Shown here: piece after piece, positions 1 to 54,150 of the stretch
Numbering within the stretch: position 1 is the stretch's first letter
How the letters are laid out: each line of letters opens with the position of its first letter
Origin: a virus
Virus record (IMG/VR): IMGVR_UViG_3300027752_000024
Span: 1 to 54,150 of that record
Direction: 5' to 3' (one strand)
Length of the DNA: 54,150 bases
The notes under the pieces: model-generated
Database searches by the model: none
The model's input: the letters and a program-made list of their open reading frames with translations, nothing else
What the model was told of the DNA's origin: nothing
Translations under genes and position numbers: made by a program

Positions 1-932
1 AAGAACTGGTATAGTTTTATATCATCTGCAGGTAAACCGTGCATATGTAATGTATGGAATACGTGTTCAATAACTTCTTGTGCGTCTATATCGCCATCGC
101 CATAACCGTCACCTGTTGAATTTAAGTACCAAACCATATCATTTTGTACGTGAGTATCAAACAAGGTTGTTAGGTTCCAATCAACAACACCTTGGTCAGT
201 TAAGAAGTTAGGAGTATAATCAGCACCGGCACCTCTTGCTACTCTTTGTATAGTTGGAAGTCCTGCGTGATAAGTTCCTGTGTCACCACTTAATGTTTTA
301 ATTAAATTTCGTTGGAATGATGTATTAATACCTGCACCGGTTGGATCAGTAAACAGCTCAAACATACGTGCTACTTTTTCTAGCCATGCATCCGGAACTG
401 CTGTTTGCCCACCTACTGTGCCAGCGCCCATAATTCTTACACCGTTGGTTGTAACTTCACGTTTGAAGAAATCACTGCCATTACCAGTAACATTGCTAAT
501 TGCTCCGTTGTTGTATTCTGGATCAGCTTCTGCTGCGCCTACAACTTTACTTTCGTAAATGCCCCACTCGGTATTCAATGTGTCGACCCAGTATTGATTT
601 CTAAAACTTCTTGTTAGACCTAGGTCGCCTTCGGGTGTTTCCCATACAGGCACATCTGCACCTTCTACGTTTATTGTAAATGTTCTGTCTGCTATGCCTT
701 CTAAGTTGCTGGCTCTTACAACAAATTCAAATGTTGTAGATTTACTTACTTCAACAGCAACTCCCTTTATTCTATAGTTTTCTATTCTTAATCCAGTAGG
801 TAAAGCACCAGAAATAATAGTTACTGTTATTCCGTCTGTGCTTTGTAAAGGTAGCTCGATGTTAACATCTGTTCTTTCATCAATATCCGCAAGTTGTGAC
901 CCTGATATTATGGTCCAGTTTGGTAATGCCAT
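1..932 (-). CDS. Virion structural protein with Ig-like N-terminus, C-terminus cut by window edge
   Basis: Open reading frame from an ATG at 932 running off the left edge; 310 codons are visible. A strong Shine-Dalgarno-like AAGGGGAG lies just upstream. Residues about 1-95 resemble a putative Ig (He_PIG-like) beta fold, with the typical GALPTGLRI stretch. The rest is alpha/beta and ends, in the visible part, with AQEVIEHVFHTLHMHGL, rich in regularly spaced histidines that could bind metal. It follows the 234-residue tail protein by 10 nt on the same strand, so it belongs to the late tail block. A baseplate or tail-associated role is inferred from position and from my recollection of similar virion proteins in marine T4-like phages; enzymatic activity is not shown. 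Confidence 0.75.
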   Translation of the reverse strand, partial: MALPNWTIISGSQLADIDERTDVNIELPLQSTDGITVTIISGALPTGLRIENYRIKGVAVEVSKSTTFEFVVRASNLEGIADRTFTINVEGADVPVWETPEGDLGLTRSFRNQYWVDTLNTEWGIYESKVVGAAEADPEYNNGAISNVTGNGSDFFKREVTTNGVRIMGAGTVGGQTAVPDAWLEKVARMFELFTDPTGAGINTSFQRNLIKTLSGDTGTYHAGLPTIQRVARGAGADYTPNFLTDQGVVDWNLTTLFDTHVQNDMVWYLNSTGDGYGDGDIDAQEVIEHVFHTLHMHGLPADDIKLYQF

Positions 933-942
933 TAAACTCCCC

Positions 943-1647
943 TTACATGACTTCTACGAATGTATTTGCACTATTTCCAAACTCTGCACCACTAGCACTT
1001 TCTACAAAAGTTGCAGCAGCGGATCCAAAATCAACATCAGTTGTATTTAAAATGTAATCTATTATACTAGTTCTGTTACTAATAATATCTCCAAAATCCC
1101 ATGCAAATGCTTCTTCAAGTTCTTGTATAGTAATGTTATTGATTGCTGTAAGATTTGTAATAGCGTTATTATCTGCATCTAAGTTTGCACTCAATGCCGG
1201 AGCAGTTTCTCTTGATAGCTGACTGTCTATTACTATTTTATTTGGAGTTCCTGTAACAACTGTTGCCCTTGCAGCCTCTGTTCCTTCAACTGTGATATAT
1301 TGATCAACCGGAGTAGAAATGCTAGTAGTACCATCTGTAAATCTAGTGTATGCCTGTGTACTAGCTAGATAAATGTTGTTACCGTCATCACTGAGCCTAA
1401 TACTCATTGTATCTGGAACTAGTGGATCGACCAACAGTTTTCTAAACTGGAACACATTATTAGGTGCTTCGGTTGCAAATACTCCATAACCTGCATCGCC
1501 AATGTTTTCAGCAGTAATATCTGTAACACCTAATACTCTTAAATCCAAGTCATCAAAGTTTTGATTGACCTTAATAAATGCTTCTCTTAGGTCATCTCCT
1601 GTGCCGTCATTGGCAAGTAATCCTACGTTGATATCTTGAATAGCCAT
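943..1647 (-). CDS. Tail fibre-like structural protein with marine T4-like N-terminal module
   Basis: 234 residues. The N-terminus, MAIQDINVGLLANDGTGDDL followed by REAFIKVNQNFDDL, is a module shared with the 99-residue protein at 3109-3408 and the giant fibre at 3408-10523, so these proteins probably attach to the same part of the tail. The remainder is Ser/Thr/Asn-rich and beta-like, with short repeats near the C-terminus (FGSAAATFVES, then FGNSANTFVEV). A T4-type late promoter lies 18 nt upstream of the ATG. No catalytic motif is visible. Fibre or baseplate-associated assignment rests on the module and on its neighbours. Confidence 0.75.
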   Translation of the reverse strand: MAIQDINVGLLANDGTGDDLREAFIKVNQNFDDLDLRVLGVTDITAENIGDAGYGVFATEAPNNVFQFRKLLVDPLVPDTMSIRLSDDGNNIYLASTQAYTRFTDGTTSISTPVDQYITVEGTEAARATVVTGTPNKIVIDSQLSRETAPALSANLDADNNAITNLTAINNITIQELEEAFAWDFGDIISNRTSIIDYILNTTDVDFGSAAATFVESASGAEFGNSANTFVEVM

Positions 1648-1665
1648 ATTAGTCTCCGTTTTTAA

Positions 1666-1673
1666 TATTTATG
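1666..1673 (-). promoter_or_regulatory. T4-type late promoter (CATAAATA)
   Basis: Read on the minus strand this is CATAAATA followed by TT, one mismatch from the T4 late -10 box TATAAATA. It sits 18 nt before the ATG at 1647, leaving room for a short leader containing GGAG. Known T4 late promoters need only this box plus the gp55/gp33/gp45 machinery; use of that machinery here is inferred. Confidence 0.6.
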
Positions 1674-1681
1674 ATAAAAAC

Positions 1682-3073
1682 TTACCATAAGGCACGCCAT
1701 TGTGAACTGTCCCAAACATAAGCTGTACTATCGCCCGCGTTTATATACATTTCGCCAAACGACGGGTTTGCAGGTTTATTTGCATCTTCAAAATATGGTA
1801 TGATCATGCCCGGTTGCCCTGCAGCGCCAGTTCCTGGCCCGCCGATGATATACGTTGTATCAGTACCGCCAGCGTTGCCAGCAAATCCATCATCGGTAGA
1901 TCTGAAATACATACCAAAGTCATTTGACCACAAATCTCCAGGATTTGGACTAGCAGGAATAATACCACTAAAGTTTATAACACCGTTTGTAATCTGTACG
2001 CCACTACCAACTGGTGAGTCTAATGCTAAGAATCCTGTAGCAGCTTGAACAAGCGGTGTAGATACTCTAGTTGTTGCGATTACTACTGCGCCTGATAAGT
2101 TTGCTCCAGCAGTTATATTTCCATTAGTAGCAGTAATAGCACCATTGGTTGTTGTAAAGTTACCATTAGTTGATGTAATAGCAGTTAGAATATCTATTGT
2201 TTCGCTATCTAACAACTTTAATGAGTTGGTTAATGCAGATCCAATGTTTTGTGTTATTCCTGCAACTTCAATGCTAACACTTGAAGTTGCTCCACGTGCA
2301 GTTACAGTTTCTAATGTATCTGTTTCTGCTGTTAATAATCCAGTATCGTCGAATGATAATGTAACTTGCCCGGTGGCGATGGACCCATCTATTCGTCCAG
2401 TAGTAATAATATCACCTTGTTGTAAAAAGTTGTTGGTATCCAAGTATGTTGCATTAACAAAGTTACTGTCATTGACTAAATCACTTACGTTTGCAGGAAT
2501 AACCGGCGGAGTATATGTAAATACACCTGTAGCATCATTATAACCTAAACTACCTGTACCGCTTGCTGGATTGGTTGTTGCAGATAATGATTGCCTAACT
2601 TGGGTTATGTTTAACCCACCTGCATTTGGAATTGAACGCCATTCTACGCCGTTCCAACTGAGGATATCGTTTTCATCTGGATCAGGCACGCCAACATCAC
2701 CAATGTCGTTAAGACTGGCAACAACATTACTAATAACCGGTTTGTTTTTAATAAATGCTAAACTTCCTGTATCTGCTATGTTCCAATCACTCTGTACTGG
2801 AGAAGCATACGCTGCACCATTAATCGACCCTGAAACAGTTAATGATGTTATAGTTGCACTACCTAGTGTTGTAACGCCAGTAACGTTTAATGTGCCACCT
2901 AGCGACACATTACCTGTAGTAGCTATTGTACTACTGCTCAATGACCCGCCTACACTTAAACTAGTTAGGTTAGCAATGCCAACACTTGAAAAATCCAATG
3001 AGTCACCACTGGGGATTTCTTTTAGTCTATTACCGTCTTCGGTGTCTACTATTAGTGGAAATCTATTTGCCAT
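1682..3073 (-). CDS. Tail fibre protein, repetitive beta-structured
   Basis: 463 residues. The N-terminus MANRFPLIVDTEDGNRLKEI followed by PSGDSLDFSSVGI is characteristic of tail fibre proteins in marine T4-like phages. Residues about 30-100 contain short repeats of the type SLSVGGSLSSSTIATTGNVS, the middle is a Ser/Thr/Gly/Ala-rich beta domain, and the C-terminus (about 370-463) is richer in aromatic residues, including DLWSNDFGMYFRS and AYVWDSSQWRALW, which could be a receptor-facing tip. A late promoter lies 22 nt upstream of the start. Different from its neighbours in lacking the NDGTGD module. Fibre role is inferred from composition, the N-terminal signature and location. Confidence 0.8.
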   Translation of the reverse strand: MANRFPLIVDTEDGNRLKEIPSGDSLDFSSVGIANLTSLSVGGSLSSSTIATTGNVSLGGTLNVTGVTTLGSATITSLTVSGSINGAAYASPVQSDWNIADTGSLAFIKNKPVISNVVASLNDIGDVGVPDPDENDILSWNGVEWRSIPNAGGLNITQVRQSLSATTNPASGTGSLGYNDATGVFTYTPPVIPANVSDLVNDSNFVNATYLDTNNFLQQGDIITTGRIDGSIATGQVTLSFDDTGLLTAETDTLETVTARGATSSVSIEVAGITQNIGSALTNSLKLLDSETIDILTAITSTNGNFTTTNGAITATNGNITAGANLSGAVVIATTRVSTPLVQAATGFLALDSPVGSGVQITNGVINFSGIIPASPNPGDLWSNDFGMYFRSTDDGFAGNAGGTDTTYIIGGPGTGAAGQPGMIIPYFEDANKPANPSFGEMYINAGDSTAYVWDSSQWRALW

Positions 3074-3095
3074 TCTTTTATCCTATTGTTTTGTA

Positions 3096-3103
3096 TATTT
3101 ATC
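3096..3103 (-). promoter_or_regulatory. T4-type late promoter (GATAAATA)
   Basis: Minus strand GATAAATA followed by TAC, 22 nt before the fibre gene start at 3073. One mismatch from the T4 late consensus TATAAATA. It overlaps the stop region of the upstream 99-residue gene only slightly, consistent with a separate transcript for the 463-residue fibre. Confidence 0.6.
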
Positions 3104-3108
3104 GTATT

Positions 3109-3408
3109 TTACAATGCTGCTATTCTTGCTTTAAATGCAGCGAAATCTGCACTTGCTGCTACTTCAGTTTGCAATGTTGCAATACTAATATATCCTGGTA
3201 TAATGCCGTTTACAGCGTCTACAAGTAATGTACTATCATCTGCAAACACACTGCCTTTGATATCAGTGTTGACTTGTCCATCTGCTAATCCTGCAATGTC
3301 TGCATAAACTTCTGTAAAGTTTTCATTGATTTTTATCATAGCTGTGCGGAGGGGATCACCCCCTCCACTGTTTACTGCTGTGCCTACGTTAATAGTTTGC
3401 TTTGCCAT
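3109..3408 (-). CDS. Short tail protein consisting mainly of the shared N-terminal module
   Basis: 99 residues. It begins MAKQTINVGTAVNSGGGDPL and continues RTAMIKINENFTEVYADI, the same module that opens the proteins at 943-1647 and 3408-10523, but almost nothing follows except an Ala-rich helical tail. Its start overlaps the stop of the giant fibre in a TAATG junction, so the two are translationally coupled. It could be an adapter or cap carrying only the tail-attachment module, or the remnant of a fibre that lost its distal part. The intact coupled reading frame argues that it is expressed. Confidence 0.7.
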   Translation of the reverse strand: MAKQTINVGTAVNSGGGDPLRTAMIKINENFTEVYADIAGLADGQVNTDIKGSVFADDSTLLVDAVNGIIPGYISIATLQTEVAASADFAAFKARIAAL

Positions 3409-6400
3409 TATACTCTTCCTACTACTACTTCGACAACACCACGATCGTCGTTGTCTTTTGTTCCAACTGCCTTACCAATAACTTGGCCAACACCTGGTGT
3501 GTTATTAACAATGGCATAACCAGCAACAGCACTTGTAACAAGCATATCACCTTTGCGTACTTTGCCAATCACTTTGCATGGAACTCGTCCTTGCAATGCT
3601 ACACCCACAACGTGTTCGCCTTGTAATGCACTGTTCATCAAGTGTGCTGGATTGGTTGTTACAACACCAGCTGCTCTAGTATCACCTTTTGTAGTACACG
3701 CAGTAACTTCTTCATCACCGCCAAACACTAGTACTGTTCCTGGTGCATATGCTGCATCGCCTAAATAGTTTTCTGCAAGGTCAGCATATAGTGCAGCAGT
3801 TGCTTCACCATTGAATGTTGTAGCCCAAACGGTGTTGTATCTGTTGCCGGTTGCACCAATGCTTACACCGTTGTTTGCGCCGCTGTTTACAGGACCTATA
3901 ATGTTACCAGTGTGTGTAATACTACCAGTTATGTTGATACCAACTGTACCGGAAATAGTTCCGCTTGCAAATGTTAAGCCAGTTAATCCTGCTAAACTTG
4001 TTGACGTTGCTCCAAGTGCAACAGTTGTTGTACCAACTGTAACACTACTGTTTGCTAGTTCAGTGTTTGAAACACCACCTGCTTTAATACCAACCCATCC
4101 ATCTGTAATTTCAAAGTTAGCACTATCAAAACTTGCTAATCCGCTCAATGCTTGCTTTGCGGCAGCAGTTCCAGTTGGCGCACTTGCTGTAGCAGTTGCT
4201 AAATTCATCAGCAACTTGCTTTGTGCAATCGCAGCACTAGCATTAACATCGCCGTCAACAATAACACCACTACTAATACTTGCTGTGATAGTGTTACCAG
4301 ATGTGTAAGTAAGTCCAATGTCTCCGTCTACTGCAACGTTTACAGTTTCTTGAGCTGTACCTGTGAATGCCAATAGTTGACTTAATACTGTGCCACCTGT
4401 ACCAGTAATAGTTACATCACCAATATCATTTAACTCATCTGTTTTTTGATCTACGTATTGTTTTGTTACAGCATCGCTTGAAGCAGTTGGAGTACCCAAG
4501 TTAGTAACACGGTTACTACCCAAGTTCATATCACTGTTCATTATAGTGTCACTAAAGCCCGGCCCACCTAGTGACATAACACCTGGACCAATAGTTACTC
4601 CGCCAACAGCGCCATCTCTATCAAAGCCTAAACGTGCATCGATATAGCCTTCTGTTGCTGTTTGTGTTGGTACTGCATCGCCTTTAGCATCAGTAAACGT
4701 ATCGTCGTTGCTAAACTCGTTAACACGCACACCACGCTTAAATCCAATACCATCAATGTTTGTAAGAACAAGTGCAGCATTAAATGTAACGCTACCAGTA
4801 CCTTGGTCAACTGTAAAGAATCTACCTACACGGAAGAAACCGTCTTGGTCTGTCATAACAGTAAACACTCGACCTTTGCTACGCTCTTGTACTTGTGCTG
4901 CACTTGCATTACCTGTGCTGTCAATAGCATCGTTTGTACTAACTGGATCAAATCCGTATGGTGAACCGTAAATACGCTCTGGATAGTTACTGGTGTTAAA
5001 TCCACCTGTACCAATGTCAAGCATATCGTGTCCTGTTGCACGACATGTACTGATGTTTACAGTAATCTCTGCTGCCTCGCCGCTGGAAAGACCTAGCTTT
5101 AATGTAATGCCTGCACCGTTTAACAATGTCTTACCAAGACCTCCGTATGCACTACCACTCAGTGCTGGCCAGTTAACATCTGTGCCGGCAACATCTGAAA
5201 TCTGTAATACAGCAACATCTTTTGAGCCTGCGCCACCTGTGTATGCATATTCTGCATATGCATCAACTTGATGTGTTTTGCCGCCCCATGTAAAGATCAT
5301 ATCAGCATTTGCAATACGTGCTTGTTCTTGATCATCTAACTTGTTGATTATAATAAATCTACTACCGTCTGCACTATTTGTTGCAGCAGTGTTACCCATT
5401 GTGATAGTTCCACTTGGAGTAACTGCACCAACAATGTCTGTGTAGTTTGGATCTACAGTACTGTTAAGATTAAAGAAGTTTTCAGTTGCAGTAATCACAC
5501 TTTGTTCAACAGTTAAGTCTGTGTATCTAAAGTTACTATCAAATGTAACCATACGCTGATCTGTGCCTGTAGTAACACCATCTGTGATTTGATTGTTAAA
5601 CGAAATAGTACGATATACATATTCTGTAGTATCTTGTGTGAAGATAAACGCAGTACTTGGACGTACAGGTATCTCTTCAGCTGGGAAGTTGTCTAGCAAG
5701 AAGTTTTGCTTGTGACGTACTACAAGTTTTGTATCGTGATTGGTATTTTCTTGCAATCCATTTGATGCAGTTCCTTCTAATCCTGTACCAAAGTTGAATC
5801 TCCAAACTTTACCACTTAGTACCGGAGTACTAGAATCGTATCTTGGAGTACCTGCTACAGTTGCAGTACCAATAGTTCCGCTGTTAACATCTGTAATAGT
5901 TACTGTACAATCGTTTGCAGTAGTTGCACCACCTAACAATGTACCAGGAATAATAATTGTTTCACCAATTGTTGCGCCTGTGCCGCCACTGGTAATATTA
6001 ATGCCGTATCCGTTTGTTCTATCTTTGGTTATTTGTAAAACTGCATCGTCAGCAGTGTATGTGCCTGTAAGGCCTGCTGCACTACTTGTATCAATCTCAT
6101 ATGCACCTAGTGTAAAAGATGCATTACTTGTGTTTGTCATTTCATACGGTTGATACAATCCTGTAGCGTGTAAGATTTCAACTTCCGACACGTTGTTTGG
6201 ATATTCTTTTAAATCATATGCATACATAAACAATGCATTTACTGGTGCATCTAGATCTTTTGCTGTGACTGTTGCCGGAATACCAACATTAGTACTTGTA
6301 CCTGTTGTAATTCTACCTGTTGTATTAAATGTACCTGTTGTAGTATGCACATATATTCTAGTAGGATTGGCTGAGCCATTTTCTTCACCAGTGAAACTTA

Positions 6401-9400
6401 ATATACCTGTAGCATTTGCTGCTCTTGTTGCAACGCCGCCACTTGTGTATGCAGTGTCGCCGCTGGAGTCATAAGCAGTTGCAAGTCCTACATCTGTATA
6501 CAATGTAAAGGTATTAACGTCCTGTACATCTACATAGAACTGCAAATCATTTAGTTCTGTCATTCCGACAATGCCGGATATCGTAACTAGATCTGCATTT
6601 GTTAGATTGTGTCCAGTTGCAGTAACTGATGCTGGACTTGCTTGTGTAACAGCAGTAATAGTTGCATTAATCAAGCCTTGTATAAGTGTCTGTCCTACAG
6701 TGATAGCACCACTAGTTGGAACAGCAGCGGCAAAGTCTAAGTATCCATCTGCTCTAAATGTCTTGGCAGGGAATACCATGTCGGCTCCGAGTGTAACATC
6801 TGTAGCAACTTCATCAGGGTCAGCGCCTTCTGCAACTAGACCATAGATACCGTAACTGTTGTTACCGCCTAAACTTCTAATCTGTGATCCGTCTAGTGCA
6901 AGATAACCAGTATGGCAATAATATGTAAACATACTAACAAGTTCTGCTAATCCGTTGTTTACTGCAATAGCACCAAACCCTAAATCGTTGACTTGTGTAA
7001 AGTCGTTTGCAAGCATACTTCTGTTGCCGCCGCTTTGTGCGAAGATATCAATACCTGTACCTGCAAGCCAACCTTGTCCTTCGACAAATGTACGTGTAAT
7101 GCCACCGCCGGTGTACGAACTAAATGCTGAAGTATTATATCCAGCAGTTAATGCACTATCAGTGTACAGTTCAACTTGTTTTGGATCTGCTGTTGTTTTA
7201 ACATATAATGTTGCACTGTTAATCTGCACCATTCCGTTGACATTACTAATAGTAACTCTATCGCTGTTGGAGTAGTTGTGATTTTCAATAGTGGTCATTA
7301 CAGCAGTTGTTGCTTGTGAAATATCGTCAATAGTACGTGATGTACTATCACTAGGATTGCTAGTTTCGTTTAAAACAAGTGTTGCTGTACCTGCCGCTTT
7401 ATTATAGTCTGTGATTGTATTAACTTGATATCTTGACCCCTGGTGGAAGAACGGGAATGGTGTAGGAGGTCTACGTACAAACAATCCTTCTCCTGCCGGT
7501 GAACTAACATCTATACTAAATGCACTATTTACAGTATCAACTGTCATTGGCATGTTACCTGCATAACCATCAATAAGCAATCCACCTGCAAAGTTTCTGT
7601 TTGTGCCTTTTGACTGTGAGAAACTTGAACCTGTTTGGCAGTATGGCGAACGTGTTAGTATTTGACCTTCAGGATCAAGTACCATCATAAATCCGCCCTG
7701 TCTTTGAACAGTGATGTTTCTTACGATTGTAGCATCGTTACATAGGAACACATCCATTTCGCTGTTGTTTAGTGGTGGTCTATATGTTACATTAAATGCA
7801 AATGCAATACAGTTAACCAATGCTTGACCATTTGTTAGTGCAGCAGCTTCCGCTGTGTAATCAATATCAAATACTTGATCAACTGCACCTAGTTTTGCAA
7901 AAGGTGATCCAGAGTCATTAGCTAGTACACTTGTCATAAGTGTGCTTATATTTGTAATAGCTGCGGCAGTTTCTGTTTCTTGTCCTGCAACTGCTCCTGT
8001 ATAATATGCGCCTTGATTAGTAAGAGACTGCTCTCTACCGCCCACACGCAAATCATTTACAATACCGTCAATGATTAATCCAGTGTCTCTACGACACTTT
8101 GTTTCACTGTATGTCAACGATGGATATGTTGCATCAACATACTGTATTGTTTCTTCAATAAGGAATGCTTTATTAAGTTCAATAAGTCTAGCAGCTTGTG
8201 TAAACTTACCAGGGTTACTAATAGCATCTGTACCGACTACAATCTCATCCTCTGGAACGGCTGCATAGTGATAACCGTATTTTCCTTGCTTGCTACTAAT
8301 AGGATGCGTAAATGTATGTCCGCCGCCTGTGGTAGTAATATTAAATGTTAGGTTAGCGCCACCTCCTGCACCAAGTTTACTATCATTGATTATAATAGTT
8401 TCGCCTACAATAAACCCATCGCCTCCTGTGGTAATAGATACTGTTGCAGTGCCGCCGGAAGTTATAATAACTTGGAAAGTTGCATCCTGTCCTGCTCCAG
8501 AAGTACTATAGTCATCTGTACCAATCTGGTATGTGCCTAGTGTACGTGCCGCATCTGCTGCTGACACACTGCCAAATCCAGTAGCTGGAGAATACGCTGA
8601 TATCAAACTGTCTGTGATAACGTCTCTATAGAACCACGTCGATGCCCACTTACTTTGTGATACACCTGGCTTTGGACGAACAACACAACGTCTAAACTCG
8701 TCACCTTTGATACTTACGTTTTCAGGCAACTTAATAGGAAGATGCTCGTAGTAAATACCTGATTCAAGTCTTACAGTGATTTGGTTGTTGCGTGTTTTAT
8801 TACCAAACTCAAGTTCTTCGCCTGCAATAAACTCAATAGGTTCAACCAAGTCAACTGTAACTGCATCAGTTGTAACACTATTAGTTCTAGTATAGTTTGT
8901 AATAATACCTTTGGCACCTGACAGTTTGCCAACAATAACCTTACCTTCGATAAGATCCGGATTGCCTTCAATGCCTTGGTCTACTGCATCGTTTGTACCG
9001 TTTGTAAATGTAAATGTATAACCAGTACCTGTTGCAGCTAGTGCAACATCAGTGTCTTGTAAAATATCAATGATTTCATTGAATCGATTTGTGTAAGCAG
9101 TAATAACGCCTGCAGAAACAGTACCTGGAGTTGCAGTGTTTGCTTCAGCAAACGCATTAAGAACTCGTGCTTTAACTACTGCAACAGCAGCTTGTGTTTC
9201 AGCACCTTGCTCAACCTTTGCTTTAATAGCACTAGGACTTGCATTATATCTCTGTCCTGCCCAACGTGTTAAGTAGTTAACAGTAGTACCTGCTTGTACA
9301 TCTAAACGCACAGCATCAATCATAAGTTTTACATCACGTTGACACAACGTTTGATTATAAGTTAGATCAGGATAGGTAACTGCAAGATAATCAACTACAA

Positions 9401-10523
9401 ACTCTTGTATAGCATTAACATTAGCTACTGCTATATTACTAGCAGCAACAGCAGTAGAAGGAGGACTTGAATATCCAGCAATACCGTCAATGATACTGTT
9501 TACTTCTCCGTCGTTGTATGTTACAGTTTGTACATACGGCCCTGGTTCAAATGGTGTAGCTTCGATGATTTGTTCTGCTTTACGCATTGCAGCATTAATA
9601 GTTCTATAAGCATACTGCTGACTTCTACCTTCTTGTCCTGCTGGTGAAACAGTTTGGTTATCATCGCCTGTTGTAGTAACATAAATGTTGGTCGAACTTG
9701 CATAACCTTGTGTATCAACGTACAGTTTTGTAACAGCTTGTAAATCGTCTTTGCCATTTGGCTGTCCAAAGCCTTCGAGTGGACTCGGATGGTCGGCTAG
9801 ATAAAGTGTGTCCAGCATTGTACGATTTGCTTCAGTGCCGGCTCTAGTAATAACTTCCTGTGTTTGAGGAACTTGTGTACCTGTTGCACCTGATGGAACT
9901 GACAATGCACCTGTTAAAGTATCACCTGATACGTTTACATATGTGTCGTCGGCAAAGCCTTTACTAATAACAACATTGTCAGTTGAGATAGCTGCTGCAC
10001 CAGGGTGTGTTGCTGCCCAGTTAGCCACAAGTGTATCAATGTCATCCCCTGCGCCAGTATTTCTTAGTTTTGTATTAATACCGTTACTGTATCCAATCAC
10101 AGCTTCCATATTTAATGGAGCAGTTAAGTTTGGATCTGGATCTCTACTAATATGAGGATCGTTAATAATGATTTTAAGTGTGCCGCTTTGATCTGGCGTA
10201 GATGGATCAACATCGTCAAACTCTACGATAACACTATTATTATTTGTGTTTACTAAATCTCCAGCTGCATTACTGTTTGCATCACTAATAAACTTATAAA
10301 AGTTTAACCCAGTTTCTGTAGAGTTAACTGCTGGAATTGCACCAGTATTACCTAAATACGAATCAGGAGTATCGTCAATATTTTTAAATGATATTGCGCC
10401 GCCGAGACCAAATACAGCATATAGTTCAGTAAAGTTTGTATTTACTTTTTTGAAACTTTCTCTAATACTATCGCCGGTGCCGTCATTGCCCTCGATACCA
10501 ATATCAACGTCTTGTCTTGCCAT
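3408..10523 (-). CDS. Giant tail fibre / virion structural protein (2371 aa)
   Basis: 2371 residues. It opens with the shared module (DIGIEGNDGTGDSIRESF). About residue 280 begins a YVTTTGDDNQT segment. Near residues 393 and 811 are two copies of a helical repeat centred on TYPxLTY then CxRDxxLxID. Near 603 there is a KLPENVSIKGDEFRR segment. Near 1084 and 1308 are two copies of a GHNLTNADLVTISG-type repeat resembling the FCCH-like domains annotated in phage tail proteins. The C-terminus from about 2249 (YADLAENYLGDAAYAPGTV) is a conserved tip domain seen in marine phage fibres. The upstream HesB-like gene ends 16 nt before it, and it probably shares that gene's late promoter. Large size, mosaic repeats and position support a host-recognition or tail-envelope role, which is inferred. 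Confidence 0.85.
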   Translation of the reverse strand: MARQDVDIGIEGNDGTGDSIRESFKKVNTNFTELYAVFGLGGAISFKNIDDTPDSYLGNTGAIPAVNSTETGLNFYKFISDANSNAAGDLVNTNNNSVIVEFDDVDPSTPDQSGTLKIIINDPHISRDPDPNLTAPLNMEAVIGYSNGINTKLRNTGAGDDIDTLVANWAATHPGAAAISTDNVVISKGFADDTYVNVSGDTLTGALSVPSGATGTQVPQTQEVITRAGTEANRTMLDTLYLADHPSPLEGFGQPNGKDDLQAVTKLYVDTQGYASSTNIYVTTTGDDNQTVSPAGQEGRSQQYAYRTINAAMRKAEQIIEATPFEPGPYVQTVTYNDGEVNSIIDGIAGYSSPPSTAVAASNIAVANVNAIQEFVVDYLAVTYPDLTYNQTLCQRDVKLMIDAVRLDVQAGTTVNYLTRWAGQRYNASPSAIKAKVEQGAETQAAVAVVKARVLNAFAEANTATPGTVSAGVITAYTNRFNEIIDILQDTDVALAATGTGYTFTFTNGTNDAVDQGIEGNPDLIEGKVIVGKLSGAKGIITNYTRTNSVTTDAVTVDLVEPIEFIAGEELEFGNKTRNNQITVRLESGIYYEHLPIKLPENVSIKGDEFRRCVVRPKPGVSQSKWASTWFYRDVITDSLISAYSPATGFGSVSAADAARTLGTYQIGTDDYSTSGAGQDATFQVIITSGGTATVSITTGGDGFIVGETIIINDSKLGAGGGANLTFNITTTGGGHTFTHPISSKQGKYGYHYAAVPEDEIVVGTDAISNPGKFTQAARLIELNKAFLIEETIQYVDATYPSLTYSETKCRRDTGLIIDGIVNDLRVGGREQSLTNQGAYYTGAVAGQETETAAAITNISTLMTSVLANDSGSPFAKLGAVDQVFDIDYTAEAAALTNGQALVNCIAFAFNVTYRPPLNNSEMDVFLCNDATIVRNITVQRQGGFMMVLDPEGQILTRSPYCQTGSSFSQSKGTNRNFAGGLLIDGYAGNMPMTVDTVNSAFSIDVSSPAGEGLFVRRPPTPFPFFHQGSRYQVNTITDYNKAAGTATLVLNETSNPSDSTSRTIDDISQATTAVMTTIENHNYSNSDRVTISNVNGMVQINSATLYVKTTADPKQVELYTDSALTAGYNTSAFSSYTGGGITRTFVEGQGWLAGTGIDIFAQSGGNRSMLANDFTQVNDLGFGAIAVNNGLAELVSMFTYYCHTGYLALDGSQIRSLGGNNSYGIYGLVAEGADPDEVATDVTLGADMVFPAKTFRADGYLDFAAAVPTSGAITVGQTLIQGLINATITAVTQASPASVTATGHNLTNADLVTISGIVGMTELNDLQFYVDVQDVNTFTLYTDVGLATAYDSSGDTAYTSGGVATRAANATGILSFTGEENGSANPTRIYVHTTTGTFNTTGRITTGTSTNVGIPATVTAKDLDAPVNALFMYAYDLKEYPNNVSEVEILHATGLYQPYEMTNTSNASFTLGAYEIDTSSAAGLTGTYTADDAVLQITKDRTNGYGINITSGGTGATIGETIIIPGTLLGGATTANDCTVTITDVNSGTIGTATVAGTPRYDSSTPVLSGKVWRFNFGTGLEGTASNGLQENTNHDTKLVVRHKQNFLLDNFPAEEIPVRPSTAFIFTQDTTEYVYRTISFNNQITDGVTTGTDQRMVTFDSNFRYTDLTVEQSVITATENFFNLNSTVDPNYTDIVGAVTPSGTITMGNTAATNSADGSRFIIINKLDDQEQARIANADMIFTWGGKTHQVDAYAEYAYTGGAGSKDVAVLQISDVAGTDVNWPALSGSAYGGLGKTLLNGAGITLKLGLSSGEAAEITVNISTCRATGHDMLDIGTGGFNTSNYPERIYGSPYGFDPVSTNDAIDSTGNASAAQVQERSKGRVFTVMTDQDGFFRVGRFFTVDQGTGSVTFNAALVLTNIDGIGFKRGVRVNEFSNDDTFTDAKGDAVPTQTATEGYIDARLGFDRDGAVGGVTIGPGVMSLGGPGFSDTIMNSDMNLGSNRVTNLGTPTASSDAVTKQYVDQKTDELNDIGDVTITGTGGTVLSQLLAFTGTAQETVNVAVDGDIGLTYTSGNTITASISSGVIVDGDVNASAAIAQSKLLMNLATATASAPTGTAAAKQALSGLASFDSANFEITDGWVGIKAGGVSNTELANSSVTVGTTTVALGATSTSLAGLTGLTFASGTISGTVGINITGSITHTGNIIGPVNSGANNGVSIGATGNRYNTVWATTFNGEATAALYADLAENYLGDAAYAPGTVLVFGGDEEVTACTTKGDTRAAGVVTTNPAHLMNSALQGEHVVGVALQGRVPCKVIGKVRKGDMLVTSAVAGYAIVNNTPGVGQVIGKAVGTKDNDDRGVVEVVVGRV

Positions 10524-10539
10524 TCTTAAATCTCCATTA

Positions 10540-10893
10540 TCATTGTGGTATTAAACTGTCTATGTCAAAGTTTACACTAACTCCGCAACCGCAACTGCTT
10601 TTAGCATTTGGATTGTTAATTTCAAAGTTACTGCCAGTTAAACTACTTACATAGTCAACTTCTGTTCCTATTAGAAACATTACACTGTCTGCACTAATAA
10701 CAAAGCTACCTTGATCGCAAGTAACTACTTCGTCACCTGGCTTTAGATCTTCTACTTGTGCTGTTCCCCAGTCGTATTCAAATCCTGCGCAACCGCCGCC
10801 TTTGAGATTTAAACTGATTGCATAACAATCATTCTCTTTGCATAGTTTGCCGATCTGAACATTTGCTGCTGGAGTTATGGTACATATTGTCAT
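10540..10893 (-). CDS. HesB/IscA-like A-type Fe-S cluster carrier
   Basis: 117 residues, the usual length of the family. The A-type carrier signature is present: C35 in GGGCAGFEY and the C-terminal pair C101 and C103 in SSCGCGVSVNF, which in IscA/ErpA/HesB ligate iron or a 2Fe-2S cluster for transfer to apo-proteins. Such genes are known in marine T4-like phages, often beside tail genes as here. The window encodes at least seven radical SAM enzymes that need 4Fe-4S clusters, so supplying clusters to them is an attractive but unproven role. A T4-type late promoter sits 20 nt upstream. Confidence 0.9.
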   Translation of the reverse strand: MTICTITPAANVQIGKLCKENDCYAISLNLKGGGCAGFEYDWGTAQVEDLKPGDEVVTCDQGSFVISADSVMFLIGTEVDYVSSLTGSNFEINNPNAKSSCGCGVSVNFDIDSLIPQ

Positions 10894-10913
10894 ATTTCTG
10901 TTCCTCTTATATC

Positions 10914-10921
10914 TATTTATC
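10914..10921 (-). promoter_or_regulatory. T4-type late promoter (GATAAATA)
   Basis: Minus strand GATAAATA followed by GATAT, with the HesB-like start 20 nt downstream after an AAGAGG Shine-Dalgarno-like sequence. Probably serves the HesB-like gene and the giant fibre downstream. Confidence 0.6.
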
Positions 10922-10954
10922 GTTACTTTTTATAATCTTAATGTAAATATAGTT

Positions 10955-11242
10955 ATGTATATTAAACAATATTTAATTGATACTTGGCACATGCGTCAAA
11001 GCAAACTTGGGAAGCAACACACTTATAATCGCAAAAAAACAATGGTATTGTTGCGTTGCGATGCGTGTGATACAGAGTTTACTCGAGAGCGTGGTCAAAT
11101 GGATCCTAAAAGATTAAACAACAACTATTTTCATGTTTGTGAAAACTGCGATGCAAAACGCTTTGCACAAAAACGTGGCGTAACTGCAAAGAAAGTTTGG
11201 AGCATGAGTGCTAGTAGTTCTATTCGTATTAACAAGTTATAG
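10955..11242 (+). CDS. Small zinc-ribbon phage protein
   Basis: 95 residues from the ATG at 10955. An in-frame upstream ATG at 10877 exists but would add a hydrophobic stretch antisense to the HesB-like start, so I prefer 10955. Two CxxC pairs (LRCDACDTEF and HVCENCDAKR), about 30 residues apart, form a probable zinc ribbon. The protein is otherwise basic, with RKKT, TRERGQMDPKRLNN and KRFAQKRG, suggesting nucleic-acid binding. Similar conserved hypotheticals occur in marine T4-like phages. It is the only plus-strand gene in the first 39 kb and meets the sulfotransferase gene tail to tail with a 6-nt overlap. Confidence 0.75.
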   Translation: MYIKQYLIDTWHMRQSKLGKQHTYNRKKTMVLLRCDACDTEFTRERGQMDPKRLNNNYFHVCENCDAKRFAQKRGVTAKKVWSMSASSSIRINKL

Positions 11243-11815
11243 TTCATAGTTGTAGTCGTTTGCATATTTGCCTGCGATAGTCTTTATCTTTTCTAGGTGT
11301 TGACCAGAGACAGCAATGTCTTCTTTCTCTGTGACATTTTCCGGCTCTAGTTTTGCTTCTATGCTATTATGAAAGTATCTAGTTAGCCATGATTTAAGTT
11401 TATATGTTTCTTCTAACTTAAAAACTTTAGGCTTAAAGTTGCCAATGTGTGTGTTTGGCAATATTGCACAATGCCAACGCCAATCTATATCGTTGTATGT
11501 ATTGTGTAGTATACGATCAAGATGTGTGTCAAAAGGACCTTCAACGCTGTATCGTTGCTTCATAAACTTGTATCCGCTTAGTATCCATGTGACCGGATGC
11601 CTTACAGTTGTAAACAACTGATAGTCTTTATAATCTATAAACGGTTCGGCAGCATATGCCTTTTCGTTAGGATCTAAACTTTCCCAGTGATTGCTTAGTC
11701 TGTGTAAATATCTTGTAATACTACAGCCGCCGCACTTTGGTATGTGTATAAATCCTAACTTCAATCGATGGTTAATTAAGTTACCGCCAATTACTCCTTG
11801 CGCCATATAGTCCAT
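11237..11815 (-). CDS. Sulfotransferase-family protein
   Basis: 192 residues. The PAPS-binding 5'-phosphosulfate loop is visible as FIHIPKCGGCSITRYL (about residues 22-37; the canonical form is HIPKTGGTS), and the 3'-phosphate region as TTVRHPVTWILSGYKFM (about 69-85). Members transfer sulfate from PAPS to carbohydrates or other hydroxyls. With the glycosyltransferase-like genes elsewhere in the window it could modify surface glycans, but no substrate can be inferred. Its ATG lies inside the 3' end of the small membrane gene at 11791-11955. An alternative start is Met4. Confidence 0.75.
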   Translation of the reverse strand: MDYMAQGVIGGNLINHRLKLGFIHIPKCGGCSITRYLHRLSNHWESLDPNEKAYAAEPFIDYKDYQLFTTVRHPVTWILSGYKFMKQRYSVEGPFDTHLDRILHNTYNDIDWRWHCAILPNTHIGNFKPKVFKLEETYKLKSWLTRYFHNSIEAKLEPENVTEKEDIAVSGQHLEKIKTIAGKYANDYNYEL

Positions 11816-11955
11816 GCACCGTATGCGATTGCGCCGTATGCAATAAGTTTAGTTAATGGTGAAAAAATAATAATAGCTGCTCCTGCTGCTACCATTAGTA
11901 CTCCATCAACGGTTGACCGCTCCCGCAATCGTGTTTCTATCCAATTTTTGATCAT
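11791..11955 (-). CDS. Small membrane protein, out-of-frame overlap with both neighbours
   Basis: 54 residues, beginning MIKNWIETRLRERSTVDGVL. An amphipathic basic N-terminus is followed by hydrophobic stretches (MVAAGAAIIIFSPL and AYGAIAYGAWTIW) giving one or two membrane segments. The ATG at 11955 has AGGAG 9 nt upstream. The first 50 nt overlap the end of the 96-residue gene in another frame, and the last 25 nt overlap the sulfotransferase start. Similar short proteins with an ETRLRER-type start and a hydrophobic tail are, from memory, found in marine myoviruses. Function unknown; holin-like or membrane-associated roles are possible. Confidence 0.75.
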   Translation of the reverse strand: MIKNWIETRLRERSTVDGVLMVAAGAAIIIFSPLTKLIAYGAIAYGAWTIWRKE

Positions 11956-12196
11956 TACTTAATCTCCTAATACGTTTGTCTTGTTCATTTATTTGACGTT
12001 CCAGTCTACTTAATTTTTCTTCTAATGCAAAAACATATGCGTGTGTTGGTATTTGTTTTTCCGTACCCGCTTCGTCTAGCATTGTAAAAGTATTCACGCC
12101 TGCTCCTTTGAGACCACCTAACACACGGTTAGGATTTTTATCTCTAGTTGCTACTTGTGGAGAATTTACTCCGTACATTTTATTTAAATAACTCAT
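11906..12196 (-). CDS. Conserved phage protein with C-terminal coiled coil
   Basis: 96 residues. The N-terminal half carries polar motifs such as NSPQVATRDKNPNRVLGGLK and FTMLDEAGTEKQIPTHAYV; the C-terminal part (about 55-85, LEEKLSRLERQINEQDKRIR) is a predicted coiled coil. I do not recognise a family with a known function. The start is either Met1 (12196) or Met7. A CATAAATA box ends only 4 nt before Met1, so the transcript would be almost leaderless if that box is used. The structural-looking sequence and late-type promoter suggest a virion or assembly component, an inference only. Confidence 0.7.
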   Translation of the reverse strand: MSYLNKMYGVNSPQVATRDKNPNRVLGGLKGAGVNTFTMLDEAGTEKQIPTHAYVFALEEKLSRLERQINEQDKRIRRLSNDQKLDRNTIAGAVNR

Positions 12197-12200
12197 AATG

Positions 12201-12208
12201 TATTTATG
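12201..12208 (-). promoter_or_regulatory. Late-type promoter box 4 nt from an ATG
   Basis: Minus strand CATAAATA then CATT then ATG at 12196. It lies over the stop codon of the UvdE gene. With the usual T4 late spacing, transcription would start at or next to the ATG. Confidence 0.4.
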
Positions 12209-13250
12209 CTGCCATTTCTGTAAACCCGCCAGTATTAATAATATGACGTTGTAATAGTTGTCTGCTTGCTAAGTTCTTACACTTTGCCTCTACCATAATA
12301 TCAGCCCACTGCCAGTGCGATAGTGCCCAGTCATTGACTGCGCCGTTCCACATATAGTCTGAGTGAGCTCTTAGTTTTTGTTTTTTGTATCCGTGCTCAA
12401 GAAGCTGTCCCATAGCTGGTCGAACTTCTGTGTTATAATCTTGGAGACAATCCTCCCTACTAACACTATAATGCATAGCAGGACGAACGCCACGCCAGCT
12501 ATCAATAACACGTTTGATTCTATCATCATTAGGTTCAATATATTCTCCTTCTCTGCACCAATGGTGATGTACATCTAGCACCAAAGCGAGATAGTCTGCA
12601 AGCTCGAGACTATCTCCAATTCCCCATTTGTTTTCGTCGTTTTCGATTGTAATAGTATTTCTTGCTTCTGGCGAGAGACGGGCAAGCGCACTCTTAATAC
12701 CGGCTGGACCTTGGCGCCCACTGATGTGGACATTACACTTGAAGTCTTGAAACTTGCGGCCGTAGCCCATCCACCTAATGAGGTTCGCATGATATTCAAA
12801 CTCCTCTATTGATCTTTCCACGATTTCCGGAGTGTCGGATGCGAGAACAACAAATTGTCCGGGATGCATCGAAAGTCGCACATCAAGGGCTCTTGCCGTG
12901 TCACCGACTGCACCATAGTGTTTTTCACAGTATGCCACAACGTCAGGACGGCTCCAAAAGTACCGCCAATCAGGATGGGTAGCACAAGGAAGCTGATTGC
13001 TACCCAGTCTGACCATCCGAAGTTCAGGAGTAAGACTTCCCACATATTCTACTAACCTCTTTGCTGCGGCAGCGTTATGTTCCATAATGTCCCAGAGCCG
13101 CTGTTCTGCTACATTACGTGTTTGTCTATTTAGCCACTGCACTGTTGTACTGCGTTCTGTAAGCGGCCGTTGTAGTTCTTCGAGTACTTTTTTCTTCTGT
13201 GTCTGATCTTCATGCAAATATTTACATGCAAATCCTATACGTTTGATCAT
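12204..13250 (-). CDS. uvsE: UV damage endonuclease, UvdE/UvsE family
   Basis: 348 residues, typical for the family. UVDE enzymes are TIM-barrel, metal-dependent nucleases that nick DNA 5' of UV photoproducts and start alternative excision repair. Conserved metal-site motifs are visible: RLGSNQ near residue 82, LSMHPGQFV near 127, NVHISGRQG near 172, TIENDE near 198, LDVHHHWC near 222 and AHSDYMW near 294. A TTGACA promoter with TATAAC -10 lies just upstream, suggesting early expression. Repair of solar UV damage is a sensible role for a phage of surface water. Reading frames inside this gene on the same strand are shadows. Confidence 0.9.
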   Translation of the reverse strand: MIKRIGFACKYLHEDQTQKKKVLEELQRPLTERSTTVQWLNRQTRNVAEQRLWDIMEHNAAAAKRLVEYVGSLTPELRMVRLGSNQLPCATHPDWRYFWSRPDVVAYCEKHYGAVGDTARALDVRLSMHPGQFVVLASDTPEIVERSIEEFEYHANLIRWMGYGRKFQDFKCNVHISGRQGPAGIKSALARLSPEARNTITIENDENKWGIGDSLELADYLALVLDVHHHWCREGEYIEPNDDRIKRVIDSWRGVRPAMHYSVSREDCLQDYNTEVRPAMGQLLEHGYKKQKLRAHSDYMWNGAVNDWALSHWQWADIMVEAKCKNLASRQLLQRHIINTGGFTEMAA

Positions 13251-13281
13251 TATTTGTGCCTATTCATTTGTTGTTCAAATA

Positions 13282-13310
13282 GTTATAACACGATTGTATG
13301 TGTATGTCAA
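13282..13310 (-). promoter_or_regulatory. Sigma70-like early promoter for the UvdE gene
   Basis: Minus strand TTGACA, 17-nt spacer ending in GTGT, then TATAAC. The ATG at 13250 is about 30 nt downstream. Same layout as the other TTGACA promoters in this window. Confidence 0.75.
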
Positions 13311-13313
13311 CAT

Positions 13314-13514
13314 TTAATGTTGAACACCATTGATGATATCGTCAAGTGCTTTAAGAGCTACTGTATAATGCAAGTTTTCACCCCACGTTTCACAATAGTC
13401 TTTGGCTGCTGCATCGGCAAGTTCTTTACTACTGTAAACGCCATGTAATCTACTGCGTTCTGGGTGACCTGTATTGTATGTGTGTACAATATAAATGTTA
13501 GTTGTTGTGTTCAT
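13314..13514 (-). CDS. Small hypothetical protein
   Basis: 66 residues from the ATG at 13514, which overlaps the glycosyltransferase stop in ATGA and has AAAGGAGAA upstream; the longer frame from 13535 is less likely. The sequence (NIYIVHTYNTGHPERSRLHG, then SSKELADAAAKDYCE) looks like a compact alpha/beta protein with a helix that would suit a small regulatory protein. No family recognised. It is the last gene of the QueD-like/glycosyltransferase transcript. Confidence 0.65.
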   Translation of the reverse strand: MNTTTNIYIVHTYNTGHPERSRLHGVYSSKELADAAAKDYCETWGENLHYTVALKALDDIINGVQH

Positions 13515-14329
13515 CGCCAGTTCTCCTTTACCCAACTATCATTTGCATCTGCAGGATTTGGTTCGCCGTGAAACACTGCAATGCATGTATCTGGATGTAT
13601 TTTAGGTGGTGCATCTATTGTAAAGTTACGTTTACGTCTTTCATCAAGTTTGAGATCACGCCTATCACGCATTTCCCATTTGTAACTCATTATCCATTCG
13701 TCTGGCCAAAAAACATGATCGGTAATATGGTTAAACATCCAATCTTGGTCTCCACGTAACCGTTGTGTGTAAGTACGGGGATCTTTTTTAAACTGCTGCC
13801 ATAAGTTATCGTATTGTCCTATTTCTATACGAAACACACTGCTGTTCATTCTATTCCATGTATTGCGTTGACTTCTATTAAAATCTCTAATAATATTAAA
13901 CTTCTTAAGAGCACAACTAAACAGTTTGTCAATGTTTTTAAACACAATCACATCCAAGTCTAAAAATAATAATGTACCATTAATAGGCAAGTCTGCACCA
14001 ACAAACATTGGTTTATACCACCAACCGTCTGCTTGTACTTTTGGTAATGTATATGTTTTAATATTACTGTCTATACCTTTAGGATCTTCTGTAAAGCATA
14101 CAAACTCGTATGGTATAGTTATGTTGCGATTAACCATATTGTATAGTTTGTTTACATATTCAGCACTGTACTTGGTTCCCCATTTTAAACATACTACATA
14201 GTTTTTAGGAGATAATGGGGCTACATCTAGCAACCCCATTTCTTGGTCTAGTTGCGCTAGTTCAGTCAAGGCTTTCCCACGAGCCTTCCTTGCTTTGCGT
14301 TCTTCTTTGGGTTCAGTCCAGTTTTTCAT
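13511..14329 (-). CDS. Glycosyltransferase-like protein with DxD motif
   Basis: 272 residues from the ATG at 14329, which lies 17 nt inside the end of the QueD-like gene; longer starts would overlap it more deeply. The N-terminal 30 residues are highly charged (EPKEERKARKARGK). The core resembles a GT-A fold: YVVCLKWGTKYSAEYVNKLY near 45, GTLLFLDLDVIVFKNID near 117-133 with the DLD metal-binding motif, then GDQDWMFNHI and IAVFHGEPNP near the C-terminus, as in GT8-type enzymes. Acceptor and donor are unknown. It may decorate a phage or host glycan; its nearest enzymatic neighbours are the QueD-like protein and the sulfotransferase. Confidence 0.75.
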   Translation of the reverse strand: MKNWTEPKEERKARKARGKALTELAQLDQEMGLLDVAPLSPKNYVVCLKWGTKYSAEYVNKLYNMVNRNITIPYEFVCFTEDPKGIDSNIKTYTLPKVQADGWWYKPMFVGADLPINGTLLFLDLDVIVFKNIDKLFSCALKKFNIIRDFNRSQRNTWNRMNSSVFRIEIGQYDNLWQQFKKDPRTYTQRLRGDQDWMFNHITDHVFWPDEWIMSYKWEMRDRRDLKLDERRKRNFTIDAPPKIHPDTCIAVFHGEPNPADANDSWVKENWR

Positions 14330-14798
14330 TAAATGACATTTTCTGTGTTGTGTAAGGTGTGTAGATTGCACTGTTAGCACCATGCTCTGCACACTCTGCA
14401 CTTTCACACCAGCAACGATTGTTAGTTGCTTCACGGATTAACTTATCAGCAAACTTCCAAGCATGATATGCAAACATTTCTGCACCAACGCCGTCCATTA
14501 CTCTAATCTCTGCAAGTCCCATTGCTTCAAGTTCTGAAAATTTATACAAGAACGGATCTTCTCTGTCAATAACAGTCTTGTGATCAAAACTATCTTCGAG
14601 CCATGCCTTCAAAGGTTTAAGTCCTCCAAAGTCTACTGCCCAGTTTTTGTTGTCTAGTTCACTGCATCCAAATGTAAATTTAAATGCCAAACTGTAGCCA
14701 TGTAGCAAATGACAATGTGAATGATCTGCATTAGGTTGACGGAACACTGCACTCAAGCCAATCTGGTGTCCGTATGTTTTAGTTGAATAAAAAGCCAT
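14313..14798 (-). CDS. 6-pyruvoyl-tetrahydropterin synthase / QueD-like protein
   Basis: 161 residues. The T-fold family converts dihydroneopterin triphosphate to 6-pyruvoyl-tetrahydropterin or, in QueD, to 6-carboxy-tetrahydropterin on the route to preQ0. Visible: GHQIGLSAVFRQ with the first zinc His near residue 11, DHSHCHLLHGYSLAF near 25-39 with the candidate catalytic Cys, FDHKTVID near 70 and GVGAEMFAYH near 103. The usual HGH zinc motif reads HGY here, although other histidines are close. No QueC, QueE or FolE is recognised in the window, so it would need host partners. A TTGACA promoter precedes it with a leader of roughly 70 nt. Confidence 0.8.
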   Translation of the reverse strand: MAFYSTKTYGHQIGLSAVFRQPNADHSHCHLLHGYSLAFKFTFGCSELDNKNWAVDFGGLKPLKAWLEDSFDHKTVIDREDPFLYKFSELEAMGLAEIRVMDGVGAEMFAYHAWKFADKLIREATNNRCWCESAECAEHGANSAIYTPYTTQKMSFNEKLD

Positions 14799-14875
14799 TA
14801 GTTATACTCCTGTGTTAATGGAGTGTGCGGAATATTTAGAGTGGGTCGAACACTTAGTCCACTGTATTACTACTT

Positions 14876-14903
14876 ATAATAATACAAGTTTTTATATTGT
14901 CAA
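14876..14903 (-). promoter_or_regulatory. Sigma70-like promoter for the QueD-like gene
   Basis: Minus strand TTGACA, 16-nt AT-rich spacer, TATTAT. The start codon is about 75 nt beyond, leaving a leader that can form a small AGTGG/CCACT hairpin before an AGGAG site. I see no clear preQ1-type riboswitch in it. Confidence 0.65.
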
Positions 14904-14908
14904 GTGGT

Positions 14909-15379
14909 TTATTTATTAAGAGGCAGTACTGTTAGTGGAATATTGTCGTAGGTTTGAGATTTTTCAGTTTGGAAGATTAAATAGTTACAAACAAAATCGC
15001 CTGTTATGCTAACACGATATTCACCACCTTCGCTCATAGCATCTGGACGAATCATTGTCCATTGATTAGGTATTTCTTTGCCCGGACGAGTATTACGCAC
15101 ATATTGTTTTTTAAATTTATCTAGCATATGCATATGTCCGTTATCTGAATATGCAACTCCGTATACTCGTGTGCTGTTGCATTCGTGCTTTTTAGACCCA
15201 ATCATTACAAAATCTATAGTATCGCCTTCTACTGGATTGTTTGATATTTCAATTTTAATATCCTGGAAGACAAACGCATTATCAAAACTCATATACGCAA
15301 TGCCTAACGATATAAGTGTTACTAAACTAATACCGCTAACAATGTTAGCCACTGCCTTTACTATCAAGGTCCTATTCAT
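14909..15379 (-). CDS. Membrane-anchored hypothetical protein
   Basis: 156 residues. One N-terminal transmembrane segment (VSGISLVTLISLGIAYM, about residues 13-30) is followed by a mainly beta, soluble domain with two cysteines (C68 and C132). That topology resembles an exported, membrane-tethered domain. It overlaps the upstream two-membrane-segment gene by 8 nt, so the two are probably co-translated. No family recognised. Possible roles include superinfection exclusion or envelope modification, but nothing in the sequence decides this. Confidence 0.7.
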   Translation of the reverse strand: MNRTLIVKAVANIVSGISLVTLISLGIAYMSFDNAFVFQDIKIEISNNPVEGDTIDFVMIGSKKHECNSTRVYGVAYSDNGHMHMLDKFKKQYVRNTRPGKEIPNQWTMIRPDAMSEGGEYRVSITGDFVCNYLIFQTEKSQTYDNIPLTVLPLNK

Positions 15380-15695
15380 CCCGTAAATCCCTTACTTCCG
15401 TTGTTATTGATTTAAGTTCGTCTCTAACAGCACGTAATCCGTTTGTGGCGTTAGACATATTTTTAATAATATAACGAATAGTAAAAATGCTCCAAAACCA
15501 CCAAACTACACCTGTAAGTCCAAACATAATAAGACCTATATAAAATATGGCATCAAAATCAATAATATTAAAAACTATTAACAGAGTTGCCAGCGCCAAG
15601 AAGAACGGTGGAGTTATTTTTGCATATAAATCCCACCGTTCTGCTTGTTGTATAATTTTCTTAGTTTGTTCTAAGTTAAAAAAGTCATCTTCCAT
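15372..15695 (-). CDS. Small two-segment membrane protein
   Basis: 107 residues from the ATG at 15695 (the frame can be extended to 15716). A polar, helical N-terminus (MEDDFFNLEQTKKIIQQAER) is followed by two membrane helices (FFLALATLLIVFNII and FYIGLIMFGLTGVVWWFW) and a charged C-terminal coiled coil (RAVRDELKSITTEVRDLRDE). This layout is holin-like or spanin-like but not diagnostic. An exact TATAAATA box ends 4 nt before the ATG, so late, nearly leaderless expression is predicted. It lies directly downstream of the topoisomerase genes. Confidence 0.7.
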   Translation of the reverse strand: MEDDFFNLEQTKKIIQQAERWDLYAKITPPFFLALATLLIVFNIIDFDAIFYIGLIMFGLTGVVWWFWSIFTIRYIIKNMSNATNGLRAVRDELKSITTEVRDLRDE

Positions 15696-15699
15696 ACAG

Positions 15700-15707
15700 T
15701 ATTTATA
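15700..15707 (-). promoter_or_regulatory. Consensus T4 late promoter TATAAATA 4 nt from an ATG
   Basis: Minus strand TATAAATA then CTGT then ATG at 15695. An exact match to the T4 late box. The usual start site distance would place +1 at the ATG. Confidence 0.5.
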
Positions 15708-15728
15708 CAGATACAACTTGCATAAATT

Positions 15729-17057
15729 TTAGACATTAATACTATTAAGATCCTCTAGTAGAATATTTTCAAACGTTTTTTTGCTGTAGTCTGCGATTTC
15801 AACTTTAAGCCCTTTGGCTTTGGCTTTTAGTTTTGCAATCTCTTCTGTTGTTAAACTACGCATAGGAAGTCCTAAGAACCCTTTAACACGACCTTCTAAT
15901 ACAGCATCATATGCTTCTGCTTGTGCAATCACTGCGACCTCTTTAGCATTACGTAACTCAATATCGCCGTCTACAACACCTTGGATAAACTTTGCACGAG
16001 CATTAGTATAATCCATTTCTTCTTGCATACTAGCAAGTAAATGTTTTTTACGTAGATCATTATACTCAATACGTTTTACATACCAAGCTTCTAACAATTC
16101 ACTAAGACTGTTAAAGATAACAATCTTGTTGTTCTCATCAATGCAAGTAAAGTTTTCACTTACCTTCTTAATCAACTTTAGCTTTGTCATTATCCATTCA
16201 TCTGTACGCTCACCAAACGCACGATCAACTTGGATTTCAAACTCAAACACATCGTTGTCTGATAAGTCATCGTAATCTTTAATCACTTTGTCGTCAACGA
16301 GCTTCTCTAACACTGCTTGATATTGTTTGAGCGTATAGCCCACAGGCAACGCATTGATGGTTATACGGTGCTTAGTAGTGCGTACAAACGACCCTGTAAT
16401 CTCCCATTGTACTGAACTTTCGCCTTTGTTAACTGTACAGCTCATTCCTGTCCAGTGTGGTGTTAGGTTAGCAGTAGTACGTTTACCTTCTGCACGTTGC
16501 TGTACCCACTTAGCAATCTGTTTAGGATCACGTGGAAGGATCTTTTGTGCAAAGCCAATACTTACACCTTCACTGCCGTTGATAGCAAGCATAGGAAGTA
16601 CTGGCACATAATAGCGTGGCTCAATCTTAGCACCCTCAAAGTTCTGATGCTCAAGGTTTACAAAGTCATCCTTGACATACAGTTGCTTCAGGATAGGATT
16701 CATGCGGGCAAAGATATAACGTGTAGCAGCCGCATCGTTAATAAATGCTGATCCAAAGTTACCATCGCCTTCTAGCAGTGGAACATTATTGCCACTGCCT
16801 ACATAGTTTGCAGTCATGTTAACAATAGTGCCTTCCAGACTACCATGCAAATACTGTGCATAGTCTTGTACCTTAGGTCCTAAGTTGCTTACTTTAACAA
16901 ACTTGTCAATGTTCTGTTGTAAGACTGTGTGTACAATCTTACGACTTGCGTTCTTTTGTCCATCGATATAACTGCTTAGTTTACGCACGTTGTCGTAGAC
17001 CGAAAAGTCAATGTATTCATTCTTAAAGAAGTCTTCTAATGGTAGTTGCTTTGTCAT
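15729..17057 (-). CDS. 52: T4-type DNA topoisomerase II, medium (cleavage) subunit
   Basis: 442 residues, the length of T4 gp52. It is the GyrA/ParC-type breakage-reunion subunit. The active-site Arg-Tyr pair is visible as R113-Y114 in AAATRYIFARM, preceded by the conserved LLEGDGNFGS loop (94-103) and followed by EPRYYVPVLPMLAINGSEG near 146-164, the usual DNA-gate elements. The C-terminal half carries coiled-coil-like helices. It starts 4 nt after the large-subunit gene ends, so the two subunits form one operon. The enzyme relaxes DNA during replication and in T4 is needed for efficient replication initiation. Confidence 0.95.
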   Translation of the reverse strand: MTKQLPLEDFFKNEYIDFSVYDNVRKLSSYIDGQKNASRKIVHTVLQQNIDKFVKVSNLGPKVQDYAQYLHGSLEGTIVNMTANYVGSGNNVPLLEGDGNFGSAFINDAAATRYIFARMNPILKQLYVKDDFVNLEHQNFEGAKIEPRYYVPVLPMLAINGSEGVSIGFAQKILPRDPKQIAKWVQQRAEGKRTTANLTPHWTGMSCTVNKGESSVQWEITGSFVRTTKHRITINALPVGYTLKQYQAVLEKLVDDKVIKDYDDLSDNDVFEFEIQVDRAFGERTDEWIMTKLKLIKKVSENFTCIDENNKIVIFNSLSELLEAWYVKRIEYNDLRKKHLLASMQEEMDYTNARAKFIQGVVDGDIELRNAKEVAVIAQAEAYDAVLEGRVKGFLGLPMRSLTTEEIAKLKAKAKGLKVEIADYSKKTFENILLEDLNSINV

Positions 17058-17061
17058 TGTC

Positions 17062-18852
17062 TTACACCTTCATAATATCAAACGGAGCACTTTGTAGAAT
17101 CTGCTCTTTACGGTAATCAATAGTAGTACTACTAAACCAACTCTTAAACAAGTCAGTGTCAGCAATACTTACTGTTGGCAACATTTCATCCATTGTGTCT
17201 ACGTCGATAATATGCTTCAAGTCTTTCTCACTCCAACTACCCAAGCCTTTTACATAGCTTACGTCTAGCTTGTGATCAATTTTGTTTACATCTGCAAACG
17301 TATATGCCCATTCTTTAACAACGTTGTTCTTCTTGCCGATTGCAATAGGTGTACGCAGGATCTTCATCTTGCCATTATTCAAATGCTCCGGAAAATACTT
17401 GTACATAAACAACGATACCAACCCGCGGATACGACTTCCATCTGCATCAGCGTCAGTTGCTAAACAAATCTCTGCATCTGGAAACATTGTAATAATGCTG
17501 TACAGTTCGCTGAGTTCTTTGTTCGCCATAAACTTCTGATGCGACACTTCTAGTACATTAAGCGGAACACCTTTGAGTGCATAAAACGCATTACCTTTGC
17601 GTCCTAAACATTTAATCAAACCGCCGGAGGCACTGTCACCTTCTACAACAAAGATCCTGTTAGTACGATGTCCAATGGCTGCAAAGTACTTGTCACTTTT
17701 AACCTTCTTAGATTTTTCAAGTTTACCCAAGTCTTTCTTAGCATTAAGATCATCTTGTAGTCTAGTGTAAGCACAAATCTCATCAATAAGCTCTGCGTTC
17801 TTCATTAGCTTTGCAACAACTTTACTTACGTCAAACTCGCCGATGGCATCACGACATTCTGCATTTGAGTTTGTTACACGCTCTTTGGTCTGCGAGTCAA
17901 ACTTTAGTGCTGGAAAGCCGTTTACAATAGCGTGTACTCGTAAGTGTTGCTTCAAACGTGCTGCACTAATATCTACTTTGCGCCTACGCTTTAGTACGTC
18001 ACGCAAGTTACCAATCACTGCACTAATAAAGAAGTCAATGTGTGTGCCGCCTTTAACACTCAATCCGTTCACAAGACTGTGTGACTGGAAGCTACCATCT
18101 GACTTAGTAATACTAAAGATAGCTTTCTCTGTATTAAAAACATCTCCTGGACCAAAATAGTCTGCAAACTTTAGTTTAACTGCTTTGCGATTAAAACGGA
18201 ACTTGATGTTGTCAAATGCAAGTGCAAGCGAGCGTACACGTTCTTCAATAATGTCAGTGTGTGATTGATCAATATTATCCATACCAAAGAATTCATAGTC
18301 AGGACGGAACTTAACTGTTGTACCTTTGCGAGCAGTTTCTTTTGTACGCACTCGCTTGATCTTGCCATTTTCGCCAACAAGCTGTACTTCTGTTTTACCG
18401 TCTGCACTCTTAGCATCAAACATTGCCGATGTTACAAATGTAATCATACTACCAACACCGTTCATACCAATACTTTCACGATTCTCATCATCAAAGTTTG
18501 AGCCAGCTCGTGCTCTTGTAAACGCTGCTACCATTTGATATTCTTTACCATCTGGTGTACCTACTTCAATAGCAGGAATGCCGCGACCGTTGTCGCTTAC
18601 TACAATAGTGCCATCTGCTTCGACATCTACATCAATGCGTGTAGCAAACTCGCCTTTAGTTCGAACATACTCGTCTACACTGTTATCAATAATCTCGTTG
18701 ATAACTTTTAGCAGGCCGCCAACAATGTTTACTTTTTTAAATTCTGTGTTAATGAACGATACTTCTTCTTGTACAACTTGTGAGCCCCCGTACATAGAAA
18801 AGCGTTTGCGGATGTGTTCTGCATCCGATAATAGTTTAAAGTTGTCAGTCAT
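17062..18852 (-). CDS. 39: T4-type DNA topoisomerase II, large (ATPase-TOPRIM) subunit
   Basis: 596 residues, one uninterrupted gene combining what T4 splits into gp39 and gp60. GHKL ATPase motifs: NEIIDNSVDEY (52-62), DNGRGIP (87-93) and GMNGVGS (129-135). TOPRIM: EGDSASGG from about 403 and DADADGSRIRG from about 465, supplying the acidic metal site for DNA cleavage together with gp52. A consensus-like promoter (TTGACT, 17 nt, TATAAT) lies directly upstream. The fused state is the common one outside T4 itself; no frameshift or translational bypass element is needed or seen. Confidence 0.95.
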   Translation of the reverse strand: MTDNFKLLSDAEHIRKRFSMYGGSQVVQEEVSFINTEFKKVNIVGGLLKVINEIIDNSVDEYVRTKGEFATRIDVDVEADGTIVVSDNGRGIPAIEVGTPDGKEYQMVAAFTRARAGSNFDDENRESIGMNGVGSMITFVTSAMFDAKSADGKTEVQLVGENGKIKRVRTKETARKGTTVKFRPDYEFFGMDNIDQSHTDIIEERVRSLALAFDNIKFRFNRKAVKLKFADYFGPGDVFNTEKAIFSITKSDGSFQSHSLVNGLSVKGGTHIDFFISAVIGNLRDVLKRRRKVDISAARLKQHLRVHAIVNGFPALKFDSQTKERVTNSNAECRDAIGEFDVSKVVAKLMKNAELIDEICAYTRLQDDLNAKKDLGKLEKSKKVKSDKYFAAIGHRTNRIFVVEGDSASGGLIKCLGRKGNAFYALKGVPLNVLEVSHQKFMANKELSELYSIITMFPDAEICLATDADADGSRIRGLVSLFMYKYFPEHLNNGKMKILRTPIAIGKKNNVVKEWAYTFADVNKIDHKLDVSYVKGLGSWSEKDLKHIIDVDTMDEMLPTVSIADTDLFKSWFSSTTIDYRKEQILQSAPFDIMKV

Positions 18853-18881
18853 TGTCTGCCCTTGTTATAATGTATGTTCTT

Positions 18882-18910
18882 ATTATATAGCCTTTTAATG
18901 AAAAAGTCAA
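18882..18910 (-). promoter_or_regulatory. Strong sigma70-like promoter for the topoisomerase operon
   Basis: Minus strand TTGACT, 17-nt spacer, exact TATAAT. It overlaps the stop region of the upstream 43-residue gene and lies about 30 nt before the topoisomerase ATG. Confidence 0.8.
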
Positions 18911-19038
18911 CCAAAAAGCCACATAACGATTAGTATAACAATAAGCCAGCCCCATAATGTATTGGATCTTTCAGCAGCTTCTCGTTCGCAAGCATAGCAT
19001 TTCTTCTTGCCTTTATATCCGTGTTTCCTACATGCCAC
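18907..19038 (-). CDS. Very small membrane protein with Cys/His cluster (GTG start)
   Basis: 43 residues from a GTG at 19038. An in-frame ATG farther upstream gives 65 residues but would run across the preceding gene, whereas the GTG has GGAG exactly 7 nt upstream. The N-terminus has C3, H6, C14 and C17 (ACRKHGYKGKKKCYACERE), a possible mini zinc site, and the C-terminus is one membrane helix (LWGWLIVILIVMWLFG). It overlaps the 53-residue gene upstream by 11 nt. Function unknown; a membrane-tethered metal-binding peptide is what the sequence shows. Confidence 0.65.
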   Translation of the reverse strand: MACRKHGYKGKKKCYACEREAAERSNTLWGWLIVILIVMWLFG

Positions 19039-19189
19039 GTTCTTGCTCCAATCTATATTGACAATAATAGTCCCAGCCGTATTCATACATTGCATATGCT
19101 GCAATAAATCCTATGTATGGAATAAAAGCTACATTTAGCAGTATCCACGAAAAGATAACTGCGATTACTATGTCATACGTTCTAATCAA
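19028..19189 (-). CDS. Small membrane protein with TTG start coupled to DNA ligase
   Basis: 53 residues. The start is a TTG that overlaps the ligase stop as TTGA, with GGAG 7 nt upstream; it mirrors the ATGA couplings used across this genome. Sequence: MIRTYDIVIAVIFSWILLNV, then AFIPYIGFIAAYAMYEYGWD and a short polar tail. One long or two short membrane helices are predicted. No ATG is available near the start, which is why standard gene callers may miss it. It sits between the ligase and the 43-residue membrane peptide. Confidence 0.65.
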   Translation of the reverse strand: MIRTYDIVIAVIFSWILLNVAFIPYIGFIAAYAMYEYGWDYYCQYRLEQERGM

Positions 19190-20505
19190 ATCTTTTCTCC
19201 GGGCTCAAAGCCTCGGAATGTTTTAAAGCGTGGAAAACGTAGACTGTATGTACCGTCTTGATTCTGTGTTACAGCATCTGCCCTAACTTCAACAAGATGA
19301 CCAATAAGAGCAGCCCGAGTGTGCCAAAAAGTGGATCGCTGCTCATCCGTAAAACCACTGCCAACGTTGACACGTATATCCTTGCCATCGTCCTTCCCAC
19401 TGCATACCACAGCCCCAAGTCTTCCTTCATTGCGTCCAGTTCCTTCTTCTACATCTATAATATTTAATGTTACTTCAATAAATGGTTTTGCTTTAAGCCA
19501 AGCGTGGCTACGTTTGCACTCGTATGGCGCAGTTACGTCCTTGATCATTACGCCTTCGTATCCACCGGCTACAGCAGCAGCGTTGATGTCTTTAAAGCGT
19601 TGTTCGCCTTCGGGTGTATCCAAGTCAACATCCTCCCACTCACACGCTACAACGTGCTCTAAGAGGTCTGTGTTCTCCTTTACCCAGTACTTGACATAGT
19701 TACTGCGAGTTGTTTGATCTTTGTCCCAGCTGCCAGCTAGGAAGTTTTCTAATGGAATAAAGTCAAACAAGTGCAGTACTGCGTCAGTTGCTTTCTTGCC
19801 ATCCTTGCGTTGCAGTTGCTTCATAAGATCTTGGAAGTCTGCACTCATTACTTCGCCGTCTAGTACACAGTCATATGGCGCAGGCTTTGCTGCTAGTACT
19901 GCTTCGATCTCTGCAACAATGTGCGGAAAGTTATGAAACTGTTTTCCGTTACGACTAAACAGGTCTACCTTACCTGCACGACATACTGCTAGTACACGTA
20001 CTCCGTCTAGCTTAACTTCAATCTGCTTTACACCTGTCATCTTCTTTTCGTGATTGGCACTATCGTGTGCAAGCTGGCAAGTAAATACTGGAACTGCATA
20101 TTGCGGAAACTGTTTAGCTACTTTATTAACAGTAGTTTCGCTCATTCCGCAGCGCAAGTCTTTGATTAAGATGCGGCGATAAAAGCCATTCCACTGCTCA
20201 GTAGTAGCAACACTCATTGCTAGTTCAATAGCATCACGAGCAGCATGTCCTGTAAGCTCACGGTTAATCAGTTGATCGGCTAGTACTTTAAAATTGTCCC
20301 AGCTAAGTCCTTGTCCGGTAAGTACGTCTGATCGCTCTGGAACTTTCTTAACACCGAATGTTACAAGTGCATCGAGTGCCATACGCACGCCTTCAAAAAA
20401 CTCGTCTAGTCCTTCTTGCATTGCTTCTAGTAGAATTGCTTCTTTGGCAAGACGACTGTTGTCTGCCTCTAAACGTTCGATAATATCTTGTGGCTGTGTT
20501 CGCAT
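19186..20505 (-). CDS. 30: ATP-dependent DNA ligase, T4 gp30-like
   Basis: 439 residues, slightly shorter than T4 DNA ligase. The adenylated lysine is K165 in motif I (EVKLDGVRV). Further nucleotidyltransferase motifs are DGEV (about 217-220), EGVMIK (about 322-327) and WLKAKPF (about 340-346), followed by an OB-fold domain (RVNVGSGFTDEQR). The N-terminal 140 residues match the helical DNA-binding domain of the larger phage ligases. It seals nicks in lagging-strand synthesis and repair, working alongside the topoisomerase and UvdE encoded nearby. Its first 37 nt overlap the small upstream gene. Confidence 0.95.
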   Translation of the reverse strand: MRTQPQDIIERLEADNSRLAKEAILLEAMQEGLDEFFEGVRMALDALVTFGVKKVPERSDVLTGQGLSWDNFKVLADQLINRELTGHAARDAIELAMSVATTEQWNGFYRRILIKDLRCGMSETTVNKVAKQFPQYAVPVFTCQLAHDSANHEKKMTGVKQIEVKLDGVRVLAVCRAGKVDLFSRNGKQFHNFPHIVAEIEAVLAAKPAPYDCVLDGEVMSADFQDLMKQLQRKDGKKATDAVLHLFDFIPLENFLAGSWDKDQTTRSNYVKYWVKENTDLLEHVVACEWEDVDLDTPEGEQRFKDINAAAVAGGYEGVMIKDVTAPYECKRSHAWLKAKPFIEVTLNIIDVEEGTGRNEGRLGAVVCSGKDDGKDIRVNVGSGFTDEQRSTFWHTRAALIGHLVEVRADAVTQNQDGTYSLRFPRFKTFRGFEPGEKI

Positions 20506-20666
20506 AACTGCTCCGGTTCCATTCCTAGTGATTCATGAAAGTCAAATACTTTGTACCCTTTTAACATATACATTGTAGCACACTTAGGCGTACAGAGCAA
20601 GATCTTATTGTACGTTTGCTCGCCTTGTACCCATTTTTCTATACTATATAATCTGTGTTCTACCAT
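20469..20666 (-). CDS. Small hypothetical protein overlapping DNA ligase start
   Basis: 65 residues, beginning MVEHRLYSIEKWVQGEQTYN. Its ATG overlaps the stop of the SGNH-like gene (ATGGTAG) with GAAGG a few nt upstream, and its end overlaps the ligase start by 37 nt. Contains CTPKCAT, then FDFHESLGMEPEQLCEHSHK with several Cys/His residues that might bind metal. No family recognised. Overlaps at both ends make it a good candidate for translational coupling, though a spurious frame cannot be excluded. Confidence 0.55.
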   Translation of the reverse strand: MVEHRLYSIEKWVQGEQTYNKILLCTPKCATMYMLKGYKVFDFHESLGMEPEQLCEHSHKILSNV

Positions 20667-21424
20667 TTGCCTTCAAAACTTTCCTTGGATAACTTAACTC
20701 GATCAAACTTGTCATCAAGCAAGTATACTGTACTTGTTTGTTGTTTGTTGTACAATAGTTGTAACTTTAAAAATATTTGGTTATGTTGACTTGTACTTAA
20801 ATGGCCGCTCCGCACATCGTTTTCTAATGTAATACTACTTTCCGGATCATTGAAACTAAAATAAGACAGCGTAGGATACATTGTTGTTCCACTTTTAAAA
20901 ATATGTCCAATGTATTGATCTTCCTTACTGCTAAGATTTGCATATTTGTTGTTGTATAGCCCTGGAAAACAATAAAAGTGCCAAAACAGTCTGTCTGGGA
21001 AGTTGTCTGCAAGATACTCATCAAACCATTGTAATACTCCGGTTAACTGTATATTAGAAAGGTCTTCTCTATAAAAATGAGAATAATATTCTTTGGCTGC
21101 GTGTCTAACTTTTTCAACTAACGGATATGTTGTAAACTTTCTAAACGCTCGACCATCGTTGATTATAGTTGTGTTAATAACAGGAACTTTGTGATGATAT
21201 ATTCTACTAGCTTCGCTCCAACATGTTATCATCATGTCAAACTTGCCACCATTGTTTAAATATTCAAAAAACTGTTCAACAACATATATAGGCCCTGCGC
21301 CGTCTTTTGCTAACATAACTACTTCTAAGTTAAACTTATCTGCAAGTTGTCCTATCCATGTTGTTTTATGAGTGTGGGCATAACTGTCCCCTAACACTAG
21401 TAATATTTTTTTATCTAGTCCCAT
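20660..21424 (-). CDS. SGNH/GDSL-like hydrolase-fold protein
   Basis: 254 residues. The N-terminal ILLVLGDSYAHTHKTTWIGQ resembles block I of SGNH hydrolases, with GDSY placing a nucleophilic Ser at residue 14, and DVRSGHLSTSQHNQIF near 220-235 resembles the C-terminal block with catalytic Asp and His. The middle has MITCWSEASRIYHH, which may correspond to another core strand. Family members de-acylate glycans or lipids; in phages similar proteins are often called hypothetical. Substrate unknown. It overlaps both neighbours by a few nt. Confidence 0.65.
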   Translation of the reverse strand: MGLDKKILLVLGDSYAHTHKTTWIGQLADKFNLEVVMLAKDGAGPIYVVEQFFEYLNNGGKFDMMITCWSEASRIYHHKVPVINTTIINDGRAFRKFTTYPLVEKVRHAAKEYYSHFYREDLSNIQLTGVLQWFDEYLADNFPDRLFWHFYCFPGLYNNKYANLSSKEDQYIGHIFKSGTTMYPTLSYFSFNDPESSITLENDVRSGHLSTSQHNQIFLKLQLLYNKQQTSTVYLLDDKFDRVKLSKESFEGKW

Positions 21425-22041
21425 AGGTTTTCAAAATATTTTCCAAACAGTTTAAATCCGTTTGTCATTCGTTCCTGATGTGCGTTCATGCCATCACGGT
21501 CAATCCATTCAAAACTACCAGCCATCGGCCCATTCTTTTGATCTTCAACATAGTCGCCATAATAATCATCTTGCCAATCATCACGACACTTTTGTTCAAA
21601 CGCCCAGATCATTTCATCCATGACCCAGTCCCAACGTTCGAAGTGCTTAGGATCTACATCGCCGGCGTTTGCATACTTGTTCTGTTGTGCTTTGGTAGCA
21701 CGTAATTCTTTTGGTGCATCTTCCATGTCAACCCAGGGAGCACCGTGTTTAGTAGCTTTTAGTTGTACAAGCATAGGCAAGATAATAGGAGCAAGAGTAG
21801 AGTCCATACTCCAAGTATCCCAACGATCAATCTTTACCTTAACTTTTTGTGTACGTCTGTCAAACCAAATCCAGTTGAATACATCATACACCCTTTGTAC
21901 ACCGTCTTCAATAACTTCTATCACATGATCTTCATAATCTTGATTGTCTGGCCAATCAACAATGCCGTACTTTTTATTCATATGGTTACTGTGTATATTG
22001 CAAATTAATCTATTAGGATATCCGCCAATCTTGACTTTCAT
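21415..22041 (-). CDS. Conserved phage protein of unknown function
   Basis: 208 residues from the ATG at 22041 (ATGA overlap with the upstream gene). Very rich in Trp, Asp and Met. Conserved-looking blocks are VKIDRWDTWSMDSTLAPIIL, LKATKHGAPWVD, and the C-terminal HFERWDWVMDEMIWAFEQKC, then NGFKLFGKYFENLWD. I recognise these as hallmarks of a protein widely found in T4-like and other marine phages, often repeated in databases as hypothetical, with no known activity. No catalytic motif is evident. Confidence 0.8.
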   Translation of the reverse strand: MKVKIGGYPNRLICNIHSNHMNKKYGIVDWPDNQDYEDHVIEVIEDGVQRVYDVFNWIWFDRRTQKVKVKIDRWDTWSMDSTLAPIILPMLVQLKATKHGAPWVDMEDAPKELRATKAQQNKYANAGDVDPKHFERWDWVMDEMIWAFEQKCRDDWQDDYYGDYVEDQKNGPMAGSFEWIDRDGMNAHQERMTNGFKLFGKYFENLWD

Positions 22042-22364
22042 GTGATAATCCAATCCATATTCATCCAGTCTGTATCTTCTGGCATCATCTCAACTTTGTC
22101 GCCGTGCAGTTCTTGCATTCGTGCCCAGATATGGGCATTGTTCATTCTCAGCGTGTAAGAGCCTTTACCACAACGATATGTGCTACCACTAGAACCAGAG
22201 AAATAATAAGCCCCTTCGCTCTCTTCCACCTTTGTAATGCCACTGTTCATACGCCAACTGTCGCCATCTAAGTAACCGCCAGATGTTCCAACAAGAAGAC
22301 GATAGTGAGGATCATCGCCTTTCATCTTGATAACTACCCAGTTGTCGCAAGTATATTCAAACAT
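22038..22364 (-). CDS. Hypothetical protein, beta-rich
   Basis: 108 residues, beginning MFEYTCDNWVVIKMKGDDPH. Alternating hydrophobic and polar residues, with YRLLVGTSGGYLDGDSW and YYFSGSSGSTYRCGKGSYTL, suggest a small beta-barrel or SH3-like fold. No recognised family. It overlaps the downstream 208-residue gene by 4 nt and the upstream 54-residue gene by 8 nt, consistent with one polycistronic unit from the phosphoesterase promoter at 23445-23472. Confidence 0.75.
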   Translation of the reverse strand: MFEYTCDNWVVIKMKGDDPHYRLLVGTSGGYLDGDSWRMNSGITKVEESEGAYYFSGSSGSTYRCGKGSYTLRMNNAHIWARMQELHGDKVEMMPEDTDWMNMDWIIT

Positions 22365-22521
22365 TTTGTTTATCCTTTAAGAATAACTTTAGTGTTTGGC
22401 CGTCATCTTGGATACTAATTTGCACACCTGTTACATCGTGCTTAACAAGTTCTCGACCGTGGGTGCCAATTACTTCTACTCGGGTAATTCGGCTATACGG
22501 AATTAAATCAGTTTCATTCAT
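22357..22521 (-). CDS. Short hypothetical protein between overlapping neighbours
   Basis: 54 residues, beginning MNETDLIPYSRITRVEVIGT and ending LKLFLKDKQNV. The ATG at 22521 overlaps the stop of the 66-residue gene, and the TGA stop overlaps the ATG of the 108-residue gene, so it fills an otherwise unexplained gap with the same coupling used elsewhere. Likely a small beta protein. Too short for routine gene calling. Function unknown. Confidence 0.7.
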   Translation of the reverse strand: MNETDLIPYSRITRVEVIGTHGRELVKHDVTGVQISIQDDGQTLKLFLKDKQNV

Positions 22522-22714
22522 AGTCTTTCACCCCATGTTTCTCAATGTCTTTCAACATAGTTTCTAGCATCCACTTGATGTCTTCTTTGTCCTCACTCTT
22601 GATATTTACGGGTTCTACAGTGTAGGTACCTGACCTGTAGTAGTTCTTATGCACTCCATACCAGACTTTGTCATTAGGCTCCGTGTGCCGTATTAGTTGA
22701 TAGTGCCAACTCAT
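22514..22714 (-). CDS. Small hypothetical protein
   Basis: 66 residues, beginning MSWHYQLIRHTEPNDKVWYG. N-terminal half looks like three beta strands with aromatic residues (VWYGVHKNYYRSGTYTVEPV); C-terminal half is a charged helix (DKEDIKWMLETMLKDIEKHG). ATGA overlap with the upstream 60-residue gene. This pattern of a strand-rich start and one long helix recurs in small phage regulators, but no homologue is recognised. Confidence 0.7.
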   Translation of the reverse strand: MSWHYQLIRHTEPNDKVWYGVHKNYYRSGTYTVEPVNIKSEDKEDIKWMLETMLKDIEKHGVKDYE

Positions 22715-22893
22715 TCTAAGTCTTCCTCAATCCATTTTATTTTTGCAATAGTGTATTCGTCGACGCCCCATTTTTCAGGAGCACCGTATTTTACAATAGT
22801 TTTAGCAAGTGCTTCACTTTCTTCTTTAGCATATTCATAGCCTAGGAAGTTTGTATCTGCGCTTACCATCCATGTGCGTTCATATGCAAACAT
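22711..22893 (-). CDS. Small hypothetical protein
   Basis: 60 residues, beginning MFAYERTWMVSADTNFLGYE. Acidic, helical (EYAKEESEALAKTIVKYG, then EYTIAKIKWIEEDLE). Its ATG abuts the stop of the metallophosphoesterase and its stop overlaps the next start as ATGA. No family recognised. Confidence 0.65.
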   Translation of the reverse strand: MFAYERTWMVSADTNFLGYEYAKEESEALAKTIVKYGAPEKWGVDEYTIAKIKWIEEDLE

Positions 22894-23417
22894 TAGTTAG
22901 TCCTCAATTCTTCGATGTTAACAGGTGTGTAGTTTGTTTGCTCGACGCACACACAACGATACGGTCCTTCTGGACTTGGGTTCTGGTGTATGTGACCGTG
23001 AACGTTCACCATACTACCTTCACCAAACCTGTGACTCTCCTTTAGTGTACTCTGGTGTACAGGAACGTGTGTTAGTAGTAACCCAAACTCACTAAAGTCT
23101 CTCCACATACTTACCTTTTGGAAGTGTGGAGCAAGTACTTTGATGTTGTCGTGGTTGCCAACAACCAAACGCTTCTTGCCATTGAGTCTCTTGAAGTTAT
23201 CGTTTAGCCACTTGTCTTTATCAAGTCCAAACAGTACGTCACCCAAGTGGTAGACTTTGTCTTGAGGTTTAACAACACTGTTCCAGTTTGCAATCATGGT
23301 TTCATCCATGTCTTCAACATCAGCAAAGTCTCTACAAGGCTTACCCACTTTATCCTCAAACTTCAAGATATTATCGTGGTTAAAGTGTGTGTCGCTTATT
23401 ACCCAGATATCTGCCAT
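22893..23417 (-). CDS. Calcineurin-like metallophosphoesterase
   Basis: 174 residues. All metal-binding blocks of the superfamily are present: ISDTHFNH (7-14), HLGDVLF (57-63), VGNHDN (about 89-94), LLTHVPVH (about 113-120) and NVHGHIHQ (about 137-144). Small phosphoesterases of this type hydrolyse phosphomono- or diesters; phage members have been linked to nucleotide, 2',3'-cyclic phosphate or RNA metabolism, and none of these can be chosen here. First gene after a strong TTGACA/TATACT promoter, so an early function is likely. Confidence 0.9.
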   Translation of the reverse strand: MADIWVISDTHFNHDNILKFEDKVGKPCRDFADVEDMDETMIANWNSVVKPQDKVYHLGDVLFGLDKDKWLNDNFKRLNGKKRLVVGNHDNIKVLAPHFQKVSMWRDFSEFGLLLTHVPVHQSTLKESHRFGEGSMVNVHGHIHQNPSPEGPYRCVCVEQTNYTPVNIEELRTN

Positions 23418-23444
23418 GATGCACCTCTATATGTGTTATAACTC

Positions 23445-23472
23445 AGTATAACATACTAGCTGTTGTTGTCAA
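23445..23472 (-). promoter_or_regulatory. Sigma70-like early promoter with extended -10
   Basis: Minus strand TTGACA, a spacer of about 16-17 nt ending in TGT, then TATACT, giving a TGnTATACT extended -10. Separates the radical SAM block from the phosphoesterase/ligase/topoisomerase transcripts. Confidence 0.75.
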
Positions 23473-23473
23473 C

Positions 23474-24811
23474 CTAGAAGTAGTCTTTGATCCACGGTAT
23501 ATAATCGTGAATATCAATCTTTCTAAACTTGTCACTGGCATTAGTATTGTCTATAAAGTGTTGCCAGTGTGTTTCGTTTTGTGGTTGATTGAGAACATTT
23601 TTTAAGTTAATAATATTATCAACTGCCCATTGTTCCCAGTCTCGTAAATCTGCATTTTTAAACTTCAAGTGTTGTTCTTCAAGCATTGTATTCATTAATG
23701 CTTTACGGTCGTCTGGTAGATTACATATGTGCAAGTGTTGTGGATGATCTACAATATTAAAATGTGGCAAACAATTCTGATATCCGTGTACACCCCAATC
23801 CCATTCGTAGTTCCAACTAGTATACTGGTCTTGACACCATTGTAAAATATTAGGTAAATCGTGTAGATTCATCAAACTAAGTGTAACATGCGTGTGTACT
23901 TTAACACCAGTACGAGTTTTACTAAACTCAGCGAGCTTAAACATATTTTTTTCAATAACACGCCATTTGGTAGGAAATCTAACATAATGTGCAAGGTCGC
24001 CAATTGCGTCAATACTTAAACTAAGTACAACACCTTTAAACTTATCCCAAATCTTTAACAGCCTGTCTGGTATAGTAGTAGCATTTGTGTTGTAGTGCAG
24101 TTCTATATGTTTGCTCCAACCCTGATCAATGATGTGTTCTAACCAAGCGTAGTGTTCTTCAACAACCAGCGGCTCTCCACCAATAAAGTTAATAACTCTT
24201 ACATTTGGCAATACTTCATCAAAGAACCCTTCTTCAAATGCTTTAATAAACCAAGGCTTATCACTGCTCATTTTAGCAATCATATATGCTGTTTCGTCCC
24301 AATCAGTATGAGGTACTGTTGGGCCTTCTTCAATCCATCTATGACTTGCCCATGGGTTACAACTGCGGCATTTTAAGTTACAAATATTTCCTAAGCTGAT
24401 ATCTAAATATGTAACAGCTTGTGGATCTAAGCGTCCGTCATCATCAACATGCTTTAAAGTTGTATCAGTGTGATCTTCGTATATCTCATTCCATGTTTGT
24501 CTGAAACTACGGATGCCTTGATCCTCTAATTCAAAACAACCTTTACAACCTTTGGGTATTTCATTGTTGAGTAGTTTTTTACGTATTTCCATAGCTGTTG
24601 GATCATTTATAAAATCACCAATGTCAGGACTATTCCAGTTGTTGTGTTCTTTCCAATAAGGAACAGAATCTACATCAACTCCTGGCATGTAACTGTTAGT
24701 TTCAATACGACTAAAACAACAAGGACGAGTGCGTCCATGTGAATGTGTGCTGTAACCTTGCATACTAAGGTAACAAAAGTTTTTTGGCAGGTTATCTGAT
24801 TTTGTTTGCAT
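23474..24811 (-). CDS. Radical SAM protein, twitch/SPASM-type
   Basis: 445 residues from the ATG at 24811; the frame extends upstream into the neighbouring gene. The 4Fe-4S motif is C144-x3-C148-x2-C151 (NICNLKCRSC), followed by a VINFIGGEPLV segment for SAM binding. Ahead of it an N-terminal domain has CYLSMQGYS, RPCCFSR and GCKGC, likely ligands of an auxiliary cluster, as in the neighbouring paralogues. Such enzymes modify peptides (epimerisation, thioether or C-C bonds) or act as maturases; substrate unknown. Last gene of the long radical SAM transcript. Confidence 0.85.
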   Translation of the reverse strand: MQTKSDNLPKNFCYLSMQGYSTHSHGRTRPCCFSRIETNSYMPGVDVDSVPYWKEHNNWNSPDIGDFINDPTAMEIRKKLLNNEIPKGCKGCFELEDQGIRSFRQTWNEIYEDHTDTTLKHVDDDGRLDPQAVTYLDISLGNICNLKCRSCNPWASHRWIEEGPTVPHTDWDETAYMIAKMSSDKPWFIKAFEEGFFDEVLPNVRVINFIGGEPLVVEEHYAWLEHIIDQGWSKHIELHYNTNATTIPDRLLKIWDKFKGVVLSLSIDAIGDLAHYVRFPTKWRVIEKNMFKLAEFSKTRTGVKVHTHVTLSLMNLHDLPNILQWCQDQYTSWNYEWDWGVHGYQNCLPHFNIVDHPQHLHICNLPDDRKALMNTMLEEQHLKFKNADLRDWEQWAVDNIINLKNVLNQPQNETHWQHFIDNTNASDKFRKIDIHDYIPWIKDYF

Positions 24812-25784
24812 ATTCTGGCCTTGCTTTGCTGATATTAAAGTCTGCTGCACAATGACAATGTGTCTTAGGACACCAAACACCTTCGCTCATTGTAGTATTA
24901 AACTCGCCTTGTACAATATTGCCCAACAGTGGGCCAACGCCACAACTGGCTTGTTGAATACGTCCATTAGGATGAATGTGTAAACTTTCGTGTATATTGC
25001 ACAACCAGCCCTTAAAGAAGTTCTTACCGTTTGTAATGATACCGTTTGTATCAATAGCTTCTATGGTGTCATCTTCATACTGTACTTTTGCCCAAGCATA
25101 ACTTGGATCTTTTTTAATAGGAATACTCTGTTGCTGCACTGTACTATTTGTTTTAAAGAAATCCATTTTCCATTGTTCTTCATAATGATACGGATCTGTG
25201 CTAGGACGTAGCTCGTCATAAACCGGTGCATACTCAATCATATAGTTGTCGCACTCATTTTTTATTCTGTCGCCAAATGCCATGCACTGTTCAAAATGAT
25301 CGTGATGCATCATAATACGACTACACAAATAGTTTTTCTTATCTTGCAAGAACTTGTAAACATCCATGTACTTGTCGTCTTTGCTCCATTCTGCGTGATA
25401 GCTGGCAACAACATCTTCAAACAAGTGATGATGATCCTTCCACCAGCTTAGTGGCTTACTAAAGTTGGTGTTGATACCTACACAACTGCCAGGCCATTCT
25501 GCATGTTCTCTAAACTTTTCTACAACAGGAATAAGTCCTTTCCAAAATGTAGGTTCGCCGCCGCTGAGGTACAGTTTAAAATATTTGTAGCCTTTGGCCT
25601 TGTAATGAAGCATGATACGTTCTAATGTGTTAACAATAGTATCTATGTCAGTGTCGTTTTTGTTACGGCCTGCCCAGTTCCATTCACTACAATATGTACA
25701 GCGAAAGTTACACCAATCATTTACTTGCCACACAATACTGACCCATTTGTCCTTTGCTGGCAGGATTGCTTTTATATCTTGCAT
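24792..25784 (-). CDS. Radical SAM protein with short N-terminus
   Basis: 330 residues. The cluster motif C25-x3-C29-x2-C32 (WCNFRCTYCSEW) and the LSGGEPTF motif (73-80) mark a radical SAM core starting at the N-terminus, unlike its neighbours which have an extra N-terminal cysteine domain. The C-terminal part has CNIHESLHIHPNGRIQQASC and CPKTHCHCAADF, a SPASM/twitch-like arrangement for an auxiliary Fe-S cluster. Overlaps both flanking radical SAM genes. Substrate unknown; the layout suggests a distinct subfamily within the cluster. Confidence 0.85.
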   Translation of the reverse strand: MQDIKAILPAKDKWVSIVWQVNDWCNFRCTYCSEWNWAGRNKNDTDIDTIVNTLERIMLHYKAKGYKYFKLYLSGGEPTFWKGLIPVVEKFREHAEWPGSCVGINTNFSKPLSWWKDHHHLFEDVVASYHAEWSKDDKYMDVYKFLQDKKNYLCSRIMMHHDHFEQCMAFGDRIKNECDNYMIEYAPVYDELRPSTDPYHYEEQWKMDFFKTNSTVQQQSIPIKKDPSYAWAKVQYEDDTIEAIDTNGIITNGKNFFKGWLCNIHESLHIHPNGRIQQASCGVGPLLGNIVQGEFNTTMSEGVWCPKTHCHCAADFNISKARPEYANKIR

Positions 25785-26980
25785 TCGTTTTCCAATATGT
25801 AATCTAATGTTGGGAATATATCACCAAACTTGTATTTGCGATATCTATCGTTAATACTAATAAACTGCTTCATCCGTGTTATGTTCTCTTCAGAATATTT
25901 ATTAGTATTCTGTGTGTAGTTAATGATTCGCGAAACTGCATCGTTGTGTAGTTTGCTGTTTATTATTTTTAAGTTGTCTATTACTTTGTGTCGTATTTCT
26001 TTGGGCCATACACAACTATGAATTTGGTCAGGGTGTTCTAAGAATATAGGTACAAAGTCTATACGCCGTGTTTGTGTGTCTTCTAGCCAACGTATCAGTG
26101 GAGCAACATCAAATACATTCCATGCCTGGTATACAAAGTAAATCTTTAGTTGTACTTTTTCAGGTAGACGCTGTGCTTTTGCAAAGTTTTCTTCTACTTT
26201 TTTCCAATCAGTTGGATAACGTATGTATTGGTTGTGTTCGCCAAATCCGTCAATGCTCATCTGTATTTCACTTGCATCAAAGAAGTCTAGTTTATCGTAA
26301 AACCCTTCTGGCCATGTTGTCATATTAGTGGTCCATGCAACATAGCATTTGTTGTTGCCAGCGGAAACAAGGGCGTCAAGCACGTACTGATTGGCTTGTA
26401 TTAAGGTTGGTTCACCCCCAGTTAGGTAAAGACGCTCTAACGTAGGTGCTACGCAGTCTACGAAGTCTTTAAACTCTTGAGTCTCGTACCATGCCCAATC
26501 GTGTTCCTCTACACTTTTAATCTCGTGTTGCCACTGATCATTTAGCCATTTAGGAACAGTTTCATTTGCAAGGATTTTCTTACGTTCTTTGTAGATATTA
26601 TCACTGCTCACACTCCAGCAACTATTGCATTTTAAGTTACAATGATTGCCCAATCGTAGTTCTAAGTGTGTAGGGTTGCCGTGAGTTACAGATGCATGAT
26701 AGGTTTTGTTGGCCCACTGCCTGCTGCTTTCTAAACCTTTTTCTTCGTGTTCGTAGCAGCGATTACATTCTTTAACTTTGCCACCACCCAGCATCTTTGC
26801 ACGAACATCCAGCATGTATTGCCCGTTCCAAATGTTCCACCAGTCAGTTTTACCTAGTACAGCATCTTTGCCATCTACTTGAATATAGTCTTCACTGTAT
26901 ACATGACAGCATAGTTTACATCTACCATCGGTGTTGGTGTGTACGTTTATAAACGGGTATACGCAATACGAATCACTCAT
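25772..26980 (-). CDS. Radical SAM protein, twitch/SPASM-type
   Basis: 402 residues from the ATG at 26980, chosen because GGAG lies 6 nt upstream and the ATG overlaps the preceding stop as ATGAGTGA. Core motif C114-x3-C118-x2-C121 (NHCNLKCNSCWS) and YLTGGEPTL. The N-terminus carries CVYPFINVHTNTDGRCKLCC and ECNRCYEHEEKGLESSR, matching the auxiliary-cluster domain of the genes at 23474, 29132 and 30333. Function unknown; tandem paralogy suggests successive modifications of one target or specialised paralogues. Confidence 0.85.
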   Translation of the reverse strand: MSDSYCVYPFINVHTNTDGRCKLCCHVYSEDYIQVDGKDAVLGKTDWWNIWNGQYMLDVRAKMLGGGKVKECNRCYEHEEKGLESSRQWANKTYHASVTHGNPTHLELRLGNHCNLKCNSCWSVSSDNIYKERKKILANETVPKWLNDQWQHEIKSVEEHDWAWYETQEFKDFVDCVAPTLERLYLTGGEPTLIQANQYVLDALVSAGNNKCYVAWTTNMTTWPEGFYDKLDFFDASEIQMSIDGFGEHNQYIRYPTDWKKVEENFAKAQRLPEKVQLKIYFVYQAWNVFDVAPLIRWLEDTQTRRIDFVPIFLEHPDQIHSCVWPKEIRHKVIDNLKIINSKLHNDAVSRIINYTQNTNKYSEENITRMKQFISINDRYRKYKFGDIFPTLDYILENECKI

Positions 26981-29132
26981 TCCATTCTCCATTTCCTTGC
27001 CATGCATATTTAAAGCTAAAGTCTGTATTACGTGTATACAAAAACTCTTGTTCGTGTTCGCGGAACACATCTGGATCGTGAGCATTTGTAGGATCTCTAG
27101 ATGCTTTTTCAGTGCCTTTCCACGCTAACTTACGAGCTCTAATAGCTGCATTACTGTTGTCTCTTGTAAAGTCCATGATACTCCAAACTGGGCTATTACC
27201 GTCTGGACTTACATGTGTAACTCCGTTGTGTTCCCAGTATGTATCATTCCAATCGTTGTATGGATCTTGTTGATAATCCCATTTAAAATCCGCAGTCCAC
27301 ACACCATCATCTGTTATTTCAAATATATAGTCTGCATCCAACGGTGCAGCATTGCGGCCACCCCATTCTTGATATTCCCATTCTTTACGGAACTTTAAAT
27401 GCAACTTATACCCGCCTTTGGTGCGCCATAAAATACGCAAGAATGGCCAAATCTCATTTACTAAACTGTCAGCAAAGTTACTAATGTACGGCTTGATAAT
27501 ATTATAGTTAAAATCATCATAGTCGTACTCAATGTCTAGTTCTTTGTCTGGATTATCAAATGTAACCTCGTAATGAAACTTTGCTAAGTTTGGTCTAGTA
27601 GGTTTAGAACATGCTTTTTCTGTATTCAGCAAATCTGTAAAAATACTAAAGGACTTCATACGAATAAGTTTGTGTACAATACTCATTTTAAAGTCTTTTG
27701 TAATCCAGTGATCGTAATAGTAAAATGGACTTAGGTTAAATTTGTCTAAGTTTTGTCCTACAATAGTATCAACACCAACACTAAATCCTGTACCCTGACT
27801 AATAGCAATAAGTCCTTGATTGCGCACACGATACATAAATGTAAGAGTGTCTTCTAGTTCTTTAGGACCTTCATTGGGATAGCCAACAATCCAGTTGGTC
27901 ATTGCATCAATACCAGCAGCATAGCCATCACGGAAGTTTGCTTCCATTTCTGCCACAGTAACTTTTTTGTCCATTGCATCTAATACAACTTGACTTCCGC
28001 TTTCAATACCGTAGTTGAGTACTTCACAGCCTCCTGCTTTTAAATCCTTGTAATACTCTGCATCCATTCTGCCATCACAACGGCAGTAGCCAGTCCAATG
28101 TATATCCAGTTCTTTTTCTGCAACACCTTTTACAAACCCACGTAGCTCGTTGAGATTGCCATTGACTAAACTGTCAATAAACCAAAACACATTAGTACCA
28201 TGTTCGTAATACATGTGTTCAATCTCATCAAGTGTACTAAGTGCATTACGTTGTCTGTATTTCCAAAAGTGTGTTTCTTCGCAGAACGTACACTTTGCAA
28301 TACAGCCTCTTGATATCTCACACAATGCACCGTTTGGAAACTTGTACTTACTAAAGTCAAAATCACTGTAATCAGGCAACGGTAGTGTACTCAAGTTATA
28401 ACGCTGATTTTCAGGTTGTCTAATAATCTTACTTACAGCATTTTCTGTGTACTCGATGGATTTGTTATTTTCAATGTTTTCTAGTGCAAGCAACAACGGC
28501 TGTTCGCCTTCGCCGTTTACTACATAATCAAATAGGTCGCAGCCTTTGTAAAAACTAGCATGAGTACTCGGTCCTCCAACAATAATAGTCACAGTTGGCA
28601 AACGTTTTTTTAACTCTGCTGCCATATACTTTGTTGGTACTTCGTTGCAGTAGTACAATGTAAATCCAATCACATCAGGATTAAATGCAACAATCTCATC
28701 TAGCTTTTCATCCAGTAATGGTCTTAGATGAGGATGGATATCATCATAGTAGTTGTCTTCTAACCAATGCCAGTCACGTAGACTATCCCATGGATTAAAC
28801 TCTATAGGCCACTGCTCATCGTTGAATCGGCTGTATGCATCCACATTAATGTCAAAACTCTTACATGCATATCCTGCACGTTTTACAGCACTAGCAAGTT
28901 TTGCTGTGTTGTAAGGTGGAAAGTTAGGATCCCACTCTGGTAGTAATCCTAAACATACACGAGTCTTACGATTAACACTGTATTCAATCTCAAGATTGTC
29001 TAGTCCTTTTTGTACTGGTTTGCTATACTTTGCAATAACAGCTAATGTAGCTGTGTGCTTGTCTTCAGCAAGTGTGCCTGTAGGACGTTCCGGTGCTTGT
29101 CTATCTGGATCTGTATTTTCATAAAATCCCAT
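26973..29132 (-). CDS. B12-binding-domain radical SAM protein
   Basis: 719 residues. Residues about 55-225 form a Rossmann-like cobalamin-binding-type domain (PPYNTAKLASAVKRAGY, VIGFTLYYCNEVPT, IIVGGPSTHASF, VVNGEGE). The radical SAM cluster motif is C277-x3-C281-x2-C284 (RGCIAKCTFCEE), followed by VFWFIDSLVNGN and YGIESGSQVVLDAM, typical of this class. The C-terminal 200 residues are unusual, aromatic and acidic, with no recognised fold. Known relatives methylate unactivated carbons or catalyse ring rearrangements. It ends in an overlap with the next radical SAM gene and starts directly on another's stop. Confidence 0.88.
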   Translation of the reverse strand: MGFYENTDPDRQAPERPTGTLAEDKHTATLAVIAKYSKPVQKGLDNLEIEYSVNRKTRVCLGLLPEWDPNFPPYNTAKLASAVKRAGYACKSFDINVDAYSRFNDEQWPIEFNPWDSLRDWHWLEDNYYDDIHPHLRPLLDEKLDEIVAFNPDVIGFTLYYCNEVPTKYMAAELKKRLPTVTIIVGGPSTHASFYKGCDLFDYVVNGEGEQPLLLALENIENNKSIEYTENAVSKIIRQPENQRYNLSTLPLPDYSDFDFSKYKFPNGALCEISRGCIAKCTFCEETHFWKYRQRNALSTLDEIEHMYYEHGTNVFWFIDSLVNGNLNELRGFVKGVAEKELDIHWTGYCRCDGRMDAEYYKDLKAGGCEVLNYGIESGSQVVLDAMDKKVTVAEMEANFRDGYAAGIDAMTNWIVGYPNEGPKELEDTLTFMYRVRNQGLIAISQGTGFSVGVDTIVGQNLDKFNLSPFYYYDHWITKDFKMSIVHKLIRMKSFSIFTDLLNTEKACSKPTRPNLAKFHYEVTFDNPDKELDIEYDYDDFNYNIIKPYISNFADSLVNEIWPFLRILWRTKGGYKLHLKFRKEWEYQEWGGRNAAPLDADYIFEITDDGVWTADFKWDYQQDPYNDWNDTYWEHNGVTHVSPDGNSPVWSIMDFTRDNSNAAIRARKLAWKGTEKASRDPTNAHDPDVFREHEQEFLYTRNTDFSFKYAWQGNGEWNE

Positions 29133-30340
29133 TACCAGATTCCGTCTAGTTCAGGAAACACATCCAGTAAACTTTCTTGCCGCAATCTATCGATACGCTG
29201 TGTTTTAAACTTAAACATTTTTATTTCATCTGTGCGATCTTTTTCCATAAAGTTTAAAATACTCTCGTAATCGCTAATAACTGATTTAATATTGTCAAAC
29301 TGTTTTAAGTAAGAAATGTGTTCTGCATATCTTTTTGCTACTTGAGATTTAATCCACGGCGGCAATATACTCAATCTCATGTAAGAAGGATCCAATAAAA
29401 TGTTGATGCGAATGTTCTGCGGTTCTAGTAATCCTTCTTCTATCCATTCTTTGTGGAAATCAGGTAGGTTAAGCACGTTGTACACGCTTACAGTAGGCGT
29501 TAGCTCAAAATATACGTGTGGACACTGCTCAATCATATCTCTACGGTTTTGCACCACCTGTGACCATACCATGTTCTTACGCAAGTATTCACCGCGAGCA
29601 TGATTTGCATCCAAGCTACCGGCCACTCTTACGTGTTCAAACTTGTTCCAGTATTCAAATGCTGTTTTGTTTTTGTAATACATTTGTGTAAAGTTAGTGG
29701 TGTAATCCATTTTAACATCGTGCTTGCCCATGGCAATCCACTTGTCAAGTATACGATAGTGCTCTTGTGTAATCAACGGTTCGCCACCTGCCCAGTATAC
29801 TCTTTCAACACTGTCCAGCAATGGCTCAAGTTCGTCCATAAAGTTTAACATATCGTCACGCACTTTTAGTATCTTGCCATGCGGCAGTTCACCGTATATT
29901 GCTTTATGATCTTCAAACCAGCTACTACTAAACTGTGGCCCGCAACTACGACACTTTAAGTTACAAAGGTTACTAAAGCGTATGTCCATGTATGCCATGT
30001 TTACATCACCAGCACTGCCGTCGTCGCTTGTGCTTTCAACTTTGTCCCAATGATGCATATAGTTTTCTATACTGCTGTTACGCAGTGTACTCATACCGTT
30101 GTCTTCTAGTTCATAGCAACGTCTACATTCTTTGCTGGGCGTGTCTTCCAACATGTTAAGACGCAACTGCCGCATTTCTGGGCCGTTCCAAATGTCTTGC
30201 AATGTTTGATCTTGTGTATTTCCTACAGGATGATCTGGATCACTCATGCAGCAAGGATATGTAGTTCCAGCAGGCCACAAATGCATGTGCGTCCACGGCA
30301 TCATGCAAAAATGCTTGCTTTGTTTTAAATCGTTAGACAT
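29132..30340 (-). CDS. Radical SAM protein, twitch/SPASM-type
   Basis: 402 residues. N-terminal domain FCMMPWTHMHLWPAG, then YPCCMSD and ECRRCYELEDNG; radical SAM motif C126-x3-C130-x2-C133 (NLCNLKCRSCGP) and VYWAGGEPLI. Closely similar to the next gene upstream, including the DDGS linker before the core and a C-terminal VFPELDGIW ending that recalls VFPELKDLYV in the paralogue, so the pair arose by duplication. Substrate unknown. Confidence 0.87.
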   Translation of the reverse strand: MSNDLKQSKHFCMMPWTHMHLWPAGTTYPCCMSDPDHPVGNTQDQTLQDIWNGPEMRQLRLNMLEDTPSKECRRCYELEDNGMSTLRNSSIENYMHHWDKVESTSDDGSAGDVNMAYMDIRFSNLCNLKCRSCGPQFSSSWFEDHKAIYGELPHGKILKVRDDMLNFMDELEPLLDSVERVYWAGGEPLITQEHYRILDKWIAMGKHDVKMDYTTNFTQMYYKNKTAFEYWNKFEHVRVAGSLDANHARGEYLRKNMVWSQVVQNRRDMIEQCPHVYFELTPTVSVYNVLNLPDFHKEWIEEGLLEPQNIRINILLDPSYMRLSILPPWIKSQVAKRYAEHISYLKQFDNIKSVISDYESILNFMEKDRTDEIKMFKFKTQRIDRLRQESLLDVFPELDGIW

Positions 30341-31544
30341 ATAAATCCTTTAGCTCTGGAAACACGTTGAGAAAGTTTTCTCCACGTTTCAGATCCATTT
30401 TCTGCATCTCCATCCTAAAAGCTGGAATCAAGTTGCTGTCATCACTATTGTACATGAAGTTTATAATATTGTCAATACCTTCATGTAGAAACTGTTTGCG
30501 CTGTGGATACATGTCTATTGCATCAATGTCCTGTTTTAACAACACCAAATTTTCTTTTGCAATGTCTTTTAAGTGTGCAGGTAATATTGTTATACTCAGC
30601 CAGTCTGGCCCGACTAATAGGTTGCTGAGATTGATATCGTAGTCGGTGGGTATGTTGTGTTCAAACAAGAAGTTAATAATCTTACGCAAGTCTAATATGT
30701 TTAATACACTGATAGTAGGATTAGGTTGTATGATTACACCTTTGTCATAACTGTGTTCAAAGTTATCACGTATCCAGCACAAGTTATCAAATACTGTACT
30801 CCACTTTTGTCCATTGCGTGTGTACTCGGCTTTGGCACCAATTTGGTCACAGCTTACACAGAAGAATATCTTATCAAAATGCTGCCAATACTTTTGTATG
30901 TGCTTGCCTTTTAAACTTAATCTACTGGCGTTACTGTTGTATGTTAATCTCGGTTTGAGTCCACGCTCTATAAGCATATCTAGCAGTCTGTAATGCTGCT
31001 CCATAAACAGGCTTTCGCCGCCAGTAAAATAAACTTCTTCAATAGTGGGCAACATTTCTTCAATCTCAGCCCACATTGCTGGATGATTGATTTCAACAAC
31101 TTCAGGCTTGCCAACAGTGTCTTCTGCCCACTTGCTGCTGAAATGAGGCCCACAACTACGACACTTCATGTTGCATAGATTACTAAACCTTACATCAAAG
31201 TATGCAAGATTCATTTGTTCTACACTACCATCATCGGCTGTTGTTTCTACTATGTCGTAATGATGGTCGTATTCGGTGTTGAACTTGTGTCTGTAACTGA
31301 TAATACCCTGGTCGTCATAGTTGGTACACTTTTTACATCCTTCGCTTGGTTCGTTGTTTAACATACGCATACGCAAGTCACGCATCTTTTCACTGTTCCA
31401 AGCACCTTTGAACCCAGCTTCGTTGATGTTACCAGTGGGCATATCCCAGTGATATATACAACAAGGATACGCATCGCCGTTTTGCCATACGCTCATGTGT
31501 GTCCATGGAGCCATACAAAAATGTTTTTTAAATTCTCTACTCAA
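30333..31544 (-). CDS. Radical SAM protein, twitch/SPASM-type, variant GGES motif
   Basis: 403 residues. N-terminal FCMAPWTHMSVWQNG, YPCCIYH and GCKKCTNYDDQG; core C124-x3-C128-x2-C131 (NLCNMKCRSCGP). The SAM-contacting GGEP motif reads TGGES here, a departure from all other copies in the window, with unknown effect. It otherwise aligns end to end with the 29132-30340 protein. Its start overlaps the glycosyltransferase-like gene by 8 nt. Confidence 0.86.
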   Translation of the reverse strand: MSREFKKHFCMAPWTHMSVWQNGDAYPCCIYHWDMPTGNINEAGFKGAWNSEKMRDLRMRMLNNEPSEGCKKCTNYDDQGIISYRHKFNTEYDHHYDIVETTADDGSVEQMNLAYFDVRFSNLCNMKCRSCGPHFSSKWAEDTVGKPEVVEINHPAMWAEIEEMLPTIEEVYFTGGESLFMEQHYRLLDMLIERGLKPRLTYNSNASRLSLKGKHIQKYWQHFDKIFFCVSCDQIGAKAEYTRNGQKWSTVFDNLCWIRDNFEHSYDKGVIIQPNPTISVLNILDLRKIINFLFEHNIPTDYDINLSNLLVGPDWLSITILPAHLKDIAKENLVLLKQDIDAIDMYPQRKQFLHEGIDNIINFMYNSDDSNLIPAFRMEMQKMDLKRGENFLNVFPELKDLYV

Positions 31545-32721
31545 TGTTGACTACTGCTTCTATAAGATTGTCTGTTATGTCATTCCAACTAATCTTACGT
31601 GAAAGGAACAACTGTTGGTTATGTAATAATTTATCATAATATTTTCGTCTGACGGTCCGTTTTAATACATCAATGTCATAGTTTTTAATATGTTTCCACA
31701 TTGCTTGTGCTTCAACAAAATTTGTAACTTTGTTAACACCGAACAAGTCTTCAAACGTATGATACCCACGTTCTCGTAATAGTTCGTGCTGCTGCGGATT
31801 ACCTATAATAAAGAATGGATGTAGATTCATAATAGCTTTATAAGTTTTTTCTGTTATAAAGTTTTTATGAGTGTCGCTTTCTGTAACTACACTTAATATA
31901 CTATCTTCGTAATATGGTTTAATGCTGTCGCCATAGTTGATAACAAACTGCGTGTGCAATGTATCTAACTTTCTTGGACGCATTTCTCTAAGAAGTGCTA
32001 ACTTATAATCTTTATGCAACTCTTCAGGAATACGATCTATTACAGAATGTCTACGAGCAACATCTTCAAACTCACGGCGACCCACAGCAGGCAAGTTAAA
32101 GCTAACATGTCCTTCGTCTAATACATCACTTCTTAACAAACTATACATCAACCATATACGATGTGGTTTGATATTTCTATTCAAACACAGAAACTTTTTA
32201 GTTGCTGCTCTAACAGTAGGTTTACTAGTAAATGAGATATCAGGAAGTACTTGGTGGTGTAGTCTAGTAATACTTTCCCAAAAGTTAACACTAACATACT
32301 TTACACCATGTATTATCCTATTGTGAGCATCTCTGTCGCTGCACATTACAACAACTTTGTGTAATGGTATGTTTTTACTTCTAAGCTCTTGTTCTAGTTT
32401 GTCCGGTGACATTCTACATTCCAGCACACTTGACAAACATAGATATACACTAGGATCGTTGTTTAATAAATCAATACTGGCTTGTGAAATATGTATGTCT
32501 GTGTTTCCAGGCATGTGAATATGATCAAAAATAAACTTAGGGACGTTTGCTGGCAATAGACTTAGTTGGTTTATATGGAAGAAGTTTCGGAATGAGAAGT
32601 CGTCCCAGTGTCCAAGAAGGTAACTTAGCTGGATAGATCCGTTGTTATGTCCAAAAGTCAGTGTAACATCACCGTGTGGTGATGGAAACACATTATCTAA
32701 TAAAAAATAGCATTTATACAT
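31537..32721 (-). CDS. Glycosyltransferase-like protein
   Basis: 394 residues. The C-terminal half has SVVTESDTHKNFITEKTYKA and HPFFIIGNPQQHELLRERGY, a pattern seen in GT-B-like phage glycosyltransferases and resembling the nucleotide-sugar site of fucosyltransferase-type enzymes (TEK, then PF and G). The middle has KFLCLNRNIKPHRIWLMYSL. The N-terminal third is less conserved. As first gene ahead of two radical SAM paralogues it may glycosylate the same product or target. Assignment is by motif only. Confidence 0.6.
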   Translation of the reverse strand: MYKCYFLLDNVFPSPHGDVTLTFGHNNGSIQLSYLLGHWDDFSFRNFFHINQLSLLPANVPKFIFDHIHMPGNTDIHISQASIDLLNNDPSVYLCLSSVLECRMSPDKLEQELRSKNIPLHKVVVMCSDRDAHNRIIHGVKYVSVNFWESITRLHHQVLPDISFTSKPTVRAATKKFLCLNRNIKPHRIWLMYSLLRSDVLDEGHVSFNLPAVGRREFEDVARRHSVIDRIPEELHKDYKLALLREMRPRKLDTLHTQFVINYGDSIKPYYEDSILSVVTESDTHKNFITEKTYKAIMNLHPFFIIGNPQQHELLRERGYHTFEDLFGVNKVTNFVEAQAMWKHIKNYDIDVLKRTVRRKYYDKLLHNQQLFLSRKISWNDITDNLIEAVVNIE

Positions 32722-32742
32722 TCTTATATAATACTACAGATT

Positions 32743-33330
32743 TTATTTTTTAGCAAGAAGTTTTTCGCGGTGTGGATCTAAATACTTTTTAACTAGATCA
32801 AAGAATGTTACATTCTCGCCTGGAATATCAACTACAGTATCAGCAGGAACGCCTGCTGCTTTGCCAAATGCTTCTGGATTGTCATCTAACACTGCTTGAC
32901 GGAGATCAGTAGCACTTGCAAGTCTTGGGGGCTTTACCCATTCTATGTCTTTGAAGTTGTAACTACCGTGCGGGCCTTCTGCACCATTATACTGTTGTAT
33001 AGTTTTAGGAACCCATGCTTCGTCTGTGTAAAGTTTTAATGTAGCATCAGGATGCTTTGCATATAGCTCACTAGCAAGTGTTAGCCAACTTTGGCTGAAT
33101 ACAATATGTCCTTTTACTTCAGGCCAAATAGTTTCCATTGCAACAACTTTTGCTTGCGCTGGCAATGGATCTTTAGGACCAACTGTGCTTTGATTAGTAC
33201 CTACATACCAGTGTGTTTCTCGGCTAGCCATTTCCCACGCATTTTTGTGACCTTTGTGTGGAGGATTAAATCTTCCAAATATAAGTCCTACACTTTCGCC
33301 TGGTGCTTCAAATAGTTGTCTTAGTCTCAT
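32743..33330 (-). CDS. Nucleotidylyltransferase (HIGH superfamily), NMNAT/cytidylyltransferase-like
   Basis: 195 residues from the ATG at 33330, which overlaps the preceding stop as ATGA. Motifs: IFGRFNPPHKGHKNAW (17-32) with the HxGH nucleotide-binding signature and SATDLRQAV near 140, the variant of the ISSTxxR motif. Members attach nucleotides to NMN, phosphopantetheine, glycerol-3-phosphate and similar phosphates. Common in marine T4-like phages beside the two genes upstream; the substrate is unknown. Confidence 0.85.
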   Translation of the reverse strand: MRLRQLFEAPGESVGLIFGRFNPPHKGHKNAWEMASRETHWYVGTNQSTVGPKDPLPAQAKVVAMETIWPEVKGHIVFSQSWLTLASELYAKHPDATLKLYTDEAWVPKTIQQYNGAEGPHGSYNFKDIEWVKPPRLASATDLRQAVLDDNPEAFGKAAGVPADTVVDIPGENVTFFDLVKKYLDPHREKLLAKK

Positions 33331-34454
33331 GCCGGTGTCCACCTTTTTCTTGGAACAAGTTTTACGTTGCCAAACTTTTTATTAGGGTCTGCATAACGTA
33401 CCCGGCCTTCACCGTTGGTATCCCAAATGTCACCTTGTTCACCTTCTACTTGATCAATAACTTCGTCTTTCATACGCTGAATCATTTTAACTAGTTCAAA
33501 TATTGCACTTGTTGCACCTTTGTACTGTAAATCTATCTCTGCAATCTTTGCTTGTTTTCCTACACTAACTTTACTATTTTGTAGCCAAGCAGAAAAGTCT
33601 TTTGCACTCAAACTATCCAAACGTTTTGCTTTTGCAGTTTGGTTAACATATGTGTAAATAATATTCTTTAAATCAGCAAGTCCAGGAACGCCTGCTAAAA
33701 ATCCATCAATGGCTGCTTTATTCTGTGATACAAAGTTTTCCACAGCATCAATCGCCCCTGTATTAACAGCGACCGGTTTACTGTTATAAACTGGACCTAA
33801 TACAACAATACTAGGATCATTATCAAACATACTAAAGTCTTGCATAGGCTGTTGACTACTATCTGGCATACCGAACTGTGGGAAGAAAGCGTGTCCGACT
33901 ATCATAATAGTAGCACGGTCTATACGCTTGCCTAGATCACTGTTTGCTTTAACATGGTAGCATGTTTGTGAGTTAGGATTTGGACAGAATGTATATACTC
34001 CATCTTTTTGTTCAGGCGGATCTAAAAATAATCCATCTGCATAAACAAACCCTACAAAGTCTCTCGGAGTTGCTCTATCAAAATAATCATACATACTTGC
34101 AAACTTTTGCGCAAACTGGTCTCTTGCTGTTTTTTCTTCTGGTGTCTTAGGATTGCCACTTTTGTTAGAAATAAAGTCCGCCACTTCTTCTTGACTGGTA
34201 GCCGCTACACCCTTACTCCATGCGTTGTGTCCTGCAAGTATAAGCGGTCCACCTTTGCGCTCACGGCCCCAATATATTTGAGGATTGCCATCCCACTTCA
34301 TACGTATACTTTGGCTTCCGCTATCTGTAGCAATGTCTTTGAGATGTTCTAATGCTTCAATAGTACCGTCACTACCGTAAAAAAATACCAAGTCTTCTAA
34401 ATGGTTAAATGCGCGGCCAAGTTGTTTGGTTTCGAGTAGTTCTTGGTATCTCAT
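33327..34454 (-). CDS. DUF6267-like protein with ligase-type KxDG motif
   Basis: 375 residues. Near the N-terminus, AFNHLEDLVFFYGSDG is followed by RMKWDGNPQIYWGRE, where K53-W-D55-G56 resembles motif I of covalent nucleotidyltransferases (KxDG), and FVGFVYADGLFLD further on could be a DGE-like strand. I recognise it as DUF6267-type protein of marine phages. A ligase or capping-like nucleotidyl transfer is a hypothesis from that motif. It is flanked by a polymerase-beta-like nucleotidyltransferase and a HIGH-family nucleotidylyltransferase, coupled by ATGA overlaps on both sides. Confidence 0.75.
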   Translation of the reverse strand: MRYQELLETKQLGRAFNHLEDLVFFYGSDGTIEALEHLKDIATDSGSQSIRMKWDGNPQIYWGRERKGGPLILAGHNAWSKGVAATSQEEVADFISNKSGNPKTPEEKTARDQFAQKFASMYDYFDRATPRDFVGFVYADGLFLDPPEQKDGVYTFCPNPNSQTCYHVKANSDLGKRIDRATIMIVGHAFFPQFGMPDSSQQPMQDFSMFDNDPSIVVLGPVYNSKPVAVNTGAIDAVENFVSQNKAAIDGFLAGVPGLADLKNIIYTYVNQTAKAKRLDSLSAKDFSAWLQNSKVSVGKQAKIAEIDLQYKGATSAIFELVKMIQRMKDEVIDQVEGEQGDIWDTNGEGRVRYADPNKKFGNVKLVPRKRWTPA

Positions 34455-35185
34455 CTAGTCATTGCCCTCATTAGTTCAACTAATCTATTGTGATTTTTAT
34501 CAGCTAGTGATTCGGCTACTTTGGTCCAGTTAGGATCTTGCTCTGCACGTTGGAGTGCTTGCTCAGGATTAGGAACTTTCTTTAATATAGTTTCTACACT
34601 TTCTAAGTCACTAGCACTGGCGCTGCTGCTGAGTATAAGTTGTGCAACTTTGTTAACATCGTTTGTAAGAAGTTGTGCTTTTTTACCATTTTCGTCCTTG
34701 GCAAATAATCCTTGGAACGCACTCCAAAACATATTCTTATCTTTGGCAAGCATATACAATAGTAACTGTTTGTGTTTGCCTTTGTAAGGACTACCTGTTG
34801 GAATGTTGTGTGTATGAAACTGTGCTACACTGCTTGCACCCGGCACAACCATAATATCAACTTGATGGCTGTTGTTGCCGGCTTTGGCTCTTACGTGTAC
34901 GTTAACACCTTTTTGTGCTGTTTCAAAGCCTTTTTGTGCAATGTAGTCATTGAGCATTCTACGTGCATCTTTTGGAGTACGCACATCAAAATAATCCATT
35001 ACTGCTGCTTCGTCAACAATAACATCTAAGTCGCCACTTGTTTTACCTGGAGTTGGAGTTGCTGCACTACCTACAGGAATAGCTTCAATGCCTGTTCCTT
35101 CTAGACTGCTGTTAACTGTTTTAAGAATCTCTTCGATTGCACTGTGATCAAAATCACTGGTGCCCTGAAACACATTACCACCCAT
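34451..35185 (-). CDS. Polymerase-beta-like nucleotidyltransferase
   Basis: 244 residues, beginning MGGNVFQGTSDFD. Catalytic pattern of the pol-beta superfamily: GS at 39-40, D52 and D54 in KTSGDLDVIVD, and D111 in HQVDIMVV. The C-terminal half is helical. Similar proteins occur in marine T4-like phages next to the DUF6267-type gene. Possible activities include adenylylation or nucleotide addition to RNA or protein. AAGGAG lies 10 nt upstream of the start. Confidence 0.8.
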   Translation of the reverse strand: MGGNVFQGTSDFDHSAIEEILKTVNSSLEGTGIEAIPVGSAATPTPGKTSGDLDVIVDEAAVMDYFDVRTPKDARRMLNDYIAQKGFETAQKGVNVHVRAKAGNNSHQVDIMVVPGASSVAQFHTHNIPTGSPYKGKHKQLLLYMLAKDKNMFWSAFQGLFAKDENGKKAQLLTNDVNKVAQLILSSSASASDLESVETILKKVPNPEQALQRAEQDPNWTKVAESLADKNHNRLVELMRAMTR

Positions 35186-35189
35186 AGTA

Positions 35190-35669
35190 TTAACTCCTTG
35201 ATAATGTATTTAGTATCTTTTGCTTAACATCATCGTAAGACTCGTCTTTGATACTTAGCTTAAACAGTATACGATCTTCTGTGCTGTTGTCAACCGAATG
35301 TTTGATACTGGTGTTTAATAATGCTGTGGTATAGTAGTATTCATTCTTGCCAAAGTTTACAGGTGCAGGGTTGCCACTTAACAAGAAGTTGATGCTGCAA
35401 GTTGTATCTTGATCTATGTGAGGAAGTAGAGTTGTATTAGCATGTAATATATAAAACTTTGATACTGCATTGATATTAAAATGTCTTGCTAACGTATCTG
35501 CATATGCTAACTCAATATCGGTTACTATACGCCAGTTGTTCATAGCATACTTGCCAAAGCGTTTGTCGGTGTACGGCATGGAATGTTGTTTGTGTTCGTT
35601 CCAATAGTCTAACAAACATTGTTTGTCAAAATCAAAATTAAAAACTAATATGTCATTGTTGTTTATCAC
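35190..35669 (-). CDS. 2OG-Fe(II) oxygenase-like protein
   Basis: 159 residues. A short double-stranded beta-helix type protein with H84-x-D86 (LLPHIDQD), distal H124 (SIKHSVDN) and R133 (EDRILFKLS), the facial-triad and 2-oxoglutarate-binding pattern of phage hydroxylases. Such enzymes hydroxylate amino acid residues or small molecules. It precedes the nucleotidyltransferase trio and follows the radical SAM gene at 35883 through a 76-residue gene, with a 4-nt overlap. Confidence 0.7.
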   Translation of the reverse strand: MINNNDILVFNFDFDKQCLLDYWNEHKQHSMPYTDKRFGKYAMNNWRIVTDIELAYADTLARHFNINAVSKFYILHANTTLLPHIDQDTTCSINFLLSGNPAPVNFGKNEYYYTTALLNTSIKHSVDNSTEDRILFKLSIKDESYDDVKQKILNTLSRS

Positions 35670-35896
35670 GACTTTTTGATTGTCCTATGCATACCTTCTG
35701 GCGAATGAATAGCATTGATAAGATCGTTAAACATATCTGTTGATATTTCAAGTATACTGTGTATTTCAAGTTCGTTGTCGTACTGACGTATATAAACAAC
35801 ATCATCAAACGCATCAATAATTAAATCGTCGTATAGACCAGTTTCGTCCATTACAGTAATAGTTGTTAAGTCGTGATCAAACTCATTTGTAAACAT
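35666..35896 (-). CDS. Small acidic hypothetical protein
   Basis: 76 residues, beginning MFTNEFDHDLTTITVMDETG. Very acidic first half (DETGLYDDLIIDAFDDVVYI), then a helix DMFNDLINAIHSPEG. It overlaps the radical SAM gene by 14 nt upstream and the oxygenase by 4 nt downstream. Small acidic partners beside radical SAM genes can be precursor peptides or recognition proteins, but there is no clear leader/core organisation here. Function unknown. Confidence 0.65.
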   Translation of the reverse strand: MFTNEFDHDLTTITVMDETGLYDDLIIDAFDDVVYIRQYDNELEIHSILEISTDMFNDLINAIHSPEGMHRTIKKS

Positions 35897-36881
35897 TTGT
35901 ATCGTTATCCTTATATTTTGTAATCATTACTTCATCTATAGTATGGCATTCTTGTTGGTTGCATACCGTAAACTCATCTTTAAAAAGTTTCAAGTTAGGA
36001 TTAAAAATATTTCCTATACTTCCTGTATTGTTACATATGCCATACTGGACATTTCCATTAGCTTGTATTACTATCTTTTTATTTGTAACAGAACATTTCC
36101 ATCCTTTAAATCTATTTTGATTATTTCTAACAATAGTCGAAGCGTTTGACTCAATGCCGTCTACAGTTACATTTAAATATTCAGGAGTACTATGATTGTT
36201 GTCTTTGACTTGTTTAAGTTCTGTAGTTGAAAAGTATCCTAAACTACCATCATCAATAGTTTGCAAATAATGTTCTAAATTTCTACTAGATGCAAAAGTA
36301 GGATTTACTGTATTGGTAGAAGCATCATATAATGGAAAAACAGGAAGTCTAACTACAGGTATACTGTACTCTTTTAACGCAATCTCTAACGCATCAACGC
36401 GATCAAACAGTTTGTTTACCAACATTGCACGTATTTCTACACTGCCGCCGTGTTCTACAATAGTTGATGCTAATTCTACAACATGGGCAATATCAGCACT
36501 TTCTGGATGAAAACTAATCTCCATGTTAATATTCTTAAAACTATTTTTGCATTTCATGTACTGGCTAATAGGCAAACTGCCGTTAGTAAAAACTCCTACT
36601 TTAAAGTCGTTATCGGACATAAAGTTGAACCATTGATGCACTTTGGGAATTAAAAACGGTTCGCCACCTGTAACATACACAAGTACTGTTTTATCTGCAG
36701 GTATGTTATTTCGTATATTTGATGCAGCAGCGATTAAGTCATCTACAATAACAATATTTTTCTTAATAATAGAACGATGATTGCTAGGACTACAATAACT
36801 ACAATCATAGTTACACATATCTAAAGGGCGCCAATGAACAATATAATCTGCATACCAATCGATCTTTTTTATAATATTCAT
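35883..36881 (-). CDS. Radical SAM protein downstream of the tRNA array
   Basis: 332 residues from the ATG at 36881; a TTG 15 nt upstream is less likely. Core motif C23-x3-C27-x2-C30 (DMCNYDCSYCSPS) and YVTGGEPFLI. The C-terminus has GWKCSVTNKKIVIQANGN, YGICNNTGSIGN and VCNQQECHT, a SPASM/twitch-type auxiliary cluster region resembling the 24792-25784 protein. It is the first protein gene after the tRNA array, and no promoter is evident between them, so read-through from the tRNA transcript is likely. Substrate unknown. Confidence 0.85.
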   Translation of the reverse strand: MNIIKKIDWYADYIVHWRPLDMCNYDCSYCSPSNHRSIIKKNIVIVDDLIAAASNIRNNIPADKTVLVYVTGGEPFLIPKVHQWFNFMSDNDFKVGVFTNGSLPISQYMKCKNSFKNINMEISFHPESADIAHVVELASTIVEHGGSVEIRAMLVNKLFDRVDALEIALKEYSIPVVRLPVFPLYDASTNTVNPTFASSRNLEHYLQTIDDGSLGYFSTTELKQVKDNNHSTPEYLNVTVDGIESNASTIVRNNQNRFKGWKCSVTNKKIVIQANGNVQYGICNNTGSIGNIFNPNLKLFKDEFTVCNQQECHTIDEVMITKYKDNDTNVYK

Positions 36882-36903
36882 AAAAATACTTATCAACTTG
36901 ATT

Positions 36904-36991
36904 TGGCGGAAGCGGTGGGATTCGAACCCACGGTACCTTGCGGTACTCTAGTTTTCAAGACTAGCGCCTTAAGCCTCTCGGCCACGCTTCC
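36904..36991 (-). tRNA. tRNA-Ser (anticodon TGA)
   Basis: Class II cloverleaf with long variable arm (GTACC, GCAA, GGTAC), acceptor GGAAGCG/CGCTTCC, loop CTTGAAA with TGA anticodon, T-arm GGGTTCGAATCCC and encoded GCCA 3' end. Reads UCA and related Ser codons. Confidence 0.95.
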
Positions 36992-36996
36992 TAGTT

Positions 36997-37070
36997 TGGC
37001 AAGGGTGCTAGGAGTCGAACCCAGGCTTAAGGATTTGGAATCCCACGTGCTACCATAACACTTCACCCCT
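36997..37070 (-). tRNA. tRNA-Trp (anticodon CCA)
   Basis: Acceptor AGGGGTG/CACCCTT with one G-U, D-stem GTGT/GCAC, anticodon loop TTCCAAA (CCA), T-arm TGGGTTCGACTCC, discriminator G and encoded CCA. The anticodon stem has a mismatch or weak first pair, so it is slightly degenerate. Confidence 0.9.
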
Positions 37071-37080
37071 ACTGGTGTTA

Positions 37081-37277
37081 CTGTTTGACAACTTAGATAG
37101 AATATTTTATTAATAGTGGTCCGTTAGCCTACACAGAGTGGAAACTGTGCCTTGACCCCTATAACGTTTATCAACGGGCTAAGGGCCATTGTCTCAGGCT
37201 TCCACTGAAGATTTTGTTATAGGATTTATAGTTTCAAGTAGAAGACCGCCACGGACCAACAGCGACACTCTTCTACT
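37081..37277. ncRNA. Unassigned structured-RNA-like spacer with crossing helices
   Basis: No gene of protein type fills this 200-nt gap between tRNA-Trp and tRNA-Asp. Closing helix GGTCCGT (37118-37124) with ACGGACC (37251-37257). Inside: TTAGCC/GGCTAA and TGGTCC/GGGCCA (37117-37129 with 37177-37188), a CACAG/CTGTG hairpin whose loop AGTGGAA (37137-37143) matches TTCCACT (37200-37206), and CCTATAAC (37158-37165) matching GTTATAGG (37216-37223). These pairings cross, so pseudoknots or switching are expected. One T-G pair favours the plus strand as RNA. The phage T4 tRNA cluster also contains two stable RNAs of unknown function; homology to them is not claimed. Confidence 0.45.
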
Positions 37278-37281
37278 ATTC

Positions 37282-37357
37282 TGGCGGTCTGCACGGGAAT
37301 CGAACCCGTCTCTCTGGCGTGACAGGCCAGTATACTAAACCGATATACTAGCAGACC
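37282..37357 (-). tRNA. tRNA-Asp (anticodon GTC)
   Basis: Acceptor GGTCTGC/GCAGACC, anticodon loop CTGTCAC (GTC) in a CTGGC/GCCAG stem, T-arm ACGGGTTCGATTCCCGT, discriminator G, encoded CCA. Its 5' end directly abuts the CCA of tRNA-Glu. The 3' strand GACCGCCA has a perfect complement TGGCGGTC about 40 nt downstream in the spacer. Confidence 0.95.
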
Positions 37358-37432
37358 TGGTAGTCCCTAGGGGAGTTGAACCCCTCTTTCAAGGTTGAAA
37401 ACCTCGTGTCCTAACCGATAGACGAAGGGACC
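37358..37432 (-). tRNA. tRNA-Glu (anticodon TTC)
   Basis: Acceptor GGTCCCT/AGGGACT, anticodon loop TTTTCAA (TTC), T-arm AGGGGTTCAACTCCCCT, discriminator A, encoded CCA immediately followed by the first base of tRNA-Asp, so a single cleavage could separate them. Confidence 0.95.
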
Positions 37433-37437
37433 ATATA

Positions 37438-37689
37438 TGGTATCAATCAAGGAATCGAACCTTACCGCAGTAGTTGACATGACGCCTGTAGTGTCGGTTA
37501 CTGTAGGCAAACCTGCATTGACATAGTATAGGCAGGATAAAGTGGCTATACACCAAAGGAGAGCCGGTTAAGGTTGTCCTAAGTCCCTATTCCCTTGGCA
37601 GCGATCAACCTGCCTCACAGTGTAAACATTCACTGTTCCTGTTATGCTCCCTAGCACGAAGCTGTATATGGGTAACAGTGGACTACTTA
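37438..37689 (-). ncRNA. tRNA-like 3' end plus pseudoknot-rich segment
   Basis: The minus strand ends in a T-arm (TAAGGTTCGATTCCTTG), ATTGAT, A and CCA just before tRNA-Glu, like a tRNA, and GTCAAT (37517-37522) could pair as a 6-bp acceptor. No D-arm or anticodon arm is recognisable between them; instead there is a 12-bp helix (37468-37479 with 37492-37503). Upstream lies an H-type pseudoknot: CCTGC/GCAGG (37512-37516, 37532-37536) with GTATAG/CTATAC (37526-37531, 37546-37551), then GGCA/TGCC with GGTTG/CAACC, and CACTGTT/AACAGTG. tmRNA was considered, but its conserved 5' TTCGAC region and tag end are not seen. Some helices have G-U pairs only on the plus strand, so orientation is not settled. 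Confidence 0.45.
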
Positions 37690-37766
37690 TGGTCGGAGTA
37701 CAAGGATTCGAACCTTGGACCCTCTGCTCCCAAAGCAGATGCGCTACCAGACTGCGCCATACTCCG
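37690..37766 (-). tRNA. tRNA-Pro (anticodon TGG)
   Basis: Acceptor CGGAGTA/TACTCCG, anticodon stem TCTGC/GCAGA with loop TTTGGGA (TGG), T-arm CAAGGTTCGAATCCTTG, discriminator A and encoded CCA. Confidence 0.95.
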
Positions 37767-37862
37767 TAAATTAAGAAGCAGTTTTGCGTCTTACTAAGGA
37801 CGGCCAATCTCCTGGACACCATTTGCTCAATTATTTTACAAGGGGAACAAAACCCTTTAACT
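37767..37862. other. Spacer between tRNA-Leu and tRNA-Pro
   Basis: No gene seen. The minus strand has two simple hairpins, AAGGG/CCCTT after tRNA-Leu and AAGACGCA/TGCTTCTT (with a mismatch) before tRNA-Pro, possible processing or terminator-like elements. Confidence 0.4.
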
Positions 37863-37946
37863 TGGTAGGGATAAAAGGACTCGAACCTTCACGCATTGCT
37901 GCACTAGAACCTAAATCTAGCGTGTCTACCATTCCACCATATCCCC
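37863..37946 (-). tRNA. tRNA-Leu (anticodon TAG)
   Basis: Class II tRNA. Acceptor GGGGATA/TATCCCT, anticodon stem CTAGA/TCTAG with loop TTTAGGT (TAG), variable arm GTGCAGCAATGCG, T-arm AAGGTTCGAGTCCTT, encoded ACCA. Confidence 0.95.
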
Positions 37947-37959
37947 ACAGTGTTTGTTT

Positions 37960-38035
37960 TGGTGCCCCCACACGGACTCGAACCGCGGACCTATGGTTTA
38001 CAAAACCATTGCTCTACCAGCTGAGCTATAGGGGC
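37960..38035 (-). tRNA. tRNA-Thr (anticodon TGT)
   Basis: Acceptor GCCCCTA/TGGGGGC, D-arm TAGCTCAGCTGGTAGAGCA, anticodon stem ATGGT/ACCAT with loop TTTGTAA (TGT), T-arm GCGGTTCGAGTCCGT, encoded ACCA. Confidence 0.95.
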
Positions 38036-38048
38036 AAAAACTTAATAG

Positions 38049-38411
38049 TTAGCCTGCACTGCGTGTTAAGAAATTAACACGAACTTTGCTTGGCTTAAAA
38101 AACTTTTCAATTACATCTTGTGCTATACCAATATCAACTGGCTTACACGAAAAAATATCAATATAAGCGTCACCATTGCTATCTACAAGGTGTCCACTGA
38201 TGTTGCTTGTTTCAATCATTTGGCAAAAGCTAATACCTGCCTTATCAGGGGCGTGTGTAGCAAAATGCTCAATCATTGGTTCCCCAAATGCAACCATTTC
38301 AATTGCTGGAACCAATTCTTTAATAAAGTTATAAACATTCTCTTTGCTCATAACAAGTTCTTTGTCACAAGCAGCGCAATCAAACATTGCATGATAACCC
38401 CAGTACGCCAT
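38049..38411 (-). CDS. speD: S-adenosylmethionine decarboxylase-like (SpeD family) pyruvoyl enzyme
   Basis: 120 residues, the length of the single-gene bacterial SpeD proenzyme. SpeD cleaves itself before a serine to form a pyruvoyl group and decarboxylates S-adenosylmethionine for spermidine synthesis. The candidate processing serine is S72 in TSNISGHLVDSNG, followed by H74, and the conserved YIDIFSCKP places C89 where the catalytic Cys is expected. The canonical ESHxxIHTYPE segment is diverged (ISGHLVDSNGDAY). Some SpeD homologues have changed to arginine or ornithine decarboxylases, so substrate is open. Embedded in the tRNA array between tRNA-Gly and tRNA-Thr. Confidence 0.85.
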   Translation of the reverse strand: MAYWGYHAMFDCAACDKELVMSKENVYNFIKELVPAIEMVAFGEPMIEHFATHAPDKAGISFCQMIETSNISGHLVDSNGDAYIDIFSCKPVDIGIAQDVIEKFFKPSKVRVNFLTRSAG

Positions 38412-38441
38412 CTAATCTTTTTCCTTCTTTTCTAAATGTTA

Positions 38442-38516
38442 TGGAGCGGGTGATCAGGATCGAACTGACGACAATCTGCTTGGAAGGCAGGAGCTCTACC
38501 ACTGAGCTACACCCGC
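38442..38516 (-). tRNA. tRNA-Gly (anticodon TCC)
   Basis: Acceptor GCGGGTG/CACCCGC, D-arm TAGCTCAGTGGTAGAGC, anticodon loop CTTCCAA (TCC), T-arm TCAGTTCGATCCTGA, discriminator T and encoded CCA. Confidence 0.95.
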
Positions 38517-38533
38517 ATGTTATTTGGTGGGTC

Positions 38534-38971
38534 CTAAGAAATTCTACATCCTTTAGACCTGTTTTCTTTTATTGTTAGATATTGTAAGTTGCTTTCGTGG
38601 TGTAGTCCGCCTTTTGCTAAAGGTATGATATGGTCTACTTCGTGTCCTTCTGGGCAATTTTCATATATCGTTTGTATTAAGTCTTTATTAGCATTAGGTG
38701 CATACGCTCGATTGTATCCGTGTTTTGCTCTGTATCGTGCTTGCCTTGCAGCATTGGATGCTGCAACTATACTAGCATCTTTTTTTCTAACACTACTAGA
38801 GCATTTATTACTACAATACTTTTTGTTTCTTGTAACTGTGCCGCATACACTACACTCTATAGGATCTTTACCATGACGCCTAACACCTTTATTATTATGT
38901 TTTGCAGCACAAGATTTGCTACAAAACTTTGGATTTTTTGTTTCTACTTTGCAATGTTTACAGTTGTTCAT
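38534..38971 (-). CDS. HNH endonuclease with N-terminal zinc fingers
   Basis: 145 residues. Two CxxC...CxxxC units at the N-terminus (NNCKHCKVETKNPKFCSKSC, then IECSVCGTVTRNKKYCSNKC), a basic linker, then the HNH nuclease motif EVDHIIPLAKGGLHHESNLQ, followed by N and K (TIKENRSKG). Typical of free-standing homing or mobile endonucleases, which often sit in phage tRNA arrays. A GATAAATA box ends 5 nt before the ATG. Nearby tRNAs look intact, so no intron is implied. It may spread the array between related phages. Confidence 0.9.
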   Translation of the reverse strand: MNNCKHCKVETKNPKFCSKSCAAKHNNKGVRRHGKDPIECSVCGTVTRNKKYCSNKCSSSVRKKDASIVAASNAARQARYRAKHGYNRAYAPNANKDLIQTIYENCPEGHEVDHIIPLAKGGLHHESNLQYLTIKENRSKGCRIS

Positions 38972-38976
38972 ATAGT

Positions 38977-38984
38977 TATTTATC
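38977..38984 (-). promoter_or_regulatory. Late-type box 5 nt from the HNH gene start
   Basis: Minus strand GATAAATA then ACTAT then ATG at 38971. Same unusual closeness to the start codon as at 12201 and 15700. Confidence 0.4.
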
Positions 38985-39021
38985 TATTTGAACTGCAAGT
39001 CACTCCGTAACAAAAACAACA

Positions 39022-39098
39022 TGGTGGGTCCTCCGAGACTCGAACTCGGAACCGTCCGGTTATGAGCCGGAAGCTCTAACCAATTGAGCTAAGGACCC
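39022..39098 (-). tRNA. tRNA with CAT anticodon (elongator Met or Ile2)
   Basis: Acceptor GGGTCCT/AGGACCC, D-arm TAGCTCAATTGGTTAGAGC, anticodon loop CTCATAA (CAT) in a CCGG/CCGG stem, T-arm CCGAGTTCGAGTCTCGG, encoded ACCA. CAT can mean elongator Met or, after lysidine modification of C34 by TilS, Ile reading AUA. A TilS-like enzyme is encoded at 46635-47252, and AUA codons are frequent here, so Ile2 is a real possibility. Confidence 0.93.
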
Positions 39099-39106
39099 GT
39101 ATTGGT

Positions 39107-39196
39107 TGGCAGACAGGGTGGGATTCGAACCCACGGAACGCTTGCACGTTCGCCGGATTAGTAATCCGGAGCTTTCGGCCACTCAGCCACCTGTCC
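39107..39196 (-). tRNA. tRNA-Ser with unusual ACT anticodon
   Basis: Class II tRNA with variable arm GAACG/CGTTC, acceptor GGACAGG/CCTGTCT, T-arm GTGGGTTCGAATCCCAC and GCCA. The anticodon stem CCGGA/TCCGG encloses loop TTACTAA, giving ACT where bacteria normally have GCT for AGU/AGC serine. A34 (or inosine) would be needed to read these codons. Confidence 0.9.
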
Positions 39197-39200
39197 ACTT

Positions 39201-39275
39201 TGGCTCCACCTCCTGGGATCGAACCAGGGACCCACAGATTAACAGTCTGTTGCACTACCGCTGTGCTAAGGTGGA
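39201..39275 (-). tRNA. tRNA-Asn (anticodon GTT)
   Basis: Acceptor TCCACCT/AGGTGGA, D-arm TTAGCACAGCGGTAGTGCA, anticodon stem ACAGA/TCTGT with loop CTGTTAA (GTT), T-arm CCTGGTTCGATCCCAGG, discriminator G, encoded CCA. First tRNA of the array; a 22-bp hairpin ends 5 nt upstream of it. Confidence 0.95.
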
Positions 39276-39280
39276 ACATT

Positions 39281-39420
39281 AACTCTACTTACAACTGTGC
39301 CTCGGAGTTTACTCCGCTATCTTAAGAGGGCAAGATTCAAGTCCGGTTCTCTCACTTGCAGGCACAGTTGTAAGTAGAGTTTTAACAATGTATGTTAGTG
39401 CATACATCGCTCTACTTACA
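39281..39420 (-). ncRNA. tRNA-array leader with competing long hairpins
   Basis: Minus-strand order A, B, C. A is TGTAAGTAGAG (39410-39420), B is 39360-39381 and C is 39281-39302. B and C are perfect 22-bp inverted complements enclosing 57 nt that hold GCAAG/CTTGC and CGGAG-TAAA-CTCCG helices. A can instead pair with the first 11 nt of B, enclosing a further TGTATG/CATACA hairpin. The two pairings exclude each other, the design of an attenuator, antiterminator or RNA switch. No known riboswitch core recognised. It lies between two promoters and tRNA-Asn. Confidence 0.5.
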
Positions 39421-39502
39421 GCTTATCATCGGCTTACGCCTAAAGCTAAAATATTCTGTCTAAATTGTCAAAGAACGTGTAAACATTGCTGCTTACTTAG
39501 TT

Positions 39503-39531
39503 AATGTAACATATTTTATAGTGTGTGTCAA
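39503..39531 (-). promoter_or_regulatory. Sigma70-like promoter P1 of the tRNA array
   Basis: Minus strand TTGACA, 17-nt spacer, TACATT, followed by AACTAAGTAAGCAGCA. The transcribed start region repeats that of P2. Confidence 0.7.
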
Positions 39532-39597
39532 TCACTTAGTTTAACTTTTTTGTAAGTGCATCAATCTATGTTACTAGTTTCTGCTGCTTACTTGTTT

Positions 39598-39626
39598 AAT
39601 ATAACGTATTATATATGGGTTGTCAA
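39598..39626 (-). promoter_or_regulatory. Sigma70-like promoter P2 of the tRNA array
   Basis: Minus strand TTGACA, 17-nt spacer, TATATT, followed by AAACAAGTAAGCAGCA. About 95 nt upstream of P1 and closely similar to it, so the promoter unit is duplicated. Confidence 0.72.
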
Positions 39627-39650
39627 TGAGTTTCTTGCCTAATGTGGGAA

Positions 39651-39658
39651 TATTTATC
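39651..39658 (-). promoter_or_regulatory. Late-type box upstream of the tRNA promoters
   Basis: Minus strand GATAAATA followed by TTCCC, upstream of P2. It could let the tRNA array be transcribed late as well as early. The neighbouring plus-strand operon points away. Confidence 0.4.
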
Positions 39659-39686
39659 ACTTTAATAAAAACTGCGCATAGAATGG

Positions 39687-39694
39687 TGTAAATA
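39687..39694 (+). promoter_or_regulatory. Late-type box TGTAAATA 4 nt from an ATG
   Basis: Plus strand TGTAAATA then CAGT then the amidinotransferase ATG at 39699, with no Shine-Dalgarno sequence in between. Same geometry as at 15700 and 12201. Confidence 0.4.
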
Positions 39695-39698
39695 CAGT

Positions 39699-40697
39699 AT
39701 GATTTATACAGAATGGGATCCTTTAAAGGAAATAATAGTTGGCAAGGTTTATGATCCTGCTGATATTGCACACATAGAAGACGTAGAGTTTCGCAATGGA
39801 CTACAACGAATATTTGAAGAAAGTGAAGAAGACTTTTGTGCTTTAACAGAAATGCTGGAAAGCTACGATGTTGTAGTACATAGGCCAAACTGTGAATACA
39901 AAGGTGACTTTCGATATCCTGCGGTATGTCCAAGAGACATGCACATTGTATATGGTGATCAAGTAATAAACACCATGGGCGGAGATCCTAATCGTTATTA
40001 CGAAAGTGATCACTTTGCAGATATTATGCTGGGATTAGATAGAGATTATTATGCAATGCCAAGGCCGACGTTGCCAAACTACTATGCTCCATATCAGTTC
40101 AATGAAGGTAAAATACTATACCATGCTGCCAACATACTAAAGTGTGGCGATGCACTATTACACACAAAGCCGTACAACAACAACACGTATACTCCAACTA
40201 GGCAGTTTGGCAGAGGAACTGATACAGGGTTAGATTGGTGCAAGAAGAACATAGATGCACGTTGGATTGAACTGCACGAAAGCGGACATGCCGATGGTAA
40301 GATTGCACTTATCAAACCCGGATTGCTGATGTGTTGGTTAGAAGATATGATTCCTCCCGAACTACAAAGTTGGGATAGAGTAGTTGTACCCAAGCAAGAT
40401 GTACCTGAACAGTTTTGGCAAAGTAAGAAACAACCTCTTATGCAAAAAAATGTAAATCAATGGCTGGGCAGCTGGATTGGTCACGTAGACGAAACTATTT
40501 TTGATGTTAATGTTGTTAGTGTATCACCAGAGTTGGTTATTACAAATGGATACGATGCAGGTGTAGCAGCACAACTTAAAAAGCATGGTGTGGAAATGGT
40601 TCCATTTAACTTTAGACACAAGTTCTTTTGGGATGGCGGATTGCACTGTGTAACATTAGATTTAACAAGAGAAGGCAAGTGTGAAACATATGTATAA
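39699..40697 (+). CDS. Amidinotransferase / arginine-deiminase-fold enzyme
   Basis: 332 residues. Catalytic triad of the amidinotransferase fold is present: D80 in CPRDMHIV, H197 in ESGHADGKIAL (HxDG) and the nucleophile C317 in WDGGLHCVTLDLTREG. The N-terminus EWDPLKEIIVGKVYDP matches glycine, lysine and inosamine amidinotransferases, which move the amidino group of arginine to an amine; deimination of arginine is the alternative. First gene of a three-gene plus-strand operon with an oxygenase and a PLP enzyme, suggesting a guanidino-containing product. Codons 12-13 are both ATA. Confidence 0.88.
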   Translation: MIYTEWDPLKEIIVGKVYDPADIAHIEDVEFRNGLQRIFEESEEDFCALTEMLESYDVVVHRPNCEYKGDFRYPAVCPRDMHIVYGDQVINTMGGDPNRYYESDHFADIMLGLDRDYYAMPRPTLPNYYAPYQFNEGKILYHAANILKCGDALLHTKPYNNNTYTPTRQFGRGTDTGLDWCKKNIDARWIELHESGHADGKIALIKPGLLMCWLEDMIPPELQSWDRVVVPKQDVPEQFWQSKKQPLMQKNVNQWLGSWIGHVDETIFDVNVVSVSPELVITNGYDAGVAAQLKKHGVEMVPFNFRHKFFWDGGLHCVTLDLTREGKCETYV

Positions 40698-41406
40698 GAT
40701 AGCAATGCACATACCTACCGAACTGTTGGTGGTAGATGATTTTTTATCACAGGATGATTGGGATAAAGTACACAATCAAGTGCAGTGTGATGAATGGACA
40801 CAAAGCCAAGCAGACGACAAGTATTGGCACATAACAGACGGTGCCAACTACAAAGCCAGCAAACGCTTTATAAAAGATGCACCGTTCAATGACAACTACG
40901 ATCCGTGGGTAGACGCAATAAAGAAGTTTGCAGACACTTGCGAACAAGCACAAGAGTTTGTAAGTGGATATACAGACATTGCAATGCGATGCCACGGATA
41001 TCCAGTTGGTAGTAAGAATCCTTGGCACACCGACATGGGCGGAGTTACTTACAGTTATTATCTACACAAACAATGGCAAATAAACTGGGATAGTACGCTA
41101 CTGGTATTACCTCGTGGCAGTGTAGAATACAAACAGATAATGCGTAAGCTACCTGGTACTAAACAACACGACACTTACAAAACAGTAGGCACACTCGAAA
41201 TGTTTGAGCAAGCAGAAAAACAAAAGCACTTGATTGAATATGGTTTGGGCACATTTGTATCACCCAAGCCCAACAGGCTGGTGTTGATTGGTAAGAACGT
41301 TGTACACGGTATAAACAGAGTAGACTCGGATGCTGGTGAAAACATACGATTAACACTTACAGGATTCTTTAACTTTTTTAATACTCAGGTAGTAAAAAAT
41401 GTTTAG
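40681..41406 (+). CDS. 2OG-Fe(II) oxygenase
   Basis: 241 residues from a GTG at 40681, which has GAAGG 5 nt upstream; an ATG at 40690 is the alternative. Facial triad H116-x-D118 (NPWHTDMGG) and H209 (NVVHGINR), with R223 (ENIRLTLTG) for 2-oxoglutarate, as in prolyl-hydroxylase-like enzymes. The extra domain between the iron ligands (about 140-195) is long. Overlaps both operon neighbours by 17 and 8 nt. Probably hydroxylates a product related to the amidinotransferase reaction, or an amino acid residue; this is inference. Confidence 0.82.
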   Translation: MKHMYKIAMHIPTELLVVDDFLSQDDWDKVHNQVQCDEWTQSQADDKYWHITDGANYKASKRFIKDAPFNDNYDPWVDAIKKFADTCEQAQEFVSGYTDIAMRCHGYPVGSKNPWHTDMGGVTYSYYLHKQWQINWDSTLLVLPRGSVEYKQIMRKLPGTKQHDTYKTVGTLEMFEQAEKQKHLIEYGLGTFVSPKPNRLVLIGKNVVHGINRVDSDAGENIRLTLTGFFNFFNTQVVKNV

Positions 41407-42199
41407 CTCAAAAGCAATAGCAATTCGTGATCCAGAAGTAGCAGACTTTATCAAAACTATAAAGGTACCGTTTGATGCATTTGCATCTCCTATACATTTT
41501 ATTAAACACCACAGAGAATGGTTAGTAAATAATACATTTTATATTAACGGGCTAGACGAGTTTGAAAATGCATATGTGACTGCTGGTGTTACAGAAGCTT
41601 TCAATGAAGTTTACAAGGATGAATGTTTTGTACTAGAAGGCGAATACAGCTATCATAAAGATCTTGGAATACCAATAGTTGATTATAAAAATATTCCAAA
41701 CGGATCGAGACTTATTATAAGTTATCCATTTGCATCTACAGGCAATCCGCACAATCAGTGGAAAGACATTCTCGACCACTGCGAGAAAAACAATATAAAA
41801 ATATTTGTCGATGCTTGTTTAGCAGGTGTTAGCTTGGGTAAGATTGATTTGCGATATCCTTGTATTACGCACATTGCATTTAGTTTTAGCAAAGCATTTA
41901 ATACAGGACATCTACGTAGTGGAGTTGTATACACTAAAAGTAATGATGCTAGTCCTGCAAGTATTACAAACAAGCATTTTTATTTAAATCATTTAAGTAT
42001 GGTACTGCACACTAAACTAATGAATCAGTTTAGCAGTGACTTTATTTTTCACAAGCATAGATTAAAACAAATTGAGTTGTGTAAAGAACACAGCCTAATA
42101 CAAAGCGACTGTGTTCTTTTTGGGTTAGACAACAATCAACGAAAGTGTCTTAGTCCCGTGTTGGGAAATCAACTACCGTTTGATCAGTTTTCACAATAA
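41399..42199 (+). CDS. PLP-dependent aminotransferase-like enzyme, possibly C-terminally shortened
   Basis: 266 residues. Fold-type I features: IFVDACLAGVSLGKI with D138 for the pyridine nitrogen, HIAFSFSKAFNTGHLRSGVV with the Schiff-base K165 and R173, and YPFASTGNPHNQW resembling the SxPxNPTG loop. Typical class I/II aminotransferases have 350-400 residues, so the small C-terminal domain seems reduced. The last 50 nt overlap the opposing gene at 42150 head-on. Third gene of the amidinotransferase operon, likely acting on an amino-acid-derived intermediate. Confidence 0.75.
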   Translation: MFSSKAIAIRDPEVADFIKTIKVPFDAFASPIHFIKHHREWLVNNTFYINGLDEFENAYVTAGVTEAFNEVYKDECFVLEGEYSYHKDLGIPIVDYKNIPNGSRLIISYPFASTGNPHNQWKDILDHCEKNNIKIFVDACLAGVSLGKIDLRYPCITHIAFSFSKAFNTGHLRSGVVYTKSNDASPASITNKHFYLNHLSMVLHTKLMNQFSSDFIFHKHRLKQIELCKEHSLIQSDCVLFGLDNNQRKCLSPVLGNQLPFDQFSQ

Positions 42200-42365
42200 C
42201 CAGTCCTGGTTTAGAGTTTTTCTTGTCGTGTTCTTCTTGTATAAGCTCTTCGATGATATTTGAAACTTCTTCATCTTCAAAGTGAAGATATTTTTCAATA
42301 ATATCTAAACGACTGTCAATCTTGTACAACAGTTCAAGCATTTCGTCCATTTTAAAATCACTCAT
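42150..42365 (-). CDS. Small helical hypothetical protein
   Basis: 71 residues, beginning MSDFKMDEMLELLYKIDSRL. Helical with a coiled-coil-like core (DIIEKYLHFEDEEVSNIIEE). Its start overlaps the stop of the glycine-zipper protein as TAATG. Its 3' end overlaps the opposing PLP-enzyme gene by 50 nt. No family recognised. Confidence 0.65.
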   Translation of the reverse strand: MSDFKMDEMLELLYKIDSRLDIIEKYLHFEDEEVSNIIEELIQEEHDKKNSKPGLVIVKTDQTVVDFPTRD

Positions 42366-42865
42366 TAGTTTGCATTAAGATTAGCATTTGCATCAATGCC
42401 ATCACCTACACGATAGTTATTGTAAGTATACGCAGTACCAGATAACCCGTTCCATTCAAAGCGAATAAAATAGTTTTTAAGTTGTTGTGTTTGACTACGT
42501 GAGTTTACTTGCTTGCATTGGCGCTCTATACGGTACCCTGTAATAACTTGACGACTGGAGTTATTATCAGCTGCAATAACTCCGCCCATTACTGCGCCAG
42601 CGGCTGCGCCGTTGTCTTTACCAGTAATACCTTTGCCAATTAACGCACCGAGGATCATACCGCTGAGTACATCTCCGCCATTGGCTCCGCCACCTGTATT
42701 GCCATAGACAGGAACTTCTACATCATAGCATTGTGTAGTTGGATTGTTCTGATATACAGTTTCATACCTTGGTTCAACATATGTAATACGTGCTCGTACT
42801 ACTTCAGCGTTTACAGCAGACGCTGCAACAACAGCTACGATCGTACTAAAAAATAAAGTTTTCAT
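42365..42865 (-). CDS. Exported glycine-zipper protein
   Basis: 166 residues. Clear signal peptide (MKTLFFSTIVAVVAASAVNA, cleavage likely after residue 20), then a beta-like region with CYDVEV, then a glycine-zipper 2TM-type segment GMILGALIGKGITGKDNGAA followed by GAVMGGVIAADNN, and a C-terminal conserved domain. Resembles rickettsial 17-kDa surface antigen-like proteins of bacteria. Would act in the host envelope, perhaps for lysis, superinfection control or membrane stress. Overlaps both neighbours. Confidence 0.82.
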   Translation of the reverse strand: MKTLFFSTIVAVVAASAVNAEVVRARITYVEPRYETVYQNNPTTQCYDVEVPVYGNTGGGANGGDVLSGMILGALIGKGITGKDNGAAAGAVMGGVIAADNNSSRQVITGYRIERQCKQVNSRSQTQQLKNYFIRFEWNGLSGTAYTYNNYRVGDGIDANANLNAN

Positions 42866-43104
42866 TATAAAGTTTCCATTTCTAGTTGTGTTTCAGCGTC
42901 TGCTTCTTCACGGCGTTCAGCTTTGATTGAATCTGCAATTTCGTCAAATGCTTCGTAAAACATTTCGCTGTTCTTCCAAGTGCCAGCACATTCAGCATAT
43001 GCATCGGCGTCTACAAAGTTCCAGTTGATGCTGTAGTCTTCATTGATATTCTCAGCTTTTTCAACTGCATTACGCATTGTGGACTCTAGTGCAGAATAAA
43101 TCAT
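42865..43104 (-). CDS. Small acidic hypothetical protein
   Basis: 79 residues from the ATG at 43104; the longer frame begins across the promoter and is unlikely. Acidic and helical: MIYSALESTMRNAVEKAENI and AFDEIADSIKAERREEADAE. A TTGACG/TATATT promoter with extended -10 precedes it by about 35 nt. No family recognised. Early-expressed acidic small proteins often inhibit host enzymes; speculation only. Confidence 0.65.
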   Translation of the reverse strand: MIYSALESTMRNAVEKAENINEDYSINWNFVDADAYAECAGTWKNSEMFYEAFDEIADSIKAERREEADAETQLEMETL

Positions 43105-43137
43105 TTTGTATCTCCGTTTGTGTGTGTCTATACATAT

Positions 43138-43166
43138 AATATAACACACCTACTCAAGGCCGTCAA
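43138..43166 (-). promoter_or_regulatory. Sigma70-like early promoter with extended -10
   Basis: Minus strand TTGACG, 17-nt spacer ending GTGTGT, TATATT. Drives the small acidic, glycine-zipper and 71-residue genes. Confidence 0.75.
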
Positions 43167-43170
43167 CCTT

Positions 43171-43707
43171 TTATTTTAAAAATCCTGAGATTTGTAGAGT
43201 GTATTTGTCTGCCATTCCAGCGTTGGCACTTAGATGCAAATGGTTGTGATCCCAAATGTATCCATCGCCTGCACTCCAATGTGTGCTGTTGTGCCACGTC
43301 TTGTCGTGCTCTTGATACTGAATAAGATGTCCAACTTTCCAATCTTGCAAGTACATATTAGCACGAACTTTTAAACGTTTGTCATCTGGGTAACGTTTGT
43401 TGATTTGGAAGAATGTATCTCTGTGAATAGGAATAACGTTGCCTGGTGGCTGTAATACTGTGCTAACAGTTACCACTTCAATGCCCAACTGGCGTTCGAA
43501 CTCTTTGTAGTCTACCTGTGTTTCGTCAAACCACAACTGTCTAATCAATGTGTTGCTGCGTTCGTAGCTGTCTGGAAATCCACCGTGTTCTTCGTGAACA
43601 TCCTGTAGCTCATGTACTTGGTGTGCAATACAGCTACCTTCGTGTACACTGTAGTCGGCATTTAGAAATACATCAAAATCATAATCTAGTTTAGTTTGTA
43701 CTAACAT
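43171..43707 (-). CDS. 2OG-Fe(II) oxygenase-like protein
   Basis: 178 residues from the ATG at 43707, which has AAGGA upstream and overlaps the preceding gene by 17 nt. H95-x-D97 in GNVIPIHRDTFFQ and a distal His in DHNHLHLSANAGMADKYTL (about H158) fit a cupin-type oxygenase; the usual 2OG-binding Arg seems replaced by Lys (DKYTLQISG). WSAGDGYIWDHN resembles the loop before the distal His in asparaginyl/aspartyl hydroxylases. Substrate unknown. Confidence 0.65.
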   Translation of the reverse strand: MLVQTKLDYDFDVFLNADYSVHEGSCIAHQVHELQDVHEEHGGFPDSYERSNTLIRQLWFDETQVDYKEFERQLGIEVVTVSTVLQPPGNVIPIHRDTFFQINKRYPDDKRLKVRANMYLQDWKVGHLIQYQEHDKTWHNSTHWSAGDGYIWDHNHLHLSANAGMADKYTLQISGFLK

Positions 43708-44065
43708 CAGTTTGATCCTTTTTCCAAAACTCGCCGAGACGTACCTTGTAATCATCTTTGGCAATAACTTCTACATTACTTACACGATCGTAACGAAAGC
43801 TACGGAAGCCTTTTGATTCAACTGCCCATGCTGCACAAACTTTGTCAGATACTTCACGCACTTTCTTTTGTGTGATTGCATCATCTTTGGTTGCAGGCGG
43901 TAAAAAACTTTCAATAAGTGTGCATGGCATTTTACGTTCTTCGCCATTGAGTTTTAAAAAAGTTACTTCAACTACTTCTTTGCGTAATAAACTCATTAGT
44001 TCAACACGGGTAGGAATACCTTTTAAATCAGCTATTGTCTTCTGCACGTCTTCTGTTGTAGACAT
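43691..44065 (-). CDS. SH3-fold (DUF2693-like) phage protein
   Basis: 124 residues. Core reads VTFLKLNGEERKMPCTLIES, then KGFRSFRYDRVSNVEV, the pattern of small SH3 beta-barrel (DUF2693-like) proteins common in T4-like phages. N-terminal part is helical ([20 protein letters not shown]). Overlaps the upstream oxygenase-like gene by 38 nt and the next gene by 17 nt. Function unknown. Confidence 0.7.
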   Translation of the reverse strand: MSTTEDVQKTIADLKGIPTRVELMSLLRKEVVEVTFLKLNGEERKMPCTLIESFLPPATKDDAITQKKVREVSDKVCAAWAVESKGFRSFRYDRVSNVEVIAKDDYKVRLGEFWKKDQTDVSTN

Positions 44066-44651
44066 TTACTTTCTCCAATATATCTGCCCAAGTTACATTG
44101 GGCTTTCCTCTTAAACTTAAAACAACTCTACGGTTATCATTGCCTGTGTTGTTGCTTCTGTGAAATACATCTGTTTTGATCAGTTGTATGCTATTTAACA
44201 CTATTGACTCACTCACAATATAGTTGTTGTCAAAGTATTCAGGCATCATAGCACTGCCGCCTGGTGCAAACTGCTCTGTACCAAAGTCGTTGTTGTGATC
44301 TTCAAACCATTCGTTTATACCCAAGTCGCAATTTGCAATAGGAATATTAATAGCCCATGGTCGAAGTTCTTTTGATTGTCCTAAACAATCTTTATGTATC
44401 TGTAACTTACGGTGTGGATTGGTTACAAATAGTCTAGCAGTTTGTAGCTCAATATCAAGAGCATCCAGCAACGATTGTACCGGCCATTTAATGTCTTTGC
44501 CAGTGATTAAAAAACCTGTAACCACTGGCAATATTCTATTGTCGTCTTTGTAAAGTGTTCTGCTATCGAGCTTGTGTCCAAACTCATTCCAATAGATATC
44601 ATACAACTCTTGTGTTGGTAAATGAAAATCTACTGGACAGCTAAACTTCAT
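44028..44651 (-). CDS. 2OG-Fe(II) oxygenase-like protein
   Basis: 207 residues. H86-x-D88 in [10 protein letters not shown], distal H164 in [14 protein letters not shown] and R174/R175 in NRRVVLSLR fit the 2OG oxygenase facial triad. [16 protein letters not shown] lies between them as in hydroxylases of aspartyl/asparaginyl type. Third oxygenase-like protein encoded near ClpP and the amidinotransferase operon. It overlaps ClpP by 4 nt, sharing the ClpP promoter. Confidence 0.7.
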
Positions 44652-45265
44652 CTTTGTGATATTACGTCATCTGCAAGTCCGTATTCAACTGCTTCTGCTG
44701 CTGTAAGGAATGTGTCAAACTTCATAGTTTCAAACAGTTCAGCATACTCTTTGCCTTTGCTGTTATGACGAACATACAGCTCTGTAAGGCGCTTGTTAAC
44801 CTTCTTACTTTCTTCCATGCTGCGAACTGCATCTTCGAACTGTAGTTCTTGTACGTGTACACTGCCGCTAGTGCCGCGTGTGCCTGAGCTTACACGGTGG
44901 ATCATTGTACGGCTCTCCGGTAGTACTACCCGCTTGCCTGCTGTGCCTGCTTGTGCAAGGAACGATCCCATGCTACATGCTTGACCCATTACAATTGTAC
45001 GCACATCGCATTTGATAAACTGCATAGTATCGTAAATAGCAAGACCTGCTGTGACAGCACCGCCTGGACTGTTGATGTACAAGTTAATATCTTTGTCAGG
45101 ATTTTCTGACTCAAGAAACAACATTTGAGCCACAATCAAGTTGGCCATGTTATCTTCTACTGGTCCGTTGAGCATAACAATACGGTCCTTCATTAAACGA
45201 CTGTAAATATCGTATGAACGCTCGCCTTTAGATGTTTGTTCAACTACCATTGGTACTAGTGGCAT
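44648..45265 (-). CDS. clpP: ATP-dependent Clp protease proteolytic subunit
   Basis: 205 residues, family length. Catalytic triad S98 ([15 protein letters not shown]), H123 (TMIHRVSSG) and D184 ([18 protein letters not shown]), plus [18 protein letters not shown] for substrate binding. Usually assembled into a tetradecamer and fed by host ClpX or ClpA. Marine phages carry clpP, where it may redirect host proteolysis or process phage proteins; no prohead protease is visible in this window. Promoter at 45294-45322. Confidence 0.95.
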
Positions 45266-45293
45266 ATTTTTATCCTTCTATGTTTATTTGTTT

Positions 45294-45322
45294 AGTTTAC
45301 TACAGTTTTGCCAGACTGTCAA
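45294..45322 (-). promoter_or_regulatory. Sigma70-like early promoter for clpP
   Basis: Minus strand TTGACA, 17-nt spacer, TAAACT, then AAGGA before the clpP ATG. Confidence 0.7.
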
Positions 45323-45333
45323 GATAATCTACT

Positions 45334-45639
45334 TTAAAACTGTTTGGCTTTAATAACAGCCGTTGCTCGTTCTTCAGCTAGTTTAGTTGATAATACAAAG
45401 TTTTCTACAAGTAACTTTGTCATGGTTGCCATTGCTACTGTATTTCTATGATCCTCGGGGATACTAAACAGTTGGTCAATAACATTTGCTGCCATAACTT
45501 CAAACACTTGTTCTTCTGTTACTTTCATTTTAGCCCAGTCAATAGGATCTTTGATCTCGACTTCTTTAGCCAAGCTGATCAGTCTGCCAACTGCTTCTGT
45601 TTTTGTTAAGTTTTCTTCCAATTTGTATACTCCGGCCAT
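45334..45639 (-). CDS. Small helical hypothetical protein
   Basis: 101 residues, beginning MAGVYKLEENLTKTEAVGRL. Almost all helix (SLAKEVEIKDPIDWAKMKV, AMATMTKLLVENFVLSTKLA). Overlaps the preceding gene by 34 nt. No family recognised. Nothing in the sequence indicates an enzyme. Confidence 0.65.
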   Translation of the reverse strand: MAGVYKLEENLTKTEAVGRLISLAKEVEIKDPIDWAKMKVTEEQVFEVMAANVIDQLFSIPEDHRNTVAMATMTKLLVENFVLSTKLAEERATAVIKAKQF

Positions 45640-45854
45640 TGTTGTTCAAATTTAGTTGCGTGTTCTTCTAGTTCAAAGTAGAATGTATGTTCGTAGTTAT
45701 CAGTCCACGTTGTCATACTCCATTGACAACGTTCAAGTTGTCTACGACACCAAGTTTTACCTTCTGTGTCGAGATCACTGTGGAGTCGTACGGGGTTGTT
45801 ATTCCCCGTACTCATCCAACGCTGTTTGTATTCAGCTATTTCTTGTGGTGTCAT
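45606..45854 (-). CDS. Small aromatic hypothetical protein
   Basis: 82 residues, beginning MTPQEIAEYKQRWMSTGNNN. Rich in Trp/Tyr/His (CQWSMTTWTDNYEHTFYFEL), acidic ending. AAGAGGAAGA-type Shine-Dalgarno upstream. Same transcript as its neighbours; function unknown. Confidence 0.65.
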   Translation of the reverse strand: MTPQEIAEYKQRWMSTGNNNPVRLHSDLDTEGKTWCRRQLERCQWSMTTWTDNYEHTFYFELEEHATKFEQQWPEYTNWKKT

Positions 45855-45863
45855 ATCTTCCTC

Positions 45864-46073
45864 TTAATGAAGTGATGCTAGATTTGCATTATCGTTTGGA
45901 TCAACACCAAAGTATGTTTCACACAAACTTGCAAGATTAAATGGAAGTTCATCTAAGTCTTCCATTGATTCTGGAACCCATATTCCTTTTATAGTTCCGT
46001 CCTTGCTTACAATTAGTCCATAGTCGTCTTCTTCGAGCGTTTCAGAAAAGCCCATATAGTCATGTTTCGCCAT
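45864..46073 (-). CDS. Small acidic hypothetical protein
   Basis: 69 residues, beginning MAKHDYMGFSETLEEDDYGL. Strongly acidic (PESMEDLDELPF), with IVSKDGTIKGIWVPES resembling a short beta hairpin. Family not recognised. GGGAG is 12 nt before the start. Confidence 0.65.
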   Translation of the reverse strand: MAKHDYMGFSETLEEDDYGLIVSKDGTIKGIWVPESMEDLDELPFNLASLCETYFGVDPNDNANLASLH

Positions 46074-46104
46074 ATTTTCGTACTCCCTATGTTATGTATA
46101 GTAT

Positions 46105-46248
46105 TTACTCTTTTGGCTTCATACCTTTTCTTGAAAACTCTTTAGCACGTTTGATCTGCTGTTGCTCAGTAAGCCTACTGTTTTGTAAATGCTGCTTCCA
46201 TTCGCGCACAAGTTTTTTACTTTCGTCTTTAGAAATCTTGCTTTTCAT
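46105..46248 (-). CDS. Very small basic helical protein
   Basis: 47 residues, MKSKISKDESKKLVREWKQH onward, ending SRKGMKPKE. Basic and helical with Gln-rich middle (LTEQQQIKRAKEF). The ATG at 46248 lies 20 nt inside the end of the preceding gene, the usual overlap in this region, and it fills a 150-nt gap otherwise empty. Function unknown; a DNA- or RNA-binding peptide is possible from charge alone. Confidence 0.65.
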   Translation of the reverse strand: MKSKISKDESKKLVREWKQHLQNSRLTEQQQIKRAKEFSRKGMKPKE

Positions 46249-46663
46249 CTACAAACTCACCATCAACGATTTTCATAAACTTACAGGGAACACTCAAGTC
46301 TCCAACACGTTTGAAGTATGATCGACCACCATCTACTGCGCAATCACCAACTGTACGATAATCATGTCGATGCTGTGAATACTCCCAACCCGTTGATCCT
46401 TCAATCATACCAAACTCAAGTGTTTCAATCATATCAGCGTCTGTAATGTAAACATTGCCGTTAGCATGAGGATTGCGATACAGACCAAAGTAGCGATTGC
46501 CAAACTCAGGATGCGGTGTAGCACGATAATAGATATCAGCAGCATAATTGGCATGTTCGTTAGTAGCTGAGGTGCAAACATACTTTACTGGTACGCCGTC
46601 TTTTTCACTGTAGAGCTTTTCTACTTCTGCTGTGTCAAACAGTGGGCTGTGGCTGATGTTCAT
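46229..46663 (-). CDS. Hypothetical protein
   Basis: 144 residues, beginning MNISHSPLFDTAEVEKLYSE. Mixed alpha/beta with FGNRYFGLYRNPHANGNVYI and CAVDGGRSYFKRVG. No recognised family or catalytic signature. Overlaps the TilS-like gene by 29 nt and the 47-residue gene by 20 nt, so it is part of the TilS transcript. Confidence 0.7.
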   Translation of the reverse strand: MNISHSPLFDTAEVEKLYSEKDGVPVKYVCTSATNEHANYAADIYYRATPHPEFGNRYFGLYRNPHANGNVYITDADMIETLEFGMIEGSTGWEYSQHRHDYRTVGDCAVDGGRSYFKRVGDLSVPCKFMKIVDGEFVDEKQDF

Positions 46664-47252
46664 CTTCTTTAACCTTTTTTGCGATAGTTTTATGAATGCC
46701 TGGGTTAACTTTTAGTACGTGCGGCATCATTTCATGTCTAATATAGTTACGAGTATAGCATATATCTGCGTTGCTGTCATCCTCAATCCACGGCACGTTG
46801 TTAAGATTTGCCCAAAGTTCAAAGTCACGTTTGCGATTTAAACGGAACGGACGAACAACATTCTTACGGCGAAACGGGATCCATTTGCCTGTGCCGTTCA
46901 GGCTGCTCATTACCCATGTTTCTACACAATCGTCTAAATGGTGGCAAGTAACAATAGGCGCACAATCTACAAGGTCAAAATATTTATAACGCTGTTCACG
47001 CCACCAAGCTTCTCTGCTAAGACCCGGCGGCACAGTGCCTCTGCATTCTCCAAACTCGTACGGAATACGATTATCAGCACAGTAGCGTTCTACAAATGCT
47101 CTTGCTTGTTCACTGTGTGCAGTTTTATGATCAAAGTGTAGTACATTTACATCATGATTGCGGCGTAGAAAGTCTAATGCTGCCATACTGTCAACTCCAC
47201 CACTACATGCTAGATAAATTCTACGAGGTAGTTTGCCTTGTAGTTTAATCAT
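46635..47252 (-). CDS. tilS: TilS-like tRNA(Ile)-lysidine synthase (short form)
   Basis: 205 residues from the ATG at 47252 (ATGA overlap). TilS adds lysine to C34 of tRNA-Ile(CAU), switching it from Met/AUG to Ile/AUA. PP-loop SGGVDS at 17-22, then HFDHKTAHSEQARAFVERYC, SREAWWREQRYKYF, HHLDDCVET (104-112) with SSLNGTG, RPFRLNRKRDFE and DDSNADICYTRNYIRHEMM match TilS-specific motifs rather than QueC, TtcA or MnmA. Bacterial TilS usually has C-terminal domains; this is the catalytic domain only. Obvious partner: the CAT-anticodon tRNA at 39022-39098. Confidence 0.85.
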   Translation of the reverse strand: MIKLQGKLPRRIYLACSGGVDSMAALDFLRRNHDVNVLHFDHKTAHSEQARAFVERYCADNRIPYEFGECRGTVPPGLSREAWWREQRYKYFDLVDCAPIVTCHHLDDCVETWVMSSLNGTGKWIPFRRKNVVRPFRLNRKRDFELWANLNNVPWIEDDSNADICYTRNYIRHEMMPHVLKVNPGIHKTIAKKVKEDEHQPQPTV

Positions 47253-47461
47253 TGATTTGCACACCACTCGCGCCAAGTAAGGATTTCCATTGATGCTCCA
47301 TCCCCACGAGTCTTTAAATAGCCGTCTTCAATCAAACTATCAATAGCACTTGCTACAACTCCTTCAACATGGGCTCGTTTACCCATGTACCAACCTACTA
47401 GTGTAAATACCAATGCTACAACAAACACCATCAGTGTCTGCATATTTAAAAACATTTCCAT
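47249..47461 (-). CDS. Small membrane-anchored protein
   Basis: 70 residues. N-terminal membrane helix (LMVFVVALVFTLVGWYMG, about 10-27), then a soluble helix and DGYLKTRGDGASMEILTW. Coupled by ATGA to the TilS-like gene and abutting the two-helix membrane gene upstream. Function unknown; perhaps a membrane tether for a partner protein. Confidence 0.7.
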   Translation of the reverse strand: MEMFLNMQTLMVFVVALVFTLVGWYMGKRAHVEGVVASAIDSLIEDGYLKTRGDGASMEILTWREWCANQ

Positions 47462-47724
47462 TAGTTGTCACCTTTGATATTACGCATCATTTCTCTATTT
47501 TCCTGCTCTACTTGCCATTTAGAATCTTGGTATTCGTCGCGTACCATCATTACAACAATAGGAGCAACTATAGCTACAAAAACACTGATTACCATTGCAA
47601 TTTCTCCGTTATATCCTACATATGTTGCAATAATACCAACGCCAAGTGTTACTGTAAGTAAATAAGCAACAACCGCAATAGCTTTGCCTATTTTCATTAG
47701 AAACTTTTTCCATACTCTGTTCAT
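47461..47724 (-). CDS. Small two-helix membrane protein
   Basis: 87 residues. Two membrane helices (AIAVVAYLLTVTLGVGIIAT and AMVISVFVAIVAPIVVMMV) and a charged C-terminal tail (DEYQDSKWQVEQENREMMRN). Overlaps the SWIM-finger gene by 4 nt. Holin-like or membrane-scaffold role possible; not assignable. Confidence 0.7.
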   Translation of the reverse strand: MNRVWKKFLMKIGKAIAVVAYLLTVTLGVGIIATYVGYNGEIAMVISVFVAIVAPIVVMMVRDEYQDSKWQVEQENREMMRNIKGDN

Positions 47725-47930
47725 GCTATTTCTCCTACAAAGTTATCTTCAATTTGTTTAATGTGTTTGCATTTCTTATATGCAGGGCAATCACAAGTAA
47801 ACCCTTTAGCTACCATTTCAATTTTGTAGTCGCCTTTGCTGCCTGCGACTGTCCATTGTGTTCCAACTGCCCAATGCCCTTTGGTGTTTATTGAGTCTGA
47901 TGCATATGTTTTAGGACCGTAGCTTCTCAT
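47721..47930 (-). CDS. SWIM zinc-finger protein
   Basis: 69 residues. Contains the SWIM pattern CxC...CxH in GFTCDCPAYKKCKHIKQIED, near residues 44-63, preceded by a basic, Gly-rich N-terminus. SWIM fingers bind DNA or proteins. A stand-alone SWIM protein of this size probably acts as an adapter or DNA-binding regulator. ATGA-type overlap with its downstream neighbour. Confidence 0.8.
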   Translation of the reverse strand: MRSYGPKTYASDSINTKGHWAVGTQWTVAGSKGDYKIEMVAKGFTCDCPAYKKCKHIKQIEDNFVGEIA

Positions 47931-48646
47931 TAGTCCATCCTCACAAGTTTAACATAGTTGATTTTGTTTACTATAAGTCCAGTGTCGCGATCTGTTTGTT
48001 GTCCCTTAACATTGGCACGAAATCCAAATACTTCGCCTGTTTTGTATTGAAACTTATTTGAAAACATAACCAAGTTGCCATTAAATCCAGCAGTGTAAAA
48101 GAATGTTTCATAGTTAACACTGTACACCCGCTTTAGGATTTCTAGCTCGCCAATAATCTTAGGCTCTGTGATTTTACTACTGTTGGCAAAGTCTGATTTA
48201 AGACGCTGCTTGTACATCTTGTCTTCTAACTCACGTTCTACAAATGCCGGAAGATATGCAATAAGTCCAACTTTGTTTGCTGGAATGTTATCTTGACAAT
48301 ATGCTTCAAATATATCTGCTTGGAAGTCGTTTAAGTCACCTAGCCCTAGCAGTGTATAACGGCGCATGTGTTTTTCCGCTGTAGCTAATGCAGCACGATC
48401 TTCGTCAATGATCTTTGGCATAATAAAGTCACTTGGAACATATGCAGTGTTATCTTGATTATATGTAAGAGCAAATTTTACAAGTTCTTTGTTGCTGAAC
48501 TTTGTAGGTTTGTTTTCACTATAACGCTGTGTTTCTTTAGCATATCCGTTGTTGATACGGTATGCTGCAAATGCAAGCAGTTTTACAAAAGATGCATCAA
48601 ACGTTTTTTCAAAAACGTCATTTAAGTTTAAAGGATTTACAGTCAT
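47930..48646 (-). CDS. Hypothetical protein
   Basis: 238 residues from the ATG at 48646, overlapping the previous stop as ATGA; the longer frame upstream is unlikely. N-terminal NPLNLNDVFEKTFDASFVKL and a C-terminal basic beta region (NKFQYKTGEVFGFRANVKGQ, then VNKINYVKLVRMD). From position and composition it could bind nucleic acid, but no family is recognised. Confidence 0.7.
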   Translation of the reverse strand: MTVNPLNLNDVFEKTFDASFVKLLAFAAYRINNGYAKETQRYSENKPTKFSNKELVKFALTYNQDNTAYVPSDFIMPKIIDEDRAALATAEKHMRRYTLLGLGDLNDFQADIFEAYCQDNIPANKVGLIAYLPAFVERELEDKMYKQRLKSDFANSSKITEPKIIGELEILKRVYSVNYETFFYTAGFNGNLVMFSNKFQYKTGEVFGFRANVKGQQTDRDTGLIVNKINYVKLVRMD

Positions 48647-49038
48647 TGTACTGCACTCCGGAATGTTTTTTTGATTTTGCGAATAGCGTCCCAGCCAATG
48701 CCAGTACCCCAAAGAAAATGCTCGAGGTCGTAATCAACACTTGCGTCAAGATCTTCTGCATCAGCAAGAATACGGATTGCTTCAGCCCAGTTAACACTGC
48801 AAAGGTTCATAGTTTTACGAAGTGTGTGGCGGAACTCAACTAGCATTTCCTCTTCATGCTTGCGTTCAGCGTTTTCGTTGACTTCTAGTTGAGCGCACAG
48901 GTAATCCCACTGCTGTTGCTTTTGCTGAGGGGTCCAGCTATTCCACTCAGCAAGCATGCCGCCTGCACGTGGGCGCATGCCGTAAACATCTTTGTGAAGA
49001 TCAGAAAAGATATCGTCGCAGTAAGTATAAGTAGTCAT
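48643..49038 (-). CDS. Hypothetical protein
   Basis: 131 residues, beginning MTTYTYCDDIFSDLHKDVYG. Helical, charged, with WTPQQKQQQWDYLCAQLEVN and EFRHTLRKTMNLC. First gene after a strong TTGACA/TATATT promoter, so early. No family recognised. Confidence 0.7.
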   Translation of the reverse strand: MTTYTYCDDIFSDLHKDVYGMRPRAGGMLAEWNSWTPQQKQQQWDYLCAQLEVNENAERKHEEEMLVEFRHTLRKTMNLCSVNWAEAIRILADAEDLDASVDYDLEHFLWGTGIGWDAIRKIKKTFRSAVQ

Positions 49039-49073
49039 TTTGTGCCTCGTGTGTGTGTTTGTGCCTATACACT

Positions 49074-49102
49074 AATATAACATACGGGCACACACTTGTC
49101 AA
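49074..49102 (-). promoter_or_regulatory. Sigma70-like early promoter with extended -10
   Basis: Minus strand TTGACA, 17-nt spacer ending GTATGT, TATATT. Drives the 131-residue gene and the SWIM/TilS transcript downstream. It sits between the MTase stop and that gene. Confidence 0.78.
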
Positions 49103-50061
49103 CCTATAACTTCACACAATCCATGAGCAAATACATCAACAGATTTTTGAATAGTTGTGTGCAGCAATATTTCTTTTGCTGCTTTTGCTGTACGTGTATT
49201 GTTACCATCTTCGTCTAGAATAGGATTGCCATCTTTATCTTTTTCAGTAGCTCTACGCCCAGCAGTATACTTAATATCAAAATAACTATCATTTAGATGT
49301 GCTTTGTGTGCATCAAAAAACCCATCCTGTGCATCATCTCTATTACAGTAAAATACAATATCACCTTGCAAATCTTTTTGTACACAATACTCTATTAGAG
49401 TTTGATGATCTGCATCTGTAAAGCCTTCGCCATAACTTGTAAAGCTATCTCTGTAAGGAGGGTCATAAAAGAAAAATGTACGCTCATTGTTTGCAGCATC
49501 ACTAGCTACTTGCCAATCGCCGCAGTAAACATCTGCCTTTTGTAAAAAAGTATGCCACTCTAACACATTGTCTTTCTCGTATACCGATGTCTTTTGATTA
49601 CCTAGTCCAAACGGTGTATCAAATCTACCATTTGCACGTTTAGTAGTTTGCCAAATGCCATTAAATGCTGTTTTCATTAAGAAGTAAAGTGTAGCACTTT
49701 CTTCTGTAGCAGTCCATGTGTGTATATTGGTTGCATATGGTGTGCGTAGATTGTAAAACCATTCTTTACGAGCTGCTTTGTCTAATGGCAAATACTGTGC
49801 TTCTAATGCATCCATACGTTTAATAAAGTTATCAAGATCGTTCTTGATAGCATTATAGATACCAACAAGTTCTTCTTTAACATCATTAATAATAAAACGT
49901 TTTACGTCTGGACAGTTTTTATACACCCAAATAGTCATTGCGCCGCCACCAAAAAATGGCTCGACAAATGTGTCGTAGCCACTAGTTGGGATACCCGGAC
50001 CTTCTAAGTACTTGGGTATCATTTTGTTTTTGCCACCTGCCCACATATATAACGGTTTCAT
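49099..50061 (-). CDS. Dam-like DNA N6-adenine methyltransferase (D12 class)
   Basis: 320 residues. SAM-binding MWAGGKNKMIPKYL (6-19), FVEPFFGGGA (32-41) and the catalytic DPPY motif (YDPPYRDSF, about 199-207) identify a D12-type adenine methyltransferase. AFNGIWQTTKRANGRFDTPF resembles the DNA-recognition part of Dam. It starts in a 4-nt ATGA overlap after an EcoRI-like nuclease gene, so the pair may be a restriction-modification system in which it protects phage DNA. Target sequence cannot be read from the sequence. Confidence 0.93.
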   Translation of the reverse strand: MKPLYMWAGGKNKMIPKYLEGPGIPTSGYDTFVEPFFGGGAMTIWVYKNCPDVKRFIINDVKEELVGIYNAIKNDLDNFIKRMDALEAQYLPLDKAARKEWFYNLRTPYATNIHTWTATEESATLYFLMKTAFNGIWQTTKRANGRFDTPFGLGNQKTSVYEKDNVLEWHTFLQKADVYCGDWQVASDAANNERTFFFYDPPYRDSFTSYGEGFTDADHQTLIEYCVQKDLQGDIVFYCNRDDAQDGFFDAHKAHLNDSYFDIKYTAGRRATEKDKDGNPILDEDGNNTRTAKAAKEILLHTTIQKSVDVFAHGLCEVIG

Positions 50062-50564
50062 AATGTTCCTTCCAATGTTTCTTGCATTATAGCACTAACT
50101 TGATCAAATGTAAAGCCTTCAGGTGACATATAGAACTTGAAGTTTTCGCCTAACATGATGTTTGCTTTGCGCCGAAGATTATCTAAACATTGCCCTTGTG
50201 CAGAACCTGGTCCGGAACAAAACGTTACATATATTACATCTGGATTAACATGTTTTGCTGTACAAGCATTATCCCACCAACGTTCGTATGCATTGCCGCC
50301 AAGCCCTTGTTTCTTAGCTTCAAATACTGCTACTAGTTTGTCGCCTTTAAACCATGCGCCGCCATCTGGGGCAAATCCAAAACAGTTGTCGCCAACATAT
50401 TTTATTTTATCTTCATATGAAAATTGTTTAATCATCTTAAGATCGGGTACACGTATGTTATCTCGAGATTCTTTGAGCTGTCTATCAAGTTTAGAACTGT
50501 CAACATCTAGTGCAGTTGTACCTGATTGAATGCCGCCCTTGAAGTTGTTTACACGCTGTGACAT
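50058..50564 (-). CDS. EcoRI-like PD-(D/E)xK restriction endonuclease candidate
   Basis: 168 residues. APDGGAWFKGDKLVAVFEAK followed by KQG gives D67 and E82-x-K84 of the PD-(D/E)xK fold. The PDGG...EAKxQG pattern is close to that of EcoRI, whose active site is D91, E111, K113. It is shorter than EcoRI and may lack arm segments. NAYERWWDNACTAKHV follows in the region where EcoRI has NAIERxHKNI. Coupled to a Dam-like methylase by an ATGA overlap. A DNA-degrading or restricting role is inferred; a T4-like context could also use it to destroy host DNA. Confidence 0.78.
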   Translation of the reverse strand: MSQRVNNFKGGIQSGTTALDVDSSKLDRQLKESRDNIRVPDLKMIKQFSYEDKIKYVGDNCFGFAPDGGAWFKGDKLVAVFEAKKQGLGGNAYERWWDNACTAKHVNPDVIYVTFCSGPGSAQGQCLDNLRRKANIMLGENFKFYMSPEGFTFDQVSAIMQETLEGTL

Positions 50565-50593
50565 TTTTCGCCTTTCTGTTTTACCTTAATATT

Positions 50594-50621
50594 AATATAG
50601 TGGGGTTTAAATAGATGTCAA
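50594..50621 (-). promoter_or_regulatory. Sigma70-like early promoter for the nuclease/methylase pair
   Basis: Minus strand TTGACA, 16-nt spacer, TATATT, overlapping the stop region of the SprT-like gene. Confidence 0.72.
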
Positions 50622-51052
50622 CTGGTTTGTGTCCATTTTAAGTGGGCAAGACGTTCTTTTTCTGCCCAGCGTACAAACAATCCTGTTTCGCGGCCGTGTG
50701 CTTCAATCTCCCAAGGAAGATCCCAGTAGCTGGTTTTTTTAGGATTGTATGTTTTGCCGCACCAAGTGTGCTTGGAAGGATGCAATTCACGTCTTGCATA
50801 CTGCTTAACGTGTACCATTTCGTGTGCTACAGTTTCCAGCATTTTGCGATAAGATAATGTGCGATCAACTTCGATCTCAAACTCTCTATTGGTGTCAAGT
50901 TCTAGACAATAACCCATGGCACCTTTTGGTGAGCATAGCTTCACTTCTATTTCAAGTGTACGCATACGTGGCATTAGAGTATTGATACAAAACTGTACCA
51001 TACTCTCTACATATCTACGTTGCTTGGGTTTGCCGCCTGTTACTGTTATCAT
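50618..51052 (-). CDS. SprT-like zinc metalloprotease
   Basis: 144 residues. VAHEMVHVKQYAR (about 74-86) has the HExxH zinc signature and WDLPWEIEAHGRE (about 113-125) supplies the third ligand region, as in SprT/WSS1-like proteases that cleave DNA-protein crosslinks or other substrates. The N-terminus is basic. Promoter TTGACA/TATATT is directly upstream. It may help remodel host or phage DNA-bound proteins during early infection, by analogy. Confidence 0.83.
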   Translation of the reverse strand: MITVTGGKPKQRRYVESMVQFCINTLMPRMRTLEIEVKLCSPKGAMGYCLELDTNREFEIEVDRTLSYRKMLETVAHEMVHVKQYARRELHPSKHTWCGKTYNPKKTSYWDLPWEIEAHGRETGLFVRWAEKERLAHLKWTQTS

Positions 51053-51083
51053 AATATTGCCCCAAGTTTGTTAACTTATATAT

Positions 51084-51112
51084 AATATAACACACCACAA
51101 ACCGGTTGTCAA
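51084..51112 (-). promoter_or_regulatory. Sigma70-like early promoter for the SprT-like gene
   Basis: Minus strand TTGACA, 17-nt spacer ending GTGTGT, TATATT, about 30 nt from the ATG. Confidence 0.78.
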
Positions 51113-51113
51113 C

Positions 51114-51332
51114 CTACAATCTAAAAGTAATGCGGCCTTTATCAAGATCATAAGGTGTCATTTCAATTTTAACCTTATCGCCCATTACTAGTCTAATTCT
51201 AAAACGGCGCATCTTGCCGCCTGTGTAACAAATTACTTGATGTCCATTTTCAAGTTCTACTTTAAACGTCTGGTTAGGTAAAACATCAGTTATTTTACCT
51301 TCTAGCTCTATTGTTTCGTCACTTTTTGCCAT
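51114..51332 (-). CDS. infA: Translation initiation factor IF-1
   Basis: 72 residues from the ATG at 51332, the same length as bacterial IF-1. S1-like OB fold: [20 protein letters not shown], then [20 protein letters not shown] and [17 protein letters not shown], which aligns with the bacterial factor throughout. IF-1 binds the ribosomal A site and aids initiation. Phage copies are rare; with TilS-like and tRNA genes it suggests control of host translation. It overlaps the AbrB-like gene by 14 nt. Confidence 0.93.
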
Positions 51333-51507
51333 TATCAACCTTGGTTATACTCATGACGCCGTTTTCAACTGTTATCTTCAATACATCTCCCGGGATCCAG
51401 CCCATTTTTTCTGCTATCTCAGGCGGGATATTCATGTTTACATTTTCTGGATCACCATCGATGTCTTCAAATATATCGTCTGCACTGTATAGTAATCTAT
51501 TTACCAT
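51319..51507 (-). CDS. AbrB/MazE-like SpoVT-domain DNA-binding protein
   Basis: 62 residues. [20 protein letters not shown] followed by [15 protein letters not shown] is a swapped-hairpin AbrB domain, as in MazE-type antitoxins and transition-state regulators. No toxin partner is next to it; its neighbours are IF-1 and a 71-residue protein. It may auto-regulate this early operon. AGGAG lies 11 nt before the start. Confidence 0.8.
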
Positions 51508-51712
51508 TTGTATTTACTCCTATAGAATTTAACATTTCAATTGCAGTCGGAAACTCGGACATTTGAGTGATAGCCTCTTCAAGATTGTCTTGCGTTTCAA
51601 TAGCCGTCATTGCATCACAATGTTGCCATAGTAGCGTATTTGTACGATATGGCTGGGAAATACTAGCGTGTAAACTCCAGTCAATCTTTGCAGATTTTTC
51701 AAATTCATTCAT
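51497..51712 (-). CDS. Small hypothetical protein
   Basis: 71 residues, beginning MNEFEKSAKIDWSLHASISQ. Helical (NLEEAITQMSEFPTAIEMLN). Overlaps the AbrB-like gene by 11 nt. Considered as a toxin partner for it because of the adjacency, but no toxin fold is recognisable. Confidence 0.6.
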   Translation of the reverse strand: MNEFEKSAKIDWSLHASISQPYRTNTLLWQHCDAMTAIETQDNLEEAITQMSEFPTAIEMLNSIGVNTNGK

Positions 51713-51906
51713 TGTTCTGTTCTTACTCCTGCGTGTGTTTGTGATTTCATAACCATTGCATCATAAAATACATCATATGCTGCATCTATTTCGTCGGCTG
51801 TTAATAACATATAATGATCCTGGTCGAGTGCCGTTTGAATACGCTCCCAATCTTTTGCATTAAGATTCTCACGTAACGGATGTTTCATCATACGTTTTTT
51901 ACTCAA
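51709..51906 (-). CDS. Small hypothetical protein
   Basis: 65 residues, beginning MSKKRMMKHPLRENLNAKDW. Basic N-terminus, then acidic helices (ERIQTALDQDHYMLLTADEI). ATGA overlaps at both ends. No family recognised. Confidence 0.6.
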   Translation of the reverse strand: MSKKRMMKHPLRENLNAKDWERIQTALDQDHYMLLTADEIDAAYDVFYDAMVMKSQTHAGVRTEQ

Positions 51907-52634
51907 TCTATGTTACTCCACACATGTGCAGAGTACCCCTTTCCGTTAGTTTCGGCGCCGTCGTTTTCAATATCAACTCCGTTGTATTCTAAACTAGTAA
52001 TAATGTCTTCGCCATTAGGATATTCGTTGATTATAAACTTTAGTTTCTTAGAGTCAAACTCACCAGTTGTTTCAAGTCTGCCTTCAAAGAATGTACCTTT
52101 TTCACTTGAGTACATCTGTGCTACATATTCGCCTTGTGGTTCGTACTCATCAGCTTCACCAAAGTCTCCTGGTTCTATTTCGTAGTCACTTTCTTCTTGA
52201 ATTTTATCAACAAGTTTAACTACGTTTTCGCCGTCTATTACGTCTGCAATAATATCAGAATTATAGTCATCACTACTAACTTCTTCTACAGTCATGTATG
52301 CACTACCGTACTCTACACCGTTTTGATGACAAAACTCGCCTTCTGCTTCATACCACTGGTATTTGTATTCTTCTTCTACATTTCGCAAGAAGTCTGCCTC
52401 AGGGGGTATATCTGTAAGATTTTCAAACTCGTAGTGTTCAGGATCATCATTGATCATATAGTTTACAAAGTCGCCGTCGCCGTGTTCTTCAGTGTGCTTA
52501 TGCCAAAACTTGTATGCTTCTTTGTCAATGTTAATGTATGCAGCTTCGCCGCCATACCCATACAATCTAATACGGTAGAAACGAGGTCCTTTGAGGGTTT
52601 CTACTAGTTCGGTTTTTTCTTCGGTGGTTGCCAT
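51903..52634 (-). CDS. Acidic hypothetical protein
   Basis: 243 residues, very acidic, with a Gly/Tyr-rich start (FYRIRLYGYGGEAAYINIDK) and blocks EPGDFGEADEYEPQGEYVAQ and KLKFIINEYPNGEDIITSLE. First gene after a divergent early promoter; GGAGGA lies 9 nt before the ATG. Acidity and early expression resemble phage DNA-mimic or host-takeover proteins, but no family is identified. Confidence 0.7.
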   Translation of the reverse strand: MATTEEKTELVETLKGPRFYRIRLYGYGGEAAYINIDKEAYKFWHKHTEEHGDGDFVNYMINDDPEHYEFENLTDIPPEADFLRNVEEEYKYQWYEAEGEFCHQNGVEYGSAYMTVEEVSSDDYNSDIIADVIDGENVVKLVDKIQEESDYEIEPGDFGEADEYEPQGEYVAQMYSSEKGTFFEGRLETTGEFDSKKLKFIINEYPNGEDIITSLEYNGVDIENDGAETNGKGYSAHVWSNID

Positions 52635-52664
52635 TCTTTGATTCCTCCTGGTTGCCTTTAGTTA

Positions 52665-52693
52665 AATATACTACAAGTTAGAAAGAATGTCAA
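52665..52693 (-). promoter_or_regulatory. Sigma70-like early promoter embedded in a divergent start codon region
   Basis: Minus strand TTGACA, 17-nt spacer ending TTGTAG, TATATT. The TTGACA occupies codons 1-3 of the plus-strand gene starting at 52687. Confidence 0.75.
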
Positions 52694-53628
52694 CCATGGA
52701 TCGCACTTTATTAGTAGTTACCTGTGAACGTGATAAATGGAAGTTTGAAATGTTATGCCGCAGCATAAAGTTTTATTTAGAACCGTGTAAGTTAATGATT
52801 GTGTACAACGGTCCGGATACAGAATATACACGCTGGAGTAGGTGGCTTAACAAACTCAAAAGAAAACTACTATACAGGTTTGATGTAATAGAACATCCAG
52901 CTAGTAAGTTTTGGCCTACTAGATTTGTAAAAGACTTTGATATAGAAGATCTCAATCATGGGTGGATATCACAACAAATGTTAAAAATACTTGTTGCCAA
53001 CTACATTGAAACAACAGACTACTTGATATTAGATAGTAAAAACTTTTTCTTTAAACCTTGTAATATTGCAGATATTAAAAGTTCAAAGCCGCACGGTAAC
53101 TGGACAACACCTGTTCAGGATGTATGGACAGAAAAATGTTGCAAAACACTTGACTTGATTTATCCTGGGCGTAGTTTAAAACTTCGTGCTAATGTTACAC
53201 CTTATATTTTTAAAACAGATGTAGCAAAACAGTTGATAGATTACATAGGTGGGCCGTTGGCATTTCATACTTGGTTTTTAGAAACTGGGCCAATGACTGA
53301 AGGTTGTGAACCAGCCGAGTTTATTCTTTACGAACTGTTTGAAGTGAAAGTCAATCAACGAGATGCTGAGTATGTAGGAAGCAATGGAGCCACAGTATGG
53401 CGGCATATGCTTGTAAACGATACACAATACAAAGACAAATGGGTGTTATCTTCACCAACTAACGTAGGCAACTATATACTAGAAGAACACAAAACGCAAA
53501 ATATTACAGTATCTGGGTTTCATAAAGGAGCTATTATGGCGCTATCATATGACGATATTATAACTATTTTAAAGGTTTTGGACGCTGAACGTATATTACC
53601 CGTGTATACACCAGTGCCTTTTTTATAA
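52687..53628 (+). CDS. DUF6492-like glycosyltransferase-type protein
   Basis: 313 residues from ATG 52687; Met4 is an alternative. The N-terminus LLVVTCERDKWKFEMLCRSI and central GWISQQMLKILVANYIETTD with YLILDSKNFFFKP match DUF6492-type proteins, related to GT-A glycosyltransferases; the D-x-K motif replaces a classic DxD. FLETGPMTEGCEPAEFILYE may form the acceptor side. Probably modifies a phage or host glycan. Transcription is divergent from the early block on its left. Confidence 0.72.
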   Translation: MSTMDRTLLVVTCERDKWKFEMLCRSIKFYLEPCKLMIVYNGPDTEYTRWSRWLNKLKRKLLYRFDVIEHPASKFWPTRFVKDFDIEDLNHGWISQQMLKILVANYIETTDYLILDSKNFFFKPCNIADIKSSKPHGNWTTPVQDVWTEKCCKTLDLIYPGRSLKLRANVTPYIFKTDVAKQLIDYIGGPLAFHTWFLETGPMTEGCEPAEFILYELFEVKVNQRDAEYVGSNGATVWRHMLVNDTQYKDKWVLSSPTNVGNYILEEHKTQNITVSGFHKGAIMALSYDDIITILKVLDAERILPVYTPVPFL

Positions 53629-53631
53629 ATA
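53624..53631 (+). promoter_or_regulatory. Consensus T4 late promoter (TATAAATA)
   Basis: Exact TATAAATA overlapping the stop of the DUF6492-like gene, 28 nt before the ATG of the membrane protein at 53660, with GAGGG in the leader. Confidence 0.65.
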
Positions 53632-53659
53632 CATATGTAGCAAAGCGTGAGGGCGTTTT

Positions 53660-53938
53660 ATGGATTTTCTAACACTAGCAAGCGAAGTGGGCTTTCCTAT
53701 TGCAGGAGCACTAGCTGCTGGCTACTTTGTATTCTTAACACTTAGTTTTATTCTAGCAGGAGTTACTGATAGTGTGAAAACACTAAACGGTATCATTGGC
53801 TCACTAGATAATCGTGTACAAACTATGAACAACGACCTAGTTAAGATTGATGCACTGCTAAGTTATGCACTTAATGTAAGACCCAACATTGACAGAATTG
53901 CTGCCAATGAAGGCAAAAATGATGCGAGAAAAGATTAA
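53660..53938 (+). CDS. Small membrane protein, paralogue of the next gene
   Basis: 92 residues. One N-terminal membrane helix with the pattern VGFPIAGALAAGYFVFLTLS, then a polar coiled-coil-like tail (TLNGIIGSLDNRVQTMNNDL). Shared with the following protein, which has DFGFPVIAAFGMGYFIFF. This GFP-type start is found in small proteins of marine T4-like phages and recalls YvrJ-family proteins. Possible holin or tail-associated membrane protein. TAATG overlap with the next gene; late promoter upstream. Confidence 0.75.
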   Translation: MDFLTLASEVGFPIAGALAAGYFVFLTLSFILAGVTDSVKTLNGIIGSLDNRVQTMNNDLVKIDALLSYALNVRPNIDRIAANEGKNDARKD

Positions 53939-54150
53939 TGGAAATTGATATAGCAAGTGCGATTAAAGATTTTGGGTTTCCAGTTATTGCTGCGTTTGGA
54001 ATGGGTTACTTTATATTCTTTATATGGAAATGGGTAACAGAAACTATTGATCCTGTTATTGGCGAAAGCATGGGTACACTAATACGTCTTGTTGATCGTG
54101 TGCGTATGTTAGACAATGATATGATACGATTGAACAGTAAACTAAGCATG
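53938..54150 (+). CDS. Small membrane protein, 3' end cut by window edge
   Basis: 71 visible residues, beginning MEIDIASAIKDFGFPVIAAF, with a membrane helix (GMGYFIFFIWKWV) and a polar helical continuation (IRLVDRVRMLDNDMIRLNSK). Clear paralogue of the gene upstream, coupled through TAATG. Continues past the window. Likely the same envelope-associated role. Confidence 0.72.
   Translation, partial: MEIDIASAIKDFGFPVIAAFGMGYFIFFIWKWVTETIDPVIGESMGTLIRLVDRVRMLDNDMIRLNSKLSM

What the first reader, a model, noticed from the sequence alone, without database searches (positions are those of the whole stretch)
23474..36881. Seven radical SAM enzymes, one with a B12 domain, in a 13-kb phage block
Six proteins have CxxxCxxC cores plus extra cysteines typical of twitch/SPASM auxiliary clusters (24811, 25784, 26980, 30340, 31544 and 36881 starts), and one (26973-29132) has a cobalamin-type Rossmann domain. 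Four carry an extra N-terminal Cys domain (PCC, CxxC). Five of the six genes between 23474 and 31544 are paralogue-like and overlap, so the set was amplified and kept. One or two twitch-type radical SAM genes in marine phages are familiar, but this density looks exceptional. Together with glycosyltransferase-like, nucleotidyltransferase and oxygenase-like genes it could be a multi-step system that modifies a phage or host peptide, glycan or nucleotide. No precursor peptide is obvious; the 76-residue acidic protein at 35666 is the nearest candidate.
Basis: partly seen in the sequence, partly recalled or inferred. Interest (0 to 1): 0.85.

Follow-up and report, generated by a model that had tools for sequence, protein, structure and literature searches.

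The report
Phage operon of six radical-SAM enzymes
A T4-like aquatic phage carries a tightly packed set of six free-radical (radical-SAM) enzymes joined to a sugar-transferring enzyme, one version of a gene cluster common in aquatic phages that most likely builds or decorates an unusual sugar coat, probably on the infected cell's surface.

Summary
Confirmed: the window holds seven intact radical-SAM (rSAM) genes, one with a B12-binding domain. Six form one overlapping operon with a glycosyltransferase (GT): GT-R6-R5-R4-R3-R2-R1, 23474-32721, minus strand. R7 lies about 3 kb away behind conserved phage genes and is not part of the set.

R1, R3, R5 and R6 belong to NCBIfam N_Twi_rSAM, in which the twitch Fe-S domain is N-terminal (permuted relative to BtrN). 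R4 is a B12-rSAM protein with a TsrM/OxsB/TokK-like fold that meets no curated NCBIfam cut-off. R2 has a C-terminal twitch.

The gene order recurs in 17 other viral contigs. The paralogues are ancient orthologous lineages under purifying selection. All 80 retrieved R5-type loci are arrays of 3-10 N_Twi genes, so the density is a trait of a widespread virus gene-cluster family; a phage genome with 12 rSAM genes was already published.

Context points to glycans: a GT-R6 fusion, GT-B fold matches, sugar-nucleotide, carbamoyl, aminotransferase and SGNH genes nearby, a cultured Vibrio phage with GT8/GT4, PagP and LpxC beside its N_Twi genes, and a bacterial N_Twi gene in a glycan locus. No precursor peptide fits in the operon.

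Best reading: a glycan-tailoring operon, probably for the host surface. The chemistry is inferred.

The parts
31537..32721 (-). GT: glycosyltransferase-like protein (394 aa), first gene of the operon; GT-B-like fold, fused to R6 in relatives L033/L034
   Evidence: no Pfam/PHROG/NCBIfam match; fused to N_Twi in a 792-aa protein; predicted structure of the fusion matches GT-B enzymes OtsA, FUT9, LmbT by Foldseek (modest scores); conserved E-x9-EK
30333..31544 (-). R6: N_Twi radical SAM enzyme (403 aa)
   Evidence: NF033640 362.8 bits; SPASM PF13186 on residues 10-74; own orthologous clade
29132..30340 (-). R5: N_Twi radical SAM enzyme (402 aa)
   Evidence: NF033640 404 bits; clade; at least 587 related stretches in IMG/VR
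26973..29132 (-). R4: B12-binding domain + radical SAM + about 280-residue C-terminal region (719 aa)
   Evidence: PF02310 36.8 bits, PF04055 51.4 bits; AF2 pLDDT 89.4; Foldseek TsrM, OxsB, MgmA, TokK, AprD4, CysS; 53 viral loci
25772..26980 (-). R3: N_Twi radical SAM enzyme (402 aa from ATG at 26980), with one extra Cys in the core that is invariant in its group
   Evidence: NF033640 295 bits; Cys conservation
24792..25784 (-). R2: radical SAM enzyme with C-terminal twitch-type cysteines (330 aa)
   Evidence: PF04055 28.9 bits; invariant C25/C29/C32 and C262/C281/C305/C310
23474..24811 (-). R1: N_Twi radical SAM enzyme (445 aa from ATG at 24811), last rSAM gene of the operon
   Evidence: NF033640 325 bits; clade
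20660..21424 (-). SGNH-like protein (GDS motif); relatives carry one to three SGNH-like genes directly after R1, which the window lacks at that place
   Evidence: weak PF16822 ALGX match, E 0.005; G-[DC]-S and block-V His in alignment A11
35883..36881 (-). R7: separate radical SAM gene next to the tRNA cluster; not part of the conserved operon
   Evidence: PF04055 36.1 bits; not found in the syntenic position of relatives; 22% identical to R2
10540..10893 (-). Fe-S A-type carrier-like protein, candidate supplier of clusters to the rSAM enzymes
   Evidence: homologous genes at 65-68% in relatives, where PF01521 is found at the same places

Best explanation
A phage-encoded glycan-tailoring operon. 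SHOWN: six intact rSAM genes packed as one operon with a GT; conserved order; separate ancient paralogue lineages; purifying selection; fusion of the GT with R6 in one relative; and a strong tendency of this gene family to sit among glycosyltransferase, sugar-nucleotide, carbamoyl, aminotransferase, methyltransferase, sulfation and SGNH genes in other phages and in one bacterial locus. INFERRED: the GT (GT-B type) attaches a sugar to a glycan carrier. The N_Twi enzymes use a 5'-deoxyadenosyl radical to abstract hydrogen at chosen sugar carbons, and the auxiliary cluster in the permuted twitch domain (four conserved Cys, so probably fully ligated) handles the substrate electron, giving dehydrogenation, dehydration or epimerisation, one position per paralogue (R3, with an extra invariant core Cys, is a candidate epimerase). 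R4 adds a methyl group at an unactivated carbon with cobalamin, R2 acts with it, and SGNH-like genes add or remove acyl groups. The product most likely changes the infected cell's surface glycan (O-antigen, LPS or capsule), hindering adsorption of competing phages; decoration of the phage's own tail fibres is the main alternative target.
For: Operon with 1-20 bp overlaps; same order in 17 related contigs; orthologous paralogue clades; dN/dS 0.03-0.10 for the six rSAM genes, 0.16-0.23 for the GT. GT-R6 fusion; GT-B Foldseek matches for the fusion model; the three GT-family hits in 346 kb of related phage contigs all abut N_Twi genes; 63 of 80 N_Twi loci hold this GT family and 48 SGNH-like genes. 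Cluster neighbours include Epimerase, RmlC, DegT, carbamoyltransferase, UDPG dehydrogenase, TylF, FkbM, APS kinase, Stf0, while the listed families of 40 genes from elsewhere in such phages show none of these. Cultured Vibrio phage K566: four N_Twi with two GT8 and a GT4-like gene, then PagP and LpxC. Bacterial N_Twi on a Methylomagnum plasmid among GT2/GT4/GT39, prenyl synthetase and ABC transporter genes. The twitch domain matches BtrN, which acts on a sugar-like cyclitol (own knowledge). rSAM cassettes vary inside the host-recognition region of pelagimyophages alongside GTs (PMC7029224). The operon lies upstream of the tail-fibre block here and in two long relatives.
Against: No substrate is shown. 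Foldseek hits for the N_Twi half include peptide enzymes (SkfB, EpeE, SuiB) as well as BlsE and DesII, and R4's best NCBIfam score is a RiPP C-methyltransferase model far below cut-off (97 vs 281.85). The GT half of the model is of low to moderate confidence and its TM-scores are low. In the window itself the only glycan gene in the operon is the GT, with an SGNH-like gene at a distance; the sugar-nucleotide genes come from distant relatives. Gene neighbourhoods in phages are mosaic. The host is unknown, so surface versus virion target is undecided.
Confidence: 0.6

Rival explanations
1. Protein or peptide modification: the rSAM set crosslinks, epimerises or methylates a phage or host (poly)peptide (RiPP-like, or a tail-fibre protein), with the GT glycosylating the same protein.
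For: Twitch/SPASM rSAM enzymes are best known as peptide maturases (own knowledge); R4's best NCBIfam scores are TIGR03975 and ApyD RiPP models; Foldseek lists SkfB, EpeE, SuiB; tail fibres lie about 13 kb away.
Against: No curated RiPP cut-off reached; operon genes overlap, leaving no room for a precursor; no conserved short ORF in cluster gaps, and the 76-aa family was found only in close kin; recognised neighbours are sugar genes rather than peptidases or leader-binding domains.
Confidence: 0.18
2. DNA or nucleotide hypermodification: the rSAM enzymes make unusual bases to evade restriction.
For: A QueD-like gene (14313-14798) and a Dam-like methylase (49099-50061) are in the window; GTP cyclohydrolase I occurs in a related contig; weak QueE-like scores for R2/R7.
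Against: No PF00303 thymidylate synthase/hydroxymethylase in 12 of 14 related contigs, including the three over 110 kb that carry the operon-type clusters; QueD lies outside the operon; the operon type recurs with sugar genes instead.
Confidence: 0.07
3. Small-molecule or lipid product: the cluster makes a secreted or membrane-active natural product during infection.
For: The wider gene set (rSAM, B12-rSAM, GT, carbamoyltransferase, aminotransferase, TylF) resembles aminoglycoside- or nucleoside-type clusters; profile hits to BlsE and tetraether synthase.
Against: No scaffold-forming enzyme in the conserved core; the K566 and Methylomagnum contexts look like envelope-glycan loci.
Confidence: 0.1
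4. Unrelated scattered phage genes that happen to be neighbours.
For: rSAM genes are frequent in marine phages (PMC5332604).
Against: Fixed order in 17 contigs, orthologous paralogue clades, every one of 80 loci with at least 3 N_Twi genes.
Confidence: 0.02

Closest known systems
NCBIfam N_Twi_rSAM (NF033640), twitch domain-containing radical SAM protein
   Same: R1, R3, R5, R6 all score far above its cut-off
   Different: the family is named by architecture only; no function found in the held papers; here four diverged paralogues sit in one operon with a B12-rSAM protein and a GT
BtrN (2-deoxy-scyllo-inosamine dehydrogenase), twitch rSAM enzyme
   Same: its C-terminal twitch (residues 188-258) aligns with the N-terminal domain (10-77) of the N_Twi profile; acts on a sugar-like substrate (own knowledge)
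   Different: domain order is permuted; overall similarity is weak
Class B cobalamin-dependent rSAM enzymes (TsrM, OxsB, TokK, CysS, MgmA)
   Same: R4's predicted fold (B12 Rossmann + rSAM barrel) matches these best
   Different: 13-18% identity, additional C-terminal region, no curated NCBIfam cut-off met, close relatives found only in viral contigs in the collections searched
T4-like marine genome TARA_ERS488813_N000010 with 12 rSAM genes and an A-type carrier (PMC5332604)
   Same: T4-like phage type, many rSAM genes, Fe-S carrier gene; ClpP also noted in such genomes
   Different: that paper lists the genes as Fe-S metabolism and proposes no operon, family or substrate; not tested whether its genes are homologous to these
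Pelagimyophage host-recognition cluster with GTs and rSAM cassettes (PMC7029224)
   Same: rSAM cassettes vary together with GTs near tail fibres
   Different: only mentioned in passing there; no gene-by-gene comparison was made here
Phage O-antigen conversion (gtr-type glucosylation and O-acetylation)
   Same: works-like: phage enzymes change host surface sugars and block other phages (own knowledge)
   Different: those systems use flippase/GT/acetylase, no radical enzymes; homology not tested

Membership tests
N_Twi_rSAM (NF033640) | score above the curated cut-off of 170 bits over the full model | tested here: met
   R1 325.1, R3 295, R5 404, R6 362.8
N_Twi_rSAM (NF033640) | N-terminal twitch cysteines plus CxxxCxxC | tested here: met
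   invariant in alignment A3; 197/197 and 194/197 viral members
N_Twi_rSAM (NF033640) | R2, R4, R7 as members | tested here: not met
   R2 24.4 and R7 30.9 bits, R4 no hit
Class B cobalamin-dependent rSAM enzyme (for R4) | B12-binding domain plus rSAM domain in one chain | tested here: met
   PF02310 and PF04055 both above cut-off; fold match
Class B cobalamin-dependent rSAM enzyme (for R4) | actual cobalamin binding and methyl transfer | not testable with these tools
   the fold neighbour AprD4 is a diol dehydratase, so methylation is not implied by fold
RiPP maturation systems | curated maturase model reached | tested here: not met
   best TIGR03975 97.1 vs cut-off 281.85; ApyD 95.4 vs 750
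RiPP maturation systems | precursor peptide gene in the cluster | tested here: not met
   overlapping genes, no conserved short ORF; a precursor encoded far away is not excluded
Phage surface-glycan modification system | glycosyltransferase in the operon | tested here: inconclusive
   fold and context support; no Pfam family; activity unknown
Phage surface-glycan modification system | altered host glycan or blocked superinfection | not testable with these tools
   needs experiment
Base-hypermodification pathway | thymidylate synthase-type hydroxymethylase | tested here: not met
   absent from 12 of 14 related contigs, which may be fragments

The most novel reading that the evidence does not exclude
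A virus-specific, B12-dependent radical chemistry pathway: aquatic phages have evolved modular arrays of 3-10 permuted-twitch rSAM enzymes plus a B12-rSAM methylase that rewrite carbon centres of a finished or growing glycan, giving sugar structures not known from cells, as a widespread way to remodel host envelopes or virions.
Probability: 0.35. Interest if true: 0.82.

Novelty: new variant of a known kind. Interest (0 to 1): 0.62.

Why it matters
Radical SAM enzymes are demanding (oxygen-sensitive Fe-S clusters, reductant, SAM, and here B12), yet these phages keep six in one operon and relatives keep up to ten N_Twi genes within 17 kb. If the glycan reading holds, it explains a large, recurrent and so far functionless class of aquatic viral genes, adds radical carbon chemistry to the phage-host surface arms race, and offers new enzymes for editing sugars. 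A cultured Vibrio phage with a smaller version makes it testable.

Tried and rejected
Megablast of the block against 50,697 phage records: no match. tblastn of R4 in phages: only a 22%-coverage hit in Streptomyces phage SF3. PDB profile search with the GT: nothing. Scan with the mixed N_Twi alignment failed for lack of conserved stretches; R5 orthologues were used instead. CobS_N in related phages: none, so the phage does not visibly help make B12. The 75-residue ORF after R4 in L046-type loci (c58) is a TTG-started frame identical in near-identical contigs, rejected as a precursor. R7 rejected as part of the system. First attempt at dN/dS with a library routine failed, redone by Nei-Gojobori. 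Recent local amplification rejected by the tree.
Full report
WHAT IS THERE. The window is a complete 54,150-bp IMG/VR record, classed linear, so probably a fragment. It carries T4-type topoisomerase II subunits, tail fibres and a baseplate-connector gene and 11 tRNAs; all cultured topoisomerase relatives are under 60% identical (best listed 36-38%), so it is a T4-like phage without a close cultured relative. Seven rSAM frames are present and intact. Six of them and a glycosyltransferase-like gene form one overlapping run on the minus strand, 32721 to 23474: GT, R6, R5, R4, R3, R2, R1, each overlapping the next by 1-20 bp. R7 lies about 3 kb beyond the GT's start, behind five genes of a conserved phage block, and is not at that place in relatives.

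KINDS OF ENZYME. R1, R3, R5, R6 are N_Twi_rSAM proteins. Their N-terminal C-x12-G-x4-C ... CxxC (R5 spacing) and the core CxxxCxxC are invariant over 19 diverse members. The profile's residues 10-77 match BtrN residues 188-258, its C-terminal twitch domain: the same auxiliary-cluster domain placed before, not after, the barrel. R2 has a C-terminal set of four cysteines. R4 has a B12-binding and an rSAM domain, is modelled with pLDDT 89 and resembles TsrM, OxsB, MgmA, TokK, AprD4 and CysS in fold at 12-18% identity. Purifying selection acts on all six (dN/dS 0.03-0.10), less on the GT (0.16-0.23) (synonymous sites are near saturation in several pairs).

RELATIVES. With R4 as probe, 22 and then 53 viral loci were found. 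In 17 contigs (some near-identical; about a dozen distinct) the seven-gene order is complete. In 48 of the 53 loci R4 sits with N_Twi genes. More distant clusters (L026, L032, L035, L036, L057) have five or more N_Twi genes, R4, R2 and the GT. A tree of 83 N_Twi proteins puts R1, R3, R5 and R6 in separate clades, each holding one member per locus, with distant loci joining R1, R3 and R5 (quick method, some deep nodes weak, several long branches). The set is therefore old and co-inherited. With R5 orthologues as probe at least 587 viral stretches matched; of the best 80 loci (some overlap with the first set) every one has 3-10 N_Twi genes, 63 the GT family, 48 SGNH-like genes, 36 R2-like and 24 R4-like genes. 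R4 and R2 co-occur (22/2/14/42, Fisher p = 3e-8, not corrected for relatedness). Whole-contig rSAM counts reach 22 in a 518-kb and 18 in an 86-kb record.

WHY GLYCAN. (1) In L033/L034 the GT and R6 are one 792-aa protein. (2) Its model gives GT-B matches (trehalose-6-phosphate synthase, FUT9, LmbT) and rSAM matches (SkfB, BlsE, EpeE, viperin, DesII), although the GT half is of low to moderate confidence. (3) In three long related contigs (346 kb) all three GT-family genes abut N_Twi genes. (4) Non-rSAM neighbours match NAD-epimerase, RmlC, UDP-glucose dehydrogenase, DegT, carbamoyltransferase, TylF, NDP-sugar C-methyltransferase-type, FkbM, APS kinase and sulfotransferase families; a set of 40 genes from elsewhere in such phages shows replication, folding and metabolic genes instead among the listed families. 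These neighbour sets hold one protein per sequence cluster and come mostly from distant loci; only the 25 commonest families of each tally were shown. (5) Vibrio phage K566, cultured, has four N_Twi genes with two GT8 and a GT4-like gene, followed by PagP and LpxC, both lipid A enzymes. (6) The only plasmid hit of R6, in Methylomagnum, is in a polysaccharide-type locus. (7) The literature places rSAM cassettes among GTs in the pelagimyophage host-recognition region (PMC7029224).

MECHANISM. Shown: gene content, conservation, cysteine sets; predicted: the fold of R4. Inferred: hydrogen abstraction from sugar carbons by the N_Twi enzymes with the auxiliary cluster as electron acceptor or donor; R3's extra invariant core cysteine (residue 247 of the longer frame) as possible hydrogen donor of an epimerase; methylation by R4; acyl exchange by SGNH proteins; effect on the host surface. 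Fe-S supply may come from the phage's A-type carrier (10540-10893), present in 6 of 14 related contigs.

ALTERNATIVES. A peptide substrate is the main rival: fold neighbours include peptide enzymes, but no precursor fits in the operon and no RiPP model reaches cut-off. DNA modification is disfavoured by the lack of a thymidylate-synthase-type hydroxymethylase in the long relatives carrying this operon. Chance neighbourhood is excluded by conserved order.

NOVELTY. Many rSAM genes in one marine T4-like genome were already reported (12, with an A-type carrier; PMC5332604). My searches of the held library found no paper that describes the permuted-twitch arrays, their conserved order, the GT fusion or a function; the library lacks most subscription papers. 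I therefore call it a new variant of a known kind (phage glycan modification), with a sizeable chance of something new in its chemistry.

Noticed in passing
L062 (Vibrio phage K566, OZ196521.1) 13965-25244: A cultured phage carries four N_Twi rSAM genes with GT8/GT4 genes followed by PagP and an LpxC homologue, i.e. lipid A enzymes next to the radical enzymes.
   Followed up: partly
L033:6417-8792, L034:6417-8792: GT and N_Twi rSAM fused in a single 792-residue protein.
   Followed up: yes
L045:2601-9268: Four different SGNH-like (GDS) genes interspersed with N_Twi genes: SGNH proteins seem to be amplified together with the rSAM enzymes.
   Followed up: partly
L039 (518-kb contig) and L054 (214-kb contig): R4 homologues at 40-50% identity in huge-phage-sized contigs without adjacent N_Twi genes; the 518-kb contig has 22 rSAM matches in all.
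   Followed up: partly
window 39699-42199, + strand: Three-gene plus-strand island: amidinotransferase-like, 2OG-oxygenase and class I/II aminotransferase-like genes, with relatives (all or some of the three) in several of the same loci (L009, L019, L025); could be a small arginine-derived pathway.
   Followed up: no
window 14313-14798 and 46635-47276: QueD-like gene and a PP-loop (TilS-like) ATPase; no complete 7-deazaguanine pathway recognised.
   Followed up: partly
window 11237-11815, 13511-14434, 52687-53628: Sulfotransferase family 2, GT8-like (weak) and DUF6492 genes: further glycan-type genes outside the operon.
   Followed up: partly
L013:1412-2974: A 521-residue protein that looks like a sodium:solute symporter encoded on a phage contig, upstream of the same gene block.
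   Followed up: no
L027:1822-2595: An additional lone R2-type rSAM gene upstream of the block, near the variable spot where the window has R7: that spot may be an insertion site for rSAM genes.
   Followed up: no
window 25772-26980 (R3): An extra cysteine in the rSAM core, invariant in 12 R3 orthologues but not in the other paralogues; candidate hydrogen donor of an epimerase.
   Followed up: partly

What the first reader, a model, noticed from the sequence alone, without database searches (positions are those of the whole stretch)
49099..50564. Phage-encoded EcoRI-like nuclease coupled to a Dam-like methylase
The upstream protein has PDGG followed by FEAKKQG, close to EcoRI's active-site pattern, although it is only 168 residues long. 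It overlaps by 4 nt with a D12 adenine methylase. This looks like a compact type II restriction-modification pair under an early promoter. For a lytic T4-like phage it may attack competitor or host DNA while protecting its own.
Basis: partly seen in the sequence, partly recalled or inferred. Interest (0 to 1): 0.68.

Follow-up and report, generated by a model that had tools for sequence, protein, structure and literature searches.

The report
Phage AATT restriction-modification gene pair
This T4-like phage fragment carries a miniature EcoRI-type DNA cutter joined to a protective methylase, and the phage's own genome has shed most of its AATT sites, so the pair very probably cuts and protects AATT and lets the phage attack foreign or host DNA.

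Summary
Observation confirmed: a 168-aa ORF with PDGG...FEAKKQG overlaps a D12 adenine methylase by 4 nt. A 58-member family profile hits only EcoRI in the PDB (E about 1e-3). The AlphaFold model (pLDDT 87) aligns best to EcoRI (Z 11.7, 140 residues, 2.8 A). The catalytic residues and those that read EcoRI's inner AATT (Q115, G140, N141, A142, E144, R145) are invariant; no conserved Arg replaces R200, which reads the outer G. Independently, AATT is the most depleted tetranucleotide palindrome in the window (93 observed, 318 expected). It is normal in 19 loci of sister phages lacking the pair (0.85-1.02). It is depleted in S-RIM2 and S-BM1 but not in S-PM2 or S-RIM8, phages recorded on the same host. 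It is absent from two records with the nuclease but no detected methylase (0 of 340 and 0 of 233 expected). The linked methylases replace the two Dam residues that read the G/C of GATC. Best reading: a virus-encoded type II restriction-modification pair of predicted specificity AATT, in a PHROG listed as 'unknown function'. Cleavage, methylation and target (host or competitor DNA) are inferred, not shown. Virus-encoded RM is known; this is a new variant.

The parts
50058..50564 (-). EcoRI-like endonuclease CDS, 168 aa (PHROG_2400, 'unknown function')
50358..50369 (-). PDGG, residues 66-69; P66 and D67 match EcoRI P90/D91 (catalytic Asp)
   Evidence: invariant in 58 relatives
50307..50321 (-). 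EAKKQ, residues 82-86; E82, K84, Q86 match EcoRI E111, K113, Q115
   Evidence: invariant in 58 relatives; roles from PMC3806743
50280..50297 (-). GNAYER, residues 90-95; match EcoRI G140-R145, the inner AATT recognition motif
   Evidence: G90, N91, A92, E94, R95 invariant; aligned to EcoRI GNAIER
49099..50061 (-). D12-class (Dam-family) N6-adenine methyltransferase CDS, 320 aa
50029..50046 (-). MWAGGK, residues 6-11; Met replaces Dam K9, which reads the first G of GATC
   Evidence: role of K9 from PMC10073500
49648..49665 (-). FNGIWQ, residues 133-138; Gln replaces Dam R124, which reads the fourth base pair of GATC
   Evidence: Q138 invariant in linked methylases
49453..49464 (-). DPPY catalytic motif of the methylase, residues 200-203
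50594..50621 (-). promoter-like site TTGACA-16-TATATT upstream of the nuclease (11 of 12 consensus)
   Evidence: consensus match only
50086..50114 (-). promoter-like site TTTACA-17-TATAAT inside the nuclease gene, upstream of the methylase start (11 of 12)
   Evidence: consensus match only

Best explanation
The two genes are a phage-encoded type II restriction-modification pair. The upstream protein is a minimal EcoRI/MunI-superfamily endonuclease. It keeps EcoRI's PD...ExK active site and the residues that read the central AATT, has lost the conserved Arg that reads the outer G, and so is predicted to cut the 4-bp palindrome AATT. The downstream Dam-family enzyme is predicted to methylate an adenine of AATT. 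In infection the nuclease would cut AATT in unmodified DNA (the host chromosome, a source of nucleotides, and/or competing phages), while phage DNA is spared by methylation and by having purged most AATT sites. Shown here: homology and fold, invariant residues, gene coupling, AATT depletion that tracks the pair and not the host. Inferred: cleavage, methylation specificity, and which DNA is the target.
For: Fold and sequence: the 58-sequence profile hits only EcoRI entries in the PDB (E 0.001-0.01). AF2 pLDDT 87; EcoRI tops VIA-align at Z 11.5-11.7, 140 residues, 2.8-2.9 A, 20-21% identity, and MunI is also listed at Z 7.3. Residues matching EcoRI D91, E111, K113, Q115, G140, N141, A142, E144, R145, N149 are invariant, with no conserved Arg after residue 105. 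Roles in PMC3806743: E144/R145 read A2, R145 reads A3, G140/A142/Q115 touch the T methyls, R200 reads G1. Site: AATT observed/expected is 0.29 in the window, the lowest palindrome, against 0.85-1.02 in 19 loci of relatives by topo II, whose records have no nuclease or D12 match (18 records). Median 0.38 in 58 nuclease-bearing loci against 0.83 and 0.92 in two control sets (p 9e-14, 9e-11); no other palindrome shows such a drop. In DNA aligned to nuclease-less sisters, AATT has the lowest retention of any tetramer (10%; other AT-only words 27-47%). Same host WH7803: S-RIM2 0.33 and S-BM1 0.28 with the pair, S-PM2 0.99 and S-RIM8 0.85 without. Depletion is independent of flanks in most genomes. 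Zero AATT in 112 kb and 74 kb of records with nuclease but no detected D12. Coupling. Methylase K9->M/I/V and R124->Q; the same methylase subfamily also sits behind MunI-family nucleases (Pfam PF11407 above cut-off, 1d02 E 2.7e-8).
Against: No biochemical data. Foldseek alone gives no hit under 1e-3 and ranks BbvCI first; EcoRI emerges only in the VIA-align second look. Single-sequence Pfam, NCBIfam and PADLOC scans of the nuclease are empty. AATT depletion is uneven among carriers (0.0 to 0.86), and a few genomes show flank effects (for example G008 spares GAATTC, G001 depletes mainly GAATTC), so some members may have longer or different sites. AATT is also depleted beside the methylase where the upstream gene is a different candidate nuclease (type B), so depletion tracks the system rather than this nuclease alone. 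Loci are related to each other, so p-values overstate independence. Records without the methylase are fragments.
Confidence: 0.78

Rival explanations
1. The pair is real, but its main role is attack on co-infecting phages (superinfection exclusion) rather than breakdown of the host chromosome.
For: Sister phages lacking the pair carry AATT at near-normal density, so their DNA would be a target. In marseilleviruses a virus-encoded GATC RM system was reported not to degrade host DNA (PMC7253447).
Against: Nothing here separates host from competitor DNA; an unmethylated host chromosome would carry AATT sites too.
Confidence: 0.4
2. AATT depletion is driven by a host restriction system cutting AATT; the phage methylase is an anti-restriction gene and the nuclease is incidental.
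For: Phages do avoid host restriction sites: CCGG is zero in all WH7803 phages examined.
Against: Phages recorded on the same host without the pair do not avoid AATT (S-PM2 0.99, S-RIM8 0.85), and the window's closest relatives do not either.
Confidence: 0.06
3. The nuclease reads a longer site around AATT (GAATTC, CAATTG or similar), as EcoRI and MunI do.
For: Some carriers show flank bias: G008 CAATTG 1/45 but GAATTC 24/17; G001 GAATTC 2/24 but CAATTG 21/30.
Against: In the window, S-RIM2, G002, L003, G003 and G005 all ten flank classes are depleted, and no Arg corresponding to EcoRI R200 is conserved.
Confidence: 0.2
4. The nuclease is a DNA repair or recombination PD-(D/E)xK enzyme and the methylase a GATC Dam that happens to be adjacent.
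For: PD-(D/E)xK folds are widespread; the gene has no curated family name.
Against: EcoRI-specific recognition motif invariant, EcoRI top structural match, coupling in 46 of 56 testable relatives, AATT signature, Dam G/C-reading residues replaced.
Confidence: 0.04

Closest known systems
EcoRI / RsrI type II restriction endonuclease (G/AATTC)
   Same: Fold (Z 11.7), PD...ExK active site, Q115 and GNAxER inner-recognition residues invariant; gene order R then M, as reported for EcoRI-like operons (PMC5896346). EcoRI star activity is reported to cut plain AATT (same paper).
   Different: 168 aa instead of 277; 21% identity over 140 residues; no conserved Arg for the outer G; partner methylase is D12/Dam-family; encoded by a phage; predicted 4-bp site.
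MunI (CAATTG), Pfam PF11407
   Same: Shared GNAxER motif; MunI is listed by VIA-align (Z 7.3). Related phages carry true MunI-family nucleases next to the same methylase subfamily.
   Different: The window protein itself gives no PF11407 match and its depleted site is not CAATTG-specific.
Dam-family D12 N6-adenine methylases (E. coli Dam, DpnM)
   Same: TIGR00571 above cut-off; DpnM 1.1e-15 and E. coli Dam 7e-10 in PDB.
   Different: K9 and R124, which read the G/C of GATC, replaced by M/I/V (a few K) and Q in the nuclease-linked family.
Chlorovirus and marseillevirus restriction-modification systems (CviAI type)
   Same: Virus-encoded REase plus cognate m6A methylase, attributed a role in virus-pathogen interactions during coinfection (PMC7253447).
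   Different: Viruses of eukaryotes, GATC specificity for the examples cited; here a T4-like phage, EcoRI fold, predicted AATT.
   Same: Homologue of the S-RIM2 member (68% identity), with a D12 methylase two genes away.
   Different: Annotation only; a term search of the S-CREM2 paper found no discussion of this endonuclease or its site.

Membership tests
EcoRI/MunI (GNAxER) superfamily of type II endonucleases | EcoRI-type PD-(D/E)xK fold | tested here: met
   AF2 pLDDT 87; EcoRI ranks first, Z 11.7 over 140 residues, next unrelated chain 9.9; Foldseek alone inconclusive
EcoRI/MunI (GNAxER) superfamily of type II endonucleases | Catalytic D, E, K (EcoRI D91, E111, K113) | tested here: met
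   D67, E82, K84 invariant in 58 of 58
EcoRI/MunI (GNAxER) superfamily of type II endonucleases | Inner AATT recognition motif GNAxER | tested here: met
   G90, N91, A92, E94, R95 invariant in 58 of 58; aligned by HMMER to EcoRI GNAIER
EcoRI isoschizomers (GAATTC) | Arg200 that reads the outer G | tested here: not met
   No conserved Arg after residue 105 in the family; depletion not restricted to GAATTC. Hence not filed as an EcoRI isoschizomer
EcoRI/MunI (GNAxER) superfamily of type II endonucleases | Homodimer and sequence-specific double-strand cleavage | not testable with these tools
   no assay; complexes not predicted
D12 class N6-adenine methyltransferase | D12 profile and DPPY motif | tested here: met
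   PF02086 2.5e-33, TIGR00571 142.5 bits over cut-off 114.85; DPPY invariant
GATC-specific Dam methylase | K9 and R124 reading bp 1 and bp 4 of GATC | tested here: not met
   M6 and Q138 instead (residue roles PMC10073500). Hence not filed as a GATC Dam
Type II restriction-modification system | Linked REase and MTase genes | tested here: met
   36 of 58 overlapping or abutting, 10 more within 1.5 kb
Type II restriction-modification system | Same recognition site for both enzymes | tested here: inconclusive
   Residue arguments for both point to AATT, and AATT survives in carriers with the methylase but is zero in two records without it; no methylome
Type II restriction-modification system | Methylation blocks cleavage | not testable with these tools
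   needs biochemistry

The most novel reading that the evidence does not exclude
A widespread family of lytic T4-like phages carries an AATT-specific EcoRI-derived weapon and protects itself in two interchangeable ways: by a Dam-family methylase whose specificity has switched from GATC to AATT, or, in some phages, by losing every AATT site from the genome so that no methylase is needed. The same methylase subfamily is paired with at least two other nuclease types, so the site is conserved while the nuclease is swapped.
Probability: 0.55. Interest if true: 0.82.

Novelty: new variant of a known kind. Interest (0 to 1): 0.72.

Why it matters
It assigns a specific, testable function to a phage protein family listed as 'unknown function' (PHROG_2400), including its recognition sequence, read from the phage genomes rather than from an assay. 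It adds marine T4-like phages to the viruses that carry a complete restriction-modification pair, and offers a natural experiment in self-protection: phages with the methylase tolerate AATT, while two records with the nuclease alone have none. If right, it yields a compact AATT-cutting EcoRI relative, useful for asking how EcoRI gained its outer base pair, and a route by which such phages could attack host or rival DNA.

Tried and rejected
Single-sequence Pfam, NCBIfam, PADLOC and phmmer/PDB searches of the nuclease gave nothing; the family profile was needed. Foldseek against PDB gave no hit under 1e-3. A genome-contig scan of about 85,000 species found no cellular relative; the confirmation step uses one sequence, so a diverged bacterial ancestor is not excluded. 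Host restriction as the cause of AATT depletion was rejected with same-host phages. Composition as the cause was rejected with second-order Markov expectations and sister-phage alignment. GATC as the shared site was rejected: it is 0.95 in the window and K9/R124 are replaced. CCGG/GGCC/AGCT depletion in the cyanophages was set aside because it is equally present in pair-less controls. The type B neighbour could not be placed: weak PvuII match only, Z 3.2. Literature searches found no paper on this family; the library holds open-access papers only.

Full report
OBSERVATION. On the minus strand the window holds an ATG-started 168-aa ORF (50058-50564) with ...FAPDGGAWFKGDKLVAVFEAKKQG..., overlapping by 4 nt a 320-aa ORF (49099-50061) that is a D12 adenine methylase. 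The nuclease is PHROG_2400, 'unknown function'. It has no Pfam, NCBIfam or PADLOC match on its own. Promoter-like sites with 11 of 12 consensus bases lie upstream of both genes, the second inside the nuclease gene.

FAMILY AND LINKAGE. Relatives were found in Synechococcus phages S-RIM2, S-BM1 and S-CREM2 and in about 100 IMG/VR stretches. Among 58 non-redundant members the D12 gene overlaps or abuts the nuclease in 36 (exactly 4 nt in 22). It lies 0.9-1.4 kb downstream in 10, behind an inserted gene, in several cases a ParB/DGQH-like protein of PHROG_2558. It is absent from the fetched locus in 10, and 2 contigs end first. In the 190-kb record G002 a D12 methylase of the linked type lies elsewhere in the same record.

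FOLD AND RESIDUES. A profile of the 58 sequences finds only EcoRI entries in the PDB, best E 0.001. The AlphaFold model has pLDDT 87. In the VIA-align comparison EcoRI entries take the first five places (Z 11.5-11.7, 140 aligned, 2.8-2.9 A, 20-21% identity), ahead of Can2 (9.9), BstEII (9.2), BsoBI (7.9) and MunI (7.3). Foldseek by itself was not decisive. Residues matching EcoRI P90, D91, E111, K113, Q115, G140, N141, A142, E144, R145 and N149 are invariant in all 58. According to PMC3806743, in EcoRI E144/R145 read the adenines, G140/A142/Q115 touch the thymine methyls and R200 reads the outer G. No Arg is conserved where R200 could lie. EcoRI itself is reported to cut AATT as star activity (PMC5896346). 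The residues therefore predict an enzyme that reads AATT only.

INDEPENDENT EVIDENCE FOR THE SITE. Against a second-order Markov expectation AATT is the most depleted tetranucleotide palindrome of the window, 93 of 318. In the closest relatives by DNA topoisomerase (73-91% identity), 18 records searched, all without nuclease or D12 match, AATT is 0.85-1.02 in all 19 loci. Across 58 nuclease-bearing loci the median is 0.38, against 0.83 in 51 cyanophage control loci and 0.92 in the 19 relatives (p 9e-14 and 9e-11). The p-values ignore shared ancestry. One low control (L156, 0.15) is a contig that ends where the nuclease lies in its near-identical relative L155. In 51.6 kb of alignment to sister phages AATT is the least retained tetramer (10%) and has the lowest window-to-sister ratio (0.29). 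The host does not explain it: among phages recorded on Synechococcus WH7803, S-RIM2 (0.33) and S-BM1 (0.28) carry the pair, S-PM2 (0.99) and S-RIM8 (0.85) do not. In most carriers depletion is independent of flanking bases, so the site is AATT rather than a hexamer, though a few genomes show flank preferences. In two related records with nuclease but no detected D12 (111,864 and 73,883 bp) AATT is wholly absent, 0 of 340 and 0 of 233 expected.

METHYLASE. The methylase is Dam-family, close to DpnM and E. coli Dam. In E. coli Dam, K9 reads the first G and R124 the fourth base pair of GATC (PMC10073500). The nuclease-linked enzymes have M, I or V (K in a few) at the first position and Q at the second, whereas unlinked Dam genes in the same phages have a different hairpin. 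This fits a switch of bp 1 and bp 4 from G/C to A/T, that is from GATC to AATT; it is an inference from residues, not a measurement. The same methylase subfamily also follows MunI-family nucleases (PF11407 above cut-off; 1d02 E 2.7e-8) and an unplaced 290-aa family ('type B'); loci of the latter are also AATT-depleted (median 0.27).

MECHANISM. Most likely the nuclease cuts AATT in unmodified DNA early in infection; phage DNA made in the previous round enters already methylated, and newly made DNA is methylated as it is copied. Residual selection against slow or incomplete methylation would explain why carriers still purge AATT. Where no methylase is present, complete loss of sites replaces it. 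Shown: homology, fold, coupling, site depletion and its controls. Inferred: cleavage, methylation, timing and target (host chromosome or rival phages).

COMPARISON. It works like a type II restriction-modification system and, by every sequence feature testable here, the nuclease belongs with the EcoRI/MunI GNAxER superfamily. It is not filed as an EcoRI isoschizomer (outer-base residue not conserved) nor as a GATC Dam (reading residues replaced). Virus-encoded systems are known from chloroviruses and marseilleviruses (PMC7253447).

Noticed in passing
L256, L258-L266, L270, L276, L280, L284, L287, L296 (upstream of the methylase): A roughly 290-aa candidate nuclease family ('type B', conserved E-x-K-x-NGASLKP) precedes the same methylase subfamily, with equally strong AATT depletion (median 0.27). 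Predicted structure matches PvuII only weakly (Z 3.2).
   Followed up: partly
L301-L318, L326: MunI-family nucleases (Pfam PF11407) of about 160 aa precede the same methylase subfamily in several of these loci; AATT depletion there is mild (median 0.68).
   Followed up: partly
records behind L074 and L081 (G003, G005): Phage records with no AATT and no CCGG in 74 kb and 112 kb of DNA.
   Followed up: partly
L014:4635-5690, L035:6806-7825, L063:6800-7819: A ParB/DGQH-like protein of about 340 aa (PHROG_2558) inserted between nuclease and methylase in a cyanophage group.
   Followed up: partly
window 23474-31544 (-): Run of ORFs of which four (23474, 25772, 29132, 30333) match one radical SAM phage family (phrog_14086).
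   Followed up: no
window 46635-47276 (-): Phage-encoded TilS-like tRNA lysidine synthetase domain, above the NCBIfam cut-off.
   Followed up: no
window 50618-51052 (-): Small protein with HEMVH and weak metallopeptidase matches just upstream of the pair; a similar gene is upstream in L001, L256 and L257.
   Followed up: no
L239, L240, L241, L247: CATG is completely absent from these sister-phage loci, a different avoidance signature.
   Followed up: no
L319 and L277: GATC is absent (0.00) or strongly depleted (0.16) in loci carrying the same methylase subfamily.
   Followed up: no
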